A model generated the notes under the pieces. The model searched no databases and was not told the DNA's origin. It saw nothing but the letters and a program-made list of their open reading frames with translations. A stretch of 52,089 nt of DNA, from positions 1 through 52,089 of IMG/VR virus record IMGVR_UViG_3300041407_000207; one strand, given 5' to 3'. The translations under genes were made by a program, and so were the position numbers. The stretch comes from a virus. Below, in pieces: positions 1-52,089 of this stretch; the stretch's first letter is position 1; every line of letters starts with the position of its first letter.

Positions 1-866
1 GAACTAAGGCTCAGCCAGATATTCAGAACCATGTCGATCTGATCTTCACCCACCTCTTCCGAGAAGTCAATCATTTCATCCAATGCCAGAATCCACGGCG
101 GTTGGAAGGTGAAGGCCCGAGGGGTATCAAAGAGATTGAACCAAAGGGACTCAGCGTCAGAATCTTTCAGAATCTTCGACCAAGGATCGATTTTGATGAT
201 CGACTTGGTGTGGGGATCATCTGAACGAACTTCTTGAGGTTCGATGTCCTCCAACTTGCCGATGCCTATTTTGGAGAGCTTGAGCCCAGAAGCTTCTCCG
301 ATGCAGGACGCCATGTAAGCGGAGCAGATAGACTCCGAGGAGAGAACCGTTACATCGCGGATTGATGGAGGGGACGCATGTGCCCCGAAAGGCTGAAGTT
401 CCTGAGTCAGATGTTCTGTCAGGTAATTCACCTCAAGCATGTCGGACATACCTTCGAAGTGATGCTGGTGCCAGGCCTTGCTAGCCGCTGCAGCAGCGAT
501 CATGCCTTCAAGATAGTCACCCTTAACTCCGAGCAAGATATAGCCGCCTAGCTTTGTCACGGCGATGTCAAAGCGTACTGGGAAGCTTGGATCTTGGTGT
601 GCCCAGGAAGAGGCTGCCGCGTTGAAAACTTGTTCCTTGCGGAGACTTCCGAACTGTGGAGTTTCAAGAGGATCCCCGGTAGCGAACAGATTATTCAAGG
701 CTACTGGGACTCGACCTGCGTAATCCATCAAAGCATTGACCAAATTAGTCGGATGTTCTTTAACAACGACCATAGACCCTTCGGACCAATGGCTTGGATC
801 AAGTCCTTTATTGGAGATTCTAGTCTGCCAGTTAGGACGTACGGAAACGGACTCTTTAGAGAGCAT
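1..866 (-). CDS. Unknown protein, 3' end beyond window
   Basis: An open minus-strand frame of 288 codons runs off the left edge without a stop. The start is ATG at 866, chosen because AAGGTGA stands 7 bases upstream. The protein begins MLSKESVSVRPNWQ and holds an Ala-rich segment (GMIAAAAASKAW) followed by an acidic C-terminal part. I recognise no domain. It lies downstream of the 917-1150 gene across a hairpin at 897-918, and no promoter box is visible between them, so read-through is likely. Confidence 0.75.
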   Translation of the reverse strand, partial: MLSKESVSVRPNWQTRISNKGLDPSHWSEGSMVVVKEHPTNLVNALMDYAGRVPVALNNLFATGDPLETPQFGSLRKEQVFNAAASSWAHQDPSFPVRFDIAVTKLGGYILLGVKGDYLEGMIAAAAASKAWHQHHFEGMSDMLEVNYLTEHLTQELQPFGAHASPPSIRDVTVLSSESICSAYMASCIGEASGLKLSKIGIGKLEDIEPQEVRSDDPHTKSIIKIDPWSKILKDSDAESLWFNLFDTPRAFTFQPPWILALDEMIDFSEEVGEDQIDMVLNIWLSLS

Positions 867-896
867 GTGGGTCACCTTGTAATTTCTATTTTTTAA

Positions 897-918
897 AACA
901 ACGACCGAAGTCGTTGTT
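897..918 (-). terminator. Hairpin, probable terminator
   Basis: A perfect 9-base stem with a CGAA loop, followed on the minus strand by TTTTAAAAAA. It overlaps the stop codon of the 917-1150 gene. Confidence 0.6.
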
Positions 919-1150
919 ATTTGGCAGTCTTTACCGCAGGTTTTTGACGACGGTTTTTAGCTGGTTGATCTGACTCCGGTAGATCAGATCCCTTGTGTCG
1001 AATTGCGCCTGGGCAGTCTTCTTCCAAACCGTCCATACTACGGTCATCCCCCTCTACTCGGACTTCCTTGAACCGTTCGAATCGTTCTGCGAGAGAACGA
1101 CTCATAAGATGGGAACCACCCTTCGGTCGTACTCTATGGCTAGCACTCAT
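917..1150 (-). CDS. Small basic unknown protein (77 aa)
   Basis: The 77-residue protein has a Lys/Arg-rich C-terminus (KNRRQKPAVKTAK), consistent with nucleic-acid binding, which is inference only. The ATG at 1150 lies 6 bases after AAGGA. A GGTATAAG promoter box stands about 55 bases upstream, and a hairpin follows the stop, so it forms a complete single-gene cassette. No family recognised. Confidence 0.65.
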   Translation of the reverse strand: MSASHRVRPKGGSHLMSRSLAERFERFKEVRVEGDDRSMDGLEEDCPGAIRHKGSDLPESDQPAKNRRQKPAVKTAK

Positions 1151-1203
1151 ACATTATCCTTTTTAGTTATTAGGGGAGAAACGTACATTTCTCCTACACA
1201 ATT

Positions 1204-1211
1204 CTTATACC
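1204..1211 (-). promoter_or_regulatory. GGTATAAG-class promoter
   Basis: Minus strand reads GGTATAAG, then AATTGT, then G as the predicted start. It serves the 917-1150 gene. Confidence 0.7.
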
Positions 1212-1218
1212 AGAACGG

Positions 1219-1542
1219 CTAGTCACGTTTGACTAATTTACGCCTAGGACCGTCATCTTCGCCTGCGATTACACGAGGAATCATACACCAAAACAATGGG
1301 TCTACGATATATCCGCTATCTGCTATGTATTTCCCACCAAGGTAATACCCGGTAGATATCATTTCTTTATCCATGACCAACCAGACATGCATACCTGGCT
1401 TTGGTGGATTATTTGCAGAATTTACGAAAACTGCTTTATGAAGAATCTCTGTAACTTTGATTACTTGAGTATTCAAATAGTCAACTTGTTTGGAGAGATG
1501 ATCCATGCCATCTCGATAACCTTGCTCATATTCTGGAGTCAT
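1219..1542 (-). CDS. Unknown protein coupled to ThyX (107 aa)
   Basis: The start codon overlaps the thyX stop as ATGA, which points to translational coupling in a two-gene operon. The N-terminal third (YRDGMDHLSKQVDYLNTQVIKVTEIL) looks helical. The middle has a short beta-like part (VWLVMDKEMISTGYYLGGKYIADSGYIVDPLFWCMIPR). No known domain recognised. A link to nucleotide metabolism is suggested only by its position after thyX. Confidence 0.8.
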   Translation of the reverse strand: MTPEYEQGYRDGMDHLSKQVDYLNTQVIKVTEILHKAVFVNSANNPPKPGMHVWLVMDKEMISTGYYLGGKYIADSGYIVDPLFWCMIPRVIAGEDDGPRRKLVKRD

Positions 1543-2225
1543 GAGATTTCACCTAGAACATGCTTTTTGAAAGCTGCCAAAGTAACCGGGATGTACGGCT
1601 TGATAAGTTCCAAGATGGCCTTGGCATATACCTGGATTTCATATTGAGAATGAGCGTGGTCGCGAAGACGCAAGAACCCAAACAGGTTATGGAGATCGAC
1701 CGTACCGAAGAAGTGAGTGTAGATATTCATAGGCAGGACGCCGCGAGCAATCTCTCGGGGAACTCCACGGGCAATCAAGGTAAGGTACATTTTGTACGCT
1801 ACTTCGTTTGCATTGGCGATAAGACTGAGAGTTTCTGCTTCGTGTTCAGGATCGATGTCTACTAGATCCCGCATCTGCTTGTTGTCTTTATTCTGAACAC
1901 CTAGCAGTCCTTTTTCAGGAACGTACATCTCATCTGGAAGAACCGAATACCGAGCAGAGACTTCACTGTAACCCCAAGCACGGTGACGCATCCATTGACG
2001 GGCAACGAACATCGGGCACTTTACTTCGAAGGTGAACTGAACAGATTCTAGAGGACTTGTGTGATGATTTTTTACGAGGTAGTTGATTAGTCGAGTATCG
2101 CTTCCTTCGTCTTCCCCGGCACGCCAATCAGCGTCATAGCTAACTCGGGCGTTTCGAACTACCGAGAGATCAGAACCCATGTGATCAATCAAACGAATGA
2201 ACCCGTGGTCAAGTAACTTAATCAA
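1539..2225 (-). CDS. thyX: Flavin-dependent thymidylate synthase ThyX
   Basis: ThyX makes dTMP from dUMP using FAD/NADPH and methylene-tetrahydrofolate, supplying thymidine for phage DNA synthesis in the infected cell. The family signature RHR-x7-S is present at residues 80-90 (RHRAWGYSEVS), followed by ARYS. The 228-residue length is normal for the family. The best start is TTG at 2225, placed 7 bases after GGAG. The gene overlaps the next one by 4 bases. No GGTATAAG box was found in front of it; it follows a double terminator at 2286-2355, so its promoter is of another kind or it relies on read-through. Confidence 0.96.
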   Translation of the reverse strand: MIKLLDHGFIRLIDHMGSDLSVVRNARVSYDADWRAGEDEGSDTRLINYLVKNHHTSPLESVQFTFEVKCPMFVARQWMRHRAWGYSEVSARYSVLPDEMYVPEKGLLGVQNKDNKQMRDLVDIDPEHEAETLSLIANANEVAYKMYLTLIARGVPREIARGVLPMNIYTHFFGTVDLHNLFGFLRLRDHAHSQYEIQVYAKAILELIKPYIPVTLAAFKKHVLGEIS

Positions 2226-2285
2226 AGAAAGTGCTCCATATAGATAATGAATACACTCTATCGAAATCTAAAAAAAGCCGCAAGA

Positions 2286-2323
2286 TATAAAAAGGAGATG
2301 CCGGAGGGGAAGCCCGACATCTC
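2286..2323 (-). terminator. Intrinsic terminator
   Basis: GAGATG(T)CGGG pairs with CCGGCATCTC, and the minus strand continues CTTTTTAT. It is the second of two tandem terminators after the 2369-2485 gene. Confidence 0.75.
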
Positions 2324-2355
2324 AAAACCTCCAGCCGGACCTTTACAGCTGGAGG
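2324..2355 (-). terminator. Intrinsic terminator
   Basis: A perfect CCTCCAGC/GCTGGAGG stem at 2328-2355, followed on the minus strand by TTTT. It is the first of the two tandem terminators. Confidence 0.7.
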
Positions 2356-2368
2356 AGGTGTAAATCTC

Positions 2369-2485
2369 TTAATCGCAACAAACGCCGTTTACGAGCAGTC
2401 CGATGATGAAGCCCAAGAATAGAATTCCAAGTGCGATACCACCGATTGTCAGAACTATGCCTGCAAGAAACCCTAGAAGTCCCAT
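2369..2485 (-). CDS. Tiny single-span membrane protein (38 aa)
   Basis: A 38-residue ORF, MGLLGFLAGIVLTIGGIALG onward, which is one hydrophobic Gly-rich helix ending VNGVCCD. The ATG at 2485 overlaps the end of the 2473-2787 gene by 13 bases, and GGAAGAAAG lies just upstream as ribosome site. Two terminators follow. It should insert in the host inner membrane; its role is unknown. It resembles the 29-residue membrane peptide at 43752-43841 in style but not in sequence. Confidence 0.65.
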   Translation of the reverse strand: MGLLGFLAGIVLTIGGIALGILFLGFIIGLLVNGVCCD

Positions 2486-2787
2486 GGGTCTTTCTTCCGA
2501 GTGAATAGATCTGGGACAGCCCCTAGATCTGTATAGATGTATTCGCGTTCGAGCTTTTCGAGTTCGCTGTCAGTAACCTGGACTCGCTCTTTGCGGATAT
2601 TCCGTTTGAAGCATTGAACATCAAGTATTACGTGGAGCTGTTCCTCGTTCTTGTGAAGCTTCTTTTTCATCTGAACAATTGAATCCAACCGATTTGCAGC
2701 CTCGGGTACCTTAATCAACTTCTCTCGTGGAACCAATTTGCCTGTAGAAGGTTTGGTCACGGTTACCCGAAAGTCAAATTCGTACAT
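2473..2787 (-). CDS. Unknown protein (104 aa)
   Basis: The start is set at the ATG at 2787 because AGGA lies 6 bases upstream; an upstream TTG at 2802 has no good ribosome site. The protein is charged, with a central Lys-rich helix (QMKKKLHKNEEQLHVIL), and ends KKDPWDF. No domain recognised. A GGTATAAG promoter box is about 65 bases upstream. Confidence 0.8.
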   Translation of the reverse strand: MYEFDFRVTVTKPSTGKLVPREKLIKVPEAANRLDSIVQMKKKLHKNEEQLHVILDVQCFKRNIRKERVQVTDSELEKLEREYIYTDLGAVPDLFTRKKDPWDF

Positions 2788-2853
2788 GCGATGTCCTATC
2801 AATTTATAGTTCTGGGAAGGAGAAGTAGCGAGTCGTTGTTTCTCTCTACTTCT

Positions 2854-2861
2854 CTTATACC
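2854..2861 (-). promoter_or_regulatory. GGTATAAG-class promoter
   Basis: GGTATAAG, then AGAAGT, then A. It serves the 2473-2787 and 2369-2485 genes. Confidence 0.7.
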
Positions 2862-2872
2862 AGAATTGATGG

Positions 2873-3619
2873 TCAACTCATGAATCGCCCAAACATCTCA
2901 TTCATCATTTCAGCATGGCCGACTGGGGCAGGCTTAGTGACGACTTCCTTAACATACGCAGGAGCGGGTTTAACTGGCTCAGGGGCTTGTTGATTTTCAG
3001 GCTTAGACGCCCAAGGAGCGGGTTCCGGAGCCTTTGGCATTTCCCAAGCAGGGGCCGGTACTGGCCGAGCAGAAGCAAACGCATCTGCGAATTGGTCAGC
3101 CAACGACTTCTGAGAACCCAGTTGTTTCAGAACATCCGCAGGAGAAGGCATCGCCGGGATGACGGAGTTCCAGCCGATATCTGCCATCAGATTTACGGGA
3201 GGCTGAGGGGAGTTAGAGCTATACGCCCCTACACTCAGTTTGCCACTAACGTTGATGGATTCCCCTCCATCACAGTAGTTGTAGGCTACTCGGGTGTAAC
3301 CGTTGAGATACTCGAGGTCGAGAACCTCTCCGTGATCTTCGGAGATGATTACGTCAAGTCGAAGTTCCGGCTCCATGGCCAAACGACGGTCATGAAACCA
3401 CGGAGTCTGAACCAACGCCAAGGAAAGACCGTGATCGTCCATGAGCTCTGTTTGTTTCGGAGTAGCACGAACCTGGAGCAGGCCGTTAATACCGTGGCAA
3501 CCGCCGAGATATTCTGCTTCAGCAATGGGGCCGATAAATCCGATACCGCGAAGTTGTTCATAGGTGAGAACTTGTTCACCGTCGATAACTACGAAACCAG
3601 TAAAAGTTGTTACAGACAT
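2873..3619 (-). CDS. Unknown protein with Pro/Ala-rich tail (248 aa)
   Basis: The first 160 residues look folded (FTGFVVIDGEQVLTYEQLRG and CHGINGLLQVRATPKQ). Residues from about 180 to 235 are a Pro/Ala/Lys-rich linker (PVPAPAWEMPKAPEPAPWAS), ending in a short helix EMMNEMFGRFMS. Such a layout suggests a tethering or multi-protein binding role; this is inference. The start ATG at 3619 follows CTGGAGAG. No GGTATAAG box is visible, so it may be co-transcribed with the gene upstream through a weak terminator. Confidence 0.8.
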   Translation of the reverse strand: MSVTTFTGFVVIDGEQVLTYEQLRGIGFIGPIAEAEYLGGCHGINGLLQVRATPKQTELMDDHGLSLALVQTPWFHDRRLAMEPELRLDVIISEDHGEVLDLEYLNGYTRVAYNYCDGGESINVSGKLSVGAYSSNSPQPPVNLMADIGWNSVIPAMPSPADVLKQLGSQKSLADQFADAFASARPVPAPAWEMPKAPEPAPWASKPENQQAPEPVKPAPAYVKEVVTKPAPVGHAEMMNEMFGRFMS

Positions 3620-3660
3620 TTTGTCTCTCCAGGCTATTTAAAGCTAAAGAAAAAAGTCAG

Positions 3661-3690
3661 GAAAACAAGAGGAGCCCCCGAAGGGGCCCC
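3661..3690 (-). terminator. Intrinsic terminator
   Basis: A GCCCC-cgaa-GGGGC stem, followed on the minus strand by a T-rich CTCCTCTTGTTTT. It ends the 3720-4100 transcript. Confidence 0.65.
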
Positions 3691-3719
3691 ACTTATATAC
3701 TACGACCGGCGAGTGGAAA

Positions 3720-4100
3720 TTACTCGGCAGCGCTTACGACGCCCAGGGCGCTTGCGATGGACGAATCGGCCAGGAAGCCGTTGATCAGGCCTTCGATGTT
3801 GAAGTCGCGGAACACTTCGGTGTAAGCCGAAGTAACGCCTGCGTAGGCCAGTTTCTGCAGAGCAACATGCTCAGGCTTGAAGCGCTGAACGGCAACCATC
3901 AGCAGGTTGGCCAGAGCCAGTTTGCCCAGCGGCTCGGAAGCGTAACCGCGAACCAGAACAGGCAGTTTCGGGCCGATCAGTTGAGCCAGTTTGTTGTTGA
4001 CGATGCGACCAGCTTCCAGATACGCGGCGGTTTTTGCCAGGTCTTTGTTGGTAGCGAATGCGACGGAAGCAGCTGCACCGAGGTTCAGGGAAGTCGACAT
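3720..4100 (-). CDS. Unknown all-helical protein (126 aa)
   Basis: Ala/Leu-rich and predicted mostly helical, with no membrane segment of clear length. Its codons look GC-richer than its neighbours (many CTG, GCC, CAG), suggesting high expression or separate origin. It has its own promoter (GGTATAAC at 4181-4188) and terminator. No family recognised. Confidence 0.8.
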   Translation of the reverse strand: MSTSLNLGAAASVAFATNKDLAKTAAYLEAGRIVNNKLAQLIGPKLPVLVRGYASEPLGKLALANLLMVAVQRFKPEHVALQKLAYAGVTSAYTEVFRDFNIEGLINGFLADSSIASALGVVSAAE

Positions 4101-4180
4101 ATTTTGAGTCTCCAGGTCTTTCGAAAGATAAAGGATATTGCCAGGAATAAGCTAACTAAAGAATACTCTCTCGCACTATT

Positions 4181-4188
4181 GTTATACC
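4181..4188 (-). promoter_or_regulatory. GGTATAAC-class promoter
   Basis: GGTATAAC, then AATAGT, then G. It serves the 3720-4100 gene. Confidence 0.68.
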
Positions 4189-4201
4189 AAGGTTACTGCA
4201 T

Positions 4202-4408
4202 TTATTGAATTTTTCGCCAATAGATCTGACCGTCTTTACCACGATATTGTTCGTGAGGGCGCATCTTCATCAGACAGACCTTCTTCTTGTTGCATTCGGT
4301 AACCATGAAATTACGAATGATCGGTTTTGGTTTTGCGGCGGGCTCGGTATGTGCCGAGATAGTTGGGAGGAGAAAGATAAACAAAAGCATTAAATTCAAA
4401 GGGTTCAA
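4202..4408 (-). CDS. Small exported protein (68 aa)
   Basis: The N-terminus MNPLNLMLLFIFLLPTISAH is a clear signal peptide with probable cleavage after ISA. The mature part is about 47 residues with two Cys (TECNKKKVC) that could form a disulfide, followed by a basic stretch ending YWRKIQ. The start is TTG at 4408, placed after GAGGTG. The product probably acts in the periplasm or envelope, for example in host modification or superinfection exclusion; this is inference. Confidence 0.75.
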   Translation of the reverse strand: MNPLNLMLLFIFLLPTISAHTEPAAKPKPIIRNFMVTECNKKKVCLMKMRPHEQYRGKDGQIYWRKIQ

Positions 4409-4427
4409 AGTACACCTCTTCTTCGAA

Positions 4428-4445
4428 GCCTGGTTTATCCCAGGC
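4428..4445 (-). other. Short hairpin between genes
   Basis: GCCTGG-gataaa-CCAGGC inverted repeat without a T-run, just upstream of the small exported-protein gene. It could be an RNA-processing or stability element. Confidence 0.35.
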
Positions 4446-4465
4446 CTCTGATTAGTAGATTGTAC

Positions 4466-4798
4466 TTATTTAAGAATCCAATTGTTATTCAAAGTTGTAC
4501 GAGTTTCATTGCGGTTAGGGAACGCATGGATAGTAGCCCGTTTAGCCAGAGACTCCCGAGTGTTCTTGGCAACAGTATCAATCGCCCCTGCACCGAATAC
4601 CGCCATTTTGTAAAGCATCATGGATGGCACGTCATTGAAGCCTTCAAGTTCGAAGCGCAATTCAGTTTGACGACCAGCCATTACCATGATGCGAAACGCT
4701 TGGCGGTGTTCCTCATTGAAGGGGTCAAAGACCACCTTTTCTTTCGAGATCGTTGTTACCGTTTTTTCAGTAGTACGAGTTTTAAGAACGGTGGTCAT
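4466..4798 (-). CDS. Unknown protein (110 aa)
   Basis: The Thr/Lys-rich start (MTTVLKTRTTEKTVTTISKE) is followed by a compact domain (DPFNEEHRQAFRIMVMAGRQTELRFELEGFNDVPSMMLYKMA). No family recognised. The promoter box at 4854-4861 lies within the 3' end of the upstream MazG-like gene. Confidence 0.8.
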   Translation of the reverse strand: MTTVLKTRTTEKTVTTISKEKVVFDPFNEEHRQAFRIMVMAGRQTELRFELEGFNDVPSMMLYKMAVFGAGAIDTVAKNTRESLAKRATIHAFPNRNETRTTLNNNWILK

Positions 4799-4853
4799 AA
4801 GATTCCCCTACAATTTATAGTTTGAGGCAGTGGATATATTCCTCTGCACTACT

Positions 4854-4861
4854 CTTATACC
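4854..4861 (-). promoter_or_regulatory. GGTATAAG-class promoter
   Basis: GGTATAAG, then AGTAGT, then G. It serves the 4466-4798 gene. Confidence 0.72.
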
Positions 4862-5175
4862 GGTTGAGGGTCCTCTGGTTGAACTCTACCGTTGAAGGTA
4901 TCGAGACGTTCTTTCAGTCGACTCATCTTGTATTCGATCATCTCCTGCACCTCAGATTCACCAATCATAATTGCAAGTTGATTCGCCATAATAAATGCGT
5001 CTGCAATCTCTCCTGCGAATTTCTTACCGTCAATCCGGCCACGTTTGAATTGGTTGATGGCGGTGATGCACTCCCCGAATTCTTCGTTGGCCATACCGAA
5101 TTGTTCTTCGTAACCCCAAGTTTCCAGAGCATCAATCAAAGTTGGGTAGCTTGCAAACGGAAGCTTAATACTCAT
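4855..5175 (-). CDS. MazG-like nucleotide pyrophosphohydrolase
   Basis: All-helical NTP pyrophosphohydrolases of the MazG/dUTPase group hydrolyse (d)NTPs to monophosphates using Mg bound by an acidic motif. That motif is visible as EEFGEC near residues 31-36 and EIADAF near residues 55-60. At 106 residues it is a single-domain MazG-like protein. It starts 3 bases after the stop of the SNF2 helicase gene, so it belongs to the same operon. It may balance dNTP pools or affect ppGpp signalling, as proposed for other phage MazG proteins. Confidence 0.8.
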   Translation of the reverse strand: MSIKLPFASYPTLIDALETWGYEEQFGMANEEFGECITAINQFKRGRIDGKKFAGEIADAFIMANQLAIMIGESEVQEMIEYKMSRLKERLDTFNGRVQPEDPQPV

Positions 5176-5178
5176 TTT

Positions 5179-6942
5179 TCAAACCTCTACTTTTCTGCTA
5201 TTGACGAAGTCCACCATCATGGAGTCCTTCACGTCTTCTTTATCGCCGAGTACTTTATACACGTATCTTTCGACATCAAAGTCAGATAGGAGTAGAAAAT
5301 ATTCGCACGCTCGTTCCTGACCGATTCGATGAATCCGGTCCTGTTGTTGCAAAAACACTTCTAGGCTGAAGTTCAGACTCATAAAAATCTGAGTGTAGAC
5401 CTGACTGTCGACATTACTGAAAATAGTACCTTCTTCGACTTCCGAGTCTTCCTTGTGGCCTAACACGGTAACGCCGTAGTTCACTGCTTTGGCTTGGCAT
5501 AGGAGAACTTGGTACTTCTTATTCAGGTTGAATTCCTTGACCTTGCCGAAGGTATCTTTTTCACCTCCTGCGATTGTCAGGAAGTCGATACCTGCATCTT
5601 GTAGCGCTTTCTCTGCTAATACACGTTCAGCTTGTAAGTTGTACCAGACCATAACTCTTCGATCTTTTAGTCGATCAGTTAGAAGGTTGTGAAGCTGAAC
5701 GATCTTTGGCTGTTCATCAAAGTAGAGAATTTCCCGTTTAGTAGGCGCTGTCTTTTTTCTCTTCTCACCACTGAACTGACGTTCTCCGAAGAAATCCAGT
5801 TCTTCTCCTAGGAGGTCTGGGCTTTCAGTGTAGTAGATAAATCCATTTGCTACTTGGCACTGCTTGGCCGCTAAAACTAGCGCACTAGGTACTTCTACGT
5901 TTCGTCCTTGGAACTCGGCAACGTAGTTAGACTGGAGTTCGCCAAAGACTCTCTTTTGTTCTTCTGAAACGAAGCAGTCGATGATTGTGAAGGTCTTGTC
6001 TGGAAGGGTGAGCCACTCAGTCTTCTTCATCACGATGCAGCAAGACTCTAGAGTATCTCGCATTTCATCTACGTTTTTGTAGCCTACAACGAACTGGCGT
6101 TTCGGTTTTCCGAACTGATCTTTTCCAGGAGGGGTCTCGATGGCATAGAGGTTCTTGAAGACTTTGTAGTCTCTTCCAACCAGAGAGGGTTCTAAGTACC
6201 GCACTGGAGAAAACAGATCCAGAGGTGAGTTGTTGATCAAGGTACCCGAGTTGATCACCTTGCTCTTAACGTCTTTGCTGATTTCAGTGAGACATTTGGT
6301 TCGAGCAGTAGTTGGTGATTTGATCAGGCCCTCATCGATGTTCATCGAGTCGAATTGAATCTCAGTAGAAAGACCTTCAAACAGGCGAACAGCTTTGTCG
6401 TAGTTGATCACCACGAGCTGAGCTGCTTTCATCTTTGGAAGTTCTTCTTTCCAGTTAGTGGTCTCGACAACATAGACTGTTATTTCGGGACGGTGGATAA
6501 GAACTTCTTCTACCCAAGTACCTAGCAATGCCTTCGGGCAAACTACTAGACTACGTTTGAACTGCATCAAGAAGATGAAATCCAAATAGACCTTCGTTTT
6601 CCCCATGCCCGGTTCAAGTAGAAGACCTGCACTGATCATGGTGTAGAGGAATCTAAGAGCGATCTCTTGGTGAGTCTTCGGAGAGGTGTGATAGGTAAAC
6701 CATTCAGGAAGAGTCTTTAGTTTCAAAGTACCTTTCGCAGTGGCGTACGTTTCTCTATCTACATTCAAGGCTCCGAAATGAACCTTCAGCCTTTTGGCTA
6801 AGTTCTGAACTACCAGAGGTTTATTCATCGCAAGGAATCTGGCCCCACTCCGAAAAAATCCGGGGAAGGCCATCATCTGTTTGATCTCTTTCGAGGTCTC
6901 GGGAATTGCTTCGATGTATTGGCCTACCGTGATCAGTCTCAT
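5179..6942 (-). CDS. SNF2-type DNA helicase/translocase
   Basis: A superfamily 2 ATPase of the SNF2/RapA type. Walker A is EPGMGKTK at residues 110-117. Motif Ia lies near VVCPKALLGTW. Motif II is IDEGL at about 202-206, where DEAH is usual. Motif VI is RIHRIGQ at 536-542, diagnostic of SNF2 proteins. At 587 residues it contains both RecA-like lobes. In phages these proteins remodel replication or recombination intermediates. Its start overlaps the stop of the 6939-7499 gene (ATGA), giving an operon of unknown-186aa, helicase and MazG-like. Confidence 0.93.
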   Translation of the reverse strand: MRLITVGQYIEAIPETSKEIKQMMAFPGFFRSGARFLAMNKPLVVQNLAKRLKVHFGALNVDRETYATAKGTLKLKTLPEWFTYHTSPKTHQEIALRFLYTMISAGLLLEPGMGKTKVYLDFIFLMQFKRSLVVCPKALLGTWVEEVLIHRPEITVYVVETTNWKEELPKMKAAQLVVINYDKAVRLFEGLSTEIQFDSMNIDEGLIKSPTTARTKCLTEISKDVKSKVINSGTLINNSPLDLFSPVRYLEPSLVGRDYKVFKNLYAIETPPGKDQFGKPKRQFVVGYKNVDEMRDTLESCCIVMKKTEWLTLPDKTFTIIDCFVSEEQKRVFGELQSNYVAEFQGRNVEVPSALVLAAKQCQVANGFIYYTESPDLLGEELDFFGERQFSGEKRKKTAPTKREILYFDEQPKIVQLHNLLTDRLKDRRVMVWYNLQAERVLAEKALQDAGIDFLTIAGGEKDTFGKVKEFNLNKKYQVLLCQAKAVNYGVTVLGHKEDSEVEEGTIFSNVDSQVYTQIFMSLNFSLEVFLQQQDRIHRIGQERACEYFLLLSDFDVERYVYKVLGDKEDVKDSMMVDFVNSRKVEV

Positions 6943-7499
6943 AGAAGATCTTCCGTGGATTGAGCAAAGCCATCTTTGATGATCATAAGCATGTATCTAC
7001 CTGGGTACATCGAGTAGCTATCTGCGATCAAATGGGATAGCACCCCTTCATATCCGGAGACGTTGGCTACGTAACAGTCAAGATGAGGGTCTTCATGATT
7101 CATAGACACCTCGTCTGCCTTCGCTTTCCAGAACGTCTCAGAAACCTTTTTGTTTAAAGGAATCATTATCAGATACGTACCGTCCGAAAGATTACGGCTT
7201 AGATAGGTCTCTACCGCAGTATTTAAAGAGAAAGCGTGAACGTCAACTTCGTCATGCCAGGACTTTAAAGGGTTTACTTGTGCTTCGTAGTTAGACACTA
7301 CGTAACCAAAGAGAACTTTATGAGAGTGGTAATGGTTATAGATCTCAATGCCTTGAGGATTTGTCACCGTAACAAGATACTTCATTCCGCCAGAAAGCTC
7401 TTTTCGCTTCCAAGGCCAAACCTTAGTAAGTCTTGCTACCAGCCCACGATGAAGCTCAGTCTCGGAGACTATCCTCCCCACATTGTTAAAATTCCACAT
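6939..7499 (-). CDS. Unknown protein, first gene of helicase operon
   Basis: A 186-residue protein starting MWNFNNVGRIVSETELHRGL, with mixed alpha/beta character and no motif I can name. It is the promoter-proximal gene and is translationally coupled to the SNF2 helicase gene. Its promoter has the variant box GGTACAAG. It could be a helicase partner; this is inference from position only. Confidence 0.82.
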   Translation of the reverse strand: MWNFNNVGRIVSETELHRGLVARLTKVWPWKRKELSGGMKYLVTVTNPQGIEIYNHYHSHKVLFGYVVSNYEAQVNPLKSWHDEVDVHAFSLNTAVETYLSRNLSDGTYLIMIPLNKKVSETFWKAKADEVSMNHEDPHLDCYVANVSGYEGVLSHLIADSYSMYPGRYMLMIIKDGFAQSTEDLL

Positions 7500-7563
7500 A
7501 ATACGGGTACCTATTTTCTAGAAGCCTAAAGTTTACGCAGATTACTCTGCAGGGTCCATATCT

Positions 7564-7571
7564 CTTGTACC
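7564..7571 (-). promoter_or_regulatory. GGTACAAG variant promoter
   Basis: The minus strand reads GGTACAAG, then AGATAT, then G: one mismatch to the common box. It serves the helicase operon. Confidence 0.55.
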
Positions 7572-7599
7572 AATATAAACTCGTTTAGTGGGTAAGCCC

Positions 7600-7607
7600 A
7601 CTAAAAT
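7600..7607 (+). promoter_or_regulatory. GTTAAAAT-class late promoter
   Basis: ACTAAAAT, six bases, then A at 7614 as predicted start. It serves the fibre-like gene at 7637. Confidence 0.6.
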
Positions 7608-7636
7608 CCAAAGATCACATTCCCAGGAGTCACTTA

Positions 7637-8611
7637 GTGTCTACCCCAACATTCAATCCAACGGCTGAAGAGTTCGATGACGTACGCTTGTACACCGAGC
7701 TTGACCCGTATTACTACACAATCGACAACCGTCCACTTCAAGACATCGTAGAAAACGTTGGGAGTTTGGGTTCTTCTTCAGATGCGGCTCGTAGGGCTAC
7801 GTTAATTGAAGCCCTAGGTTCTTCCGCAGTCCTTTCAGGCCTATTCGGATCTGCCAAGAAAATAACAGGTCTTCGTGCCACTGCGACCACCGCAAGTACT
7901 TTGACCGTTGATCCCGGCGCCATGCTGTCTCCTGGAAACATCTCTGATGGTGATACTCGCCAAATTCTTCGAGTAGCAGCAAGCCCCCTACCCGTAGTGC
8001 TTAGCTGTCCTGCCCCAGTCACTCTAGGTAGAGAATTCACGTATATCGTCCAGGCAAAGTTCACTGACTTTACTGGCGCCCAAACCTATCCAAACTACGA
8101 TGGCGCCAATGCATTTCTCCCAGCAACTCTGCTGAATGGATTTTTGCAAGTGAACATTATCGTAGGTGCAGAAGCAAACATTGGTGCTTCGGTAGCTCCT
8201 ACCGTAACTCCCGGCTGGGATCCTCTATACACGGTAGTCAGTGCAGCAGGGGCTCCTTTCCCAGTACTGACTCTGAACGCTTCTGCTCCAGCCCGGATGA
8301 ACACAGTCTCTGCTGAAGAACAGTGGATTGCACCTACGCTTACCAACGGGTGGACCAATGTGGGTGGAGCTTTCCAAGTTGCTCAGTACCGAAGAATAGG
8401 TAATCGAGTATTTCTACGTGGATCTATTGCCCCAGGTACCAGCTCCGCGTTTACCTTGCCAGTAGGATTTAGACCGGCTGCAACCAATCTATTCCCCGTA
8501 CTTAACGGTAGCTCCGGAATCCTCCAAGTTACAATCACCTCTGCCGGAACAGTAACACCCTCCTCTGCGTCGACGACAAACTTAGGACTTATCGAGTTCT
8601 TCGTGGACTAA
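7637..8611 (+). CDS. Tail fibre or appendage-like structural protein
   Basis: A 324-residue protein with an N-terminal DPYYYTIDNRPLQD segment (near residues 25-38) of a kind seen in phage fibre and baseplate-attached proteins. A long Ala/Thr/Val-rich beta part follows. The C-terminal domain (RRIGNRVFLRGSIAPG, then LPVGFRPA) resembles the tip domains of many phage fibres. The start is GTG at 7637 after CAGGAGT. It is transcribed from a late-class promoter and followed by a strong terminator. Its adsorption role is inferred. Confidence 0.7.
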   Translation: MSTPTFNPTAEEFDDVRLYTELDPYYYTIDNRPLQDIVENVGSLGSSSDAARRATLIEALGSSAVLSGLFGSAKKITGLRATATTASTLTVDPGAMLSPGNISDGDTRQILRVAASPLPVVLSCPAPVTLGREFTYIVQAKFTDFTGAQTYPNYDGANAFLPATLLNGFLQVNIIVGAEANIGASVAPTVTPGWDPLYTVVSAAGAPFPVLTLNASAPARMNTVSAEEQWIAPTLTNGWTNVGGAFQVAQYRRIGNRVFLRGSIAPGTSSAFTLPVGFRPAATNLFPVLNGSSGILQVTITSAGTVTPSSASTTNLGLIEFFVD

Positions 8612-8641
8612 AAGAAACCCCGCTCACAAGGCGGGGTTTTA
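8611..8641. terminator. Bidirectional terminator
   Basis: AACCCCGC/GCGGGGTT stem with A-run and T-run on the two sides, between convergent genes. Confidence 0.85.
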
Positions 8642-8643
8642 CT

Positions 8644-8982
8644 TTATATGGATTTGATCTTCTTACAAAGTCGGTAGAGATCTCTCAAACTCTCTAAGAC
8701 GATCTGTGCGCCCTCTTCAGAGCGATCCTGCACAAAGTCATTAAGTCGATGGGCAAACGTCTCAGCGAGGCTCACAAGCTTGTTGGCAGGTGCCCCAGAG
8801 ATGTTCTTGGCAACCATATGCTGACCGGTCTCGTAAATCAGGACTTCGATGTCTGTTACGAAATTCGGTCTGATCTGTGGATGCTCGTGCAGATACAGGA
8901 ATTCTCGAACGGGTTGATTTTCTGAATCTCGGTCGAGCCAAGATTTAATCGTTGGGTTTGATGCGGAAAAGTCATAGGCCAT
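8644..8982 (-). CDS. Unknown protein (112 aa)
   Basis: A mostly helical protein, MAYDFSASNPTIKSWLDRDS, with no recognised domain. The ATG at 8982 follows GGAGACC. It converges on the fibre-like gene, and the large inverted repeat lies immediately upstream, so transcription into this gene would leave that element. No GGTATAAG box found. Confidence 0.75.
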   Translation of the reverse strand: MAYDFSASNPTIKSWLDRDSENQPVREFLYLHEHPQIRPNFVTDIEVLIYETGQHMVAKNISGAPANKLVSLAETFAHRLNDFVQDRSEEGAQIVLESLRDLYRLCKKIKSI

Positions 8983-9019
8983 GGTGGTCTCCTTGATTAC
9001 AAAGTTTACGCCAGAGCGC

Positions 9020-9507
9020 TAGACAAATCTTGTCTACGTTCAAACCGTTGATTTATAAGGGTTTTATCAAGTCTTAGACAAAACCTAAAAATGCTGTCTA
9101 AGGTTTGTCTACGGCTAAACCCTTGATCTACGTGGCCTGCAGCCAAGTTTAGACAAAATGACAAGATTTAAAGTTTCACATGCACTCAGAGTGTGGATTT
9201 GTCACCTCAAGAAAATAAATCTGACTCCTGACAAACACCCCCCTTTTGTCTACCAGCACATGAGTATATTTATAAATATATTTATATATATATATGTAGG
9301 TAGGAGTTTCAAATCTTTTATATGGGGTTTACAAGCTTTGAGTGCATGTGAAACTTCAAATCTTGTCATTTTGTCTAGATCGAGGGTAAGTGCTTGATTC
9401 ATAAGGACTTTCGTCTAGACAAGACCTAGACACTCCCAACCCTATTTGTCTAGAAATCTAAAAATCCTTTATAAATCAACAGTTTAAACGTAGACAAATT
9501 TTGTCTA
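9020..9507. repeat. 488-base inverted repeat with TAGACAAA iterons; candidate origin or partition site
   Basis: There is no credible gene here. The whole block is a single dyad centred between 9263 and 9264. The outer arms (from 9020 and back from 9507) match at nearly all of about 43 positions. The inner arms 9150-9191 and 9336-9377 match at 40 of 42. Thirteen TAGACAAA-like motifs occur, twelve as mirror pairs (left starts 9020, 9030, 9075, 9095, 9104, 9150) plus one near the centre (9244-9252). An AT-only tract at about 9265-9295 lies right of centre. Iterons, dyad symmetry and an AT-rich unwinding-like tract fit a replication origin, a partition site or a packaging site. Confidence 0.8.
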
Positions 9508-9510
9508 GCT

Positions 9511-9536
9511 AAAAACCGGGGGGTTAGCCCGGTTGT
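9511..9536 (-). terminator. Intrinsic terminator
   Basis: AACCGGG/CCCGGTT stem followed on the minus strand by TTTTT. It ends the 9547-10089 gene. Confidence 0.7.
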
Positions 9537-9546
9537 TTGGCCGCCC

Positions 9547-10089
9547 TTAAGCAGCGGTTTTGTTTTTAGAAAAGAGTCTGGCGAACAGCCCCGGCTTCTT
9601 CTCTTCTTCGGAATAGCCGTAGCTGTCGAACATATCCAGGAGGTTTTCCAGGTCATGCTCCAACACTCGGCATTTTTCTTTCAAGGACAGGTCTTCAAAA
9701 TTAATATCGACGTTGAGTAGATAATCCTCACACGTAGGATCCGCCATCGTTAACGCCTCGCTGAAATCATCCAGCGCTTTCTGCGAAAGACCTTTTTGTT
9801 TTGCAGCCATATCAGTGTCAACCTCTTCCCCAGGTATCATTTGATTAATGCCAAATGTAAATACCGCTTTGCCGGTATCGCATTCAGGATCCTCTTTCGG
9901 GATCTCTTCTGCCATAAAGACAATTTCAACCGTATCGCGATAATCAAAATCATAGGAACAGAAAAGTCGTTTTTCGCTACTACGACCGTCTACTACCCAG
10001 ATTTCTCCTACGACCCGGCCACTGAGTTTCTTTAGGAGTTCTCCAATCTCCGAAGAGTCAGGGCCTTCGTTTGATTTTTCAGCATTCAC
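9547..10089 (-). CDS. Unknown acidic protein (180 aa)
   Basis: GTG at 10089 is chosen as start because GGAGGGAG lies 5 bases upstream; the longer frame to 10134 has a Cys-rich, unlikely N-terminus and would begin at the promoter. The product is strongly acidic (Glu/Asp-rich, e.g. LEHDLENLLDMFDSYG) with a basic tail (LFARLFSKNKTAA). It sits directly beside the large inverted repeat. A link to that element is possible but unproven. Confidence 0.78.
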   Translation of the reverse strand: MNAEKSNEGPDSSEIGELLKKLSGRVVGEIWVVDGRSSEKRLFCSYDFDYRDTVEIVFMAEEIPKEDPECDTGKAVFTFGINQMIPGEEVDTDMAAKQKGLSQKALDDFSEALTMADPTCEDYLLNVDINFEDLSLKEKCRVLEHDLENLLDMFDSYGYSEEEKKPGLFARLFSKNKTAA

Positions 10090-10138
10090 AGCGCTCCCTC
10101 CCCAAATACAACATACGCAAATACTTCTTCCCAATACT

Positions 10139-10146
10139 CTTATACC
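10139..10146 (-). promoter_or_regulatory. GGTATAAG-class promoter
   Basis: GGTATAAG, then AGTATT, then G. It serves the 9547-10089 gene and is arranged back-to-back with the late promoter at 10186. Confidence 0.7.
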
Positions 10147-10185
10147 GTGATATTGCTCTTGCTATTGAATCGGTAATCCTATTCC

Positions 10186-10193
10186 GTTAAAAT
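10186..10193 (+). promoter_or_regulatory. GTTAAAAT-class late promoter
   Basis: A perfect GTTAAAAT. It serves the portal and RNAP beta / beta' middle transcript. Confidence 0.75.
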
Positions 10194-10222
10194 CGAGATC
10201 AATCAAGGATCCCACATTCCAC

Positions 10223-11962
10223 ATGACCGATTACCTAAGCCCATCCTTTGGGAACACTCAAAACTTTGGACAGACGCCTAGTCCGTGGTTTACTGTTGCC
10301 AATCAATTCCTACCTAGGAATTTGCACGACGTTATCCGTTGGTCGAAATACATCACCACTCAATCTCCGACTACCACGGAAGTAATTCGCAAGCTTTCTT
10401 CGTACCCAATTACTTCTTTTGAGGTGGACTCGAAAGAACAGACCACCGTTGATAAATACAAAGAAGTATTCAAACTCCTAAGTCTTCGTCAAAATCTTCA
10501 AGAGATTGGTTTTGGCTACCATACCCTGGGCAACGTATTCATCTCCATCTACTACCCGATTACTCGAGTGTTGAGATGCAGAAGTTGTAAGACTGATTAT
10601 CCGGTTCGTAAGGCTCATTGGGTTTCGTTTAAGAAATACGAATTTCATGGGACCTGCCCTCATTGCAACCACAATGGGACACTGGAACGTATTGATAGAA
10701 AGTCCTTTGACATCAAGGACATGAACATCATCCAGTGGGATGCTTTGAACATGGTTGTGAATAACAACCCGATCACTGGTCGTTCAGAATACTACTACGC
10801 TATTCCTAACGAAGTTCGTCGCAAGATCACTATGGGAGACATGCTATTCCTGTCATCTACCCCATGGTCTTTCGTAGAAGCTGTTCGGCTGAATCAAGAT
10901 TACAAGTTCGATGATGATGGCATTTATCACCTAAAAGCCCCATCTCTTACTACACACAGCTTGAACGGTATTGCCGTACCTCCGCTGATTTCATTGTTCG
11001 GGTTGGTGTTTTACCAGCAGACTTTGCGTAAGGCTAACGAGTCTATCGCCACCGAGTTCCTGAGCCCGCTTCGAGTAGTTTATCCAGCACCTAGCGGTTC
11101 TAATGATCCTTCGGTGACCATGAGCCTTAGTAATTTCAAAGGCAGAATGGAGGCAGCTCTACGGAAGCACAAGCGAGACAATGCTCATGTACTGGTAGCT
11201 CCAGGCCCGATTGGTTACGGAACCATCTCAGGCGAAGGTCGAGCTCTTCTAGTCAACCAAGAAATTCAACAAGCAGAAGAAACTATGCTTTTGAGTTTGG
11301 GCGTATCGAAAGAGCTTTTGAGCGGAACTACTAACTGGACTTCCTCAACAGTAGGCCTTCGACTTCTCGAGAACAATATGTCCTCGTACGTAGCTCAGAT
11401 GGATACTTTGCTAGAATGGATGTTCGGAAAGATTGCTCAGTACCTAAGTCTTGAAGACTGTAAGGTAAGTCTGAAAGAGTTCAAGCTGATCGATGACACT
11501 ACCATGCAGCAGATGTTTGCGAACCTCGCAAGTGCTGGCAAGATGTCCATGACTAAGCTCTTCGAAAGCTTCGGTGAAGATTATGCCGAGGAAGAGGAGA
11601 ATATGAAACGTGAAGCAATCAATACAGCAGTACGCCAAGTTGAAGTCGCTATCGAATCGGAAACTGCGAAAACAACTGCAGCCCGTAAAGCTTCCACTAG
11701 GAACTCGGAAACGTCTTCCGAACAAGCTGATTTCGTACGTAGCAGTATTACTCAAGCTATGGAGTATATGTCTATGGACCCTGCTGAGGTTGAGCTACAG
11801 CTTCAACTGATGGATGCAGAAGATCCAGCCATGTCTCTCCAGATTCGTAAAATCTTGGCTGCACTACAAGAAGCCACTGCACAGGCCGTTGCTGCTGCAA
11901 ACGGTGAAACTGCACAACCAGGCCAGGAACAACCGGCAGAACCTAAGGCGACCCAAGCATGA
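10223..11962 (+). CDS. Portal protein with zinc-ribbon insertion
   Basis: The portal forms the dodecameric ring at the head vertex through which DNA is packaged and ejected. The 579-residue protein has the portal-like segment APGPIGYGTISGEGRALLVN followed by helical wing/stem sequence (EIQQAEETMLLSLGVSKELL and TNWTSSTVGLRLLENN), and a long helical C-terminus. Unusually, residues 119-148 carry CxxC...CxxC (Cys 119, 122, 145, 148), a zinc-ribbon-like insertion. It is the first gene of a late transcript, followed by RNAP genes. Confidence 0.82.
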   Translation: MTDYLSPSFGNTQNFGQTPSPWFTVANQFLPRNLHDVIRWSKYITTQSPTTTEVIRKLSSYPITSFEVDSKEQTTVDKYKEVFKLLSLRQNLQEIGFGYHTLGNVFISIYYPITRVLRCRSCKTDYPVRKAHWVSFKKYEFHGTCPHCNHNGTLERIDRKSFDIKDMNIIQWDALNMVVNNNPITGRSEYYYAIPNEVRRKITMGDMLFLSSTPWSFVEAVRLNQDYKFDDDGIYHLKAPSLTTHSLNGIAVPPLISLFGLVFYQQTLRKANESIATEFLSPLRVVYPAPSGSNDPSVTMSLSNFKGRMEAALRKHKRDNAHVLVAPGPIGYGTISGEGRALLVNQEIQQAEETMLLSLGVSKELLSGTTNWTSSTVGLRLLENNMSSYVAQMDTLLEWMFGKIAQYLSLEDCKVSLKEFKLIDDTTMQQMFANLASAGKMSMTKLFESFGEDYAEEEENMKREAINTAVRQVEVAIESETAKTTAARKASTRNSETSSEQADFVRSSITQAMEYMSMDPAEVELQLQLMDAEDPAMSLQIRKILAALQEATAQAVAAANGETAQPGQEQPAEPKATQA

Positions 11963-12237
11963 ACGAAAAGGGAATGAATAAGCAGAAGGGCCAAGAGGGG
12001 AGTGCCAGCATGCCTGGTATTCTCCCGGCTGCTGCGGAAGACAATAACTACATTGCAGATAACTATACGGTTAAATATTTCCGTGGTGATCTGGATGAGC
12101 CTGGCGATCTTCTTGAGCTCCAGAGAGTTGAGACCGTAGGTCTAAAGGGTGATGAAATCGTTCTGTGTGATCGCCAGACGTATTCATTCGAGGGACGCTT
12201 CTTTGTCGTTCTTCGTTATTTCCAAAAACGAATCTAA
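11959..12237 (+). CDS. Unknown small protein between portal and RNAP (92 aa)
   Basis: The ATG overlaps the portal stop (ATGA). The first 30 residues are polar and low in complexity (MNEKGMNKQKGQEGSASMPG); the rest is a compact beta-rich part (YTVKYFRGDLDEPGDLLELQ ... YSFEGRFFVVLRYFQKRI). It ends 3 bases before the RNAP beta start. It could be a polymerase or portal partner; this is inference. Confidence 0.78.
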   Translation: MNEKGMNKQKGQEGSASMPGILPAAAEDNNYIADNYTVKYFRGDLDEPGDLLELQRVETVGLKGDEIVLCDRQTYSFEGRFFVVLRYFQKRI

Positions 12238-12240
12238 CCA

Positions 12241-15200
12241 ATGCCTAATACTCCGTACCCAATTTTCTCAGATCCAAAGTCTATCAACGAGAAGGCAGAC
12301 AAAGCGCTGGTGAAAGGTCTCACCTCGCATTTCCCAATCGAGAACAAGCATTACTCTTTGCAAATTGACGACGTGCATGTTGACCGTAAAGAATTCGATC
12401 AGAAAGATGAAAAGGAGGCGATTCTCAAATCCAAATCGCTGACCTACCCTATTCGTGGGACTCTTTCTCTGATCCACAAAGCAAGTGGTAATGTTGTGGA
12501 CCGGGAAAAGGATTTCCCACTTATGGACTCGTTCTTCCTTACCGGGAAACATACGATGCTCTATAAGGGTAACAACTACATTGTCGCAAACCAGCTCCAG
12601 TTGAGTCCGGGAGTATTTACTCGGACCAAAGAAAACGGTGAACTAGAAGCCCACTTCAACACTCAGAAAGGTCGTAGCTTCTCGCTGACTCTGGACCCGG
12701 AACATGAGTTGATCTATCTCAACGCAGATAAGTCTACATCTCGAGTGCTGGTAGCCCCGATCTTCACTGCGATCTTCAACATCTCTAGTAAGGAAGTTCT
12801 AAAGTACATCCCTGCAGAGCTGTGGGAAAGAAACGTCCAGGCTGCTCAAGGTCAAGAACAGAAAGCAATCAAGGCTCTCTACGGTCAACTTACTTCGAAA
12901 TATAAACAGGATAAAACCCTGTCTTACGAAGATATGATCGTTGCTTTGAGAGAGGCTTTCAACGGATCTACTCTGTCGGCTAAATCGACTGAGATTACTC
13001 TTGGTAAACCTTTTGAAAACATCACTCATGAAACGCTTCTCCGTGCGATGGCAAATATGGTTGCTGTACGTCGTGGTGACCGAGAAGAAGATAACCGAGA
13101 CTCGCTTCAGTTCAAGCGTGTGCAGAACCTTCCCGACTTCCTGGCTCGTCGTTTCGAAGCAGGTCGTGAACACGAATCCGTATCCAAAGTTAAAAGCAAA
13201 CTGACTTTCAACCTCGAACGCGTAGATCATACCAATCCGAAGATTCGTCAAGTAATTCCGTCTAAGCCTTTCAACAAGGTTTATCAGAACTACATCCTCG
13301 AATCGACTCTGGTGTCTACTCCGGAAGAAACCAATGCTATCGAATCAATTGAGAACGTGGGTAAGGTCACTGTACTCGGAGCTCAGGAAGGCGGTATCGC
13401 AAGCATTCGTGCTGTTCCTAAGTCCGCTCGTAACATTGATGCGTCTCACACAGGTATTCTTGACCCTAGCCGGACGCCTGAGTCTGATCATGCTGGTGTT
13501 GACCTTCGTTTTACTATTTCTGCTCATCGCGATGATTACGGAACTCTTTACTCGACAGTGGTCGATAATGCAGGGAAGAAGCATGTAATGTCCGTTCATG
13601 ACCTTATGACTTCAGTAGTGGGATTCCCTCACCAAGAAGATAAGGCTCGAGTTCAGGCCCAGGATCATGGTGTCCTCTCAGAAGTAGAACGTAGCAAAGT
13701 TCAGTACTGGTTCCAGAGTGGTAACAGCCTCTACACCGTAACCACCAACCTAGTACCGTTCCTGAACAGTAACCATCCAGGTCGTCTGACCATGGCCGGT
13801 AAGGCTATTCCTCAGGCACTGTCTCTGGTAGACCGCGAAGCCCCCTTGGTTCAGACCGTAACTTCTCCTAGCGGTGTTTCGTTTGTAAAATCGATTGCTC
13901 AGGTGTTCAGCACTAAGTCTCCAGTAGACGGTGTAGTTAAGAAAATCACTCCTACCGAAGTCCATATCGAGACCGCAGCTGGCACTACTCATAAGGTCAA
14001 TCTGGTTAAGAACCTTCCGTTCAACATGAAAGGTTTCCTTGATGATGAAGCCCCTCATGTAAAAGTAGGAGAGACTGTCAAGAAAGGACAAATGGTTGCG
14101 GAGAACAACTACACCAAAGACGGCGTTCTAGCCCTAGGCAAGAACCTTGAAGTGGCGTATATCCCCTACAAAGGCTTTAACCACGAAGACGGATTGGTCA
14201 TTTCCGAAGGTGCAGCTGCAGGACTTTCTAGTCACCACGCCTACAAGATTGACTACAACATCATGGATTATTCAGTGCTTCGTAAGTCGCTACTGAAACG
14301 TTATTTCCCAGGCAAGTTCACGGTTGATCAACTTTCTCAGCTAGATGAACTTGGCGTAGCCCAAGTGGGTGCCATTCTAAAACATGGCGACCCGGTATAT
14401 GCTGTACTTGAAAAAAGAGAACCTACCGCTGAAGATCGTATGCTGGGGCGTTTGCACAAAACACTCGTCAATCCTTACCGCGTCAATGCAGATACTTGGG
14501 GTTATGATGACCCTGCTGAGGTAGTAGACCGCCACGTTGATGGCAAAGAGATTCGTGTGATTCTTCGGGCGGTTAAGAAGCTTGAAGTCGGAGATAAGCT
14601 GACAGGTTCCCACGGTAACAAAGGTATCGTCTCGTTGATTCTTCCAGATGAAAAAATGCCTTACAACAAAGAAACTGGCAAGCCATATGATCTCCTGTTG
14701 AACCCGGCCTCTGTAACTAGCCGTGTAAACCTCGGCCAGCTAATGGAAACTGCTGCGGCGAAAATTGCTAAGAAGACTGGTACCCCGTACTTGGTACAAA
14801 ACTTCTCCAAGAAGTCTAACGTACAAAATCTCAGTGACGAGTTGAAGTCCCACGGCCTCAGCGACACCGACGTAGTGTTCGATCCAGACAATGGTAAGAC
14901 TTATCCTAAAGTCCTGGCCGGACCTCAGTACATGATGAAGCTGTACAAGACTACCGACCAAAACTTGTCTGCTCGTAACGTAGGCGGATACGACAACGTA
15001 CTTCAGCCTACCAAAGGTGGACATGAAGGTTCGAAGTCTATTGGTTACATGGAGTTCTTGGGTCTGCTTGGTTCTGACGCACGTCACAACCTTCAAGAAA
15101 TCGGTACTTCGAAATCCGAAGAGAACTCAGAGTACTGGACTAAGTTCTTGAGGGGCCAACCGCTTCCTAAGCCTAACACCACGTTTGCAACCAAGAAGTT

Positions 15201-15600
15201 CATTGACTATCTGCATGGCGCAGGAGTTAAGGTTACTCAGAGCGATACCCATATCACTGCTAGTCCTCTGATGGACCACGACATTCTCGGCATGAGCAAC
15301 GGAGAGATCAAAACTCCAGATATGATTGCTGCGAAGAACTTGGAGCCAGAAGATGGTGGTTTGTTCGACATGAGTGTTACTGGTGGTATTCGTGGACAGA
15401 AATGGGGCCACTACAAACTGGCTGAACCTGTCGTTAACCCTGTTTTTGAAGGTGCTGTAAAACACCTTACTGGTCTCACTTCTTCTGAGTTTGATAAACT
15501 CACTACAGGTGAATACGGACTTAAGAAAGTAGGAGATAAGGAATTCCACATCGTTACTCATGGCGATGACAGTAAAGTAATCAAAAAGGTGACGATGTGA
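12241..15600 (+). CDS. RNA polymerase beta subunit carrying a beta' N-terminal segment
   Basis: A 1119-residue RpoB-like subunit. Recognisable RpoB blocks: PLMDSFFLTGKHTMLYKG and NQLQLSPGVF near residues 95-125; YIPYKGFNHEDGLVISE near 640-657; GDKLTGSHGNKG at about 784-795; LLNPASVTSRVNLGQLME just after. The last 80 residues do not look like RpoB: GGLFDMSVTGGIRG and KWGHYKLAEPVVNP near 1038-1066 match the very start of RpoC (DGLF ... GHIELA.P), without the Cys of the beta' zinc finger. So beta is fused to the beta' N-terminus. The stop overlaps the next start as ATGTGA (GTG start). Confidence 0.9.
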   Translation: MPNTPYPIFSDPKSINEKADKALVKGLTSHFPIENKHYSLQIDDVHVDRKEFDQKDEKEAILKSKSLTYPIRGTLSLIHKASGNVVDREKDFPLMDSFFLTGKHTMLYKGNNYIVANQLQLSPGVFTRTKENGELEAHFNTQKGRSFSLTLDPEHELIYLNADKSTSRVLVAPIFTAIFNISSKEVLKYIPAELWERNVQAAQGQEQKAIKALYGQLTSKYKQDKTLSYEDMIVALREAFNGSTLSAKSTEITLGKPFENITHETLLRAMANMVAVRRGDREEDNRDSLQFKRVQNLPDFLARRFEAGREHESVSKVKSKLTFNLERVDHTNPKIRQVIPSKPFNKVYQNYILESTLVSTPEETNAIESIENVGKVTVLGAQEGGIASIRAVPKSARNIDASHTGILDPSRTPESDHAGVDLRFTISAHRDDYGTLYSTVVDNAGKKHVMSVHDLMTSVVGFPHQEDKARVQAQDHGVLSEVERSKVQYWFQSGNSLYTVTTNLVPFLNSNHPGRLTMAGKAIPQALSLVDREAPLVQTVTSPSGVSFVKSIAQVFSTKSPVDGVVKKITPTEVHIETAAGTTHKVNLVKNLPFNMKGFLDDEAPHVKVGETVKKGQMVAENNYTKDGVLALGKNLEVAYIPYKGFNHEDGLVISEGAAAGLSSHHAYKIDYNIMDYSVLRKSLLKRYFPGKFTVDQLSQLDELGVAQVGAILKHGDPVYAVLEKREPTAEDRMLGRLHKTLVNPYRVNADTWGYDDPAEVVDRHVDGKEIRVILRAVKKLEVGDKLTGSHGNKGIVSLILPDEKMPYNKETGKPYDLLLNPASVTSRVNLGQLMETAAAKIAKKTGTPYLVQNFSKKSNVQNLSDELKSHGLSDTDVVFDPDNGKTYPKVLAGPQYMMKLYKTTDQNLSARNVGGYDNVLQPTKGGHEGSKSIGYMEFLGLLGSDARHNLQEIGTSKSEENSEYWTKFLRGQPLPKPNTTFATKKFIDYLHGAGVKVTQSDTHITASPLMDHDILGMSNGEIKTPDMIAAKNLEPEDGGLFDMSVTGGIRGQKWGHYKLAEPVVNPVFEGAVKHLTGLTSSEFDKLTTGEYGLKKVGDKEFHIVTHGDDSKVIKKVTM

Positions 15601-16739
15601 CCGAACCAGTATTGGTAGGGGGAGCGGCTTTCGAAGCGCTCCTCGGAGCCATCGACGTAAATCAGAGTCTCAAGGATCATTCCCAAGAGGCTATCCATGC
15701 TACGTCTGTGGCTAAAAGAGACAAGGCCATTAAGAAGATCAAGTATCTTGCTGGTCTTCAGAAAATGGGTACTACCCCAGATAAAGCCTATGTGATTCGT
15801 AACGTTCCAGTAGTCCCACCGATTACTCGACCCGTTATGATTCAGGGGGGTGGACGTTTAGAATTCAGTGACGTAAACCAACTTTACCGAGATCACATGC
15901 TTGTGAATAACAGCATGAAAGAGTTGAAAGGTGTTTTGCCTGACGAAGCTTTGATCGGTGAACGCCGTGAAATGTATAACGGTTTGAAAGCAGTAGTCGG
16001 AGTAGGTGACCCTATCTCAGGTGCTTCTCGTGGCCGGAATCTCAAAGGTCTTTTGGTTCAGATCGCAGGCTCAGGCTCTCCAAAAGGAGGTCTGTTCCAC
16101 AGCAAGATCCTTAGCAAGAAGCAAGACTTCTCCGGTCGAGGTACTATCTACGCAGAGCCACGTCTAGGCTTCAACGAGATGGCTATCCCGCGAGATACTC
16201 TGTGGTCCATGTACAAGTTCCATATCATTCGTGACATGGCTCGACAAGGTCACTCTTACATCAATGCGGAGAAGGCTTACAACGATAGGAACGATTCTGC
16301 TACCGCGTCTTTTGGCAAGATCATCAAGGAAGTACCGATCCTCGCTAACCGTAACCCTACGCTCATGAAGTCGAACATCTCTGGATTCTTCCCGGTTCCA
16401 GTAGAAGGTAACTCCATCGGGGTAAACCCGTTGCACCTTCCGATGTTCGCAGGGGACTACGACGGTGACGCATTGTCCCTGTTTCTGCCTATGGGCCCGG
16501 CTGCGGTGAAAGAAGCTAGAGAGAAGCTCATGCCATCTAAACAGATTTACGACGCCCGTATGGGCTTTGGGGAGTCTCTGATAGCACCTGGTCACGAAGC
16601 CATTCTCGGTTCCGTTCACCTAACTGAGCCTGACAAAGATAAAAAGCCTCAGCACTTCGAATCTGAAGCACACGTTCTCCAAGCTCTCAAAGACGGTACG
16701 GTCGATGAGAATACTCCGATCACCATCGGTGCTAGGTAA
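15597..16739 (+). CDS. RNA polymerase beta' subunit, middle (catalytic) part
   Basis: This 380-residue piece holds the catalytic Mg motif. It starts at GTG 15597, with a 4-base overlap. The N-terminal part (GGAAFEALLGAID, then VPVVPPITRPVMIQGGGR and SDVNQLYRDHM) matches RpoC from about E. coli residue 180 on. GLFHSKILSKKQDFSGRG matches the switch/rudder region. GDYDGD at 286-291 gives the three Mg-binding Asp residues. It ends soon after the LGSVHL block, just before the RpoC segment that opens the 22855 gene. A strong terminator follows, so it is not read straight into the C-part. Confidence 0.92.
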   Translation: MTEPVLVGGAAFEALLGAIDVNQSLKDHSQEAIHATSVAKRDKAIKKIKYLAGLQKMGTTPDKAYVIRNVPVVPPITRPVMIQGGGRLEFSDVNQLYRDHMLVNNSMKELKGVLPDEALIGERREMYNGLKAVVGVGDPISGASRGRNLKGLLVQIAGSGSPKGGLFHSKILSKKQDFSGRGTIYAEPRLGFNEMAIPRDTLWSMYKFHIIRDMARQGHSYINAEKAYNDRNDSATASFGKIIKEVPILANRNPTLMKSNISGFFPVPVEGNSIGVNPLHLPMFAGDYDGDALSLFLPMGPAAVKEAREKLMPSKQIYDARMGFGESLIAPGHEAILGSVHLTEPDKDKKPQHFESEAHVLQALKDGTVDENTPITIGAR

Positions 16740-16742
16740 ACT

Positions 16743-16772
16743 AAAAAAGCCCCTTTGATTAGGGGCTTTCTT
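16743..16772. terminator. Bidirectional terminator
   Basis: AAGCCCCT/AGGGGCTT stem flanked by A-run and T-run. It ends the portal-RNAP transcript and the minus-strand cassette. Confidence 0.85.
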
Positions 16773-16784
16773 TTGATGCGTACT

Positions 16785-17345
16785 TTAGTTCAGATCGTTC
16801 CGAACTTTACAAAGTGCATCTTCAACAACTTTCTTTGAGAACTCGTTGATGCTTTCGCGATCTGGAACTTGATCGGGGTGCAACGCCAAACTCATTTTCT
16901 CCATGAAGTTTGGCAGAAGGCCGTCTTCAGAGATCATGCGCATCAAAGCACCTTTGCCGAACTTCAGGTCCATGGCGCCTTCAAGCTCTACTTTGCGTTT
17001 CAGGTTCTGCTGAAGGGCTTCGATCAGTTCTGGACTCAGATTATCAAAGTCGTCAAACTTGCCTTCGCTGAATGCAGCTGTGAAAGCGTTCATGGCGGCA
17101 ATCGTATCCTCCAAATTTGCGGACTCCATCTCTGTGGCAGCAGTCTTCTGGAACCGCTCCATGATGCGATAGCCACGGGCAGAGAGCACGACCAGCTCAT
17201 CCAGGATAGAGGTCAGATTACGATCAGAGCCTTTTTCCATTTCTACCATTGTGCAACCATGCAGATCACGAAGCTCAGGATGCATCTCAGCAATTTCAGA
17301 CAGCATTGTCAGGCAAGCGTTTTGCAGTACTGGAGAAATGTTCAT
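16785..17345 (-). CDS. Unknown helical protein (186 aa)
   Basis: Entirely helical and acidic, e.g. LEDTIAAMNAFTAAFSEG and FDDFDNLSPELIEALQQN. Own promoter at 17401-17408. It is the first of a series of similar-sized helical proteins on this strand (17469, 17961, 18350, 18974), which may be distant relatives; the similarity is of type, not clear sequence. Function unknown. Confidence 0.8.
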   Translation of the reverse strand: MNISPVLQNACLTMLSEIAEMHPELRDLHGCTMVEMEKGSDRNLTSILDELVVLSARGYRIMERFQKTAATEMESANLEDTIAAMNAFTAAFSEGKFDDFDNLSPELIEALQQNLKRKVELEGAMDLKFGKGALMRMISEDGLLPNFMEKMSLALHPDQVPDRESINEFSKKVVEDALCKVRNDLN

Positions 17346-17400
17346 ATCAAAGGTCCTTTTAGGTATTTAGAATGTGAAGATATTGTTCTTCTCTACTATT

Positions 17401-17408
17401 CTTATACC
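17401..17408 (-). promoter_or_regulatory. GGTATAAG-class promoter
   Basis: GGTATAAG, then AATAGT, then A. It serves the 16785-17345 gene. Confidence 0.72.
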
Positions 17409-17435
17409 GGTAACGAACCTACCGAATTGAAACTA

Positions 17436-17464
17436 AAAAGCCAGGACCGAAGTCGAGGCTTTTA
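17436..17464 (-). terminator. Intrinsic terminator
   Basis: AAAAGCC/GGCTTTT stem-loop directly after the 17469-17840 gene and before the next promoter. Confidence 0.7.
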
Positions 17465-17468
17465 GGTG

Positions 17469-17840
17469 TTACTTGAAAGAATTTATTCGCGGAAGAAGGA
17501 TTGAGTACTTACCCCACAAAGGAGACTCAGACATATCCTTCATGTCTGCATACTTTTTAGCCAAGGCTTGAGTGACCATTGAGCATTTATCCAGTCTAGA
17601 CAGTCGAACTATTTTATCCAGATCAACTATTTCATCAGGAGTGAGAGTACTTAGATCACCCAGAGTTTTCATTAGGAACTCTTGCCAAATAGTCATGGTG
17701 CGGAAAGACTCTTCCGAACTGACGGAATCATTCAAATCTTTCATGAAAAGCCCGACAATTCTATTGAGGGTGTCTTCTTCCTCTAGAAGTCTACGGAAGA
17801 AACCAGCAGCAGCCTCATCAACCTTCACAGAATAAGTCAT
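17469..17840 (-). CDS. Unknown helical protein (123 aa)
   Basis: The start ATG at 17840 lies 7 bases after AAGGA; the longer frame would reach into the promoter. The sequence is helical and acidic (DEAAAGFFRRLLEEEDTLNR, then TIWQEFLMKTLGDLSTLTPD). No domain recognised. It has its own promoter and terminator. Confidence 0.78.
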   Translation of the reverse strand: MTYSVKVDEAAAGFFRRLLEEEDTLNRIVGLFMKDLNDSVSSEESFRTMTIWQEFLMKTLGDLSTLTPDEIVDLDKIVRLSRLDKCSMVTQALAKKYADMKDMSESPLWGKYSILLPRINSFK

Positions 17841-17895
17841 TTTGAAATCCTTGTAGTATTTATGAACAATAGATGTATTGTTCTTTTCTACTATT

Positions 17896-17903
17896 CTTAT
17901 ACC
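17896..17903 (-). promoter_or_regulatory. GGTATAAG-class promoter
   Basis: GGTATAAG, then AATAGT, then A. It serves the 17469-17840 gene. Confidence 0.72.
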
Positions 17904-17924
17904 TGGAACCACCTCTCTAAATTT

Positions 17925-17955
17925 AAAAAGAAAGGCCCTAGAATCAGGACCTTAC
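17925..17955 (-). terminator. Intrinsic terminator
   Basis: An AAGG(T)CC...GG(G)CCTT stem followed on the minus strand by TCTTTTT, after the 17961-18341 gene. Confidence 0.65.
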
Positions 17956-17960
17956 TATTA

Positions 17961-18341
17961 CTACAGAGGAGCAAGACCTCGGATCAGGACTGGACCCGTA
18001 GGTATCTCCAAAGGCTTCTCTTCCAGAGAACGCATATGCTCGTAGCATTCATGCTTGAGAATAGTCTCGATACTGAAACCCTTCAACTTCCCCAACAACG
18101 CATCATCAAGGATGTCCATTGATTTTTCATCAAGCAACGGAATCCGATCTGCGATAGGCTCCATGCGGAACTTGTTGAATTCTTCGCAGAGACGCATTAC
18201 TTCGTCAGCATTATTTCGAGGTTTTGTAAGAACAACCTGGAAATTACCGACGAACTCACGAAGACGAATTCGGTTGTTCAGCATGAACGTGAAGTATTCA
18301 CTGGCAAGAGTTTCGAGGTATTCAGCAGTATGGTCCGTCAT
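17961..18341 (-). CDS. Unknown helical protein (126 aa)
   Basis: Starts MTDHTAEYLETLASEYFTFM; helical, with a charged middle (NADEVMRLCEEFNKFRM). It lies 8 bases after the 18350-18850 gene and shares its promoter. No family recognised. Confidence 0.78.
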   Translation of the reverse strand: MTDHTAEYLETLASEYFTFMLNNRIRLREFVGNFQVVLTKPRNNADEVMRLCEEFNKFRMEPIADRIPLLDEKSMDILDDALLGKLKGFSIETILKHECYEHMRSLEEKPLEIPTGPVLIRGLAPL

Positions 18342-18349
18342 AGCAATGT

Positions 18350-18850
18350 TTATTCCTGAGTTACGAGAGGGACTTCCGGAGTATGTTGCAGTGCTGCCAT
18401 TAGCGCCTGCGTCTCGTCTCGCTCGTTGATGAGAGAAGAGAGTTCATCGAGCAGATCCAGTTTCTTGATGCAGGACATCATCGGATCTGGTCCGAACAGA
18501 GAAATCATTTCAGCTTCCGTACCGGTGCTCATGTGAGACAGATGATCCGAAACAAGTTCTTTGATATCATCTGGAACTTCCGTCTGAACACCTGAAAGAA
18601 TGTCATACAGATACTGAGGCTTGTTGTTCTCATCCTCCCAGTTCACTGCGAGAAAGGCTTCCGCGATCATCGCCGCTGATTTCTCAGAAGACTCGATAAT
18701 CATTGGGAAAAGATTTCGAACAGCACTGACGGGGTCTTCGTCGGACATAGCCACCATGAACGTAGAGTTCAGGGAGTCCATGCTTCCTCGAGTTGTTTTC
18801 AGATTTTCGAGGAGGGTTTTTGCCGCCAGCAACAAATCGGAAGTAAGCAT
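18350..18850 (-). CDS. Unknown helical protein (166 aa)
   Basis: Starts MLTSDLLLAAKTLLENLKTT, and is acidic and helical throughout, ending VPLVTQE. First gene of a two-gene unit with 17961-18341. Function unknown. Confidence 0.78.
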   Translation of the reverse strand: MLTSDLLLAAKTLLENLKTTRGSMDSLNSTFMVAMSDEDPVSAVRNLFPMIIESSEKSAAMIAEAFLAVNWEDENNKPQYLYDILSGVQTEVPDDIKELVSDHLSHMSTGTEAEMISLFGPDPMMSCIKKLDLLDELSSLINERDETQALMAALQHTPEVPLVTQE

Positions 18851-18912
18851 AGGGTCTAGACCTTTAAGTATTTTTGGTTTTAAACAAGGGGTGCGATTCC
18901 CCTTACATAGTA

Positions 18913-18920
18913 CTTATACC
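18913..18920 (-). promoter_or_regulatory. GGTATAAG-class promoter
   Basis: GGTATAAG, then TACTAT, then G. It serves the 18850-17961 pair. Confidence 0.72.
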
Positions 18921-18940
18921 GTTCTGACCTTTGCGAATGT

Positions 18941-18968
18941 AAAAAAGGCCCCAGAAGAATAGGGGCCT
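18941..18968 (-). terminator. Intrinsic terminator
   Basis: AGGCCCC/GGGGCCT stem followed on the minus strand by TTTTTT. It ends the 18974-19417 gene. Confidence 0.75.
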
Positions 18969-18973
18969 ATTTG

Positions 18974-19417
18974 TCATACTCTAATTTCACCATCTCGCAC
19001 AACTCCAACCATGGTCAACGTCTCGTCCCTTATAGCTCCTGAATTAATCAGAATCTCGTTTATATTTTCAACTGCGTTTCTTAGCGAAGGCAAGGATCTC
19101 ATGTAGTCCATGTCGAGAACCATTAACTCTAATTTTGCTTTCGTAATATCCGGATGTTTTATAGGAGCTTGATTCTGGATAGTCTGAGCAAATTCTTGCA
19201 AGCTCTTGTACTGGAGCTTCAGTATCGAGTTTGTTATCAAGTACGACTCTATTACGGTAAGGTACTTCTTTGATATTGCTGAGTAAGTATCCGGAGTTGC
19301 TTCGTCCAACTCTTTTCGGATATCCATTACCTCCTTCATTTTCTCATGAAGAATTGTGTAGTCAGCGATGGTAGCTCTTAACAGAGCTCCAAGTTTTGCA
19401 ATATTTACAAGATCCAT
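18974..19417 (-). CDS. Unknown helical protein (147 aa)
   Basis: The ATG at 19417 follows GAGGGAG; the longer frame to 19477 has a low-quality N-terminus that runs up to the promoter. The protein is long-helical (ADYTILHEKMKEVMDIRKEL, then LQYKSLQEFAQTIQN), suggesting coiled-coil interaction. Function unknown. Confidence 0.78.
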   Translation of the reverse strand: MDLVNIAKLGALLRATIADYTILHEKMKEVMDIRKELDEATPDTYSAISKKYLTVIESYLITNSILKLQYKSLQEFAQTIQNQAPIKHPDITKAKLELMVLDMDYMRSLPSLRNAVENINEILINSGAIRDETLTMVGVVRDGEIRV

Positions 19418-19481
19418 TTTTCTCCCTCGATGTGCGTAAGATACGGCGTCTGGTGGACTCCGTGACTTTGTATACATAATA

Positions 19482-19489
19482 CTTATACC
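19482..19489 (-). promoter_or_regulatory. GGTATAAG-class promoter
   Basis: GGTATAAG, then TATTAT, then G. It serves the 18974-19417 gene. Confidence 0.72.
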
Positions 19490-19520
19490 CGGTTAACTAC
19501 TTGACTTTTATAAGCATACA

Positions 19521-19528
19521 GTTAACCT
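19521..19528 (+). promoter_or_regulatory. Degenerate GTTAAAAT-class promoter (GTTAACCT)
   Basis: GTTAACCT followed by exactly six bases and then the ATG of the endonuclease gene. It has two mismatches to the box, but the spacing is that of the other leaderless genes. Confidence 0.5.
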
Positions 19529-19534
19529 CTGCGA

Positions 19535-20860
19535 ATGGATCATTCTGAATTTGAAACAAAGTCCATTCTCAGACATGGGCACCGGTACGACTACTCTCGA
19601 GTTCAGATTACGAATAATCGGACCAAGGTAGAGATTGTCTGTCAAAAACACGGTCCGTTTCTACAGGCCCCTGACCATCATATGAGAGGTCGGGGATGTC
19701 CAATTTGTTCGCGAGAATCACGAGTGTGGAGTAAGCCTTTGACTTCTGAAGAGTTCTTTACTAAGGCAACTGAAATCCACAAAGGTTTCTATGACTACTC
19801 TTCCTCTGTATTTAAAACTTCTTCCCATAAGATAAGCATAGTTTGCGCCATCCATGGAGAATTCTCTACTTTGGCCAGAAAGCATCTTCATGAAAAAAGA
19901 GGATGTCCTTCTTGTGGTAAGGTGAAAACTCGATATGCACAAAGCGTAATGTATCAGGACTTCTTTGATAGAGCCGTAGACAGACATGGCTTGGCATATT
20001 CCTATGCGGATACTTCGCTTAGATTCCTCTCAGATGATATCGACGTAGTCTGCCCCTCTCACGGCCCCTTTACGTTAGTGGCCTCAGATCATGTTCATGG
20101 CCGTGGATGTCCGAAGTGTAGACCTCAAGGATCTTGCCCGGAAAATGAGTTGGCTGACTTTATTCATAATCTAGGATTCGATATCGTAAGGAATACTAGG
20201 AAGGTGATACCGCCACTCGAGCTAGACGTCGTTTTGCCGAGAGAACGAATTGCGTTTGAGTTTAATGGTATTTTCTGGCATTCAGAGCAGGCCGGGAAGG
20301 CATTTCAGTACCATCAGAATAAAACCTTGATGGCTCAACGTTCTGGATACCGACTGTTCCATGTTTATGAATCCGATTGGGATATAAATAGAAACTCAGT
20401 TGAAGAGAAGATCTGCAGAATTCTGTCTAGAACTCCTTGCCCAACCCTAACCGGTGCCTACCCAATAGAGGAATACAACGGAGACTACCATTTGATTCTT
20501 CGTGGAAATCCCATTGCAGGATTCCGAGTGAAGGATCGTATCGCCAAAGATTCTTGGAGCATGTACGGGCTAGAGCCAATACGAATGCTACTAACCATGT
20601 CAGGAATAGATAAGATACAGACAAGTCTTGACTGGCCAGAGTACACCCTGGAGGATTTTGATAAGTTCGGATTTAAGAAGTATATGAACGTCAGACCTGG
20701 ACGTCTCTACTTCGACAAGAAAACCCTGAGAAGACTAAAAGAAAAGCCCAGAGAGTATCCGGGCTTAGAATTTCTTTCAGTGGTGGACTCTGGGGCCATC
20801 ATTTGGGATGTAGTCCAGAATCGGATTGAACAAGACGTAGTTCATGACGTTACCGATTGA
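19535..20860 (+). CDS. Vsr-like (EDxHD) homing endonuclease with zinc-finger repeats
   Basis: A 441-residue free-standing endonuclease. The N-terminal 200 residues hold three repeats of the same Cys/His module (IVCQKHGPF...GRGCPICSRE; IVCAIHGEF...RGCPSCGKV; VVCPSHGPF...GRGCPKCRPQ), likely treble-clef DNA-binding fingers. Residues about 204-255 carry ENELADFI, then LELDVVLPRERIAFEFNGIF and WHSE, the PD-(D/E)xK fold of Vsr-like enzymes, the EDxHD family of phage homing endonucleases. It cuts DNA to spread its own gene. It lies between the beta' middle and C-terminal genes and has no Shine-Dalgarno; the ATG sits at the predicted transcription start. Confidence 0.88.
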   Translation: MDHSEFETKSILRHGHRYDYSRVQITNNRTKVEIVCQKHGPFLQAPDHHMRGRGCPICSRESRVWSKPLTSEEFFTKATEIHKGFYDYSSSVFKTSSHKISIVCAIHGEFSTLARKHLHEKRGCPSCGKVKTRYAQSVMYQDFFDRAVDRHGLAYSYADTSLRFLSDDIDVVCPSHGPFTLVASDHVHGRGCPKCRPQGSCPENELADFIHNLGFDIVRNTRKVIPPLELDVVLPRERIAFEFNGIFWHSEQAGKAFQYHQNKTLMAQRSGYRLFHVYESDWDINRNSVEEKICRILSRTPCPTLTGAYPIEEYNGDYHLILRGNPIAGFRVKDRIAKDSWSMYGLEPIRMLLTMSGIDKIQTSLDWPEYTLEDFDKFGFKKYMNVRPGRLYFDKKTLRRLKEKPREYPGLEFLSVVDSGAIIWDVVQNRIEQDVVHDVTD

Positions 20861-21190
20861 GCTCTTACTGTTGTCACCTAGTTCCTGATCGATGAACTCC
20901 AGGAGAACAGCATTCCGGGTTACGATCATCAACGGATCTTCGGGACTCAACTTGTAGTCATACCCGAGTTCAATAGCGTTGCTCATCGAGAACGACGCTA
21001 GATTCCTCAGGGATTTAATCTCATCCCACAACGCTGTTACTTGTAGATCACAACCCTCAACATCTTCAGGGTAGATCCTTGTTCCTTCCCGGTGAGCATC
21101 CAACTCGTTTTTCATTTCTTCTACAGCGGCTTCTACACAGCGCTGCATGGTGAGCCCGGATCTACCTGCAGGTAATGAGAATTGCAACAT
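20777..21190 (-). CDS. Unknown protein, 3' end overlapping the endonuclease gene (137 aa)
   Basis: The ATG at 21190 follows AAGGAGC, with a promoter box at 21221-21228. It is a helical protein (QRCVEAAVEEMKNELDAHRE). The last 84 bases overlap, antisense, the 3' end of the endonuclease gene, and no terminator separates them. The C-terminus (NPILDYIPNDGPRVHH) may therefore have been supplied by the inserted DNA. Function unknown. Confidence 0.72.
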   Translation of the reverse strand: MLQFSLPAGRSGLTMQRCVEAAVEEMKNELDAHREGTRIYPEDVEGCDLQVTALWDEIKSLRNLASFSMSNAIELGYDYKLSPEDPLMIVTRNAVLLEFIDQELGDNSKSSIGNVMNYVLFNPILDYIPNDGPRVHH

Positions 21191-21220
21191 GGCGTAAGCT
21201 CCTTCTGGCTATCTACCTAT

Positions 21221-21228
21221 CTTATACC
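21221..21228 (-). promoter_or_regulatory. GGTATAAG-class promoter
   Basis: GGTATAAG, then ATAGGT, then A. It serves the 20777-21190 gene. Confidence 0.7.
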
Positions 21229-21242
21229 ACACCGCATTCGCC

Positions 21243-21271
21243 TAAAAGAGAGGGCCACCACCCCCTCTTTC
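21243..21271 (-). terminator. Intrinsic terminator
   Basis: An AAAGAG(G)GG...CC(C)TCTCTTT stem after the 21283-21531 gene, with a T-rich minus-strand exit. Confidence 0.6.
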
Positions 21272-21282
21272 ATTGCGACCCC

Positions 21283-21531
21283 TTACGAGGTTGCAGTTTC
21301 TTTTACGGAAGCCACCGAACCACGCAGGATGTCGATCTCTTCTTTCAAAGCAGCCTTGGCCGCTTCTTCACCCTTTTTCACGCCCTTGCGATTGCCGAGC
21401 AGATAGCCCAGGCCTGCGCCAATAGCGAGCATTGCACCGCCTACCGCGAACGCAATGGTATTGCTGTTGGTGTTTTTAGCAGCAGCTTCTTCGATTGCGG
21501 CAACTGCGGTCAGGTCTTGTTCAGCGATCAT
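21283..21531 (-). CDS. Small membrane protein with Gly zipper, paralog A (82 aa)
   Basis: One hydrophobic helix with small-residue spacing (FAVGGAMLAIGAGLGYLLGN) at about residues 28-47, then a Lys/Glu-rich coiled-coil-like tail (KKGEEAAKAALKEEIDILRG). It shares the G-x-G-x-G motif with the next three genes. It lies 31 bases after the 21563-21778 gene, probably in one transcript. Predicted inner-membrane, tail in the cytoplasm; role unknown. Confidence 0.78.
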   Translation of the reverse strand: MIAEQDLTAVAAIEEAAAKNTNSNTIAFAVGGAMLAIGAGLGYLLGNRKGVKKGEEAAKAALKEEIDILRGSVASVKETATS

Positions 21532-21562
21532 GATGAATCTCCAGGTATTAGTTTTTTGAGAA

Positions 21563-21778
21563 TTACGGTTGAGTGTTGCGACGGTTGTCCCGTTCTCGTG
21601 AACGGGTATTTGGGGAACGCCTTTCTACTTGAAGATCCCGAGCACTTTTAAGAGACGCTTTGGTCCAGCCAACTGCGAATCCCAAACCGATCAGTGCTCC
21701 TCCGATCAGTGCGTACAGGGTGCCCTCACCGGCACTCATAGGAGTGCTCGATTCCAGATGTTCTAACGGAGCTTTCAT
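21563..21778 (-). CDS. Small membrane protein with Gly zipper, paralog B (71 aa)
   Basis: A single membrane helix (GTLYALIGGALIGLGFAVGW) at about residues 19-38, then a basic Arg-rich tail (RRSPNTRSRERDNRRNTQP) expected to stay in the cytoplasm. Own promoter at 21817-21824. Role unknown. Confidence 0.75.
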   Translation of the reverse strand: MKAPLEHLESSTPMSAGEGTLYALIGGALIGLGFAVGWTKASLKSARDLQVERRSPNTRSRERDNRRNTQP

Positions 21779-21816
21779 TGGGAACCCTCCTACAAGTGTG
21801 TGCCTATCTCAATTTA

Positions 21817-21824
21817 GTTATACC
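21817..21824 (-). promoter_or_regulatory. GGTATAAC-class promoter
   Basis: GGTATAAC, then TAAATT, then G. It serves paralogs B and A. Confidence 0.65.
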
Positions 21825-21846
21825 CAAGCTGAGATAGCGAATTGAG

Positions 21847-21870
21847 AGGGCCCTTGGGGAATCGGGCCCT
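21847..21870 (-). terminator. Hairpin, possible terminator
   Basis: AGGGCCC/GGGCCCT stem after the 21877-22089 gene; the T-run is weak. Confidence 0.45.
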
Positions 21871-21876
21871 ATGGTG

Positions 21877-22089
21877 TTACTTTGCAACAGGTTGACGTTT
21901 TGCACGTTCCATCTTTGCAGCTGCTTCACCCTTGGCACCCAGGATGAAACCTACGCCTGCACCGATGGCCATGAACGCCGCGCCGATTAAGAATGCTGCA
22001 CCGGCATAATTGCCAGCAGCTTCGGACCGAGTTTCAGGACCTTGGTGATGGTGATACGTTACGTGGTCAGCACGAATTGGTGAATCCAT
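21877..22089 (-). CDS. Small membrane protein with Gly zipper, paralog C (70 aa)
   Basis: The ATG at 22089 follows AAGGAA; the longer frame has no ribosome site. The protein has a His-rich start (VTYHHHQG), then SEAAGNYAGAAFLIGAAFMA leading into a Gly-zipper helix IGAGVGFILG, and a basic tail. The NYAGAAFL block is shared with paralog D. Promoter at 22150-22157, inside the end of the paralog D gene. Confidence 0.78.
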   Translation of the reverse strand: MDSPIRADHVTYHHHQGPETRSEAAGNYAGAAFLIGAAFMAIGAGVGFILGAKGEAAAKMERAKRQPVAK

Positions 22090-22149
22090 GACAGTATTCC
22101 TTGGGAAGGAGTGGGGGAAGTAGTTCAAACAGTTTTCTTCTGCACTACT

Positions 22150-22157
22150 CTTATACC
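22150..22157 (-). promoter_or_regulatory. GGTATAAG-class promoter
   Basis: GGTATAAG, then AGTAGT, then G. It serves the 21877-22089 gene. Confidence 0.72.
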
Positions 22158-22714
22158 GGTTTTACTGGTTCAGAATTGACAATTTCATCAACGGTAATGA
22201 GGTTTACACCGCCTTTGATGTGGAGAGCAGTTTTAGATTTGATCTTTATGTTCTCCAAACCCATGAACATTTCCTGGGTCATCGTGGAAGGCCTTTCGAC
22301 CAAGAAGTTTTCCGGGATTGCAGACCCGACCTTTACTTCTTCTTTATACGACTTTTTGACGTAGTAGTACTTCGTCTCTTTCGACGTGACTTGATCGACG
22401 ACTGCACCCTTGCTTCCAAGGATGTCGCTCATCGTACGCTTCAAGTCTTCGATGGTGGACTCGACAACATTTTCTGTGGAATTTCCTGCAGGGCTTTTAC
22501 CGGCAGACTTCCGCAACTTGTCGAGCAGGTCATCCGTGAAATTGGATGTCGAAGCAGGCTTACGCAGTTTGCGGATTGATTCAGAGATCATCCCTGCGCC
22601 AATGCCCACACAGAGAACTGCCATACCAACTAGGAAGGCAGCCCCGGCGTAGTTTTTGAAAGCTTCGGACGTCGTTTCATTGGCGTCCATTACGTGAATA
22701 GTTTCTACTACCAT
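22151..22714 (-). CDS. Membrane-anchored protein, paralog D with long soluble domain (187 aa)
   Basis: The ATG at 22714 follows GAGGAGA. Residues about 15-45 repeat the paralog C block (SEAFKNYAGAAFLVGMAVLC, then VGIGAGM). A soluble part of about 140 residues follows, helical first (STENVVESTIEDLKRTMSDI) and then beta-rich (TKYYYVKKSYKEEVKVGSAI). Unlike its shorter relatives it has a real cytoplasmic or periplasmic domain. Role unknown. Confidence 0.78.
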   Translation of the reverse strand: MVVETIHVMDANETTSEAFKNYAGAAFLVGMAVLCVGIGAGMISESIRKLRKPASTSNFTDDLLDKLRKSAGKSPAGNSTENVVESTIEDLKRTMSDILGSKGAVVDQVTSKETKYYYVKKSYKEEVKVGSAIPENFLVERPSTMTQEMFMGLENIKIKSKTALHIKGGVNLITVDEIVNSEPVKPV

Positions 22715-22769
22715 GAGGTGTCTCCTCGGAGATGTAAGATAGTTCATATAGGGTTTACATTACACAGTA

Positions 22770-22777
22770 CTTATACC
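22770..22777 (-). promoter_or_regulatory. GGTATAAG-class promoter
   Basis: GGTATAAG, then TACTGT, then G. It serves the 22151-22714 gene and is back-to-back with the late promoter at 22806. Confidence 0.72.
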
Positions 22778-22805
22778 CGAACCATACGGCCCCTATTGAC
22801 CCTCA

Positions 22806-22813
22806 GTTAAAAT
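22806..22813 (+). promoter_or_regulatory. GTTAAAAT-class late promoter
   Basis: A perfect GTTAAAAT, six bases, then A at 22820. It serves the beta' C-part. Confidence 0.75.
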
Positions 22814-22854
22814 CCCCAGATACCTAACTCACTACTACCAGGCCGATACCTTTC

Positions 22855-24675
22855 ATGGCAGACACTAAATACACCACTCCCGGATCAGTAATGATCAAGC
22901 ACATGCTTCCTATCGGAGCTCGGGAAAAGTACGACCTTCACCGCGTCCTGGATAAGGGTGGAGTTCAAGGTCTAATTCAATTGCTCATCAAGAACGAAGG
23001 ATCGGACTTTGAAGTCATCAATGACCTTGCACGTCTGTTCTTCGGTAAGGCTACGGAGATCGGTGCATCAACTCCGCTGTCTGACTATATAAACGATTCC
23101 TCAGAACGAGCCGCTCTGCTTGGAGAATTCGAGCACAAAGTATCAGAAATTCTAAAAAGCAAAGTTTCAACTCAAGAAAAGTCAAACGAATTGAGTAACT
23201 TGGCTGCGGATATGTCTGGAAAGATCAGTAAGCAAAACATCAACTACCTTGCTGAACGTGGATCTACTGCTGCGAAGATGGCTCAGACGGGAGCTCGGGG
23301 TAACCCTTCCCAACTTGCTTGGGGTACATCGTCTCCCCTCATGGCTGCTGACGTACGAGGTATGCCGGTACCAATCGCGGTAATGCACTCCTTTGCGGAA
23401 GGTCTTACTCCCGGCGAATACCTCGCCATGTCATACGCTGGACGAGCCTCCACAGTAGCCGCACAGCTCTCTACCTCCCTACCCGGTGCCCTGTTTAAGA
23501 AGTTGACTCCGAACCTCTACCATGAGGTTATTACGGTCCCTGACTGCGGTACTCACAACGGTATCCTAATCCCATCGACTGATAAAAAAGCACTCGTTGG
23601 TAGATTCGAAGCCGGAACTAATCGGTTCATTGATGAAGCATACCAACGAGAGCTAGAAGAGTCCCATAAACAGGTCAAGGTACGAAGCACTCTTACTTGT
23701 GAAGCTAAGAAAGGTGTTTGTCAGAAATGCTACGGCCAAGCTTCAGACGGCAAGCTGGTAACCATCGGTACCAACGTAGGCGTAATTGCTTCACAGTCGG
23801 TATCGGAACGTCTCACTCAGGCGATGCTAGGTACTAAGCACTCCGGGGGTGTTGCAGGTAAAAAGCGAAATGCTTATGAAGAAGCAAACAACCTCCTGTT
23901 GAACCCATCCGATAACTTCCAAGACGAAGCCACTATTTCAAAATTGAATGGCAAAGTTACTGACATTCGACAGACTGCCCTGAAGGATCACGAGGTTTAC
24001 ATCAACGGTGTTAGCCACTTCGTGAGTCGTGAACAAGACCTTTCGGTTAAGAAAGGTGATGACGTTCTGTCCGGAGGAGTAATGTCCACCGGTACAGTTA
24101 ACCCTCGTAAACTCGTTGCTCTTCAAGGAGTTGGTGCAGGCCGTCTGTACATGGCTAAGAAACTTCGAGATATCTACGGCTCAGGTCTAGATACTCGTCA
24201 CTTCGATTTGATTGCCCGCAACATGATCAAATACGTCAAGGTTAACGATCCGGGCGATACCGGGTTCATGCCGGGACAAGAGGTTGACATCAACGCTATT
24301 CAGCATCACTTGAAGAATAGCAGTGAAACAGTCCCGATATCCTCTGCGGCGGGTCGTACTCTTTCACACGGTATCTTGGAAGAAACTCCAGGAACTTACC
24401 TGACGCAGAACCACGTTGATAGCTTGGCTCTGAGAGGCATCTCTTCCGTGAAAGTAAGTAACTCTGGACTAAAGGTAACCCCGATGGTTCCAGGTCTTCA
24501 GTCTGCAAAACTTCTCGATCCTAACTGGCTATCCAAACTTGCATTCAACAAGATTAGACAGACGATTCAGGAATCCGGAGCTATCGGTGCTTCTTCTGAA
24601 ATTCACGGCACGGACCCTATTACTCCGTATGTACTGGGTCGAGATTTTGGCCAAGGTAACCCTGGAGAATACTAA
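22855..24675 (+). CDS. RNA polymerase beta' subunit, C-terminal part
   Basis: 606 residues. It begins with the RpoC block TTPGSVMIKHMLP (compare TTVGR in E. coli). It then shows FAEGLTPGEYLAMSYAGRAS (bridge-helix/trigger-loop region; compare FREGL..QYF...GARK), DCGTHNGI, and the zinc/jaw-side block TCEAKKGVCQKCYGQASDGK. IGTNVGVIASQSVSERLTQA and TKHSGG match the conserved C-terminal GVIAAQSIGEP.TQ...FH.GG. With the 15597 gene it rebuilds a full beta' core. It has its own late promoter 6 kb away from the first part, and is followed with one-base overlap (TAATG) by the next gene. Confidence 0.93.
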   Translation: MADTKYTTPGSVMIKHMLPIGAREKYDLHRVLDKGGVQGLIQLLIKNEGSDFEVINDLARLFFGKATEIGASTPLSDYINDSSERAALLGEFEHKVSEILKSKVSTQEKSNELSNLAADMSGKISKQNINYLAERGSTAAKMAQTGARGNPSQLAWGTSSPLMAADVRGMPVPIAVMHSFAEGLTPGEYLAMSYAGRASTVAAQLSTSLPGALFKKLTPNLYHEVITVPDCGTHNGILIPSTDKKALVGRFEAGTNRFIDEAYQRELEESHKQVKVRSTLTCEAKKGVCQKCYGQASDGKLVTIGTNVGVIASQSVSERLTQAMLGTKHSGGVAGKKRNAYEEANNLLLNPSDNFQDEATISKLNGKVTDIRQTALKDHEVYINGVSHFVSREQDLSVKKGDDVLSGGVMSTGTVNPRKLVALQGVGAGRLYMAKKLRDIYGSGLDTRHFDLIARNMIKYVKVNDPGDTGFMPGQEVDINAIQHHLKNSSETVPISSAAGRTLSHGILEETPGTYLTQNHVDSLALRGISSVKVSNSGLKVTPMVPGLQSAKLLDPNWLSKLAFNKIRQTIQESGAIGASSEIHGTDPITPYVLGRDFGQGNPGEY

Positions 24676-25463
24676 TGGCTACTGGAGTGGCAGGCCCATC
24701 GTCTAGTACTGAATTCAGACAAGCTCTCAAAGCTGAGATAGATACTCAGCTAGGGAGCAACTTCAGTATTCTCGGCGGATACCCTGATGTAGATAAGATT
24801 ATCATCGGGGTAATTTCCGTAGAGTCAGGTCAAGGTTTGAATTGGAACAACGTCAGTGTTGCTCACAAGATCGTCCCCGCTACTTCTGGTTTTGGTAAAT
24901 CAGTAGAAGCACATCAGGTGATTAAAGCTGCCAGAGCAAATCTGGCACTGAACCAAGGGAATATAAATCACGGAAGATTGGCCCAATCGCTACTAGGATG
25001 TATGGGGGCGTATCTCATGAGAGGTCTGCAAAACGGACCTAAGGGATTCCCACACGTACAGGGGTCTTATTCTGGCGTTGCTGAAAGTGTCGGTCTTCTC
25101 GTTAATCCGGGGCAATCTATTACTGCACTCTTTACCCAAGATCAAGAAGGGCTTAGAAGAGGTTTAGTTGCAGGGCTATGTGTCTTGGAATATAACTACA
25201 AAATATATATCAGGAAGTACAACGGGGACAAAACCAAGGCCATACAACAAACAGTACGAGTTCACTTAGGTGATCCCAACTCTGCTGACGTTGTTACCGG
25301 CATAAACTCTACTGACTATCTTGATCGAGTCATGAAAAACGCAAATGGGTATGCAAGTTCTTCTGGAGCCAACAAGTACTCAGGAATGGCTACCAACTCA
25401 ATAAAAGCCGCCGTCAATACCCAGAGCAGTCCTGGAACTGCACCCGGATGCGGTGGAGCATAA
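24675..25463 (+). CDS. Lytic transglycosylase-like protein
   Basis: A 262-residue protein with VDKIIIGVISVESGQGLNWN (residues about 38-58), resembling the catalytic-Glu block of SLT-type transglycosylases (I..ES.fn..). GLRRGLVAGLCVLEYNYKIY and IRKYNGDKTKA is similar to the later helix with a Tyr-Asn-Gly element. If so, it cuts peptidoglycan during entry or tail assembly. The C-terminus is Gly/Ser-rich and ends in CGGA. The assignment rests on short motif resemblance; an unrelated virion protein is possible. Confidence 0.5.
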   Translation: MATGVAGPSSSTEFRQALKAEIDTQLGSNFSILGGYPDVDKIIIGVISVESGQGLNWNNVSVAHKIVPATSGFGKSVEAHQVIKAARANLALNQGNINHGRLAQSLLGCMGAYLMRGLQNGPKGFPHVQGSYSGVAESVGLLVNPGQSITALFTQDQEGLRRGLVAGLCVLEYNYKIYIRKYNGDKTKAIQQTVRVHLGDPNSADVVTGINSTDYLDRVMKNANGYASSSGANKYSGMATNSIKAAVNTQSSPGTAPGCGGA

Positions 25464-25475
25464 GAAATATCTGTC

Positions 25476-25483
25476 GTTAAAAT
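25476..25483 (+). promoter_or_regulatory. GTTAAAAT-class late promoter
   Basis: A perfect GTTAAAAT, six bases, then A at 25490. It serves the 25521 gene and the following head genes. Confidence 0.75.
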
Positions 25484-25520
25484 AGACACATTAGCTTCCT
25501 AGCCGGAAAGTGGACCAACT

Positions 25521-27434
25521 ATGGATTTCCCCGAAATTGCAATGCAGAAGCTTAGCCAGACCGCACCGGAACTGGTTAATCTCATCGTCGCCTTCCGCGA
25601 CATTTCAGAAGAGGCCTCTGCGGAGAACGACGTTACCGTAGGTGCGTTCATTCTTCAATCTGGAGCGGCTACTTACTACATCCCGGTAATTAAGAAAGAC
25701 CACACTACTCACCCGATTGATTCGGTGTTCTTCTGTGATGAGAGAAAGTTCCGTCCTCTCTCAAAGAGTACTGTGAGCAAGATCATGAACGCCAGCAAAC
25801 TAGATCCTGGTAAGAAAGCCAAGATCCCTAAAGGTGTTTCCCGCAATCCAAGCGTATATGATTTGGTCAATCCTCCTCGTACCGGCAAATTTGTTTACGC
25901 CAGTGACAGTCGTGTCTCTGAGTTTTTGGCCTCAACGCCTAACCATATCAAAGCATTTGTACGTACCCGAGTTGCTGATGACAGCGGCCTGGCAAATGGT
26001 TTGAACAAGCTTTACGGAATCGAAGATTTCATCTCAGCTCTGAAAGATACCCCTGTAGAACATAAGTCTCAGTCAGAAATTCCGGCTAAGGCCGTGTACA
26101 CCTACGGAGATGAATTGACGGATCATCAGGCTCGAGAGGTTCTCGATAAAGGTTATTCACTCAATGACAAATACCCACACGCCAGTCGTGTAGCTATTCC
26201 TCAGGAAGAGTTTGAATACCACGGTCAGCTACATCACGTAAACACTGCTACTGAACAAGGCAAGTGCTTCCGCATGATGTCTGCGGATGGCGGTGTCGTA
26301 GAAGCTTACGTTTTGAAAGAAGTTATGTCGGTTCCTACCAAGATGGAGACACCATACGGTGCTCACGGCCAAGGCTACTGCCTGCCTCATTCTCGGAAGG
26401 GCGTAGTCGCAACTGCCTCAGGTCGTCTTCTCACTCTTGGCAAATTCATTGCAGTTGGTGATGAGCTTGTTGGTGAGCGTGACAACAAGGCTATCGTCGG
26501 CAGCATTCTTTCCAAGTTCACCAGTCGCAGAAATCTGATTGGGGCAAGAGACGTTCATCAAGGTGGTCACTTTGCAATCCTAGATCCAAATATGGGAATT
26601 CTCGTATCGGGTCAAGTAGAGGCTGCAAACTGGGGTCGTCATATCGTTACCCTACGCCTGAGAACTGAAGACGGAACTTGTAACGTAGCGTTTATTTCCA
26701 GCTTGAAATCCATCATCACTGATTCTTCAGGAACCATCTGCGTTCCAGAAGGGTACCCTCTGGTAGAAATGGACGAAGGCTTTGATTCGTACGAGACCGC
26801 TCACAAGATCGAATCGATGAACATCAACTACGCCCAGACTCTGCTTGCTTCTCAAGCACTGACTGCCCTAGGTGATCGCATCAACATCGGTCACGACGGA
26901 ATCGACTACAGCCTCAATGGTTCGGTAATCGGTCCTGCCCACAAAGCAATCGAACTTCTGATCATGAATGAAGGTATTGAGCCTGCCCGTGCAGAATCCT
27001 TTGTAAAACGTGCTTCCGAAGTTAAGAAGTGCGTAGTACTGATGTCGAAGAAAGCAGACTTTTCTCCAGGTCAAATCCCAGAATTTGGTGATAAACCTCA
27101 GCCACAAGCCGAAGCTCAGATGAACGGGGCTAATATCCAACAAGCACTCGACTCGGGTGATAAACAAATCGCAGACGCGATGATTATCTCGGAACTTCTT
27201 CAGTCACCAGATCTGTTCGGTGTGATTGCAGAATACCTACCTGATATCAATGAAGCAGTGGACCGTTTGGGACGTGTTTTGTTCATGAGTCGTGTGAGGA
27301 TGGATCAACTTATCCAGGCCAGCGGCAGTGAATCGGCGATGTCTACTATTGCATCAGTCAAAGCTGTTTACCGTAACCTGGGTGATAACCTGGTGAAACT
27401 GGAGCAGCTTATCTCCAATGTCAAAGCGACATAA
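25521..27434 (+). CDS. Large unknown, probable virion protein (637 aa)
   Basis: Mostly folded, with a Gly/Pro-rich loop (YGAHGQGYCLPHSRKG) and a helical C-terminal third (LLQSPDLFGVIAEYLPDINE). It carries Phi-x-K-x-A sites such as FVKRASEV. Placed at the head of the late head-gene run. No family recognised. Confidence 0.8.
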   Translation: MDFPEIAMQKLSQTAPELVNLIVAFRDISEEASAENDVTVGAFILQSGAATYYIPVIKKDHTTHPIDSVFFCDERKFRPLSKSTVSKIMNASKLDPGKKAKIPKGVSRNPSVYDLVNPPRTGKFVYASDSRVSEFLASTPNHIKAFVRTRVADDSGLANGLNKLYGIEDFISALKDTPVEHKSQSEIPAKAVYTYGDELTDHQAREVLDKGYSLNDKYPHASRVAIPQEEFEYHGQLHHVNTATEQGKCFRMMSADGGVVEAYVLKEVMSVPTKMETPYGAHGQGYCLPHSRKGVVATASGRLLTLGKFIAVGDELVGERDNKAIVGSILSKFTSRRNLIGARDVHQGGHFAILDPNMGILVSGQVEAANWGRHIVTLRLRTEDGTCNVAFISSLKSIITDSSGTICVPEGYPLVEMDEGFDSYETAHKIESMNINYAQTLLASQALTALGDRINIGHDGIDYSLNGSVIGPAHKAIELLIMNEGIEPARAESFVKRASEVKKCVVLMSKKADFSPGQIPEFGDKPQPQAEAQMNGANIQQALDSGDKQIADAMIISELLQSPDLFGVIAEYLPDINEAVDRLGRVLFMSRVRMDQLIQASGSESAMSTIASVKAVYRNLGDNLVKLEQLISNVKAT

Positions 27435-28131
27435 CTATCGGGAGATTCTTCTACGTAAAGAGCAGCAGGGTGAGGATGAGCTAGTTGATGACATCCTCAG
27501 CAATCCCACCGGATATAACGGGCTGCTCTTTCAGAAGGTCAAACCGTTAAACGAAAATGATATGAAACGGCATTATGTCGAAGCCTGCTTACTAGCCTCC
27601 AAGGATTTCAAGGAGATTGGTAGGATACTTGACATCGATGAAGAGTTGATAGAATTCTACTCTAAAATATATTACATCACTGACGACATGGATCGTTTGG
27701 ACAAAGTTCAAATGGCCAACGTCAGAAACAAAGATGAAAGTACCCTTAAACTTTGGGGTCTCACGGAAGGACTTGGATTCTTAGCCTGGAGGCTTGGTAA
27801 ACGGACTGATGTAACTCCTCCCCTGGACGGGTTGAAGCAGTTATTTGATACCTGCCTTTTCAAGGCTAAAGAAGCATTCTTCAACAACAGTGCATCGAAG
27901 GCTAGTCAAGAAAGTACAAAATGGGTGAAATTGTCTATGGACGTAGCCCGTCTCTTGAAAGCTTGGTCTACTGATAGTAATGAAGCTCAGAAGGAACTGG
28001 AAATCAGGGTTAAGGAAGTTGTTGCTACATTCCCTACAGTAAGTCAGTTTGCAGATTTGTTTGAAGACGTGAAGAAGAAACAGGCAGAGGTAGAACTACC
28101 TATCCAAAGTGAAGAAGAGATCTCGGACTAA
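27418..28131 (+). CDS. Unknown helical protein in head operon (237 aa)
   Basis: Overlaps the previous gene by 17 bases. Helical, with an HTH-like piece (DFKEIGRILDIDEELIEFYS), tempting as a small-terminase-like or DNA-contacting protein, but no diagnostic motif is visible. The C-terminal 50 residues are acidic. Confident as a gene, not as a function. Confidence 0.75.
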   Translation: MSKRHNYREILLRKEQQGEDELVDDILSNPTGYNGLLFQKVKPLNENDMKRHYVEACLLASKDFKEIGRILDIDEELIEFYSKIYYITDDMDRLDKVQMANVRNKDESTLKLWGLTEGLGFLAWRLGKRTDVTPPLDGLKQLFDTCLFKAKEAFFNNSASKASQESTKWVKLSMDVARLLKAWSTDSNEAQKELEIRVKEVVATFPTVSQFADLFEDVKKKQAEVELPIQSEEEISD

Positions 28132-28133
28132 CT

Positions 28134-29087
28134 ATGCAATTTGATCAAGACACTATCAAGGACCTTGCGGTTTACGCCGTACAGCAGTTCGTTTCGAACC
28201 AGGTTCCTCTCAACGAATCCATCGCTGAAAAGGCGAGGGGGTTGCAGCTGAACGAAGACCAGGTTCGCCGGGTAGTCGAGTCAACCAACGTCATAGCTTT
28301 TCTGAAACTTCGAGAAGGCGCAGAGGATAAAACCTTTGAATTCGAAGTTGCCAGTTTCCCAGGAGTAATGGACTGCCTGATGGGTCATTCGACCAATCGT
28401 GGGTATGTTGACCTTACCCCTGAAGAACCTGTTCTTGAAAAAGCTGCTTTCGATACCTCCTACGAAGTTCCAGTAGACCAATCCCACCAAACCCTTTTCA
28501 AAGCACATCAACATGTTCGAGCTCAGTTGGAAAAGACTGCTCAAGAACATTACAACTGTGTTTCTGATCTGGAGAGATTCGTCCCAATCCTCGTTAAGCA
28601 GGCTAACTGGCAGGAACGTCTGGAGCATGTCTCTGGTAGTGACTTCAATCGAATTATGACTGCCTTTGGCAAAAGTGGTTTTGAGAAATCTGCTAGTACC
28701 CAGAATCTAGTCTTTGTAGGCAAAGAACTCGAAGTAGCCAGCCATGTTGTATCCCTGATTAAACAAGCAGCCGAACTCCAAACTGAGCGTGCTAACTTGG
28801 AAACCATGGAGAAAAAAGCCCTTCTGGGCCTGGGAAAGTTGCTGGGCGCAGCTAAGTTCTTCGCGAAAGATCCAATCGCAGGAGTAGCTGCCGCAGTAAC
28901 CGCAGTGCCAGCAATGGCTGCGGGTGCAGGTATTAAAGCCGGTAAGATTGCAGGCAGATCGTTTAAGAAATCTGCCATCGGTATTGGCGCTTTGGCTACC
29001 GCTGGTGTTTCGGCAGCATCCTATACGCCAAAGATCAACAATAGAACAGGCCGTCCTAATGACGTCCTTAACAACATTTACAATTAA
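28134..29087 (+). CDS. Virion protein rich in Phi-x-K-x-A sites (317 aa)
   Basis: At least five candidate processing sites: VLEKAAF, LEKTAQ, LVKQAN, FEKSAS, LIKQAA. The C-terminal third is Ala/Gly-rich (PIAGVAAAVTAVPAMAAGAG), membrane-like. This pattern fits an inner-head protein cut during maturation. It lies directly upstream of the prohead protease block. Confidence 0.75.
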   Translation: MQFDQDTIKDLAVYAVQQFVSNQVPLNESIAEKARGLQLNEDQVRRVVESTNVIAFLKLREGAEDKTFEFEVASFPGVMDCLMGHSTNRGYVDLTPEEPVLEKAAFDTSYEVPVDQSHQTLFKAHQHVRAQLEKTAQEHYNCVSDLERFVPILVKQANWQERLEHVSGSDFNRIMTAFGKSGFEKSASTQNLVFVGKELEVASHVVSLIKQAAELQTERANLETMEKKALLGLGKLLGAAKFFAKDPIAGVAAAVTAVPAMAAGAGIKAGKIAGRSFKKSAIGIGALATAGVSAASYTPKINNRTGRPNDVLNNIYN

Positions 29088-29102
29088 ATGAGGAACACCC
29101 CG

Positions 29103-29642
29103 ATGGATGTCAATCAACTCCGCGAAGAAGCCATTGAAAAAATGGGTTTCACCAATGAACAAGCGGATGCCTTTGTAGAAGGTTTTATCAAAGAAGCAGC
29201 CGCAGCAGGCCCTGCCGGAGCACCTGCAAAAGAACCTTGGTCTGCAACTACCTCAATGACTCACGGGATCGTGGATAACTTCGCTCGAAACATCGGTGGT
29301 GGCCTCGGTAATCTGGCAGTCAACTCCCTAGTTGGTGGCGTTGCGGGTCTGGTAGGTTCTGCTCGTAGTTCTTTGCTGCATCGTAACTTCACTGAATCTC
29401 TGAAGACCGTAATCGAGTCCAACCGTATCGTTCGAAACGCAGACCGTAACAAAGTCATGTCGTATGCAGATACCATCTTCCGCTTTGCCCCACACGTCGC
29501 CTCAGATGTGAACTTGCTGAGCCAACTGCTTTCGAACTCTATTCACGGTGAAGGCGTAGACCCTACTACTATCGAAACCATTACCCGTCTAGAAGAACGT
29601 CTGGGCAAAGACACCTCGTTCAAACCTAAGAATCTGACTTAA
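29103..29642 (+). CDS. Inner-head type unknown protein (179 aa)
   Basis: The ATG at 29103 follows GAGGA, preferred over the ATG at 29088, which precedes that site. Contains FIKEAAAAGPAG near residue 35 (a Phi-x-K-x-A site) and a Gly-rich hydrophobic stretch (IGGGLGNLAVNSLVGGVAGL). Ends 9 bases before the protease gene. Confidence 0.75.
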   Translation: MDVNQLREEAIEKMGFTNEQADAFVEGFIKEAAAAGPAGAPAKEPWSATTSMTHGIVDNFARNIGGGLGNLAVNSLVGGVAGLVGSARSSLLHRNFTESLKTVIESNRIVRNADRNKVMSYADTIFRFAPHVASDVNLLSQLLSNSIHGEGVDPTTIETITRLEERLGKDTSFKPKNLT

Positions 29643-29651
29643 GGTATTGGG

Positions 29652-31232
29652 ATGTACAAACTCATTGATAGCAGTTCGTTCTTCGATCAGGAAGATCTCC
29701 AGATAACCATCTTGAGCGGGCCCGGTTTTACCGACGGGCTCGTTAAAGCTGCTGCCGATGAACGAGTGAAGTCCTATGTAATGGACAGCCTCAAGCTTCA
29801 ACCTGGAAAAATGTATCTCCACATCAACGCCATGGGCGCTGGTGAATTCTACGGCCCAAACCGTAACGGAGATTATTTCCCAGAAGAAATTCTCAAAAGA
29901 TATTACAAGACTTTTGAAACCTCTCCAGCCCATGTATTCCGTCATCACGTAAACAAAGATCCAAACCGAGCAATCGGCAAAGTAATCTTTGCTCTTTACA
30001 ATGATCGTATGCACCGAGTTGAATTGGTTGCAGAAGTAGATCGTAACCTAGGTTCGGACGTCGAAGAAAGAATTGCGCAAGGTGACTTCCCCGCAACATC
30101 CATGGCATGTAAAACACCCTACGATGTTTGCTCTATCTGCAATAACAAAGCCCACACCCGTCAAGAGTACTGCGTTCACCTCAAGCAGCATCTCGGCAGA
30201 CAAATGCCGGATGGCAGACGAGTCATGGCGATCAACTCCGGTCCGCTTCGTTTCTTCGACATCAGTATCGTAGTTAAACCTGCGGACATCACAAGTTCTA
30301 TTCTTCAGAAAGTTGCCAGTGAACTTGATCCGGTAATTTCTTCAGCGCTTCTTGCAGAAGAGGAAGGTCTTGAGTATGGCAATGATCGTGAGAAGTCTGC
30401 CTCTATCGCTAAAGTCTCTGAGTTGATCAAGGAGATCGAAGGTTACGTACAAGGTACTGACACTCACATGGAAGGGATCCTCTCTCAGATCAAAGATCCT
30501 GAGGTTGAGGACATCAAGAAACTTGAGAGCGTACCTCTGGAAGAGTTGTTCCAGACCTTCGGAGAGCTTGGGATCAGTCCTAGTTTGAAATTCCTGGCAG
30601 AGATCATTGCCCATAGAATGGGTCATGGCACTCCGGGTATCGGACGTAAAGTGATTGAAACTCTTAACTCTTCAGAGCTTTCTGGCGTTAAGATTCCTGT
30701 AGTAGAAATGGAATCTGAGAGAGAAGTTAATCCTATGGTTAAACAAGCTTTGGCCAGATACCAAGGATCATCTTCATTTTTCCCGGAATTCATTGAGAAA
30801 CGAGCTTCGGTAGGGTATGCAGGTATGGGCCCTAAGATCGAGATGAATGAGCAAGAGATTCGCAGAGATGAACGTATGCGAATGGAAGCTCAAAGCCACA
30901 GCATCATTGATCATGTAAAAGAGCATCCTATTTCGGTACTATTGACTATCGGTGGAGCAGCTCTGTGGGCCAAGGCCTACATCAACTCTATAATTGAGAA
31001 ACGACTTGCAGCGATGCAGCCTAGGTCTCAATCCGTTATCGTCAAAATGGCAGGGATGTCGGCAGGGAAGGAAATGTCTTATGAAGACAAAGTTAGAACT
31101 GCTCAGTTGAAAGCTCTATCGAAAACGGTATCTTCACTGCAAGCTCCTAGTGGTGGTAATGCTAAGCTGACGGTTGCTTTAAAAGTCCTTGCCGCAGCTC
31201 ACAATCAAATCACTAAAGGCTCTGCGAGTTAA
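29652..31232 (+). CDS. Prohead maturation protease (with C-terminal scaffold-like part)
   Basis: A 526-residue protein. GAGEFYGPNRNGDYFPEEIL (residues about 62-81), HVFRHHVNKDPNRAIGKV (94-111) and MHRVELVAEVD (120-130) form a block I associate with capsid maturation proteases of large myophages. A Cys/His cluster (C153, C160, C163, C174, H176) may bind zinc. The C-terminal half is helical and scaffold-like, with sites such as MVKQAL and IEKRAS that the enzyme itself may cut. Its likely job is to process scaffold and head proteins in the prohead; it lies directly upstream of the scaffold, decoration and capsid genes. Confidence 0.75.
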   Translation: MYKLIDSSSFFDQEDLQITILSGPGFTDGLVKAAADERVKSYVMDSLKLQPGKMYLHINAMGAGEFYGPNRNGDYFPEEILKRYYKTFETSPAHVFRHHVNKDPNRAIGKVIFALYNDRMHRVELVAEVDRNLGSDVEERIAQGDFPATSMACKTPYDVCSICNNKAHTRQEYCVHLKQHLGRQMPDGRRVMAINSGPLRFFDISIVVKPADITSSILQKVASELDPVISSALLAEEEGLEYGNDREKSASIAKVSELIKEIEGYVQGTDTHMEGILSQIKDPEVEDIKKLESVPLEELFQTFGELGISPSLKFLAEIIAHRMGHGTPGIGRKVIETLNSSELSGVKIPVVEMESEREVNPMVKQALARYQGSSSFFPEFIEKRASVGYAGMGPKIEMNEQEIRRDERMRMEAQSHSIIDHVKEHPISVLLTIGGAALWAKAYINSIIEKRLAAMQPRSQSVIVKMAGMSAGKEMSYEDKVRTAQLKALSKTVSSLQAPSGGNAKLTVALKVLAAAHNQITKGSAS

Positions 31233-31235
31233 ACT
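31228..31235 (+). promoter_or_regulatory. Possible GTTAAACT late promoter
   Basis: GTTAAACT, the same variant as at 44953, overlapping the protease stop codon. The predicted start base is C, so support is weak. It would serve the scaffold-like genes. Confidence 0.35.
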
Positions 31236-31306
31236 AGAAATCAGTAGCAGGCAACTGGCCTGTTTAACTAAGCCCATTACTACGGGTTAAGAAACGAGGA
31301 ATTACA

Positions 31307-32356
31307 ATGAGTTTTGATATCAACGAGCTAATCAACAACCTCTCCGCAGGAGAAGGGGTTGAGAAGCAGGCCAGTGAAGCAGAGGTTATCGCAGCTCCAA
31401 CTGTTGCTGATGACCTGCGTGCAGTCCTGATGACTAAGTCTGCCTCCACTATTCAGGAAGAAGCTAGTGATCTTGGCCGTCAACTGGCACGTCGCATCAT
31501 GGAGAAAGCAGCTTCTGAAAATCCAGTAGTAACTGAAGTGGTTGTCGGAGATAATCTCTCTGCTCTTACTGCCTCGGTAGAAGCTACTTTGATCAAAGAA
31601 GCCGAAGCTGTCTCCCCTCAGCCTAACGTTGCTAATACTGACAACGCTGCTCTGGCAGCCGCTCAGGATCAAGTAAACCACGTTGCTGAGCAGAGTGGCG
31701 GTACCGTAGAAGCACAAACCGTCGAGACTATTCAAAAAGGTCTTGCCACCCCATCCGCAACTGCATCGAGTGAAGATCTTGTGCGTAAAGTAGAAGACAA
31801 AGCTGAAGATTCGAATATGCAAAAAGCCGCTGCCGTAAGTGCATTGGTTGAGCAAGGCCATTCGTTTTACGACGCTGCTGACCTAGTAGCCGTAGCCGAC
31901 GGAGAGCTTCAAAAAGAAGCTGCGTTCACTGAGCTGACTGCCGAAGGTTATTCGTTTGACGAAGCTACTTCCCTGATTAAAGCCGCCTGCGATACCTTCG
32001 TAGAGCCAGAAGAAGAAATCACCAAAGAAGCTGCCATGGCAGATCTTCTGAGTCAAGGTGTTGCTTTTAGCGATGCGGTTAACATGATTAAAGAAGCTGC
32101 TCTGAGTGATGTTATCAAAGGTGCTGCTTCTAAACTTGGTACTGCTGCAGGCAAGGCTTCGAAGTCCGCCGGTAGCGCAGTTAAGAACGCCACCAAGAAA
32201 CAATCTGCAATCGGAGGTGCGGCTGCAGGTACGGTAGTAGGTGGCTCCCTTGGTGCTGCTACTAATAAAAAATCAATGACCAAAGAAGCTGCTCTGAAAG
32301 AGTTGATGGATTCTGGTTATACCTTTACCCAAGCCCTGGAAGCCATCCAGGCCTAA
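31307..32356 (+). CDS. Scaffold-like protein with tandem KEAA repeats (349 aa)
   Basis: From about residue 180 on, four degenerate units of about 25 residues have the pattern K-x-A-A-x3-L-x3-G-x2-F-x2-A-x2-L-I (e.g. QKEAAFTELTAEGYSFDEAT, TKEAALKELMDSGYTFTQAL). About ten Phi-x-K-x-A sites occur along it. Before the last unit is a Gly/Ala membrane-like stretch. Composition, position before the decoration and capsid genes, and high density of putative cleavage sites suggest an internal scaffold chopped by the protease. It shares its middle with the next gene. Confidence 0.75.
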   Translation: MSFDINELINNLSAGEGVEKQASEAEVIAAPTVADDLRAVLMTKSASTIQEEASDLGRQLARRIMEKAASENPVVTEVVVGDNLSALTASVEATLIKEAEAVSPQPNVANTDNAALAAAQDQVNHVAEQSGGTVEAQTVETIQKGLATPSATASSEDLVRKVEDKAEDSNMQKAAAVSALVEQGHSFYDAADLVAVADGELQKEAAFTELTAEGYSFDEATSLIKAACDTFVEPEEEITKEAAMADLLSQGVAFSDAVNMIKEAALSDVIKGAASKLGTAAGKASKSAGSAVKNATKKQSAIGGAAAGTVVGGSLGAATNKKSMTKEAALKELMDSGYTFTQALEAIQA

Positions 32357-32371
32357 TCTGAGAGAGACAAA

Positions 32372-32785
32372 ATGTCGAACGAACTGATGAACACCATTCG
32401 CGGTATGATTAAAGAAGCTGAAGCAGTAGCTCCTCAACCACATATCGCTAACGAGCAGAACGCAGCTATGGCTGGCGAACAACAAGCAATCAACGCTGCT
32501 GCCCTGCAGAGTGGTGGTACTGTTGAAGCTCAACAACTGGAAAGCCTGAAGAAAGGTCTTGATACCCCTTCGGCACAAGCTTCCGGCGAAGACCAAGTTA
32601 TCGAGCTGCAGAAAGCTGCTGCCCTGACTGGCCTCGTAGCCGGTGGTATGGATTTCTACTCGGCTGTTGACCAAGTTGCCGCCATGGACGTAGAGCTTCA
32701 GAAAGAAGCTGCCTTCAATGAACTGATCAGCGAAGGTCGTACCTTCGAAGAAGCAGTTGCTTTGATTCAAGGCGCTCTGTCGTAA
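32372..32785 (+). CDS. Scaffold-like protein, short paralog (137 aa)
   Basis: Clear paralog of the preceding gene: EAEAVAPQPHIANEQNAA matches EAEAVSPQPNVANTDNAA, and QSGGTVEAQ, KKGLDTPSA and LQKEAAFNEL recur. It has two repeat units instead of four. Arose by tandem duplication. A terminator follows at 32793-32815. Confidence 0.78.
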   Translation: MSNELMNTIRGMIKEAEAVAPQPHIANEQNAAMAGEQQAINAAALQSGGTVEAQQLESLKKGLDTPSAQASGEDQVIELQKAAALTGLVAGGMDFYSAVDQVAAMDVELQKEAAFNELISEGRTFEEAVALIQGALS

Positions 32786-32792
32786 TATCACG

Positions 32793-32815
32793 AAGGCCCT
32801 TCGGGGCCTTTTTTT
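32793..32815 (+). terminator. Intrinsic terminator
   Basis: AAGGCCC/GGGGCCTT stem followed by seven T. Confidence 0.85.
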
Positions 32816-32823
32816 GGTGAACC

Positions 32824-33657
32824 ATGCCCAATATTTATTTGGAAAAGATTGCCCTCACTATTGAGGACACTCGTGCTGCTCGTAAATCCGGAGATGCTGC
32901 CGAAAGGAAAGTCCGGTTGAAAGGTGCAGGTATCGGGGCAGCCGTAGGCGGAGTCACCGGTGGTGGCCTTGCATACCATTTCGGTAAAAAGATGATCAAA
33001 GATCCTATCTTCGGACAAGGACTTAGATCTACGGGATTATCCAACAGAAAATTGCAGGCCGCAGTAGCAGGTGCCGGTGTTTTGACAGGTGCGCTCTTCG
33101 GGGCTGCTTCTGGGGATGAACATTCTTACGGCGCTTCTCGTAAGAAAAAAGTAGATGCATATCATGCTCGTATCAATAAGGCTCTTACAAAATCTGCTGC
33201 TGTAACTAAAACTCAAGTTGAAGCTAGAGTTAATCGAAACGATGCTCTTAGAGATGTTTCGAGAGTTGGCGGATTTGTGGCGGGTACGGCAGGAGTAGGC
33301 GGTCTTCACCTACATAAAGCCATGAAGAATGGGGGCGGTTACGCAGCGACGAAAGACGCTATGAGAAACGCGTATCATCGTCGTAAATCAAATCCTGAAA
33401 AGAAAATTGATAAAGGTTCGTTTCTAACAAAGTTAGAAGATATCAAACCTTCGAGAAGCGTTGCTAAACATATCGACCGAAGCGGTATCGCCCGTAAAGT
33501 AGGTAATTCGTTTGGTAGCTCGCTGTCCGGTAAAGGATTGGCAGGTGTCGCCGCAGGAGCACTCCTTGGAAGCTACGCAGCATCAAAAAGCATGACTGCC
33601 AAAAATGATAAGTCAGACGTCAATTACTACTCTAAGCTGAGCAAGAAAAATGGATAA
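32824..33657 (+). CDS. NxYLEK-tagged inner virion protein (277 aa)
   Basis: Begins MPNIYLEKIALTIED, the shared N-terminal tag. Two Gly-zipper membrane-like stretches (GAGIGAAVGGVTGGGLAYHF and AAVAGAGVLTGALFGAASGD) and a third near the C-terminus (GLAGVAAGALLGSYAAS). Very basic between them. It could be ejected and inserted in the host membrane. A further site, LTKSAAV, lies near residue 123. Confidence 0.75.
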   Translation: MPNIYLEKIALTIEDTRAARKSGDAAERKVRLKGAGIGAAVGGVTGGGLAYHFGKKMIKDPIFGQGLRSTGLSNRKLQAAVAGAGVLTGALFGAASGDEHSYGASRKKKVDAYHARINKALTKSAAVTKTQVEARVNRNDALRDVSRVGGFVAGTAGVGGLHLHKAMKNGGGYAATKDAMRNAYHRRKSNPEKKIDKGSFLTKLEDIKPSRSVAKHIDRSGIARKVGNSFGSSLSGKGLAGVAAGALLGSYAASKSMTAKNDKSDVNYYSKLSKKNG

Positions 33658-34018
33658 CATCTACTTAGAAAAAATTGCTCAGGATGCTCCTGTAAAGAAG
33701 CAGTCTACATTTCTCCATGCGCTTGGTACTGAGGGCACTGCCATCGGTGTTGGCCTCGGAATGAAAGCAGTTGGATCTAGGTTTGGTGGTGGAAAGTTCG
33801 GTGCTGCTTTGGCTAAATCCAAAGTAGGTAAGTTTGCTTCTAAAGCTTTCTGGGGACAGAAAGATGTTGGCGGCAGAGTTCTTACTGGAGAACTTGGTGA
33901 ATACACCGGCAGTGTTGCTGGGGTATACGGAGCTCTAAAGTTAAAAGAACATTCCGATAACAAAAAAGCGAAGAACGCTTACTTACAAAAAGCCGCGAGC
34001 TTAGTAAAAGCGCATTAA
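33650..34018 (+). CDS. NxYLEK-tagged inner virion protein (122 aa)
   Basis: Begins MDNIYLEKIAQDAP and ends with a second copy of the motif (AYLQKAASLVKAH). The middle is Gly/Lys-rich. Overlaps the preceding gene by 8 bases. Role unknown; packaging in the capsid is inferred from the tag. Confidence 0.75.
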   Translation: MDNIYLEKIAQDAPVKKQSTFLHALGTEGTAIGVGLGMKAVGSRFGGGKFGAALAKSKVGKFASKAFWGQKDVGGRVLTGELGEYTGSVAGVYGALKLKEHSDNKKAKNAYLQKAASLVKAH

Positions 34019-34021
34019 AAT
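34014..34021 (+). promoter_or_regulatory. GTTAAAAT-class late promoter
   Basis: ATTAAAAT, six bases, then A at 34028, inside the end of the preceding gene. This start point would exclude the ATG at 34024 and favours the one at 34048. Confidence 0.5.
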
Positions 34022-34047
34022 ACATGCATAGCAGAGGACACACCCAG

Positions 34048-34569
34048 ATGTCTGAAATTTCCCAACTGCTTCGCGATGAAGCGGGGCATATTACCGAACT
34101 ACTTGAAAAGCAGGCAGAGCAGGTTTCTCTCTTTGAGGAAACTAAGTTGTCCGCTGCACAAGCTTTGGTAGAAGCTGGGGTTAGCCCGGAAGAATCGTTG
34201 ATTATGGTTAAACAAGCTGAAGAGCTTCAAGGCCTATCTCCCCTACCGGTGTCTGTAGAACCTCAGTTCGTAGTAACAGTGCTAGAGAAGTCTGCTTCTT
34301 ATATTGAGGAGCTAGAAGGAACTATCGCTGATCTGCAAGCTAAAATCAAAAATAGCGAAGGGTTCAGTAAGGCAGCTGCCGTCTCTGGTCCTGATGCAGA
34401 AAGTCTTCAAAAATCTGGTTTCAGCAATGATGAAGTTAAGATCATGGCGGAACACGGAATTTTGGAAAAGGTGGCCCACCTCACAGGTACTCCCTGGGAA
34501 CCGGGTTACAGCTCAGGCCGCCCAACTGCTGAATCTCTGGACCCGATTGCGCGCTTCTGTTTAGGCTAA
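34048..34569 (+). CDS. Virion protein rich in Phi-x-K-x-A sites (173 aa)
   Basis: The ATG at 34048 follows GAGGA. A coiled-coil part (ASYIEELEGTIADLQAKIKN) is surrounded by sites LEKQAE, MVKQAE, LEKSAS, FSKAAA and LEKVAH, about one every 30 residues. A scaffold or internal head protein is likely. It ends just before the decoration gene. Confidence 0.72.
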   Translation: MSEISQLLRDEAGHITELLEKQAEQVSLFEETKLSAAQALVEAGVSPEESLIMVKQAEELQGLSPLPVSVEPQFVVTVLEKSASYIEELEGTIADLQAKIKNSEGFSKAAAVSGPDAESLQKSGFSNDEVKIMAEHGILEKVAHLTGTPWEPGYSSGRPTAESLDPIARFCLG

Positions 34570-34600
34570 TTTCGGTACCAGCACAATCTTAGTTAGGGGA

Positions 34601-34608
34601 GTTAACCT
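34601..34608 (+). promoter_or_regulatory. Possible late promoter (GTTAACCT)
   Basis: Identical to the variant box before the endonuclease gene. It would serve the decoration and capsid genes; the predicted start base is T, so confidence is low. Confidence 0.35.
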
Positions 34609-34645
34609 CTAACATAGTAAAAACTCTTTAGGAGAGAACACTAGT

Positions 34646-35059
34646 ATGAAGATGGAATTTGCTTTCGAAGTAATTCGCGGATACCCACAAGATGGCTCCC
34701 TGGATCGCGTCGAACCCATCAAAGCTGGCAGCACCCTTAAAAACGGTGACGTCGTAGCTAAACAAACTGACGGTACCGTTGACCTGGCTGGCGCTACTGC
34801 GACCAACAAAGTTGGTGTCGTCGTCCAAGGTAATGGCGACAGCTCTTCTGCTGCCGCTTCTGGTAAAGCTGTCGTTCTGTGGGGCAACTACATTGCTCGC
34901 GTAGCTTCGACTGCCTACACTGCAGGTGCGTATGTACCGGGCTCCAATGTAACTGGTAAGAGCGGTAAATTTGCTCTTGACGCAGGTACTGATCCGGTTA
35001 TCGGCTTTGTACTGGAAATCGTTGCCGAAGATAACTCACTGATTATCTTGGTTAAATAA
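34646..35059 (+). CDS. Head decoration protein
   Basis: A 137-residue Gly/Ala/Val-rich beta protein (KAGSTLKNGDVVAKQTDGTV, then VGVVVQGNGDSSSAAASGKA and VLWGNYIARVAS) resembling lambda gpD-like decoration proteins and placed right before the capsid gene, as usual for them. Such trimers stabilise the expanded head. It uses strongly biased codons, like the capsid gene, which suggests high expression. Confidence 0.72.
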   Translation: MKMEFAFEVIRGYPQDGSLDRVEPIKAGSTLKNGDVVAKQTDGTVDLAGATATNKVGVVVQGNGDSSSAAASGKAVVLWGNYIARVASTAYTAGAYVPGSNVTGKSGKFALDAGTDPVIGFVLEIVAEDNSLIILVK

Positions 35060-35069
35060 GGAGCCGAGC

Positions 35070-35957
35070 ATGTACGGTACTGAAACTACTAACGTTCAAT
35101 TCCTGAACCAGTCCTTCATCGACAAAGTCGACCAAGGTATGGAGAAGGAAGCTTCTGTAGCTGCTAGCGCATTCGTGCGTCAAAAGCTACGTGAAGACGG
35201 TTTTACCCGCAAGATCATGGAACCGCAAATGGTTACCGCCGCTGATCTGGATCGTCAACTTACCGACGAGCCTGCAATCATCGTCGAGAAAGAACCTGAT
35301 TCGGTAGCTGCTTCGATGAGCTTCCGTGGTCGTTCGGAACTTCGTTACTTCAAAGGCGAGCGTTACGCTGTCAACTTCCACAAGATTGAGAGCAAAGAGT
35401 TCAAGAAGTCGAAATTCGAACTGGCTACCTACCGCACCGATATCCGCACCGTTCTGCAAGAGAACAGTGTTAAAGATATCCAGAAGGTAGAAGACACCAG
35501 TTTCTACGCCAACATCTTGGGTATGGCTACTGCTGCAAGCAACGTCTACACCATTGCTGGCGGATTCAACATGCCTAACTTCCAAGCAGGTATCAAAAAA
35601 CTGCTTGCTAAGCAACTGCCTGTTGGTAAGATCCTGATGACTCAGGAAATGTATGCTGACTTCCTGGCTCAGCCTGCTACCCAAATTGGTTCGGACGCAG
35701 CTTCGTCGCTGTTCATGGGCCAAACTGGTATCGCAACTCCGTACGGCAACCAGATCATCGTTACCAACAAGAACGATATCCTGCCGAACAACCAGATGAT
35801 CGTCTTCGCACCTACCCAGTATCTGGGTCAGATGTACATCCTCCAGGATGCGATGGTCTACCTGAAGACTGAAGCTGACCTGCTGTCCTTCAAGACTTAC
35901 GAGTCTGTAGGCATCGGTTTCGGCAACGTCAACGGCGCTGCTGTCATCAACTTCTAA
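35070..35957 (+). CDS. Major capsid protein
   Basis: A 295-residue protein that I take to have the HK97 fold: E-loop/spine part (FRGRSELRYFKGERYAVNFH), a central helical part with KILMTQEMYADFLAQPATQI, and a C-terminal ATPYGNQIIVTNKNDILPNN region. The N-terminal MEKEAS at 24-29 is a Phi-x-K-x-A site whose cleavage would remove a delta-like peptide of about 26 residues. Highly biased codons and a strong terminator downstream fit an abundant protein. Confidence 0.85.
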   Translation: MYGTETTNVQFLNQSFIDKVDQGMEKEASVAASAFVRQKLREDGFTRKIMEPQMVTAADLDRQLTDEPAIIVEKEPDSVAASMSFRGRSELRYFKGERYAVNFHKIESKEFKKSKFELATYRTDIRTVLQENSVKDIQKVEDTSFYANILGMATAASNVYTIAGGFNMPNFQAGIKKLLAKQLPVGKILMTQEMYADFLAQPATQIGSDAASSLFMGQTGIATPYGNQIIVTNKNDILPNNQMIVFAPTQYLGQMYILQDAMVYLKTEADLLSFKTYESVGIGFGNVNGAAVINF

Positions 35958-35989
35958 TTCTAGCCGTCTAGGCAAGATTGAAGATTCAG

Positions 35990-36018
35990 AGAAAGCCCCT
36001 CGTTTGGGGCTTTTTTTG
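35990..36018 (+). terminator. Intrinsic terminator
   Basis: AAAGCCCC/GGGGCTTT stem followed by a T-run, after the capsid gene. Confidence 0.85.
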
Positions 36019-36035
36019 TAGCTATAGTTTGTCGG

Positions 36036-36043
36036 GGTAAAAT
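36036..36043 (+). promoter_or_regulatory. Late promoter giving a leaderless mRNA
   Basis: GGTAAAAT followed by exactly six bases and then the ATG at 36050. Confidence 0.75.
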
Positions 36044-36049
36044 AGAACC

Positions 36050-36694
36050 ATGTCAAATCCCTATCTCGAAAAAGCTGCTTCACTGTATGACTTCTGGAAT
36101 GACTTTTCCGGCAAGGAACATAACGAGTTAAAGGCTCGGAAGCATCACTTTGAAAAAGCAATTGCCAACAACGACACCGTTGAGGGCTTGGCTAGTCGTA
36201 TTAAGCAGACCGGTGATAGGACCTTTAGAGCTCGAGGAAGAGTAGGCCTGGCCTCTCTGGGACTTGCAGCTGCGGGAATCATCGGTACTAAGAAGTACGC
36301 AGATCATCAAGACCGCATAGCTACGGAAAATCTTCGTAATCTTTTCTTGCTTCAGAAGCAAGCAGGGATTGCAGGAAAGACAGTTTCCGGGTTAAAGTCA
36401 GTGGGTTCAGGTGCTTTGAATATTTTGAACACTGCTCATGGTGGGAAAGTAAAACAGTTCGGCGTGGATACTTTCGGAAAGCATACCCCTAACTTTAAGA
36501 AGTTTGTGGGTTCCAATAAAACAGAACAGAAGAAATTCGTAAAAGGTCCTGAACTGGATAAGCTTAAGAAACTTCACCGCCAACAACGTTTGTCCCAAGT
36601 GGGTGTATACGGATCTGCGGGCAGTCTTACTCTCGCCTACCGTAGCAATAAGAACAAGCAGAACGCGGCTTACCAGCCTCAGTATTACTACTAA
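36050..36694 (+). CDS. NPYLEK-tagged inner virion protein (214 aa)
   Basis: Begins MSNPYLEKAASLYDFW. Basic and helical, with one membrane-like stretch (GLASLGLAAAGIIGTKKYAD) and a further site LQKQAG at about 104-109. It has no Shine-Dalgarno; the ATG coincides with the predicted transcription start. Function unknown. Confidence 0.75.
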   Translation: MSNPYLEKAASLYDFWNDFSGKEHNELKARKHHFEKAIANNDTVEGLASRIKQTGDRTFRARGRVGLASLGLAAAGIIGTKKYADHQDRIATENLRNLFLLQKQAGIAGKTVSGLKSVGSGALNILNTAHGGKVKQFGVDTFGKHTPNFKKFVGSNKTEQKKFVKGPELDKLKKLHRQQRLSQVGVYGSAGSLTLAYRSNKNKQNAAYQPQYYY

Positions 36695-36710
36695 TTGAAC
36701 GAGGAAGACA

Positions 36711-37067
36711 ATGTACATTCTTAACCTTACTAACACTACTCTGTCCGTAGGCCAATTCGCCGATATCGCTCCAGGCAAATACCTGAAAGCAGACAAGTAT
36801 ATTTTGGAATCTGCAGAGACCGCATACGCAGTTCGAGCCAAGTGGGCTTCCCTGCATGACTCTCCTCCAAAAGAAATCGTTTTCGCAGGCGAGACTGTCA
36901 ACTTTGAAAAGGCAGCCATCGAAGGCACCACTGAGTTCCCTAAGGATGAACCTAAAGCAGTTCTGCAAGAAGAACCTGCTGCGGTAGAAAAGGAAGAACC
37001 GGCTAAAGAAGTGGAAGCCGTAGAAGAAGTTGAAGCACCTGCTAAAGCCACTCGCAAAGCTAAATAA
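36711..37067 (+). CDS. Head-tail region protein with acidic repeat tail (118 aa)
   Basis: The first 70 residues form a small domain (MYILNLTNTTLSVGQFADIA) seen near the capsid gene in many phages. After the site FEKAAI at about 64-69 the protein becomes a low-complexity acidic/Ala/Pro tail (EEPAAVEKEEPAKEVEAVEE) ending in a basic KATRKAK. Role unknown. Confidence 0.7.
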   Translation: MYILNLTNTTLSVGQFADIAPGKYLKADKYILESAETAYAVRAKWASLHDSPPKEIVFAGETVNFEKAAIEGTTEFPKDEPKAVLQEEPAAVEKEEPAKEVEAVEEVEAPAKATRKAK

Positions 37068-37083
37068 ACCTGAAGGATAAGAG

Positions 37084-37530
37084 ATGTCCACTCCTGTTAT
37101 AACTCCAGATGAAGTCCGAGAGTTCATCGCTGATTACGTCGAAAATAATCATCTATTAGATGGCGTTGAGTTCAGCGACACCCGTATTTCGCTGGCTACG
37201 GAGTTGGCCATCTCTGAATTCAACTTTCTACCCCCGATTGGCGGAGTCTCTCTCAACACGTTCATGCGTGCTGGTAAGTCTATTCTGATGTCGGGGATTC
37301 TATGGAAGCTATTTGAAGGTCAGATGGCTCTATTGGCACGTAACACGATGAGCTATAACGATGGCGGCATCAGTCTTCCTATCGAAGAACGTATGTCGTT
37401 GTACCAAGGTATGGCTCAACAGTTCCAACAAGCATTCCTATCTTCTGCTGGCAGAGCTAAACAGTATCTGAATATCGAATCTGGTTGGGGTGAAGTGGGT
37501 AGCGACCAAGCTAATTTCCCAGTTTGGTGA
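37084..37530 (+). CDS. Head-tail connector adaptor (148 aa)
   Basis: Helical protein (TPDEVREFIADYVENNHLLD and LATELAISEFNFLPPIGGVS), size and position typical of head-completion or adaptor proteins that bind under the portal. It lies in the capsid-to-tail gene run. The assignment is mainly by context. Confidence 0.6.
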   Translation: MSTPVITPDEVREFIADYVENNHLLDGVEFSDTRISLATELAISEFNFLPPIGGVSLNTFMRAGKSILMSGILWKLFEGQMALLARNTMSYNDGGISLPIEERMSLYQGMAQQFQQAFLSSAGRAKQYLNIESGWGEVGSDQANFPVW

Positions 37531-37534
37531 GTTA

Positions 37535-38380
37535 ATGAGACTACGTCCTGGAGTCTTCTACTCGTCCTTTTTCTATAAAGGCGACGTACAAGCACAAATA
37601 GAAAATCCATATTTTCAAATAGAGATACTCCCTCACTGGTTCGACCGGGCACTTGTTAAATGGTCTATCCCTGCTGATTGGGGCGACTGCTCATTTAACG
37701 TCTATAAGTCTGAGTCAGAAACCGGGCCCTTTACGAAGATGAACTCCACTCCAATTCTGGGGTTGATCTTTAACGATCTCGAGCATCGTAAATTCTCAAA
37801 GTACCACCAAGACTACTACATAGTCGAAGCTATCCTACACGATAAAAACGATGCCCTCCTTCGGTCAGCCCCATACTCCTGGGAACGTCAGCAACGTAGA
37901 TGGGTAGAATTACGCAGCATTGAAATTCAGAGACGTTTCTGGTTGATGCTTCGTAAGTTCGTAGGTGTAGAAACTCAGGTATTCAAACGTAAGACTTTTG
38001 GAAAGAGATGCGGTACTTGCTGGGATCCCAGGAACCACAAAGTTACTAACGACAAATGCCCTGAATGTATGGGGATAGGTTGGTCGGGTGGCTATATGGA
38101 ACCCTACTCAACTTTGATTCAATACGACGCCACTCCGAACAACACAGAACTCTCGGTGTACGGACGGAACGAACCAAACGCCATTGTCGGTATGACAATC
38201 TCATTTCCTAACTTGGATGATTGGGACATTGTCTACCGAGTCAAAGACGGCAGAATGTACCGGGTAGATAAGGTCCTCACCACTGAGCTTCTCACGAAAC
38301 CTGTTAGTCAGAGATTTCAACTAATTGAATTGCCTAAGAATTACGCAGAATATAAATTAGTGGAGAAATATAATCTATGA
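37535..38380 (+). CDS. Neck protein with zinc-binding Cys cluster (281 aa)
   Basis: The ATG at 37535 (after GGTGAG) is taken as start. A beta-rich N-terminal part (WSIPADWGDCSFNVYKSESE) resembles a fibronectin-like fold. C159, C162, C175 and C178 (CGTC...CPEC) form a probable zinc ribbon. Position between connector and tail genes suggests a neck or tail-completion role. Confidence 0.65.
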   Translation: MRLRPGVFYSSFFYKGDVQAQIENPYFQIEILPHWFDRALVKWSIPADWGDCSFNVYKSESETGPFTKMNSTPILGLIFNDLEHRKFSKYHQDYYIVEAILHDKNDALLRSAPYSWERQQRRWVELRSIEIQRRFWLMLRKFVGVETQVFKRKTFGKRCGTCWDPRNHKVTNDKCPECMGIGWSGGYMEPYSTLIQYDATPNNTELSVYGRNEPNAIVGMTISFPNLDDWDIVYRVKDGRMYRVDKVLTTELLTKPVSQRFQLIELPKNYAEYKLVEKYNL

Positions 38381-38961
38381 GCAAAATTACCCCTATCCAA
38401 GTGGGTCGTCTTATTCTAGAGCCAATTCGTTATTTTTTCGCTAATCGTAACCCTGATGGTGAAATGTGGTGGGATGCCGATCCCAAGAAGACTAAGATTG
38501 ATATATCTATGGTGAATGACGCCACTAAGGAACTACCAGATCACGGCATGCAGATTCTGGTTGACCGAGGAGCATTCCGAGTAAGTAAGACCGGCATAAG
38601 TGACAATATGATGGACGGTAAGCCGATGAGTGAAACTAAAGGTTTACAGGATAGAAGAAGTTTACTTTTTGCCCAAGGTTCCGCTACGGTGATAATAAAA
38701 GCCCGGAGTGAAGGGACTGTAGAAATTCTTACCGATATGGTTTTCCACATTCTTCAATGGTCAAGGCCACATATCGCAGACATACAAGGCTTTAAAGACT
38801 TCGGCCTACCAATGGACGTAAGTTCTCCAAGACCTGTAAAACCAGACGTGGAATGTTTTGAGGTGCAGATATCTGTACCTTATATGATTGAAGACGCCTG
38901 GCAATCAAACAATGACGCTCTAAAATTACGTGATCTATTCCTGAGTATTGCTAACCGGTAA
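38377..38961 (+). CDS. Tail completion/terminator-like protein (194 aa)
   Basis: Overlaps the preceding gene as ATGA and directly precedes the sheath gene, the usual place of the tail terminator. Mixed alpha/beta sequence (GSATVIIKARSEGTVEILTD). No decisive motif, so the call rests on gene order. Confidence 0.55.
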   Translation: MSKITPIQVGRLILEPIRYFFANRNPDGEMWWDADPKKTKIDISMVNDATKELPDHGMQILVDRGAFRVSKTGISDNMMDGKPMSETKGLQDRRSLLFAQGSATVIIKARSEGTVEILTDMVFHILQWSRPHIADIQGFKDFGLPMDVSSPRPVKPDVECFEVQISVPYMIEDAWQSNNDALKLRDLFLSIANR

Positions 38962-38966
38962 TCCCG

Positions 38967-38974
38967 GCTAAAAT
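38967..38974 (+). promoter_or_regulatory. GTTAAAAT-class late promoter
   Basis: GGCTAAAAT region, six bases, then G at 38981. It serves the sheath and tube genes. Confidence 0.65.
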
Positions 38975-39039
38975 AAACTTGAATTCACAAGGGCCTGCTG
39001 GTGCAGGTCTATAAGTTAACCCGAAGGAGTCTTAGCCTG

Positions 39040-41649
39040 ATGGCTTACGTAATCCCCTCCGTTCTCGTATACCAACAGCTAGAGAACAGCGGTGGCGTAC
39101 TCAATTCGACCCCGGACCTGCATGCGTGCATCATTGGCCCTTGCTATACCGAAGTCATTTATGAGTCAGGATCGACCGAAGCTCTGGTGAAAACCGCAGC
39201 TAAATCGGCAATCCGTACCACCGGCACCGCCGTAGTTGGCAGCAAAGATGTAACCGTCGCTTCTATCTCCGGGTTCTTCTCTGGCGATAGCATTGTACTG
39301 GAAGGTGCTGCTGCATCTGGTGGCCCTCTGGCTGCAACCGTAGTATCTGTAGTAGGTACAGTTATTACTTTGGACGTTGCTGTAGTAACCGCCGTTACCG
39401 ATGCTTCGATCTCTAAAAAAGGTCTTCTAGTAAACGCTTCTGTTCCTAACATTTACGCTCTTCCGAACGTTAAGCCTGGACAAAAAGTAGTTGCTGCTGA
39501 CACTCGTATTTACCTAAACAACGTTTTGGTATCTACCGTAGCTACTAAAGCTGAAGGCCATTCTCAGGGCAACGTCCTGTCGATCACTTCTTTCGCCACT
39601 ACTGGTGCAGCTACCGCTGCCTCTTCTGTAGTTACCGTAGCTAGTGCTTCGGGTCTGGTAGACGGAGATTTCATCACCGTTGCAGGCGCAGGTCTCGCAG
39701 GTGCGAACCTCTCCGCAAGAATCGTAGATATCACCGGCAATGTCCTCACTCTGGACCGTGCAGTTGGTACTACCGTGAGCACCGCAGCTGTCACCAAGAA
39801 TAACCCGATGCTCGTAAATGAGCTGAGCAATACCTATAACGCAGAAGCCGGTGACACCGTAAAGGTTGCTTACACCAATACCTCTTCTCAGTCTCTGGTG
39901 TTCTCGTCCCTGGTAAAAGAAGTTGTTTCTTCTGCCGGTGGAATCACTCGTCTGGTTCTGACCGATAACCTGCCAGCAGATGTGAGTGCTAAAACCACTG
40001 CTACTACCACTGCTGCAAGCAGCGACGTAACTGTTGCAAGCTCAACCGGCATTACCGTAAACGGTCGTGTTCGTGTAGTAGGTACTGGCTTCGACATCTA
40101 CACTACCGTAACTGGTATTGCAAGTTTGGTAGTTACTCTCGCAGACGCAATTCCAGCTACTCAGTCAGGTGCTCAGTTCTACGTTCTGAACTCTTCTACT
40201 GTATTTGTAGAGAAGGGATACAACGATCAACTGCTTCCACTGAATAAGCCAATCAGTTCAGGTACTAACTACAACCTGGATAACATCGGTGATGAATACG
40301 AATTCACCATCAATGCTGGTTCGGAACTGATCTACGGCCCAATCGTTTCTGCAGATGTTCACGTAGGTTACCGTGCTCTTCGTACTGACCTATCTGGATC
40401 TGTTCTGGAAATTGCAGACATCAACGATCTGGCAGGTGTGCTGGGTGATCCGACTGAGAAGAACCCGCTGTCTCTGGGTGTTCAACTTGCTCTGGCCAAC
40501 ACCACCACTTCGATTCGTGCGATTGCTATTCCTTCGGATGACCTGATGGGTTATCAGATTGCACTGGAACTGGCTGAGAACATTCGTCTGTACGCAATGA
40601 CCCCGCTTACTCAGGATATTGGCATCATCAATACTCTGAAAGCACACTGCGATCAGCTGTCTACTCCAGTAGAAGCTTCGTGGCGTGTTGCACTGGTCAA
40701 CGTTAAGACTCCGGATGAGCAATCTGTTGGTCAATACTCTGCTACGTTCTTGAACGCAGCTACCGGTATTACCATCGAGAACATCGCTGGTAAGTTTGTT
40801 CTGAACGCTGCTAACGCTACTTTCTTGAGCGATGCACTGGTTCCTGGCGACATCATCAAGGTGGTCTCTGCTACTCCAGGTACTTCGATCAACGATTACG
40901 TAGTTCAAGAAGTAGTCAGCAACCAACAAGTAGTCATTGACGCTACCGAAGCAGCTATCAACGTCTCGTACTGGGCTTCTCGCAAGCTCACCAAGACTCA
41001 ACAAGCTGACTGGGTTTCGAAGACTTCTGCACAGTTCAACGATAAACGCGTTATCAATATCCAGCCGGATACTTGTGGCGTGAGCATCGGTGGAGTTACT
41101 AAGTACCTGCCTGGCTACTACTTGGCTTGTGCGATTGCAGGTATGACTGCTGGCTTCCCAGTTCAACAAGGCTTTACCAACATCGGCCTAGCCGGTATCA
41201 CTGACCTGAAGCGGAGTAACTTCTACTTCACCCGTGCTCAGATGAACCACATGGCTGAGACCGGTACCTTCTTGATCGTTCAAGATGTTCAGGGTGGAAC
41301 TCCTTACGTTCGTCACGCGATGACCACTGATATCTCCGTACTGGAATATCGTGAATACCTCGTAGTGAAAAACTGGGACTACCTGAGCTACTACTTCTAC
41401 GACAAGTTGAAGCCATTCATCGGTACTTGGAACATCACTACCGATACTCTGAACAACATTCGCCAGACCGTCGTAGCTTCCGCAGAACTGCTGAAGTCTA
41501 AGAAACTGCCGAAGATTGGCCCTCCACTGGTTGACTACAACCTGGCGATCATTGGTCAGAATGCGGTAAACAAGGATAACATCGATATCAATCTGAAAAT
41601 TGCAGTCGTGTATCCGAACAACTACACCAACTTGTACCTGATCATCTGA
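39040..41649 (+). CDS. Tail sheath protein with three Ig-like insertions
   Basis: An 869-residue contractile-tail sheath. The start ATG at 39040 follows AAGGAGT. The N-terminus MAYVIPSVLVYQQLENSG and the C-terminal third (SNFYFTRAQMNHMAETGTFL, then NWDYLSYYFYDKLKPFIGTW and KIAVVYPNNYTNLYLII) are sheath-like. Between about residues 50 and 390 lie three repeats of about 65 residues with T-T-x-A-x-S-x-V-T-V-A-S...G/D...V-x-x-I-x-x-x-V-x-T-L-D, beta-sandwich domains likely exposed on the tail surface. The stop overlaps the next start. Confidence 0.88.
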   Translation: MAYVIPSVLVYQQLENSGGVLNSTPDLHACIIGPCYTEVIYESGSTEALVKTAAKSAIRTTGTAVVGSKDVTVASISGFFSGDSIVLEGAAASGGPLAATVVSVVGTVITLDVAVVTAVTDASISKKGLLVNASVPNIYALPNVKPGQKVVAADTRIYLNNVLVSTVATKAEGHSQGNVLSITSFATTGAATAASSVVTVASASGLVDGDFITVAGAGLAGANLSARIVDITGNVLTLDRAVGTTVSTAAVTKNNPMLVNELSNTYNAEAGDTVKVAYTNTSSQSLVFSSLVKEVVSSAGGITRLVLTDNLPADVSAKTTATTTAASSDVTVASSTGITVNGRVRVVGTGFDIYTTVTGIASLVVTLADAIPATQSGAQFYVLNSSTVFVEKGYNDQLLPLNKPISSGTNYNLDNIGDEYEFTINAGSELIYGPIVSADVHVGYRALRTDLSGSVLEIADINDLAGVLGDPTEKNPLSLGVQLALANTTTSIRAIAIPSDDLMGYQIALELAENIRLYAMTPLTQDIGIINTLKAHCDQLSTPVEASWRVALVNVKTPDEQSVGQYSATFLNAATGITIENIAGKFVLNAANATFLSDALVPGDIIKVVSATPGTSINDYVVQEVVSNQQVVIDATEAAINVSYWASRKLTKTQQADWVSKTSAQFNDKRVINIQPDTCGVSIGGVTKYLPGYYLACAIAGMTAGFPVQQGFTNIGLAGITDLKRSNFYFTRAQMNHMAETGTFLIVQDVQGGTPYVRHAMTTDISVLEYREYLVVKNWDYLSYYFYDKLKPFIGTWNITTDTLNNIRQTVVASAELLKSKKLPKIGPPLVDYNLAIIGQNAVNKDNIDINLKIAVVYPNNYTNLYLII

Positions 41650-41825
41650 TGGGTAACAAGTATTTGGAAAAGGTGGCTTCGATACTGAAGCTGCCTGGAC
41701 CAAAGGCGAACGCTTTAGGTGAGGTTGTCCGATCTGCTAAAGCGTTTTCTGGTAAAAAGAACTTCGGATTTCACTCAATGGCGAAGACGCCGATGATTGA
41801 ACGAATCAAAGCTTCACTCCATTAA
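41649..41825 (+). CDS. NKYLEK-tagged small protein (58 aa)
   Basis: Its ATG overlaps the sheath stop (TGATG). Starts MGNKYLEKVASILKLPG, the shared tag, then a basic tail (SGKKNFGFHSMAKTPMIERI). After cleavage at the tag a peptide of about 50 residues would remain. It lies between the sheath and tube genes, in tail rather than head context. Confidence 0.78.
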   Translation: MGNKYLEKVASILKLPGPKANALGEVVRSAKAFSGKKNFGFHSMAKTPMIERIKASLH

Positions 41826-41836
41826 GGACCACGATT

Positions 41837-42511
41837 ATGGCTGTAACTAAACAGAATGACCAACTCGGTGCAACATCCGATTACGGTTTCAGCACTGGCT
41901 GGGACTGGAAGGGTGATTACGTCAGTAAGTTGGCGGAGGATGGCTACGAACGCTTTAGCCAGTTCTCGGCTTCTCCTGATACCACCCTTATGTTCGCAGG
42001 TCCTGCACGCTACACTGGACTTTCGGACTCTACCGCAGACTTGATTCCAATCGGTCTAACCGATGGTATCCAATACGGTGCAAGCGCAAGCCTGGCTCGT
42101 CTCTATGAGATTGGTTCAAACCGTGCGTTCTTCACTCGTGGTAAGACCATCAGTTCGATCTCGTTCGGTCGAATGCTTGCGGACAACGGTAACATCCTGA
42201 ACGCTCTAAGCCGAAATGCTTACAAGCCTCTGATGAACACCGATGGTATGAAGGCTCCTGGAGCTGACGTCCCTAGTCCAAACATCATGATGAACTTGGA
42301 CTCGGAATACTTCGCAGTTCCTTTCGGTCTCCTGCTGGTCTTCAAGACTCGTGGTGGTGACTCAGATGGCTACGGTAAAACTCTGACTGCGGTCTATCTG
42401 GAATACTGCATGATCGAAGGTTACAACTTCTCGATCAACGCTCAATCTCCAGTAATCGTAGAAGGTGTTTCCCTACAGTACGACCGACCCGTCCCTGTAA
42501 GCATCGTTTAA
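41837..42511 (+). CDS. Tail tube protein
   Basis: A 224-residue protein directly after the sheath gene, the standard place of the tube. Beta-rich, with GSNRAFFTRGKTISSISFGR and a late EGYNFSINAQSPVIVEGVSL strand pair, typical of tube subunits (e.g. T4 gp19-like). Ribosome site AAGGACC. A strong terminator follows. Confidence 0.8.
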   Translation: MAVTKQNDQLGATSDYGFSTGWDWKGDYVSKLAEDGYERFSQFSASPDTTLMFAGPARYTGLSDSTADLIPIGLTDGIQYGASASLARLYEIGSNRAFFTRGKTISSISFGRMLADNGNILNALSRNAYKPLMNTDGMKAPGADVPSPNIMMNLDSEYFAVPFGLLLVFKTRGGDSDGYGKTLTAVYLEYCMIEGYNFSINAQSPVIVEGVSLQYDRPVPVSIV

Positions 42512-42516
42512 ATGAC

Positions 42517-42540
42517 AAAACCCTCTTCGGAGGGTTTTTT
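42517..42540 (+). terminator. Intrinsic terminator
   Basis: AAAACCCTC-ttcg-GAGGGTTTTTT, after the tail tube gene. Confidence 0.9.
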
Positions 42541-42545
42541 CTTGG

Positions 42546-42553
42546 GTTAAGAT
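42546..42553 (+). promoter_or_regulatory. GTTAAAAT-class promoter (GTTAAGAT)
   Basis: GTTAAGAT, six bases, then A at 42560. It starts the first small RNA. Confidence 0.6.
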
Positions 42554-42559
42554 ATCCCC

Positions 42560-42726
42560 ACTGGCCTTTGAGCCCCTTGCTGAAGTTGTGAAAGCAACGT
42601 AAGCCGTCTAACAAAGTTACATTCCTTGTCAATGCGCAACGCTTGGTAAATGATGATGGCTAACCGATCTGGTCCCGGAATCTACGGAAGGTCTTACACC
42701 TCGGCCCGTGCAATGCGGGCTTTTTT
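42560..42726 (+). ncRNA. Putative late small RNA 1 (about 167 nt)
   Basis: Starts at the A predicted from GTTAAGAT and ends at a GCCCG...CGGGC hairpin with six T (42704-42726). No ORF with a ribosome site; the longest ATG frame (27 codons) runs through the terminator. Not a tRNA by eye: no cloverleaf or matching acceptor ends. It lies between the tail tube gene and a tagged virion protein gene. Function unknown. Confidence 0.55.
42704..42726 (+). terminator. Intrinsic terminator of small RNA 1
   Basis: GCCCG/CGGGC stem followed by TTTTTT. Confidence 0.85.
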
Positions 42727-42728
42727 AC

Positions 42729-42736
42729 GTTAAAAT
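42729..42736 (+). promoter_or_regulatory. GTTAAAAT-class late promoter
   Basis: A perfect GTTAAAAT, six bases, then G at 42743. It starts the second small RNA. Confidence 0.7.
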
Positions 42737-42742
42737 ATTCAT

Positions 42743-42880
42743 GTCTAACTAGCTCTATTCCTGCCATCTTTAAATTGTCTAAGGTGGGGTTGCTTCCGCG
42801 ATAGGAGGCTTAGGGACCGAAAGCGCGTCCACCACGAAACAAACAGGTCTTACCAACTCAACCCGTCTAGTACGGGTTTT
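42743..42880 (+). ncRNA. Putative late small RNA 2 (about 138 nt)
   Basis: Bounded by a perfect late promoter and an ACCCGT/ACGGGT terminator at 42859-42880. Contains a GGGAC...GTCC internal stem and no ORF. The pair of independently promoted and terminated RNAs in 350 bases is striking for a phage structural region. Function unknown. Confidence 0.55.
42859..42880 (+). terminator. Intrinsic terminator of small RNA 2
   Basis: ACCCGT/ACGGGT stem followed by a T-run. Confidence 0.8.
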
Positions 42881-42885
42881 TCTTC

Positions 42886-42893
42886 GACTAAAA
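42886..42893 (+). promoter_or_regulatory. Late promoter giving a near-leaderless mRNA
   Basis: GACTAAAAT region with start predicted at A42900, one base before the ATG at 42901. Confidence 0.68.
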
Positions 42894-42900
42894 TTCATCA

Positions 42901-43761
42901 ATGACTACTACCAATCCCTATCTTGAGAAATCTGCAAGCCTGTTAGCTGGGGCTGCGTTGACTCACCTCGTTCAAAACGTAGCTACAAACCAGGCCTTGA
43001 AAAACAAGAAAGTTGCCAAGTATCTGGCCAACTCTCTGACTCAGGGATACCACGGCGTAGTAGATACTTCTATAAAAGCTAAGGCCACTCGTGCCGCTGC
43101 ATCCGTAGTAGTACCAGACGTAGCCGCTGCTCATAAAGCAGCTCACCAAGCAGGGGCTAGTCTCAAAGATATTCTCAGTGGTGCTACGAATCGACAGAGG
43201 GCTGCGTCGAGGATGGCGGTAGAGGGTAAATTCGAGCAGCTAAAAAAATACAAAATGCATGAAGATCCTGTGGTTAAGAAGGTTCAGGATTTGGCTGCAA
43301 AACATTTACCTACGTTGAATGATATTTCCAAAGGCGCCTCTAAGTCTTTGAGTGATCTTTGGAAAGACAAGACTCACCCATTGCTCAGCAATATTGCGAA
43401 GAACATTGGTCGAGGTGAAATACCTAAAGGTCCTCAGTTCAAAGTTGGGAATATGAACCAAACCCTACCGACCCTAAGTTCTATAGCCATTGCACCTATC
43501 GAGCCTAGTGCTGCTGCCATTGATGGGATCAAAGCACTCGCAGGTAGCTCTGCAGTGCAGTCAACTCAGACAGGTAAGAAAGCCGTAGATTTCTTGAGAA
43601 AGACTTTCATCGACGACCCTTTGAAGAAAGGGATGAAGGCTACTGCTGAAGTTAAAGGATTAAAACATGAGGCTTCGAAATTCCTCCTCAATCCTACCTC
43701 TGCACATCTAAAAAGAACAGCGGCTGCAGTATCGCAAGCCGCCAAGTCTTCTCAGGTATGA
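42901..43761 (+). CDS. NPYLEK-tagged inner virion protein (286 aa)
   Basis: Begins MTTTNPYLEKSASLLAGAAL. Very basic and helical, with Lys/Ala-rich stretches throughout (e.g. SIKAKATRAAASVVVPDVAA); it would bind DNA or membrane. No ribosome site; near-leaderless. Its last 10 bases overlap an antisense membrane-peptide gene. Confidence 0.75.
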   Translation: MTTTNPYLEKSASLLAGAALTHLVQNVATNQALKNKKVAKYLANSLTQGYHGVVDTSIKAKATRAAASVVVPDVAAAHKAAHQAGASLKDILSGATNRQRAASRMAVEGKFEQLKKYKMHEDPVVKKVQDLAAKHLPTLNDISKGASKSLSDLWKDKTHPLLSNIAKNIGRGEIPKGPQFKVGNMNQTLPTLSSIAIAPIEPSAAAIDGIKALAGSSAVQSTQTGKKAVDFLRKTFIDDPLKKGMKATAEVKGLKHEASKFLLNPTSAHLKRTAAAVSQAAKSSQV

Positions 43762-43841
43762 GCTGCGTTATAGGCCCATAGAAATAACGCTACAACCGCA
43801 GTAGTCACAGTAATGGGGTGATCGGCTAGAAATTGCAACAT
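43752..43841 (-). CDS. Tiny single-span membrane peptide (29 aa)
   Basis: MLQFLADHPITVTTAVVALF followed by LWAYNAAHT: one membrane helix. It is a complete unit: GGTATAAG promoter at 43867-43874, AAGGAG ribosome site, and stop inside the end of the convergent gene. Role unknown; phage peptides of this kind can affect lysis or the membrane potential. Confidence 0.7.
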   Translation of the reverse strand: MLQFLADHPITVTTAVVALFLWAYNAAHT

Positions 43842-43866
43842 AGATTTAATCTCCTTAGTTACTTAT

Positions 43867-43874
43867 CTTATACC
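43867..43874 (-). promoter_or_regulatory. GGTATAAG-class promoter
   Basis: GGTATAAG, then ATAAGT, then A. It serves the 29-residue membrane peptide. Confidence 0.72.
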
Positions 43875-43888
43875 CGGTTGCTACCTTT

Positions 43889-43917
43889 GCCCAGAACGTC
43901 TCCCTGGGCTTTTTTTA
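43889..43917 (+). terminator. Intrinsic terminator
   Basis: GCCCAG/CTGGGC stem followed by TTTTTTT. It ends the 42901-43761 transcript. Confidence 0.8.
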
Positions 43918-43924
43918 TTTGACT

Positions 43925-43956
43925 AAAAACAGCGGTGTAATCCGCTGTTTCTTTTT
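43925..43956 (-). terminator. Intrinsic terminator
   Basis: AAACAGCGG/CCGCTGTTT perfect stem. It ends the KilA-N gene transcript. Confidence 0.75.
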
Positions 43957-43961
43957 ACGCC

Positions 43962-44867
43962 TTATTCTGCGCTTTTAGAGTTCAGCCTGGAGAAGTGATC
44001 TGCCAGGACTGTTACGATTTCAGGGTGCCACATGAGTCTTCGGTTATACCCGCCCTTTGCACCGAGTTTCACCATATCAGCAATGCCCTTTGCTCTTTCG
44101 GTAATACGCCAGGTACCGTTGGCGATCTTTTCCTGAAGACCAAGATCGAACAACGCCTTATTTACAACCATCTGCCTTAGTTTGAGCTTTTGTGCGATAT
44201 CACTAGGCAACATGGTGTATGGAGAACCTACCTCGGACGCGGATTGAGCTGCAAGAGATGACTTGTCGGCAACCACTGCTTCGGATTCTACGTCTGGAGT
44301 TTTGGCAGGGATATCCAAAACTTCTTTTGCAGGATCTTTCAGGAGCAGTTTTGCCGCAGACATATCTACGCCAAGGTTTACTTCCAAGAGAGTCAACGTA
44401 CATTCCGAGCAACTACGTTTGTCGATCCCGTCCGTGTTTGCGAGAATATCGTTTGCCATTCGAATGGCTGACAAGATGCTGTTAACTCGGACTTCGGAAT
44501 GCGCAGAGAACGCGTCTGCGGAAATCATTTGGGTATCGATAGCTTCTGGCATTGTCGGGTCTTCCTTACAATTGTTCTGAAACACCTGGTAGAGTTCAAC
44601 CTCTAGGGTGTGGCTGAGTTGATTTGCGTATTTCAACGCAATAACTTCTTCTGCGTAATACCCGCCAGCGCTACCGATAACCGGTTTACGACCGAGATGT
44701 TTCTCAAGTTTCGGCTCATAGAGTTTCATGGCTGAACTGTTTAGAAACTCCATAACTGTCAGAGGATCTTTGATGCCCTTATTACGGGCCAAATTGTAGA
44801 TATCAGCCAAAAGGTATCGGCCAAATTTATCTCGACGAAGGTCTGCATTTACAATGTGGCTGTTCAT
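43962..44867 (-). CDS. KilA-N domain antirepressor-like protein
   Basis: A 301-residue protein. The N-terminal part (FGRYLLADIYNLARNKGIKD at about 16-35, then VIGSAGGYYAEEVIALKYAN and a helical ELYQVFQ) matches the KilA-N DNA-binding domain pattern. The C-terminal 90 residues (MLPSDIAQKLKLRQMVVNKA, then GTWRITERAKGIA) look like the winged-helix KilAC/antirepressor domain. The linker is Ala/Ser-rich. It would bind DNA or a repressor and change phage or host transcription. Own promoter and terminator. Confidence 0.72.
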   Translation of the reverse strand: MNSHIVNADLRRDKFGRYLLADIYNLARNKGIKDPLTVMEFLNSSAMKLYEPKLEKHLGRKPVIGSAGGYYAEEVIALKYANQLSHTLEVELYQVFQNNCKEDPTMPEAIDTQMISADAFSAHSEVRVNSILSAIRMANDILANTDGIDKRSCSECTLTLLEVNLGVDMSAAKLLLKDPAKEVLDIPAKTPDVESEAVVADKSSLAAQSASEVGSPYTMLPSDIAQKLKLRQMVVNKALFDLGLQEKIANGTWRITERAKGIADMVKLGAKGGYNRRLMWHPEIVTVLADHFSRLNSKSAE

Positions 44868-44919
44868 TTCTAGTTTTTCCTAGTTCAGGATGAATCAAGA
44901 GATATCTTTCTCTACTATA

Positions 44920-44927
44920 GTTATACC
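44920..44927 (-). promoter_or_regulatory. GGTATAAC-class promoter
   Basis: GGTATAAC, then TATAGT, then A. It serves the KilA-N gene. Confidence 0.68.
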
Positions 44928-44952
44928 AAAAATCACAACCCATCTTTACGAC

Positions 44953-44960
44953 GTTAAACT
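44953..44960 (+). promoter_or_regulatory. Late promoter giving a leaderless mRNA
   Basis: GTTAAACT followed by exactly six bases and then the ATG at 44967. Confidence 0.7.
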
Positions 44961-44966
44961 GAGATT

Positions 44967-46049
44967 ATGAGCAGCCTATTTTCCCAAACCACCCCGCTTA
45001 CTGGCGGTTCCATCGAAGCAACTGTGCAGAGCGTAGACGTCGCAAGATGGGTCTGTACCGTTAAGACTAACAAAGGTCAACGGTACAACAATGTCATCTG
45101 GGGGATGCCTTCTGGTGGATCTGGACGATCTGGAGTTTCCTTCACCCCAAAGATGGGTGACCGGGTAAAACTCTCTACGGGAATGGGGTACCCGGTAATT
45201 GAGTGTTTCTTACCGAGAATAGACCGAGAGCCTACTTCGCCTCTATCCATCGATACAGGGAGTTCCCCTGGAGATCCTGGCAAGCTAACTCCTCTGGAAG
45301 GAACTTCTTTTAACTCCGGGAAAGCAGGAGATCAGTTGGCCGGAGATCATATCATCTCGTCAGAAGGTGGTGGATTCCTAGCCGTCCTGAGAGGCGGCAC
45401 GGTGCTCATGAAAGCCAGTGCCCTTGCTCAGGTCTTAGTAAGTAAGATAGACGACGTAGTGAGGATCGTAGGCCGTAGCACCGAGATTATTACCGAGCTT
45501 GGGGTAGAGGTTTTCGCTTCCGTAAAAGGGACTGCATACAAGTACGTCGCCTATGCCGCAACTCCCGCTGAAGCTAGAGCAGGCCTATTTCGATATACTG
45601 AGTACTACGGTGATACGCAGACCGCCGAAGTTCTGAAAGACGGTTATGAACTTGGATCTGCCGGAGGTTCTGTAACTCCAGGCGGGCCTATAAAGAAAAT
45701 CATGGTAGTAGATGCAGCCGGTTTACCTCTCCGCATCGAAACTACAGATGCTCTAGGAAACGTGTCCACCACTACGAAGACTGCAGATGGTGTTAGTTCC
45801 AGCGTTGTCAACTACGCAAATGGCCAGTGGGACCTAACCACTACCAACGGCACTTACTGCAACATCAAGGTTACAAACGCTGAAATATCAATGACTTACA
45901 ACGGAGATGCTTCCGTGACAATAAACGATCTCGGCGTAGTATCTAAAAAAGGCACCACCACTACGAAGGTCTTGGTTGACTCCATTCTCCTGGATGCTTC
46001 CGGTGGACACTTCGTACATATCCTTCCTTCCGGCGTACAAATGGGCTAA
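44967..46049 (+). CDS. Baseplate spike/hub protein
   Basis: A 360-residue protein. The N-terminal 85 residues (GGSIEATVQSVDVARWVCTV, then MGDRVKLSTGMGYPVIECFL) resemble the OB-fold of gp5/gpV-type spikes. The C-terminal part, with repeating beta sequence (LTTTNGTYCNIKVTNAEISM), fits a beta-helix spike shaft. It pierces the outer membrane on contraction. No ribosome site; leaderless by promoter position. Confidence 0.72.
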   Translation: MSSLFSQTTPLTGGSIEATVQSVDVARWVCTVKTNKGQRYNNVIWGMPSGGSGRSGVSFTPKMGDRVKLSTGMGYPVIECFLPRIDREPTSPLSIDTGSSPGDPGKLTPLEGTSFNSGKAGDQLAGDHIISSEGGGFLAVLRGGTVLMKASALAQVLVSKIDDVVRIVGRSTEIITELGVEVFASVKGTAYKYVAYAATPAEARAGLFRYTEYYGDTQTAEVLKDGYELGSAGGSVTPGGPIKKIMVVDAAGLPLRIETTDALGNVSTTTKTADGVSSSVVNYANGQWDLTTTNGTYCNIKVTNAEISMTYNGDASVTINDLGVVSKKGTTTTKVLVDSILLDASGGHFVHILPSGVQMG

Positions 46050-46050
46050 A

Positions 46051-46069
46051 GAGGGCATCATGCCCTCAA
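46051..46069. terminator. Palindrome, possible terminator
   Basis: A perfect GAGGGCAT-c-ATGCCCTC palindrome between the convergent spike and 46078 genes; T-runs are weak on both sides. Confidence 0.45.
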
Positions 46070-46077
46070 CCAATCCT

Positions 46078-46482
46078 TTAAGAAACTTTTGCTACTAGCT
46101 CCTTAGAACTGCGCTGGAATACCTCGTTCACAAACCTTTCAAAGCGTTTCACAGCACTGCGAGTAGTCATTTCGTCAGAGCCAGAGAGGGCATACCGCAC
46201 GGTTGCAAGCATTGCTTGAGTCCCAAAATACTCTCCAGCCAACCCAATCTCTTCTGGAGATAAAGCCGTCAATAACGATATTTCATGTTCTAGAGACAGC
46301 TTATCCATCTCCTCCATGAACTGCGCCTTGCTCCTTATGATGCCCTGCCTACGGGCGATAATTTCCAAAGAAATCTTAGCGGTCAACTCCTCGACACCCC
46401 CTTTCTTTGAAAACAGTCGAGTGAAATGAATCTCCTCAACAGCCCCATTGATATAGCGTCTGTTCCAAGTGATAGTTTGCAT
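46078..46482 (-). CDS. Unknown helical protein (134 aa)
   Basis: Begins MQTITWNRRYINGAVEEIHF, then a long helical part (AKISLEIIARRQGIIRSKAQ) and a basic C-terminus. Own promoter at 46515-46522. No family recognised. Confidence 0.78.
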   Translation of the reverse strand: MQTITWNRRYINGAVEEIHFTRLFSKKGGVEELTAKISLEIIARRQGIIRSKAQFMEEMDKLSLEHEISLLTALSPEEIGLAGEYFGTQAMLATVRYALSGSDEMTTRSAVKRFERFVNEVFQRSSKELVAKVS

Positions 46483-46514
46483 ATTGGTGAACCTCTATGT
46501 GTTTCCCCATAATA

Positions 46515-46522
46515 CTTATACC
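46515..46522 (-). promoter_or_regulatory. GGTATAAG-class promoter
   Basis: GGTATAAG, then TATTAT, then G. It serves the 46078-46482 gene. Confidence 0.72.
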
Positions 46523-46536
46523 AGTTTCGGAAGGCT

Positions 46537-46563
46537 AAAAAGAGGCCCCGGCAAAAGCCGGGA
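46537..46563 (-). terminator. Intrinsic terminator of the RT operon
   Basis: CCCGGC-tttt-GCCGGG stem followed on the minus strand by GCCTCTTTTT. Confidence 0.8.
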
Positions 46564-46568
46564 AGTCC

Positions 46569-46703
46569 TCATAAGTGCGGGTGGTTGATGCCCATGGCAA
46601 TTACATAGCGCTTACCCAATCTGTCTTGCCTCACAGTCAGGTCTGGCCATAACGAGAATACAACCTTGAGAAGCCCGTAACACGTCATATTCATTCTCAT
46701 CAT
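46569..46703 (-). CDS. Possible small protein after RT (44 aa)
   Basis: An ATG frame of 44 codons (LLKVVFSLWPDLTVRQDRLG, ending INHPHL) lies between the RT stop and the terminator and fills the gap exactly. No good ribosome site is seen, so it may instead be untranslated 3' RNA. Confidence 0.35.
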   Translation of the reverse strand: MMRMNMTCYGLLKVVFSLWPDLTVRQDRLGKRYVIAMGINHPHL

Positions 46704-46726
46704 TTGAACGACGTATTAAATTTGAA

Positions 46727-47830
46727 TCACTCAGGTTGGTGTTGGTAGGGAGTTGATCGACAGATCTCTTCCCATTCCGTGCATGCCCTTTGGAACGACG
46801 AAATAAGCCTCGACGAACCTGCAGGGTTTAGCTGTCCAAACCAATTGAGTTTCCCACGAATTCTCAGCATGAATTCGTTAGGGGTAAGGTTGGTCTTGGC
46901 CGCTTCTGCTTCCAAACCATTCTTACCTGCGTTGTGAACGATTGCCCTTAGGCGGAGACGCTCCTCTTTTAAGAGGTTCACCTTTTCGTTCACTACCGTA
47001 CCACAGACATACAATCGACTGTGTCGGGTACCTTTCTTCATCACTTTCGTCTTTCCACGGTTAACTCGAAAACCGTACCGTGTAAGGACTCCGGACACAT
47101 AGTCGATAGCCTCTTTGGAATCAAAAGACTCCTTGGAGGATATCGTTATGTCATCTGCGTAGATGGTGAGGGCAAGCCCTCGATCATCGCAGTACTTCTT
47201 TACTTCAGGCCCGAAGGTCCTAGAGGCAACAATGTTGCTGATCTTTGGACTGGTCAATCCACCCTGCGGAACATTAGGACCTAAGGTCATAAGCTCCGAG
47301 AGTGTTCGGGCTGGAGACTCTCCAAAGCCAACGCTCAGCATCAAATCTTTCAGAACGTGTTGCTTAATGCTCGGAAAGTAATTCTCGATGTCTAAGCTTA
47401 CAATTTGCAAACTACCTTCATGCACCCTTGCCATGACCGGAATGGATTTGTCCCGTTCAAAAGCATAAATGTAATCCGGAATCTCGAAGTACTTCTCTAG
47501 GACCTCCTTCAAGATTCGGAACTGCAACAGACGCATTAGATCGCTTGGATTGTAAACGACGCGGTGTCCGCCCTTCTTAGGAATCTTCAGAAGCTTGTAG
47601 TGCTCGGATTTGTTCTTGGAAGCATACGTCAGCGTCGACGAGCTCTTGACTCTCAGCAGCTTCGAGAGCTCTCGGTTCGATTGAGGCATTGAGCTCAGAC
47701 TCAGTGACGTCGGGGAGTCCAAGGTGCTCAAGGTTCCCTCCAATGAGGAGAGTTGCTTGTTCAATGCTGAGTCGTCGAACGGGCCGAGCGTCGATTCGAC
47801 GGCGGTAGAGATCTCGAGGATAGACTGCAT
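46727..47830 (-). CDS. Retron-type reverse transcriptase
   Basis: Numbered from a GTG at 47839, the RT motifs are: IPKKGGHRVVYNP at 86-98; SLDIENYFPSI at 148-158 (catalytic Asp 150); VPQGGLTSPKISN at 190-202; IYADDITIS at 226-234 (YADD); GFRVNRGKTKV at 256-266; and VCGTVVN at 278-284, the place where retron RTs have VTG. MARVH before motif A resembles the retron NAxxH. No maturase or HNH domain. ATG 47830 follows GGAG; ATG 47689 is an alternative, since the first 50 residues are low-complexity and overlap the preceding gene. The promoter at 48344 gives an operon with two small genes; a neighbouring msr-msd RNA would be expected but is not evident. Confidence 0.88.
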   Translation of the reverse strand: MQSILEISTAVESTLGPFDDSALNKQLSSLEGTLSTLDSPTSLSLSSMPQSNRELSKLLRVKSSSTLTYASKNKSEHYKLLKIPKKGGHRVVYNPSDLMRLLQFRILKEVLEKYFEIPDYIYAFERDKSIPVMARVHEGSLQIVSLDIENYFPSIKQHVLKDLMLSVGFGESPARTLSELMTLGPNVPQGGLTSPKISNIVASRTFGPEVKKYCDDRGLALTIYADDITISSKESFDSKEAIDYVSGVLTRYGFRVNRGKTKVMKKGTRHSRLYVCGTVVNEKVNLLKEERLRLRAIVHNAGKNGLEAEAAKTNLTPNEFMLRIRGKLNWFGQLNPAGSSRLISSFQRACTEWEEICRSTPYQHQPE

Positions 47831-48059
47831 AAAAACCACTCCGAACAGCTCCGGTATTTTTAAGGTAAATAACGCCTACGCGAATTACCCCCACTTGCTT
47901 CTCCAGCGGAATGAACCCCGCATTGTTTGGAGTTCCCAGCACGACTGCGTATTTAACGTAATCTTGCTCCTCGGGGCGGAAACACATAAGGCCCTTGTGA
48001 GGCCTCAGGCATTTAAGGACATCCCGGAATGAGGCTTCAGTACTTTGTCGAATTGCCAT
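47577..48059 (-). CDS. Unknown protein overlapping the RT gene (160 aa)
   Basis: A strong AGGAGG lies 7 bases before the ATG at 48059. A basic N-terminal part (MAIRQSTEASFRDVLKCLRP) is followed by a beta-rich domain (KYAVVLGTPNNAGFIPLEKQ, then GVIRVGVIYLKNTGAVRSGF) and an acidic helical tail (SIEPRALEAAESQELVDADV). The last 250 bases are also read in another frame as the RT N-terminus. It could be the effector or partner of the RT; this is inference. Confidence 0.75.
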   Translation of the reverse strand: MAIRQSTEASFRDVLKCLRPHKGLMCFRPEEQDYVKYAVVLGTPNNAGFIPLEKQVGVIRVGVIYLKNTGAVRSGFYAVYPRDLYRRRIDARPVRRLSIEQATLLIGGNLEHLGLPDVTESELNASIEPRALEAAESQELVDADVCFQEQIRALQASEDS

Positions 48060-48080
48060 TAAAGAGCCTCCTGAGCTCGT

Positions 48081-48233
48081 TTAGAAAAGCCAGCTCTTAA
48101 CTGTTTTAAGCGTACGCACTACGAGGGTCTTGATGGGCCCGCAGCGGTTGTATAACTCAATAGCCAACCGTTGTACGAGACGAAGAAGTTCCTCAGTGCT
48201 CATTGCTGAAAAGTCGAAAGTGCTTGCGTTCAT
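48081..48233 (-). CDS. Small protein, first gene of RT operon (50 aa)
   Basis: ATG at 48233 after CAGGAAA. Sequence MNASTFDFSAMSTEELLRLV then QRLAIELYNRCGPIKTLVVR and a basic end: an acidic helix followed by a basic helix. It ends 21 bases before the next gene. Function unknown. Confidence 0.6.
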   Translation of the reverse strand: MNASTFDFSAMSTEELLRLVQRLAIELYNRCGPIKTLVVRTLKTVKSWLF

Positions 48234-48343
48234 ATTGGTTATTTCCTGAAATTAGTTATTCGATATGTAGCGTTTGATTTGCAACATCCTTGAGTGGGCT
48301 TCTCGTTGTAAAACAAACTGTGTAAGAAATCTCTTACACTACT

Positions 48344-48351
48344 GTTATACC
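48344..48351 (-). promoter_or_regulatory. GGTATAAC-class promoter
   Basis: GGTATAAC, then AGTAGT, then G. It serves the RT operon. The leader of about 100 bases (48234-48337) contains a GTAAGAGATTTCTTAC stem and could hold part of an RT template RNA. Confidence 0.7.
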
Positions 48352-48374
48352 AAAAATGCAGGTTTCCTTGAGTA

Positions 48375-48400
48375 GCTAAAAAAGGCCGTCCATGGCCCTT
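48375..48400 (-). terminator. Intrinsic terminator
   Basis: AAGG(G)CC/GGCCTT stem followed on the minus strand by TTTTTT. It ends the 48407-48763 gene. Confidence 0.65.
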
Positions 48401-48406
48401 CCAACC

Positions 48407-48763
48407 TTATTTCCGTGTATCTGGGTACTTCTTCCGAAGAGCATTTAGATTTTCCAAACTTGGATCTCGGAGAAATTCGTCGAGACATTTGCAATCGACA
48501 CCCTGCTCTTTGAGAAACCCGCCAATATCTCTTTTCCACAAAGCAATCTTCTCAGCTTCTTTCTCCATAAGAGTTTTCAGAAGAGCAGACGCCTCGACAG
48601 AGACTTGATCCAATCGTTGTCGAGAGGCATTTTGTGCAGCAGTGATTTTTGAAATAACATCGTTAATTTCAGGGGGTACCGGTGACTCCCTGGGTTCACT
48701 ACGGAACAACCCTATCAGGTACAAGTACCCTTTATAGGTCATTCGGGACAGATCAGATATCAT
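48407..48763 (-). CDS. Unknown helical protein (118 aa)
   Basis: A central helix (DVISKITAAQNASRQRLDQV, then SALLKTLMEKEAEKIALWKR) and two Cys near the C-terminus (VDCKCLDEFL). Own promoter at 48796-48803. No family recognised. Confidence 0.78.
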   Translation of the reverse strand: MISDLSRMTYKGYLYLIGLFRSEPRESPVPPEINDVISKITAAQNASRQRLDQVSVEASALLKTLMEKEAEKIALWKRDIGGFLKEQGVDCKCLDEFLRDPSLENLNALRKKYPDTRK

Positions 48764-48795
48764 GCGTAAGCTCCTATGCGTTCTTATCTACAATC

Positions 48796-48803
48796 CTTAT
48801 ACC
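48796..48803 (-). promoter_or_regulatory. GGTATAAG-class promoter
   Basis: GGTATAAG, then GATTGT, then A. It serves the 48407-48763 gene. Confidence 0.72.
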
Positions 48804-48812
48804 AATAGAACG

Positions 48813-48833
48813 TAAAAAGAGGCACAAGGCCTC
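48813..48833 (-). terminator. Intrinsic terminator
   Basis: GAGGC/GCCTC stem followed on the minus strand by TTTTT. It ends the 48840-49130 gene. Confidence 0.6.
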
Positions 48834-48839
48834 AGTGGT

Positions 48840-49130
48840 TTACTCAGTAGATCTCGTTACTTTCTTGAGTCCACTTTTTCTATTTCGCAGTTCCATTATT
48901 TGAACTGCAATTCGTTGCTGCTGAACTGCACCTTTTACGGTAGCCAACCGATCAAGCAGTTCATTGATTCCGCCGTAGTAGGCATTTACAGACTCGAGCT
49001 CCGCAGTCAACGCTTGTACTTTGATTTCAAGTTGTTGAATATGATGGTCTTTACTCTCTGACACTTTCTCAACCATCGTTCTGGCTTCACGAAGTTCGTT
49101 GACAGTATCTTGCATGGACGCACTAACCAT
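48840..49130 (-). CDS. Coiled-coil protein (96 aa)
   Basis: The ATG at 49130 lies 6 bases after AGGAG. Heptad-rich (TVNELREARTMVEKVSESKD, then IQQLEIKVQALTAELESVNA), followed by a second helix and a basic tail. Likely a homo-oligomer. Function unknown. Confidence 0.75.
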   Translation of the reverse strand: MVSASMQDTVNELREARTMVEKVSESKDHHIQQLEIKVQALTAELESVNAYYGGINELLDRLATVKGAVQQQRIAVQIMELRNRKSGLKKVTRSTE

Positions 49131-49164
49131 AATCATCTCCTGAGCGTGGTTTTACATCATACTT

Positions 49165-49172
49165 CTTATACC
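49165..49172 (-). promoter_or_regulatory. GGTATAAG-class promoter
   Basis: GGTATAAG, then AAGTAT, then G. It serves the 48840-49130 gene and is back-to-back with the late promoter at 49205. Confidence 0.7.
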
Positions 49173-49204
49173 CAAACGGCAAGTCTGAGATGGACGGGGC
49201 TACC

Positions 49205-49212
49205 GTTAAAAT
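49205..49212 (+). promoter_or_regulatory. Late promoter giving a leaderless mRNA
   Basis: A perfect GTTAAAAT followed by exactly six bases and then the ATG at 49219. Confidence 0.78.
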
Positions 49213-49218
49213 ACTCAG

Positions 49219-50649
49219 ATGAGCAAACCTACCCAAATTCTCTTTGTCCGTCAGCGGCATGACGCTAAGCGAGCCGGATTACATAATGACTATCGCGTAG
49301 TGATTGGCGAGAAGGCTTTTTCGTGGGCATCTCGTAAAGATTTTCCGGAAGTAGGTAAGCCTACCATTCTCTGGGAGCAGCCTATCCACCATGCCGCATA
49401 TCTGAATAACCCCGACATTACTATTCCGGAAGGGCAGTACGGTGCTGGTACTCAAGTAATTGATTACGCTCAGAAAGGCAACGCCATAGTTAAAAACGAT
49501 GCTTACCACCTAGAGTTAAACAACGGTGATAGGTTCTTAATAAAGAAGGCCCCCGATTCGTACGGCGAGAAGGCTTGGCTTTTCCTAAGGAAGAAGAAAG
49601 TGGAAGATAAGAAAAACCCGTATCTTGAGAAAGTTGCTGCTCTGGGCAGTTCAGACATGGCCGCAGCTCGCAGCCACATCAATAAGAAACGTGAAGAAAG
49701 TGGCAAATCCGAGATTGGATTTCACGATTTCAAAGAACAATTCGAAGACCGTAGGGGTGTAAGTCGTAGAGTAGTTGGTACTATAGGCTTGGCGAACGCA
49801 GGAGCTTTGCTCAACCGATATAATCCTGCAGCAGGAGCCTTGGTCGGAGGAGTTGCTGGGTACTACCTAGGTAAATCTTTCGACAATAAAAATGCTCGTA
49901 AGAACATGATCAAAGAAGCCTCCGAGGATAAGCGTACTAAGGCCACTGCAGCTAAAGAAATTGCAGTAGGTGCGTACGGTCTAAATCATGTTTCGAAAGC
50001 CCCAAGTAAGCTCCTGGGCTATCACAATATGTACCACGGCACTTCCAAAGAGAACGCGAAGTCTATCCTGAAGAACGGCCTGAATAAATCTAAAGGCGGT
50101 AGTCGTGGGGCTAAAGTGTCTATCGGTGGAGAAGATTCTCTTAATGAATTTGTAAATACCGCTAAAAAACATGTCTATATGACTAAGAACAAATTTATAG
50201 GAAGAACCTTCGCAGGCGATAGTGCTAAGCACATTAATACTCACGGGGTAAACAGTGCCAAGGGCACCATCGAGACTCTGAAAGATGGATTTAAAAATGG
50301 CAAGGTGCTAAAGGCACGGGTGTCTCACGGTACTTGGGAGAAAGGCTTCAAGATGGATCCGGACTCCTTCCCTCTGCATATGCGGATGTTTACTGAGGAG
50401 AGCAAATTGAAGCCTATCGCGGCACGCTCTAAGCACAACATAAGCTCAAAGTCTTTTGTTGGCGGTAAGGATGCTCACGGTATTAAAGCCTTCGCCACCA
50501 AGAAAAACCTTCGTCGCTACTACTCCACTGCCAGCGGTAAAGCTCGCGGTAAACTAGGAGCATTCCAGCTAGCTGCCGGTACTGCTCTCGCTGCGGGTGC
50601 TGCGGTACATAACAAAAACAGTGGCGGCGTACTGTCGAAAGGTAAGTAA
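49219..50649 (+). CDS. LigD-type phosphoesterase fused through NPYLEK tag to an ADP-ribosyltransferase-like domain
   Basis: A 476-residue fusion. Residues 8-125 match the LigD 3'-phosphoesterase domain: FVRQRHDAKRAGLHNDYR (8-26, with H14, H22, D24, R26), EQPIHHAAY at about 53-61, and IPEGQYGAG at 69-77. NPYLEKVAALGSSD at 133-146 is the tag found at the N-termini of other virion proteins. A Gly-rich membrane-like stretch lies at about 186-217. From 268 on, YHNMYHGTSKENAKSILKNG then HVYMTKNKFIGRTFAGD resembles ADP-ribosyltransferase folds (HGT and VY-x-T blocks). Cleavage at the tag would free a DNA-end-healing enzyme and a host-modifying toxin-like enzyme. A ligase gene follows. Leaderless. 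Confidence 0.8.
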   Translation: MSKPTQILFVRQRHDAKRAGLHNDYRVVIGEKAFSWASRKDFPEVGKPTILWEQPIHHAAYLNNPDITIPEGQYGAGTQVIDYAQKGNAIVKNDAYHLELNNGDRFLIKKAPDSYGEKAWLFLRKKKVEDKKNPYLEKVAALGSSDMAAARSHINKKREESGKSEIGFHDFKEQFEDRRGVSRRVVGTIGLANAGALLNRYNPAAGALVGGVAGYYLGKSFDNKNARKNMIKEASEDKRTKATAAKEIAVGAYGLNHVSKAPSKLLGYHNMYHGTSKENAKSILKNGLNKSKGGSRGAKVSIGGEDSLNEFVNTAKKHVYMTKNKFIGRTFAGDSAKHINTHGVNSAKGTIETLKDGFKNGKVLKARVSHGTWEKGFKMDPDSFPLHMRMFTEESKLKPIAARSKHNISSKSFVGGKDAHGIKAFATKKNLRRYYSTASGKARGKLGAFQLAAGTALAAGAAVHNKNSGGVLSKGK

Positions 50650-50679
50650 GACGATGAACCCTAGAGGAACCAAGGTATA

Positions 50680-51588
50680 ATGAACGCTTATCTTATTAAG
50701 GTAGCCTCTATGTTTTCCCGTGCTAAATATCATGACGATATGGAAAAGATTAGGAACGCTGAGGAGAGAGTTACCTCGTTGAAATATGACGGGGCTAACT
50801 ACTTTCTTAAGTACGACTCTAATGGCGTTCCTACTTTTACATCTCGTAGACTTTCTGTGAAAGGAGAACCTATTGAAAAAGTTGACCGTGTTCCTCATCT
50901 GGCTAAGGTCATTCCTTCTCAAGCAGGTAAAGTCTATAACGTTGAGCTTATTCATACTGGTCATGATCCTCATACTTTTGAGAGTCACTCTCGTGTCTCA
51001 GGTCTACTCAACGCTCTCCCCGAACGCTCAACCAGAGAACAAAACGTCGACGGTCCTATTCGTGCCGTAGTCTTCGATGTGATTCATCCTCCGATTAATA
51101 CCTTTAAGGAGAAGATGGAACATATGAAGGGTCTGCAAGAGGACTTCGGGAATAAGGACCTTTTATTTCATCCACATTTCGAATTCGGGGAGGATGGGAT
51201 GGAGCGACTAATCCAGCAGTCTAAAGCCGAAGGGCGAGAGGGGGTTATCACCTTGGATTTGACCAAGGATGAGTCTAAGAACCCTAGGATTAAACTTGTA
51301 CATAAGAAGTACTACAACTTGAAGGTTCGTGGGATTCTACAAGAACGAGATATTCACGGGAATCTAAAGCCAAGTGCAGGGGCTCTCCAGTTAGAGGATG
51401 CGTCTGGTAATGACGTTGGTAAAGTTGGTACAGGATTCGACCGAGCAACTCGTATCGATATCCATGAAAATCCGAATGCCTGGCTTAACAAGATTATCCA
51501 GGTAAAGGCTATGAAGCCTACTGCTAGTAAAAAATTACGTCAGCCTGTCTACAACGGGGATGCTGACGGAGACGTGGACACAGTCTAA
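50680..51588 (+). CDS. ATP-dependent DNA ligase with N-terminal tag
   Basis: A 302-residue ligase. Motif I SLKYDGA at 33-39 (adenylated Lys 35), motif III VYNVELI at 85-91, motif IIIa VVFDVI at 130-135, motif IV EGREGVI at 184-190, and motif V around KKYYNLKVRG at 209-218. A small OB-fold follows (VGTGFDRATRIDI, then IIQVKAMKPTASKKLRQPVY). It seals nicks in DNA. Its start MNAYLIKVASMFSR is a variant of the NxYLEK tag. Together with the phosphoesterase upstream it forms a LigD-like end-healing and sealing pair, split over two proteins. Confidence 0.88.
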   Translation: MNAYLIKVASMFSRAKYHDDMEKIRNAEERVTSLKYDGANYFLKYDSNGVPTFTSRRLSVKGEPIEKVDRVPHLAKVIPSQAGKVYNVELIHTGHDPHTFESHSRVSGLLNALPERSTREQNVDGPIRAVVFDVIHPPINTFKEKMEHMKGLQEDFGNKDLLFHPHFEFGEDGMERLIQQSKAEGREGVITLDLTKDESKNPRIKLVHKKYYNLKVRGILQERDIHGNLKPSAGALQLEDASGNDVGKVGTGFDRATRIDIHENPNAWLNKIIQVKAMKPTASKKLRQPVYNGDADGDVDTV

Positions 51589-52089
51589 ATGCATGAAGAA
51601 CTATTTCTAAATCTGCTCAAACAATACGAGCAGGGAGGACTGAGTCTAGATCGAGTCATTACTGATCCTAGATTTAAAACTATGCCTCTCGCAGAAAAGG
51701 TCCGTCTTCTAAAAGAGCATGGTCATACTATCCACAACGGTAGTAAGATGGATAGTAAGTTTTGGAAAGATCTTGCTATGGGTGCAATGGGTACGGCTAT
51801 TATGGTTGCCGAACCTGCAATGCATGCAGTCTCTGATTTGAAAAGGGGCTACCAGTACGGTGAAGCCGTACGAGCTTCTCATGATGAAGGGAAATCCTAC
51901 GATGGAGAGATTCCGTCAATAGATTTCAAGACGTATAAGAGTATCGCTATCTCTGCTGCCGGTGCAGGTATCGCAGCACCAAAGTTCTACCAAGCCCTTC
52001 AGGCACGAAATAACATGAGAATGGTTAAACGCCTTCTACATGAACAGCCTGGATCGAACACACAAGAAGACGCAATCAACGTAATAGCC
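51589..52089 (+). CDS. Unknown virion-type protein, 3' end beyond window
   Basis: The ATG at 51589 lies directly after the ligase stop (TAAATG). Open for 167 codons to the edge. It starts MHEELFLNLLKQYEQGGLSL; membrane-like Ala/Gly stretches follow (DLAMGAMGTAIMVAEPAMHA and SIAISAAGAGIAAPKFYQAL). It lacks the YLEK tag in the part seen. Probably an inner virion protein. Confidence 0.7.
   Translation, partial: MHEELFLNLLKQYEQGGLSLDRVITDPRFKTMPLAEKVRLLKEHGHTIHNGSKMDSKFWKDLAMGAMGTAIMVAEPAMHAVSDLKRGYQYGEAVRASHDEGKSYDGEIPSIDFKTYKSIAISAAGAGIAAPKFYQALQARNNMRMVKRLLHEQPGSNTQEDAINVIA

Follow-up and report, generated by a model that had tools for sequence, protein, structure and literature searches.

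A phage RNA polymerase in three pieces, with beta joined to the beta' N-terminus and beta' otherwise cut in two

Helicobacter and Wolbachia carry natural rpoB-rpoC fusions, in which beta and a whole beta', zinc finger included, form one chain with no later cuts. In cyanobacteria and plastids beta' is divided between rpoC1 and rpoC2; the zinc finger is retained and, unlike in the locus described here, there is no fusion to beta.

The virion and non-virion RNA polymerases (RNAPs) of phages phiKZ and AR9 are split as well: they lack alpha and omega, their beta' is cut after the catalytic barrel, and the virion form is packaged (PMC7598289). Jumbo phages of this type have no sigma factor (PMC7824862). 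Whether multi-chain phage RNAPs are a split cellular-type enzyme or primitively multi-piece is disputed (PMC7598289 against PMC7824862). The crAss-like phage RNAP has both barrel domains in one chain and is virion-packaged; it is extremely divergent from all known RNAPs (PMC7886860), whereas RNAPs of the present type align throughout. The mReC RNAPs (Weinheimer & Aylward 2020, PMC7481178) are, like the present one, bacterial-type enzymes of tailed phages and align clearly with cellular RNAP; neither fusion nor splitting was described for them. That survey required a beta' with NADxDGD and a length of 800 aa or more, and so would have missed the RNAP reported here, with its 380 aa piece and AGDYDGD.

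The closest described RNAPs are those of the cultured Salmonella phage Arash (Gp206 and Gp216; PMC10585845) and of Vibrio phages D69, D148 and D181, with 50-56% identity to ours. They share the beta-beta' fusion, the absence of the zinc finger, the cut before the TTPG block, the upstream portal gene, a homologue of the sigma-like gp10 and both promoter-like motifs described below. In them one of the cuts is absent, and a single chain of about 1525 aa holds beta together with beta' up to about residue 565; the clade of our phage has an extra cut at beta' ~165. Gp206 is recorded as "subunit beta" and its D69 counterpart as "hypothetical protein", and the accessible part of the Arash paper contains no mention of a beta-beta' fusion (PMC10585845). 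Fusion and the cut at ~565 are thus common to cultured phages whose records note neither.

The stretch of DNA analysed (52,089 nucleotides, hereafter the window) belongs to a linear contig of 116 kb, possibly incomplete, from a tailed phage with a tail sheath. The large terminase matched PF03237 (L016:7917-9611, 24.7 bits against a cut-off of 22; PF05876 scored slightly higher). For the major capsid protein, PF07068 gave no match at E 0.1; PHROG 2522, a major head protein family, matched with E=4.7e-14. The window also contains a reverse transcriptase, for which a template/variable repeat pair was looked for and none was found. The features of the RNAP locus are as follows.

10186..10193, plus strand: late-type motif GTTAAAAT, 37 nt upstream of the portal gene, which places it ahead of the ORF1-ORF2 operon too (YTAAAMT statistics)
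10223..11962, plus strand: portal protein gene, first in the operon leading into ORF1 (PHROG 16240 portal, E=1.7e-8)
11959..12237, plus strand: small ORF between portal gene and ORF1 (ORF list)
12241..15600, plus strand: ORF1, beta and beta' N-terminus, beta' ~20-165 without 66-103 (sequence matches, AlphaFold model)
15247..15597, plus strand: beta' N-terminal segment in ORF1, first zinc finger deleted (hhalign, Pfam)
15597..15600, plus strand: GTGA, in which the ORF2 start overlaps the ORF1 stop; AAGG upstream (sequence)
15597..16739, plus strand: ORF2, beta' ~166-565, carrying the clamp helices plus the catalytic double-psi barrel and its AGDYDGD (sequence matches, model)
16740..22854, no single strand: 6.1 kb cassette separating ORF2 from ORF3, its genes mostly on the minus strand (ORF list)
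17401, 17896, 18913, 19482, 21221 and 22150, minus strand: six of the seven GGTATAAG motifs in the cassette (whole-genome motif scan)
19535..20860, plus strand: free-standing homing-endonuclease-like gene within the cassette, treble clef and Vsr/MTES_1575 nuclease (PHROG, Pfam)
22770..22777, minus strand: the remaining cassette GGTATAAG motif (whole-genome motif scan)
22806..22813, plus strand: late-type motif GTTAAAAT, 49 nt before ORF3 (YTAAAMT statistics)
22855..24675, plus strand: ORF3, beta' C-terminal half from TTPG, with bridge helix, trigger loop and second zinc site (Pfam RNA_pol_Rpb1_5, E=2e-20)

The portal protein is 52% identical to Arash portal gp204, and Arash gp205 occupies the same position as the small ORF.

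The computed subunit make-up is that of a complete RpoB in ORF1 (1119 aa), followed by RpoC ~20-165, from which the first zinc finger is missing. The RpoB match runs along the full length (best PDB chain, E=1.7e-66). The last ~115 residues matched RpoC ~20-126 in profile-profile alignment against bacterial RpoC N-termini (hhalign P=8e-8), while ten other RpoC windows used as control gave P of 0.15-0.9; a 32-residue gap falls exactly over the zinc finger cysteines C70/C72/C85/C88. The Pfam match of this segment to RNA_pol_Rpb1_1 was weak (E=0.0057). The AlphaFold model of ORF1 had a pLDDT of 83.3 and a pTM of 0.74, and its beta part aligned with bacterial beta chains with Z of 32-35. A preliminary description had proposed that ORF1 ends with the opening block of RpoC lacking its Cys cluster, and had named the RpoC likeness of the tail beforehand as a test; that likeness was borne out, but the proposed end at GHYKLAEPV was not, since beta' reaches ~165.

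ORF2 (380 aa) matched RpoC with E=2.4e-42 and covers residues ~166-565, the catalytic aspartates included; its model aligned over its whole length with E. coli beta' 174-553. ORF3 matched the C-terminal half of RpoC (E=1.5e-43) and starts at the TTPG block, E. coli ~566-572. Both agree with the earlier limits, from about RpoC 180 to past GDYDGD and from a TTPGR-like block onwards. Judged by its letters, the GTGA overlap with AAGG upstream would be suited to coupled translation of ORF1 and ORF2.

The catalytic residues are all kept: D460/D462/D464 in beta', K1065/K1073/R1106/E813/D814 in beta, including the barrel lysine pair K1065 and K1073, R780/T790 of the bridge helix and H936 of the trigger loop. 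The second zinc site, C814/C888/C895/C898, is also present. The absence of the zinc-binding domain, noted earlier, is borne out. Conserved residues were substituted at N458 (to A), M932 (to L) and R933 (to G), in cultured Arash as well. The first zinc finger was absent from all 12 phage rows checked and is missing in uncut relatives too; its loss is clade-wide and predates both cuts. Comparison with an 88%-identical relative (L002) gave dN/dS of 0.05 for ORF1, 0.06 for ORF2 and 0.07 for ORF3; purifying selection on each of them is strong.

No match to alpha (PF01193) was found in the phage's own record or in 16 relatives (17 records, possibly incomplete), nor to omega (PF01192) in its own record. 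Host subunits could still join the enzyme.

ORF1 and ORF2 are likewise separate genes in 25 further contigs. The loci fell into three architectures: three-piece loci (n=15, with 11 more in which ORF1 and ORF2 are apart and ORF3 lies outside the locus); two-piece loci, with ORF1 and ORF2 fused and ORF3 apart (n=7, including Arash and D69); and one-chain beta-beta' loci of ~2000 residues (about 41, of which 40 intact and one, L091, with an apparent frameshift). The one-chain RNAPs, all from uncultured phages (L046, L054-L092), are 27-36% identical to ours and have the same joint, zinc-finger loss and sigma-like partner; they differ in being uncut, often with intein-like inserts. None was found whole in a 50,697-record phage collection, and no prophage or host relatives in a search of 84,980-species genomes. 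A literature search for one-chain phage beta-beta' other than crAss-like, which did not cover subscription papers, found nothing relevant.

In the tree rooted on bacteria, the three-piece clade (support 99/96) is nested in a two-piece grade, itself nested in the one-chain forms. This gives the order one chain, two chains, three chains. Since beta' is uncut in bacteria, both cuts are derived, however the fused forms branch among themselves. The split had been described as unlike those of phiKZ-type phages and cyanobacteria, although with its second cut close to the cyanobacterial one. The difference from the phiKZ-type splits holds: beta is whole in ORF1 and joined to beta', while in phiKZ/AR9 it is itself cut and not joined. 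The cut at ~565 lies near the jumbo-phage and the rpoC1-rpoC2 cuts, about 25 residues before the latter by alignment. Only the cut at ~165 and the combination are therefore new.

A sigma-like protein is encoded in 16 of 16 records of phages with such RNAPs and in this genome (70909-71604, genome coordinates). It was found here with the Arash gp10 protein as query; a PF04542 search of the genome gave no sigma. The gp10-type match is weak outside region 3, and beta' R275, which contacts sigma in E. coli, is not conserved in the phage RNAP. The gene adjoins virion genes both in Arash and here.

Two strand-specific motifs were computed. Of the 83 plus-strand genes, 10 have YTAAAMT 20-75 nt upstream, against a mean of 2.2 for letter-permuted motifs; these are late genes, the RNAP genes among them. 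The motif precedes ORF3 in most relatives, and Arash has GCTAAAAT at the position matching our pre-portal GTTAAAAT. TGGTATAAG is the stronger motif, is confined to one strand in every genome carrying it, and points to minus-strand genes. Nearly all genome hits of GGTATAAG (20 of 21) are in minus orientation, and most lie 25-65 nt upstream of a minus-strand gene (mean in mono-shuffles 3.9); TGGTATAAGNA had 132 hits in 11 records, none with hits on both strands. GGTATAAG was also considered as late promoter of ORF1 and ORF3 and rejected, its orientation and genome-wide distribution assigning it to minus-strand genes. The earlier suggestion of late promoters before both RNAP portions has statistical support from YTAAAMT only; the stronger TGGTATAAG faces the other way. 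TGGTATAAG resembles an extended -10 element, with G in place of the last T of the sigma-70 -10 hexamer, and could by this likeness be read by host RNAP. Around the RNAP genes, matches to the sigma-70 promoter consensus were no commoner than in shuffles.

In the Arash virion proteome (PMC10585845) 116 proteins are listed. Gp206 had the highest number of spectra (3516), Gp216 (1210) exceeded most structural proteins, and the sigma-like Gp10 had 467. Ribonucleotide reductase and primase were also detected, so the preparation held non-structural proteins, and the authors there leave open that enzymes in the virions are carry-over. From this abundance it is inferred that phages of this kind probably carry in their own machinery for transcription when they infect a cell. 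By analogy, and with no direct data on this phage, the RNAP of the window is probably packaged.

The reading we favour, at a probability of about 0.82, is a complete working RNAP, derived from a one-chain ancestor cut twice, probably packaged and with a sigma-like partner. It is unlikely, yet cannot be set aside, that the enzyme is instead a non-virion RNAP made in the cell for late genes only, the Arash signal being carry-over and host RNAP reading the early genes from extended -10 promoters. ORF1-3 do sit among late-type genes, the Arash particle list has many non-structural enzymes, and TGGTATAAG has its likeness to the extended -10 element; but carry-over fits poorly with the rank of Gp206 and Gp216 in that list, the G stands where a sigma-70 hexamer ends in T, and the sigma-like gene lies beside virion genes in both phages.

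The remaining alternatives concern the pieces themselves. A stepwise joining of separate pieces, with the fully fused form youngest, is improbable: a review (PMC7824862) argues for primitively multi-piece phage RNAPs, but the three-piece forms make up a nested clade with good support, beta' of the outgroup is in one piece, and the beta-beta' joint common to all forms is hard to explain unless fusion preceded the cuts. The three substitutions and the zinc finger loss might suggest that ORF1-3 have decayed, or been domesticated, into a remnant that no longer acts as a polymerase; the low dN/dS, the intact catalytic residues and the same departures in cultured Arash make this very improbable. Sequencing or assembly errors, or a programmed frameshift for which the four-base overlap of ORF1 and ORF2 could speak, are hardly credible. 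The same cuts recur in about 25 independent contigs, which excludes an assembly error, and ORF1 and ORF2 lie up to 3.5 kb apart in relatives, so that they are separate genes with no frameshift; the ORF2-ORF3 gap ranges from 0 to 9.3 kb.

Under the favoured reading of a one-chain ancestor cut twice, that ancestor would have had beta and beta' joined in a chain of ~2000 residues, its beta' N-terminal zinc finger already gone. A cut at beta' ~565, just past the catalytic barrel domain, would have given two chains, and a later one at ~165, in the clamp linker, three; this linker is longer in two-chain relatives. The likely cutting agents, by inference, are group I introns, inteins and homing endonucleases in the RNAP gene. 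Vibrio phage D181 has a group I intron with endonuclease in that gene, absent from the 95-99% identical D69, and the one-chain forms have in-frame intein-like inserts; such elements are a plausible cause of the cuts. The endonuclease-like gene of the cassette matched PHROG 559 (E=2e-52) and the homing endonuclease family PHROG 3339 (E=1.6e-29), with Pfam DUF4379 above and Vsr below the cut-off. No intron or intein is left at either cut within the window, and a search against Rfam gave no RNA family, introns included, for the window or for five relatives.

ORF1, ORF2 and ORF3 should assemble as one catalytic core without phage alpha, an inferred assembly in which part of what alpha does for assembly may fall to the permanent covalent joint of beta with the beta' N-terminus. 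The core would be expressed alongside structural genes from late promoters. After injection it probably would, with the sigma-like protein, transcribe minus-strand genes from TGGTATAAG promoters; sigma and promoter use are likewise inferred.

We propose only tentatively, at slightly below even odds, that a broad and mostly uncultured phage lineage carries a self-sufficient RNAP without alpha, born as one chain, packaged with a sigma-like factor of its own and served by its own TGGTATAAG promoters, whose gene was cut stepwise by mobile self-splicing elements, first into two and then into three working chains, with all stages extant. Within a single lineage there is a directional series, fusion followed by two cuts, with relatives still at each earlier stage; of the nearly identical phages D181 and D69, only the first has an intron in its RNAP gene. 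In this lineage one can study the assembly of a beta-beta' core that has neither alpha nor the clamp zinc finger, and with cultured Arash and the Vibrio phages, packaging, sigma use and promoters are directly testable.

The source virus record comprises 116,089 bases, of which the window is the initial 52 kb. The RNA polymerase genes of the window, and a free-standing gene lying between two of them, are the following:

12241-15600, plus strand: ORF1, 1119 aa; RpoB match end to end, with RpoC sequence at the C-terminus; best PDB chain 1.7e-66
15597-16739, plus strand: ORF2, 380 aa; GTG start overlapping the ORF1 TGA; RpoC ~166-565, 2.4e-42
19535-20860: homing-endonuclease-like gene, between ORF2 and ORF3
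22855-24675, plus strand: ORF3, 606 aa; rest of RpoC from the TTPG block on, 1.5e-43

Pfam domains were found across ORF1-ORF3 in the same order as the PDB-chain matches, and alignment placed the cut sites at 165/166 and 565/566 of E. coli beta'. All active-site residues checked were conserved in the alignment; so were R780 and T790 of the bridge helix, H936 of the trigger loop and the second zinc site. Three substitutions were detected: N458 to A and M932 to L, which also occur in Salmonella phage Arash and in most of the close relatives, and R933 to G, a position at which those phages have G or S. Compared with the 88%-identical relative L002, dN/dS was 0.047 (ORF1), 0.060 (ORF2) and 0.070 (ORF3). 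The ORF1 model (pLDDT 83.3) matched bacterial beta chains over its beta part with Z 32-35 and rmsd 2.5-4.2. The ORF2 model (pLDDT 74.7) aligned end to end with beta' 174-553, but the rmsd was high, at ~20 A: the predicted order of the parts is correct, and their relative placement in the isolated piece is unreliable. Together, ORF1-ORF3 are a real and conserved bacterial-type RNA polymerase, which is probably active, activity itself being inferred.

The preliminary description had proposed an RpoC-like stretch of ~80 residues at the end of ORF1 and the absence of the beta' N-terminal zinc finger; both points were borne out. A profile of the ORF1 tail, built from 19 three-piece relatives, was compared with five bacterial RpoC N-termini and matched RpoC 18-126 with P = 8e-8, while ten other RpoC windows gave 0.15-0.9. 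The alignment contained a single gap, of 32 residues, exactly over the zinc finger, and in uncut relatives the same segment continues unbroken into the beta' core. The fusion of beta to the beta' N-terminus is thus real. The zinc finger was absent from all phage rows aligned, one-piece forms included, and its loss was therefore assigned to the fusion stage and not to the cutting.

Scanning of viral contigs and cultured phages recovered three architectures. The window is among 15 loci with three separate pieces; 11 further loci have ORF1 and ORF2 apart, with ORF3 beyond the stretch examined. ORF1 and ORF2 are fused in 7 loci, including Arash (gp206, gp216) and Vibrio phage D69, and beta and beta' share one frame in 40. 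An additional locus, L091, was tallied as one-piece, not as three-piece, with an apparent frameshift. Several contigs are near-duplicates, so that independent lineages are fewer than loci. In the three-piece group the ORF1-ORF2 spacing ranged from overlap up to 3.5 kb and the ORF2-ORF3 spacing from 0 to 9.3 kb, which makes them separate genes.

The core regions were concatenated (1349 and 1195 columns) for tree building, with bacterial RpoB/RpoC as the root. The three-piece forms were a single clade (support 99/96 in the careful mixture-model tree) nested inside a two-piece grade, itself inside the one-piece forms, among which branching was weakly supported. Regardless of that branching, the fusion is a derived state, and so are the two cuts, since bacterial beta' is uncut and beta separate.

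Other interrupted genes were observed. In Yersinia phage YerA41 (L099:7134-10357), a distant lineage with separate beta, beta' is likewise split in two after the catalytic barrel, a site that seems prone to splitting. Vibrio phage 150E35-1 (L024:8488-13290) has beta' interrupted near the catalytic motif, at ORF2 model position ~282/283 (intron or true split), unlike Vibrio phage 1.031.O (L022), where it is whole. A lone ORF2-like gene (L094:9983-11134; 33% identity), possibly an independent split, lies on a 200 kb contig with no other polymerase pieces within 10 kb. Several "phage" records with ordinary bacterial rpoB/rpoC (e.g. OR844998, OR846602, MT836236) look like host contamination.

Mobile introns have been proposed as a source of phage polymerase splits (PMC7598289). 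In Vibrio phage D181 the beta part is interrupted by a group I intron with a homing endonuclease gene (L100:2964-3244; 100.7 bits, gathering 50); D69 lacks this intron, the flanks being 95-99% identical. Many one-piece forms contain inserts that keep the reading frame, ~340-540 residues long and located at beta GNKG or beta' GD^TMT; their termini (C...GN^C, HN^T) resemble those of inteins. From these elements and the homing-endonuclease-like gene of the window it is inferred that mobile elements may have caused these particular cuts. In the alignment the first-cut stretch is longer in two-piece than in one-piece relatives, as expected for a tolerant linker. Intein-like inserts occupied at least four different sites of one-chain enzymes, including the catalytic NADFDGD (beta' GD^TMT); the carriers were L047, L048, L057-L062, L066, L073, L076, L077 and L089. 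In the L048 ORF (4510-11991) the motif adjoining the insert reads NADFNGD, Asn replacing the middle catalytic Asp (sequencing error or real change).

No alpha-type domain (PF01193) was found in the window's record or in 16 RNA polymerase-phage records of 152-210 kb. Each of the 16 (16/16) encoded a single homologue of Arash gp10, a protein with a sigma-factor annotation. Two partner genes were located in the window's genome:

70909-71604: gp10 homologue, 41% identity, E=1.8e-55; Sigma70_r3 30.9 bits, cut-off 25.3
110483-111871: SNF2-type helicase, relative of Arash gp217

Elsewhere, the window contains a minus-strand reverse transcriptase gene (46727-47839; RVT_1 E=1e-17, PHROG 2825), for which no template/variable repeat pair was found in the record. 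No tRNA genes were found in the window; five (Gly, Arg, Ser, Ser, Met) lie in the record's second half (L018:4673-4746, L019:2096-3236).

The motif GGTATAAG occurred 21 times in the window's genome (mono-shuffle mean 3.9), 20 of the 21 oriented to serve minus-strand genes, mostly 25-65 nt ahead of the start. It preceded 16/73 minus-strand and 0/83 plus-strand genes, the Arash figures being 20/167 and 1/91. TGGTATAAGNA was confined to a single strand in each record having any (e.g. 0/23, 0/24, 14/0, 12/0, 0/15; reversed control 0-1) and was rare or missing in most one-piece records. YTAAAMT was found upstream of 10/83 plus-strand genes in the window's genome (letter-permuted mean 2.2) and of 12/91 in Arash (mean 1.5); it is a less clean signal, because it also precedes 8/167 Arash minus-strand genes (mean 2.3). 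Its presence ahead of the portal-ORF1-ORF2 operon and of ORF3, in the window and most relatives, supports the late promoters suggested earlier for both polymerase portions. In L003, L004, L006 and L043 the late motif CTAAAATAG stands only ~10-13 nt upstream of the ORF3 start, which suggests very short or no leaders on some late mRNAs. The last base of TGGTATAAG is G, whereas that of the sigma-70 -10 hexamer is T, which argues mildly against the host enzyme as reader.

In the Arash paper, Gp206 is annotated as the beta subunit (PMC10585845); it is actually beta plus the initial ~40% of beta', a fusion unrecognised in the database records examined. The window enzyme is a new variant of this Arash-type enzyme, and, judged against the openly accessible literature, there appears to be no precedent for the first cut, the three-piece form or the evolutionary series. 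The same paper reports 3516 spectra for Gp206 in particles, the highest of all proteins, 1210 for Gp216, 1148 for the helicase Gp217 and 467 for the sigma Gp10; the list holds 116 proteins, and its authors allow that the enzymes might be carry-over (PMC10585845). By inference, a virion enzyme with a gp10-type sigma would read TGGTATAAG.
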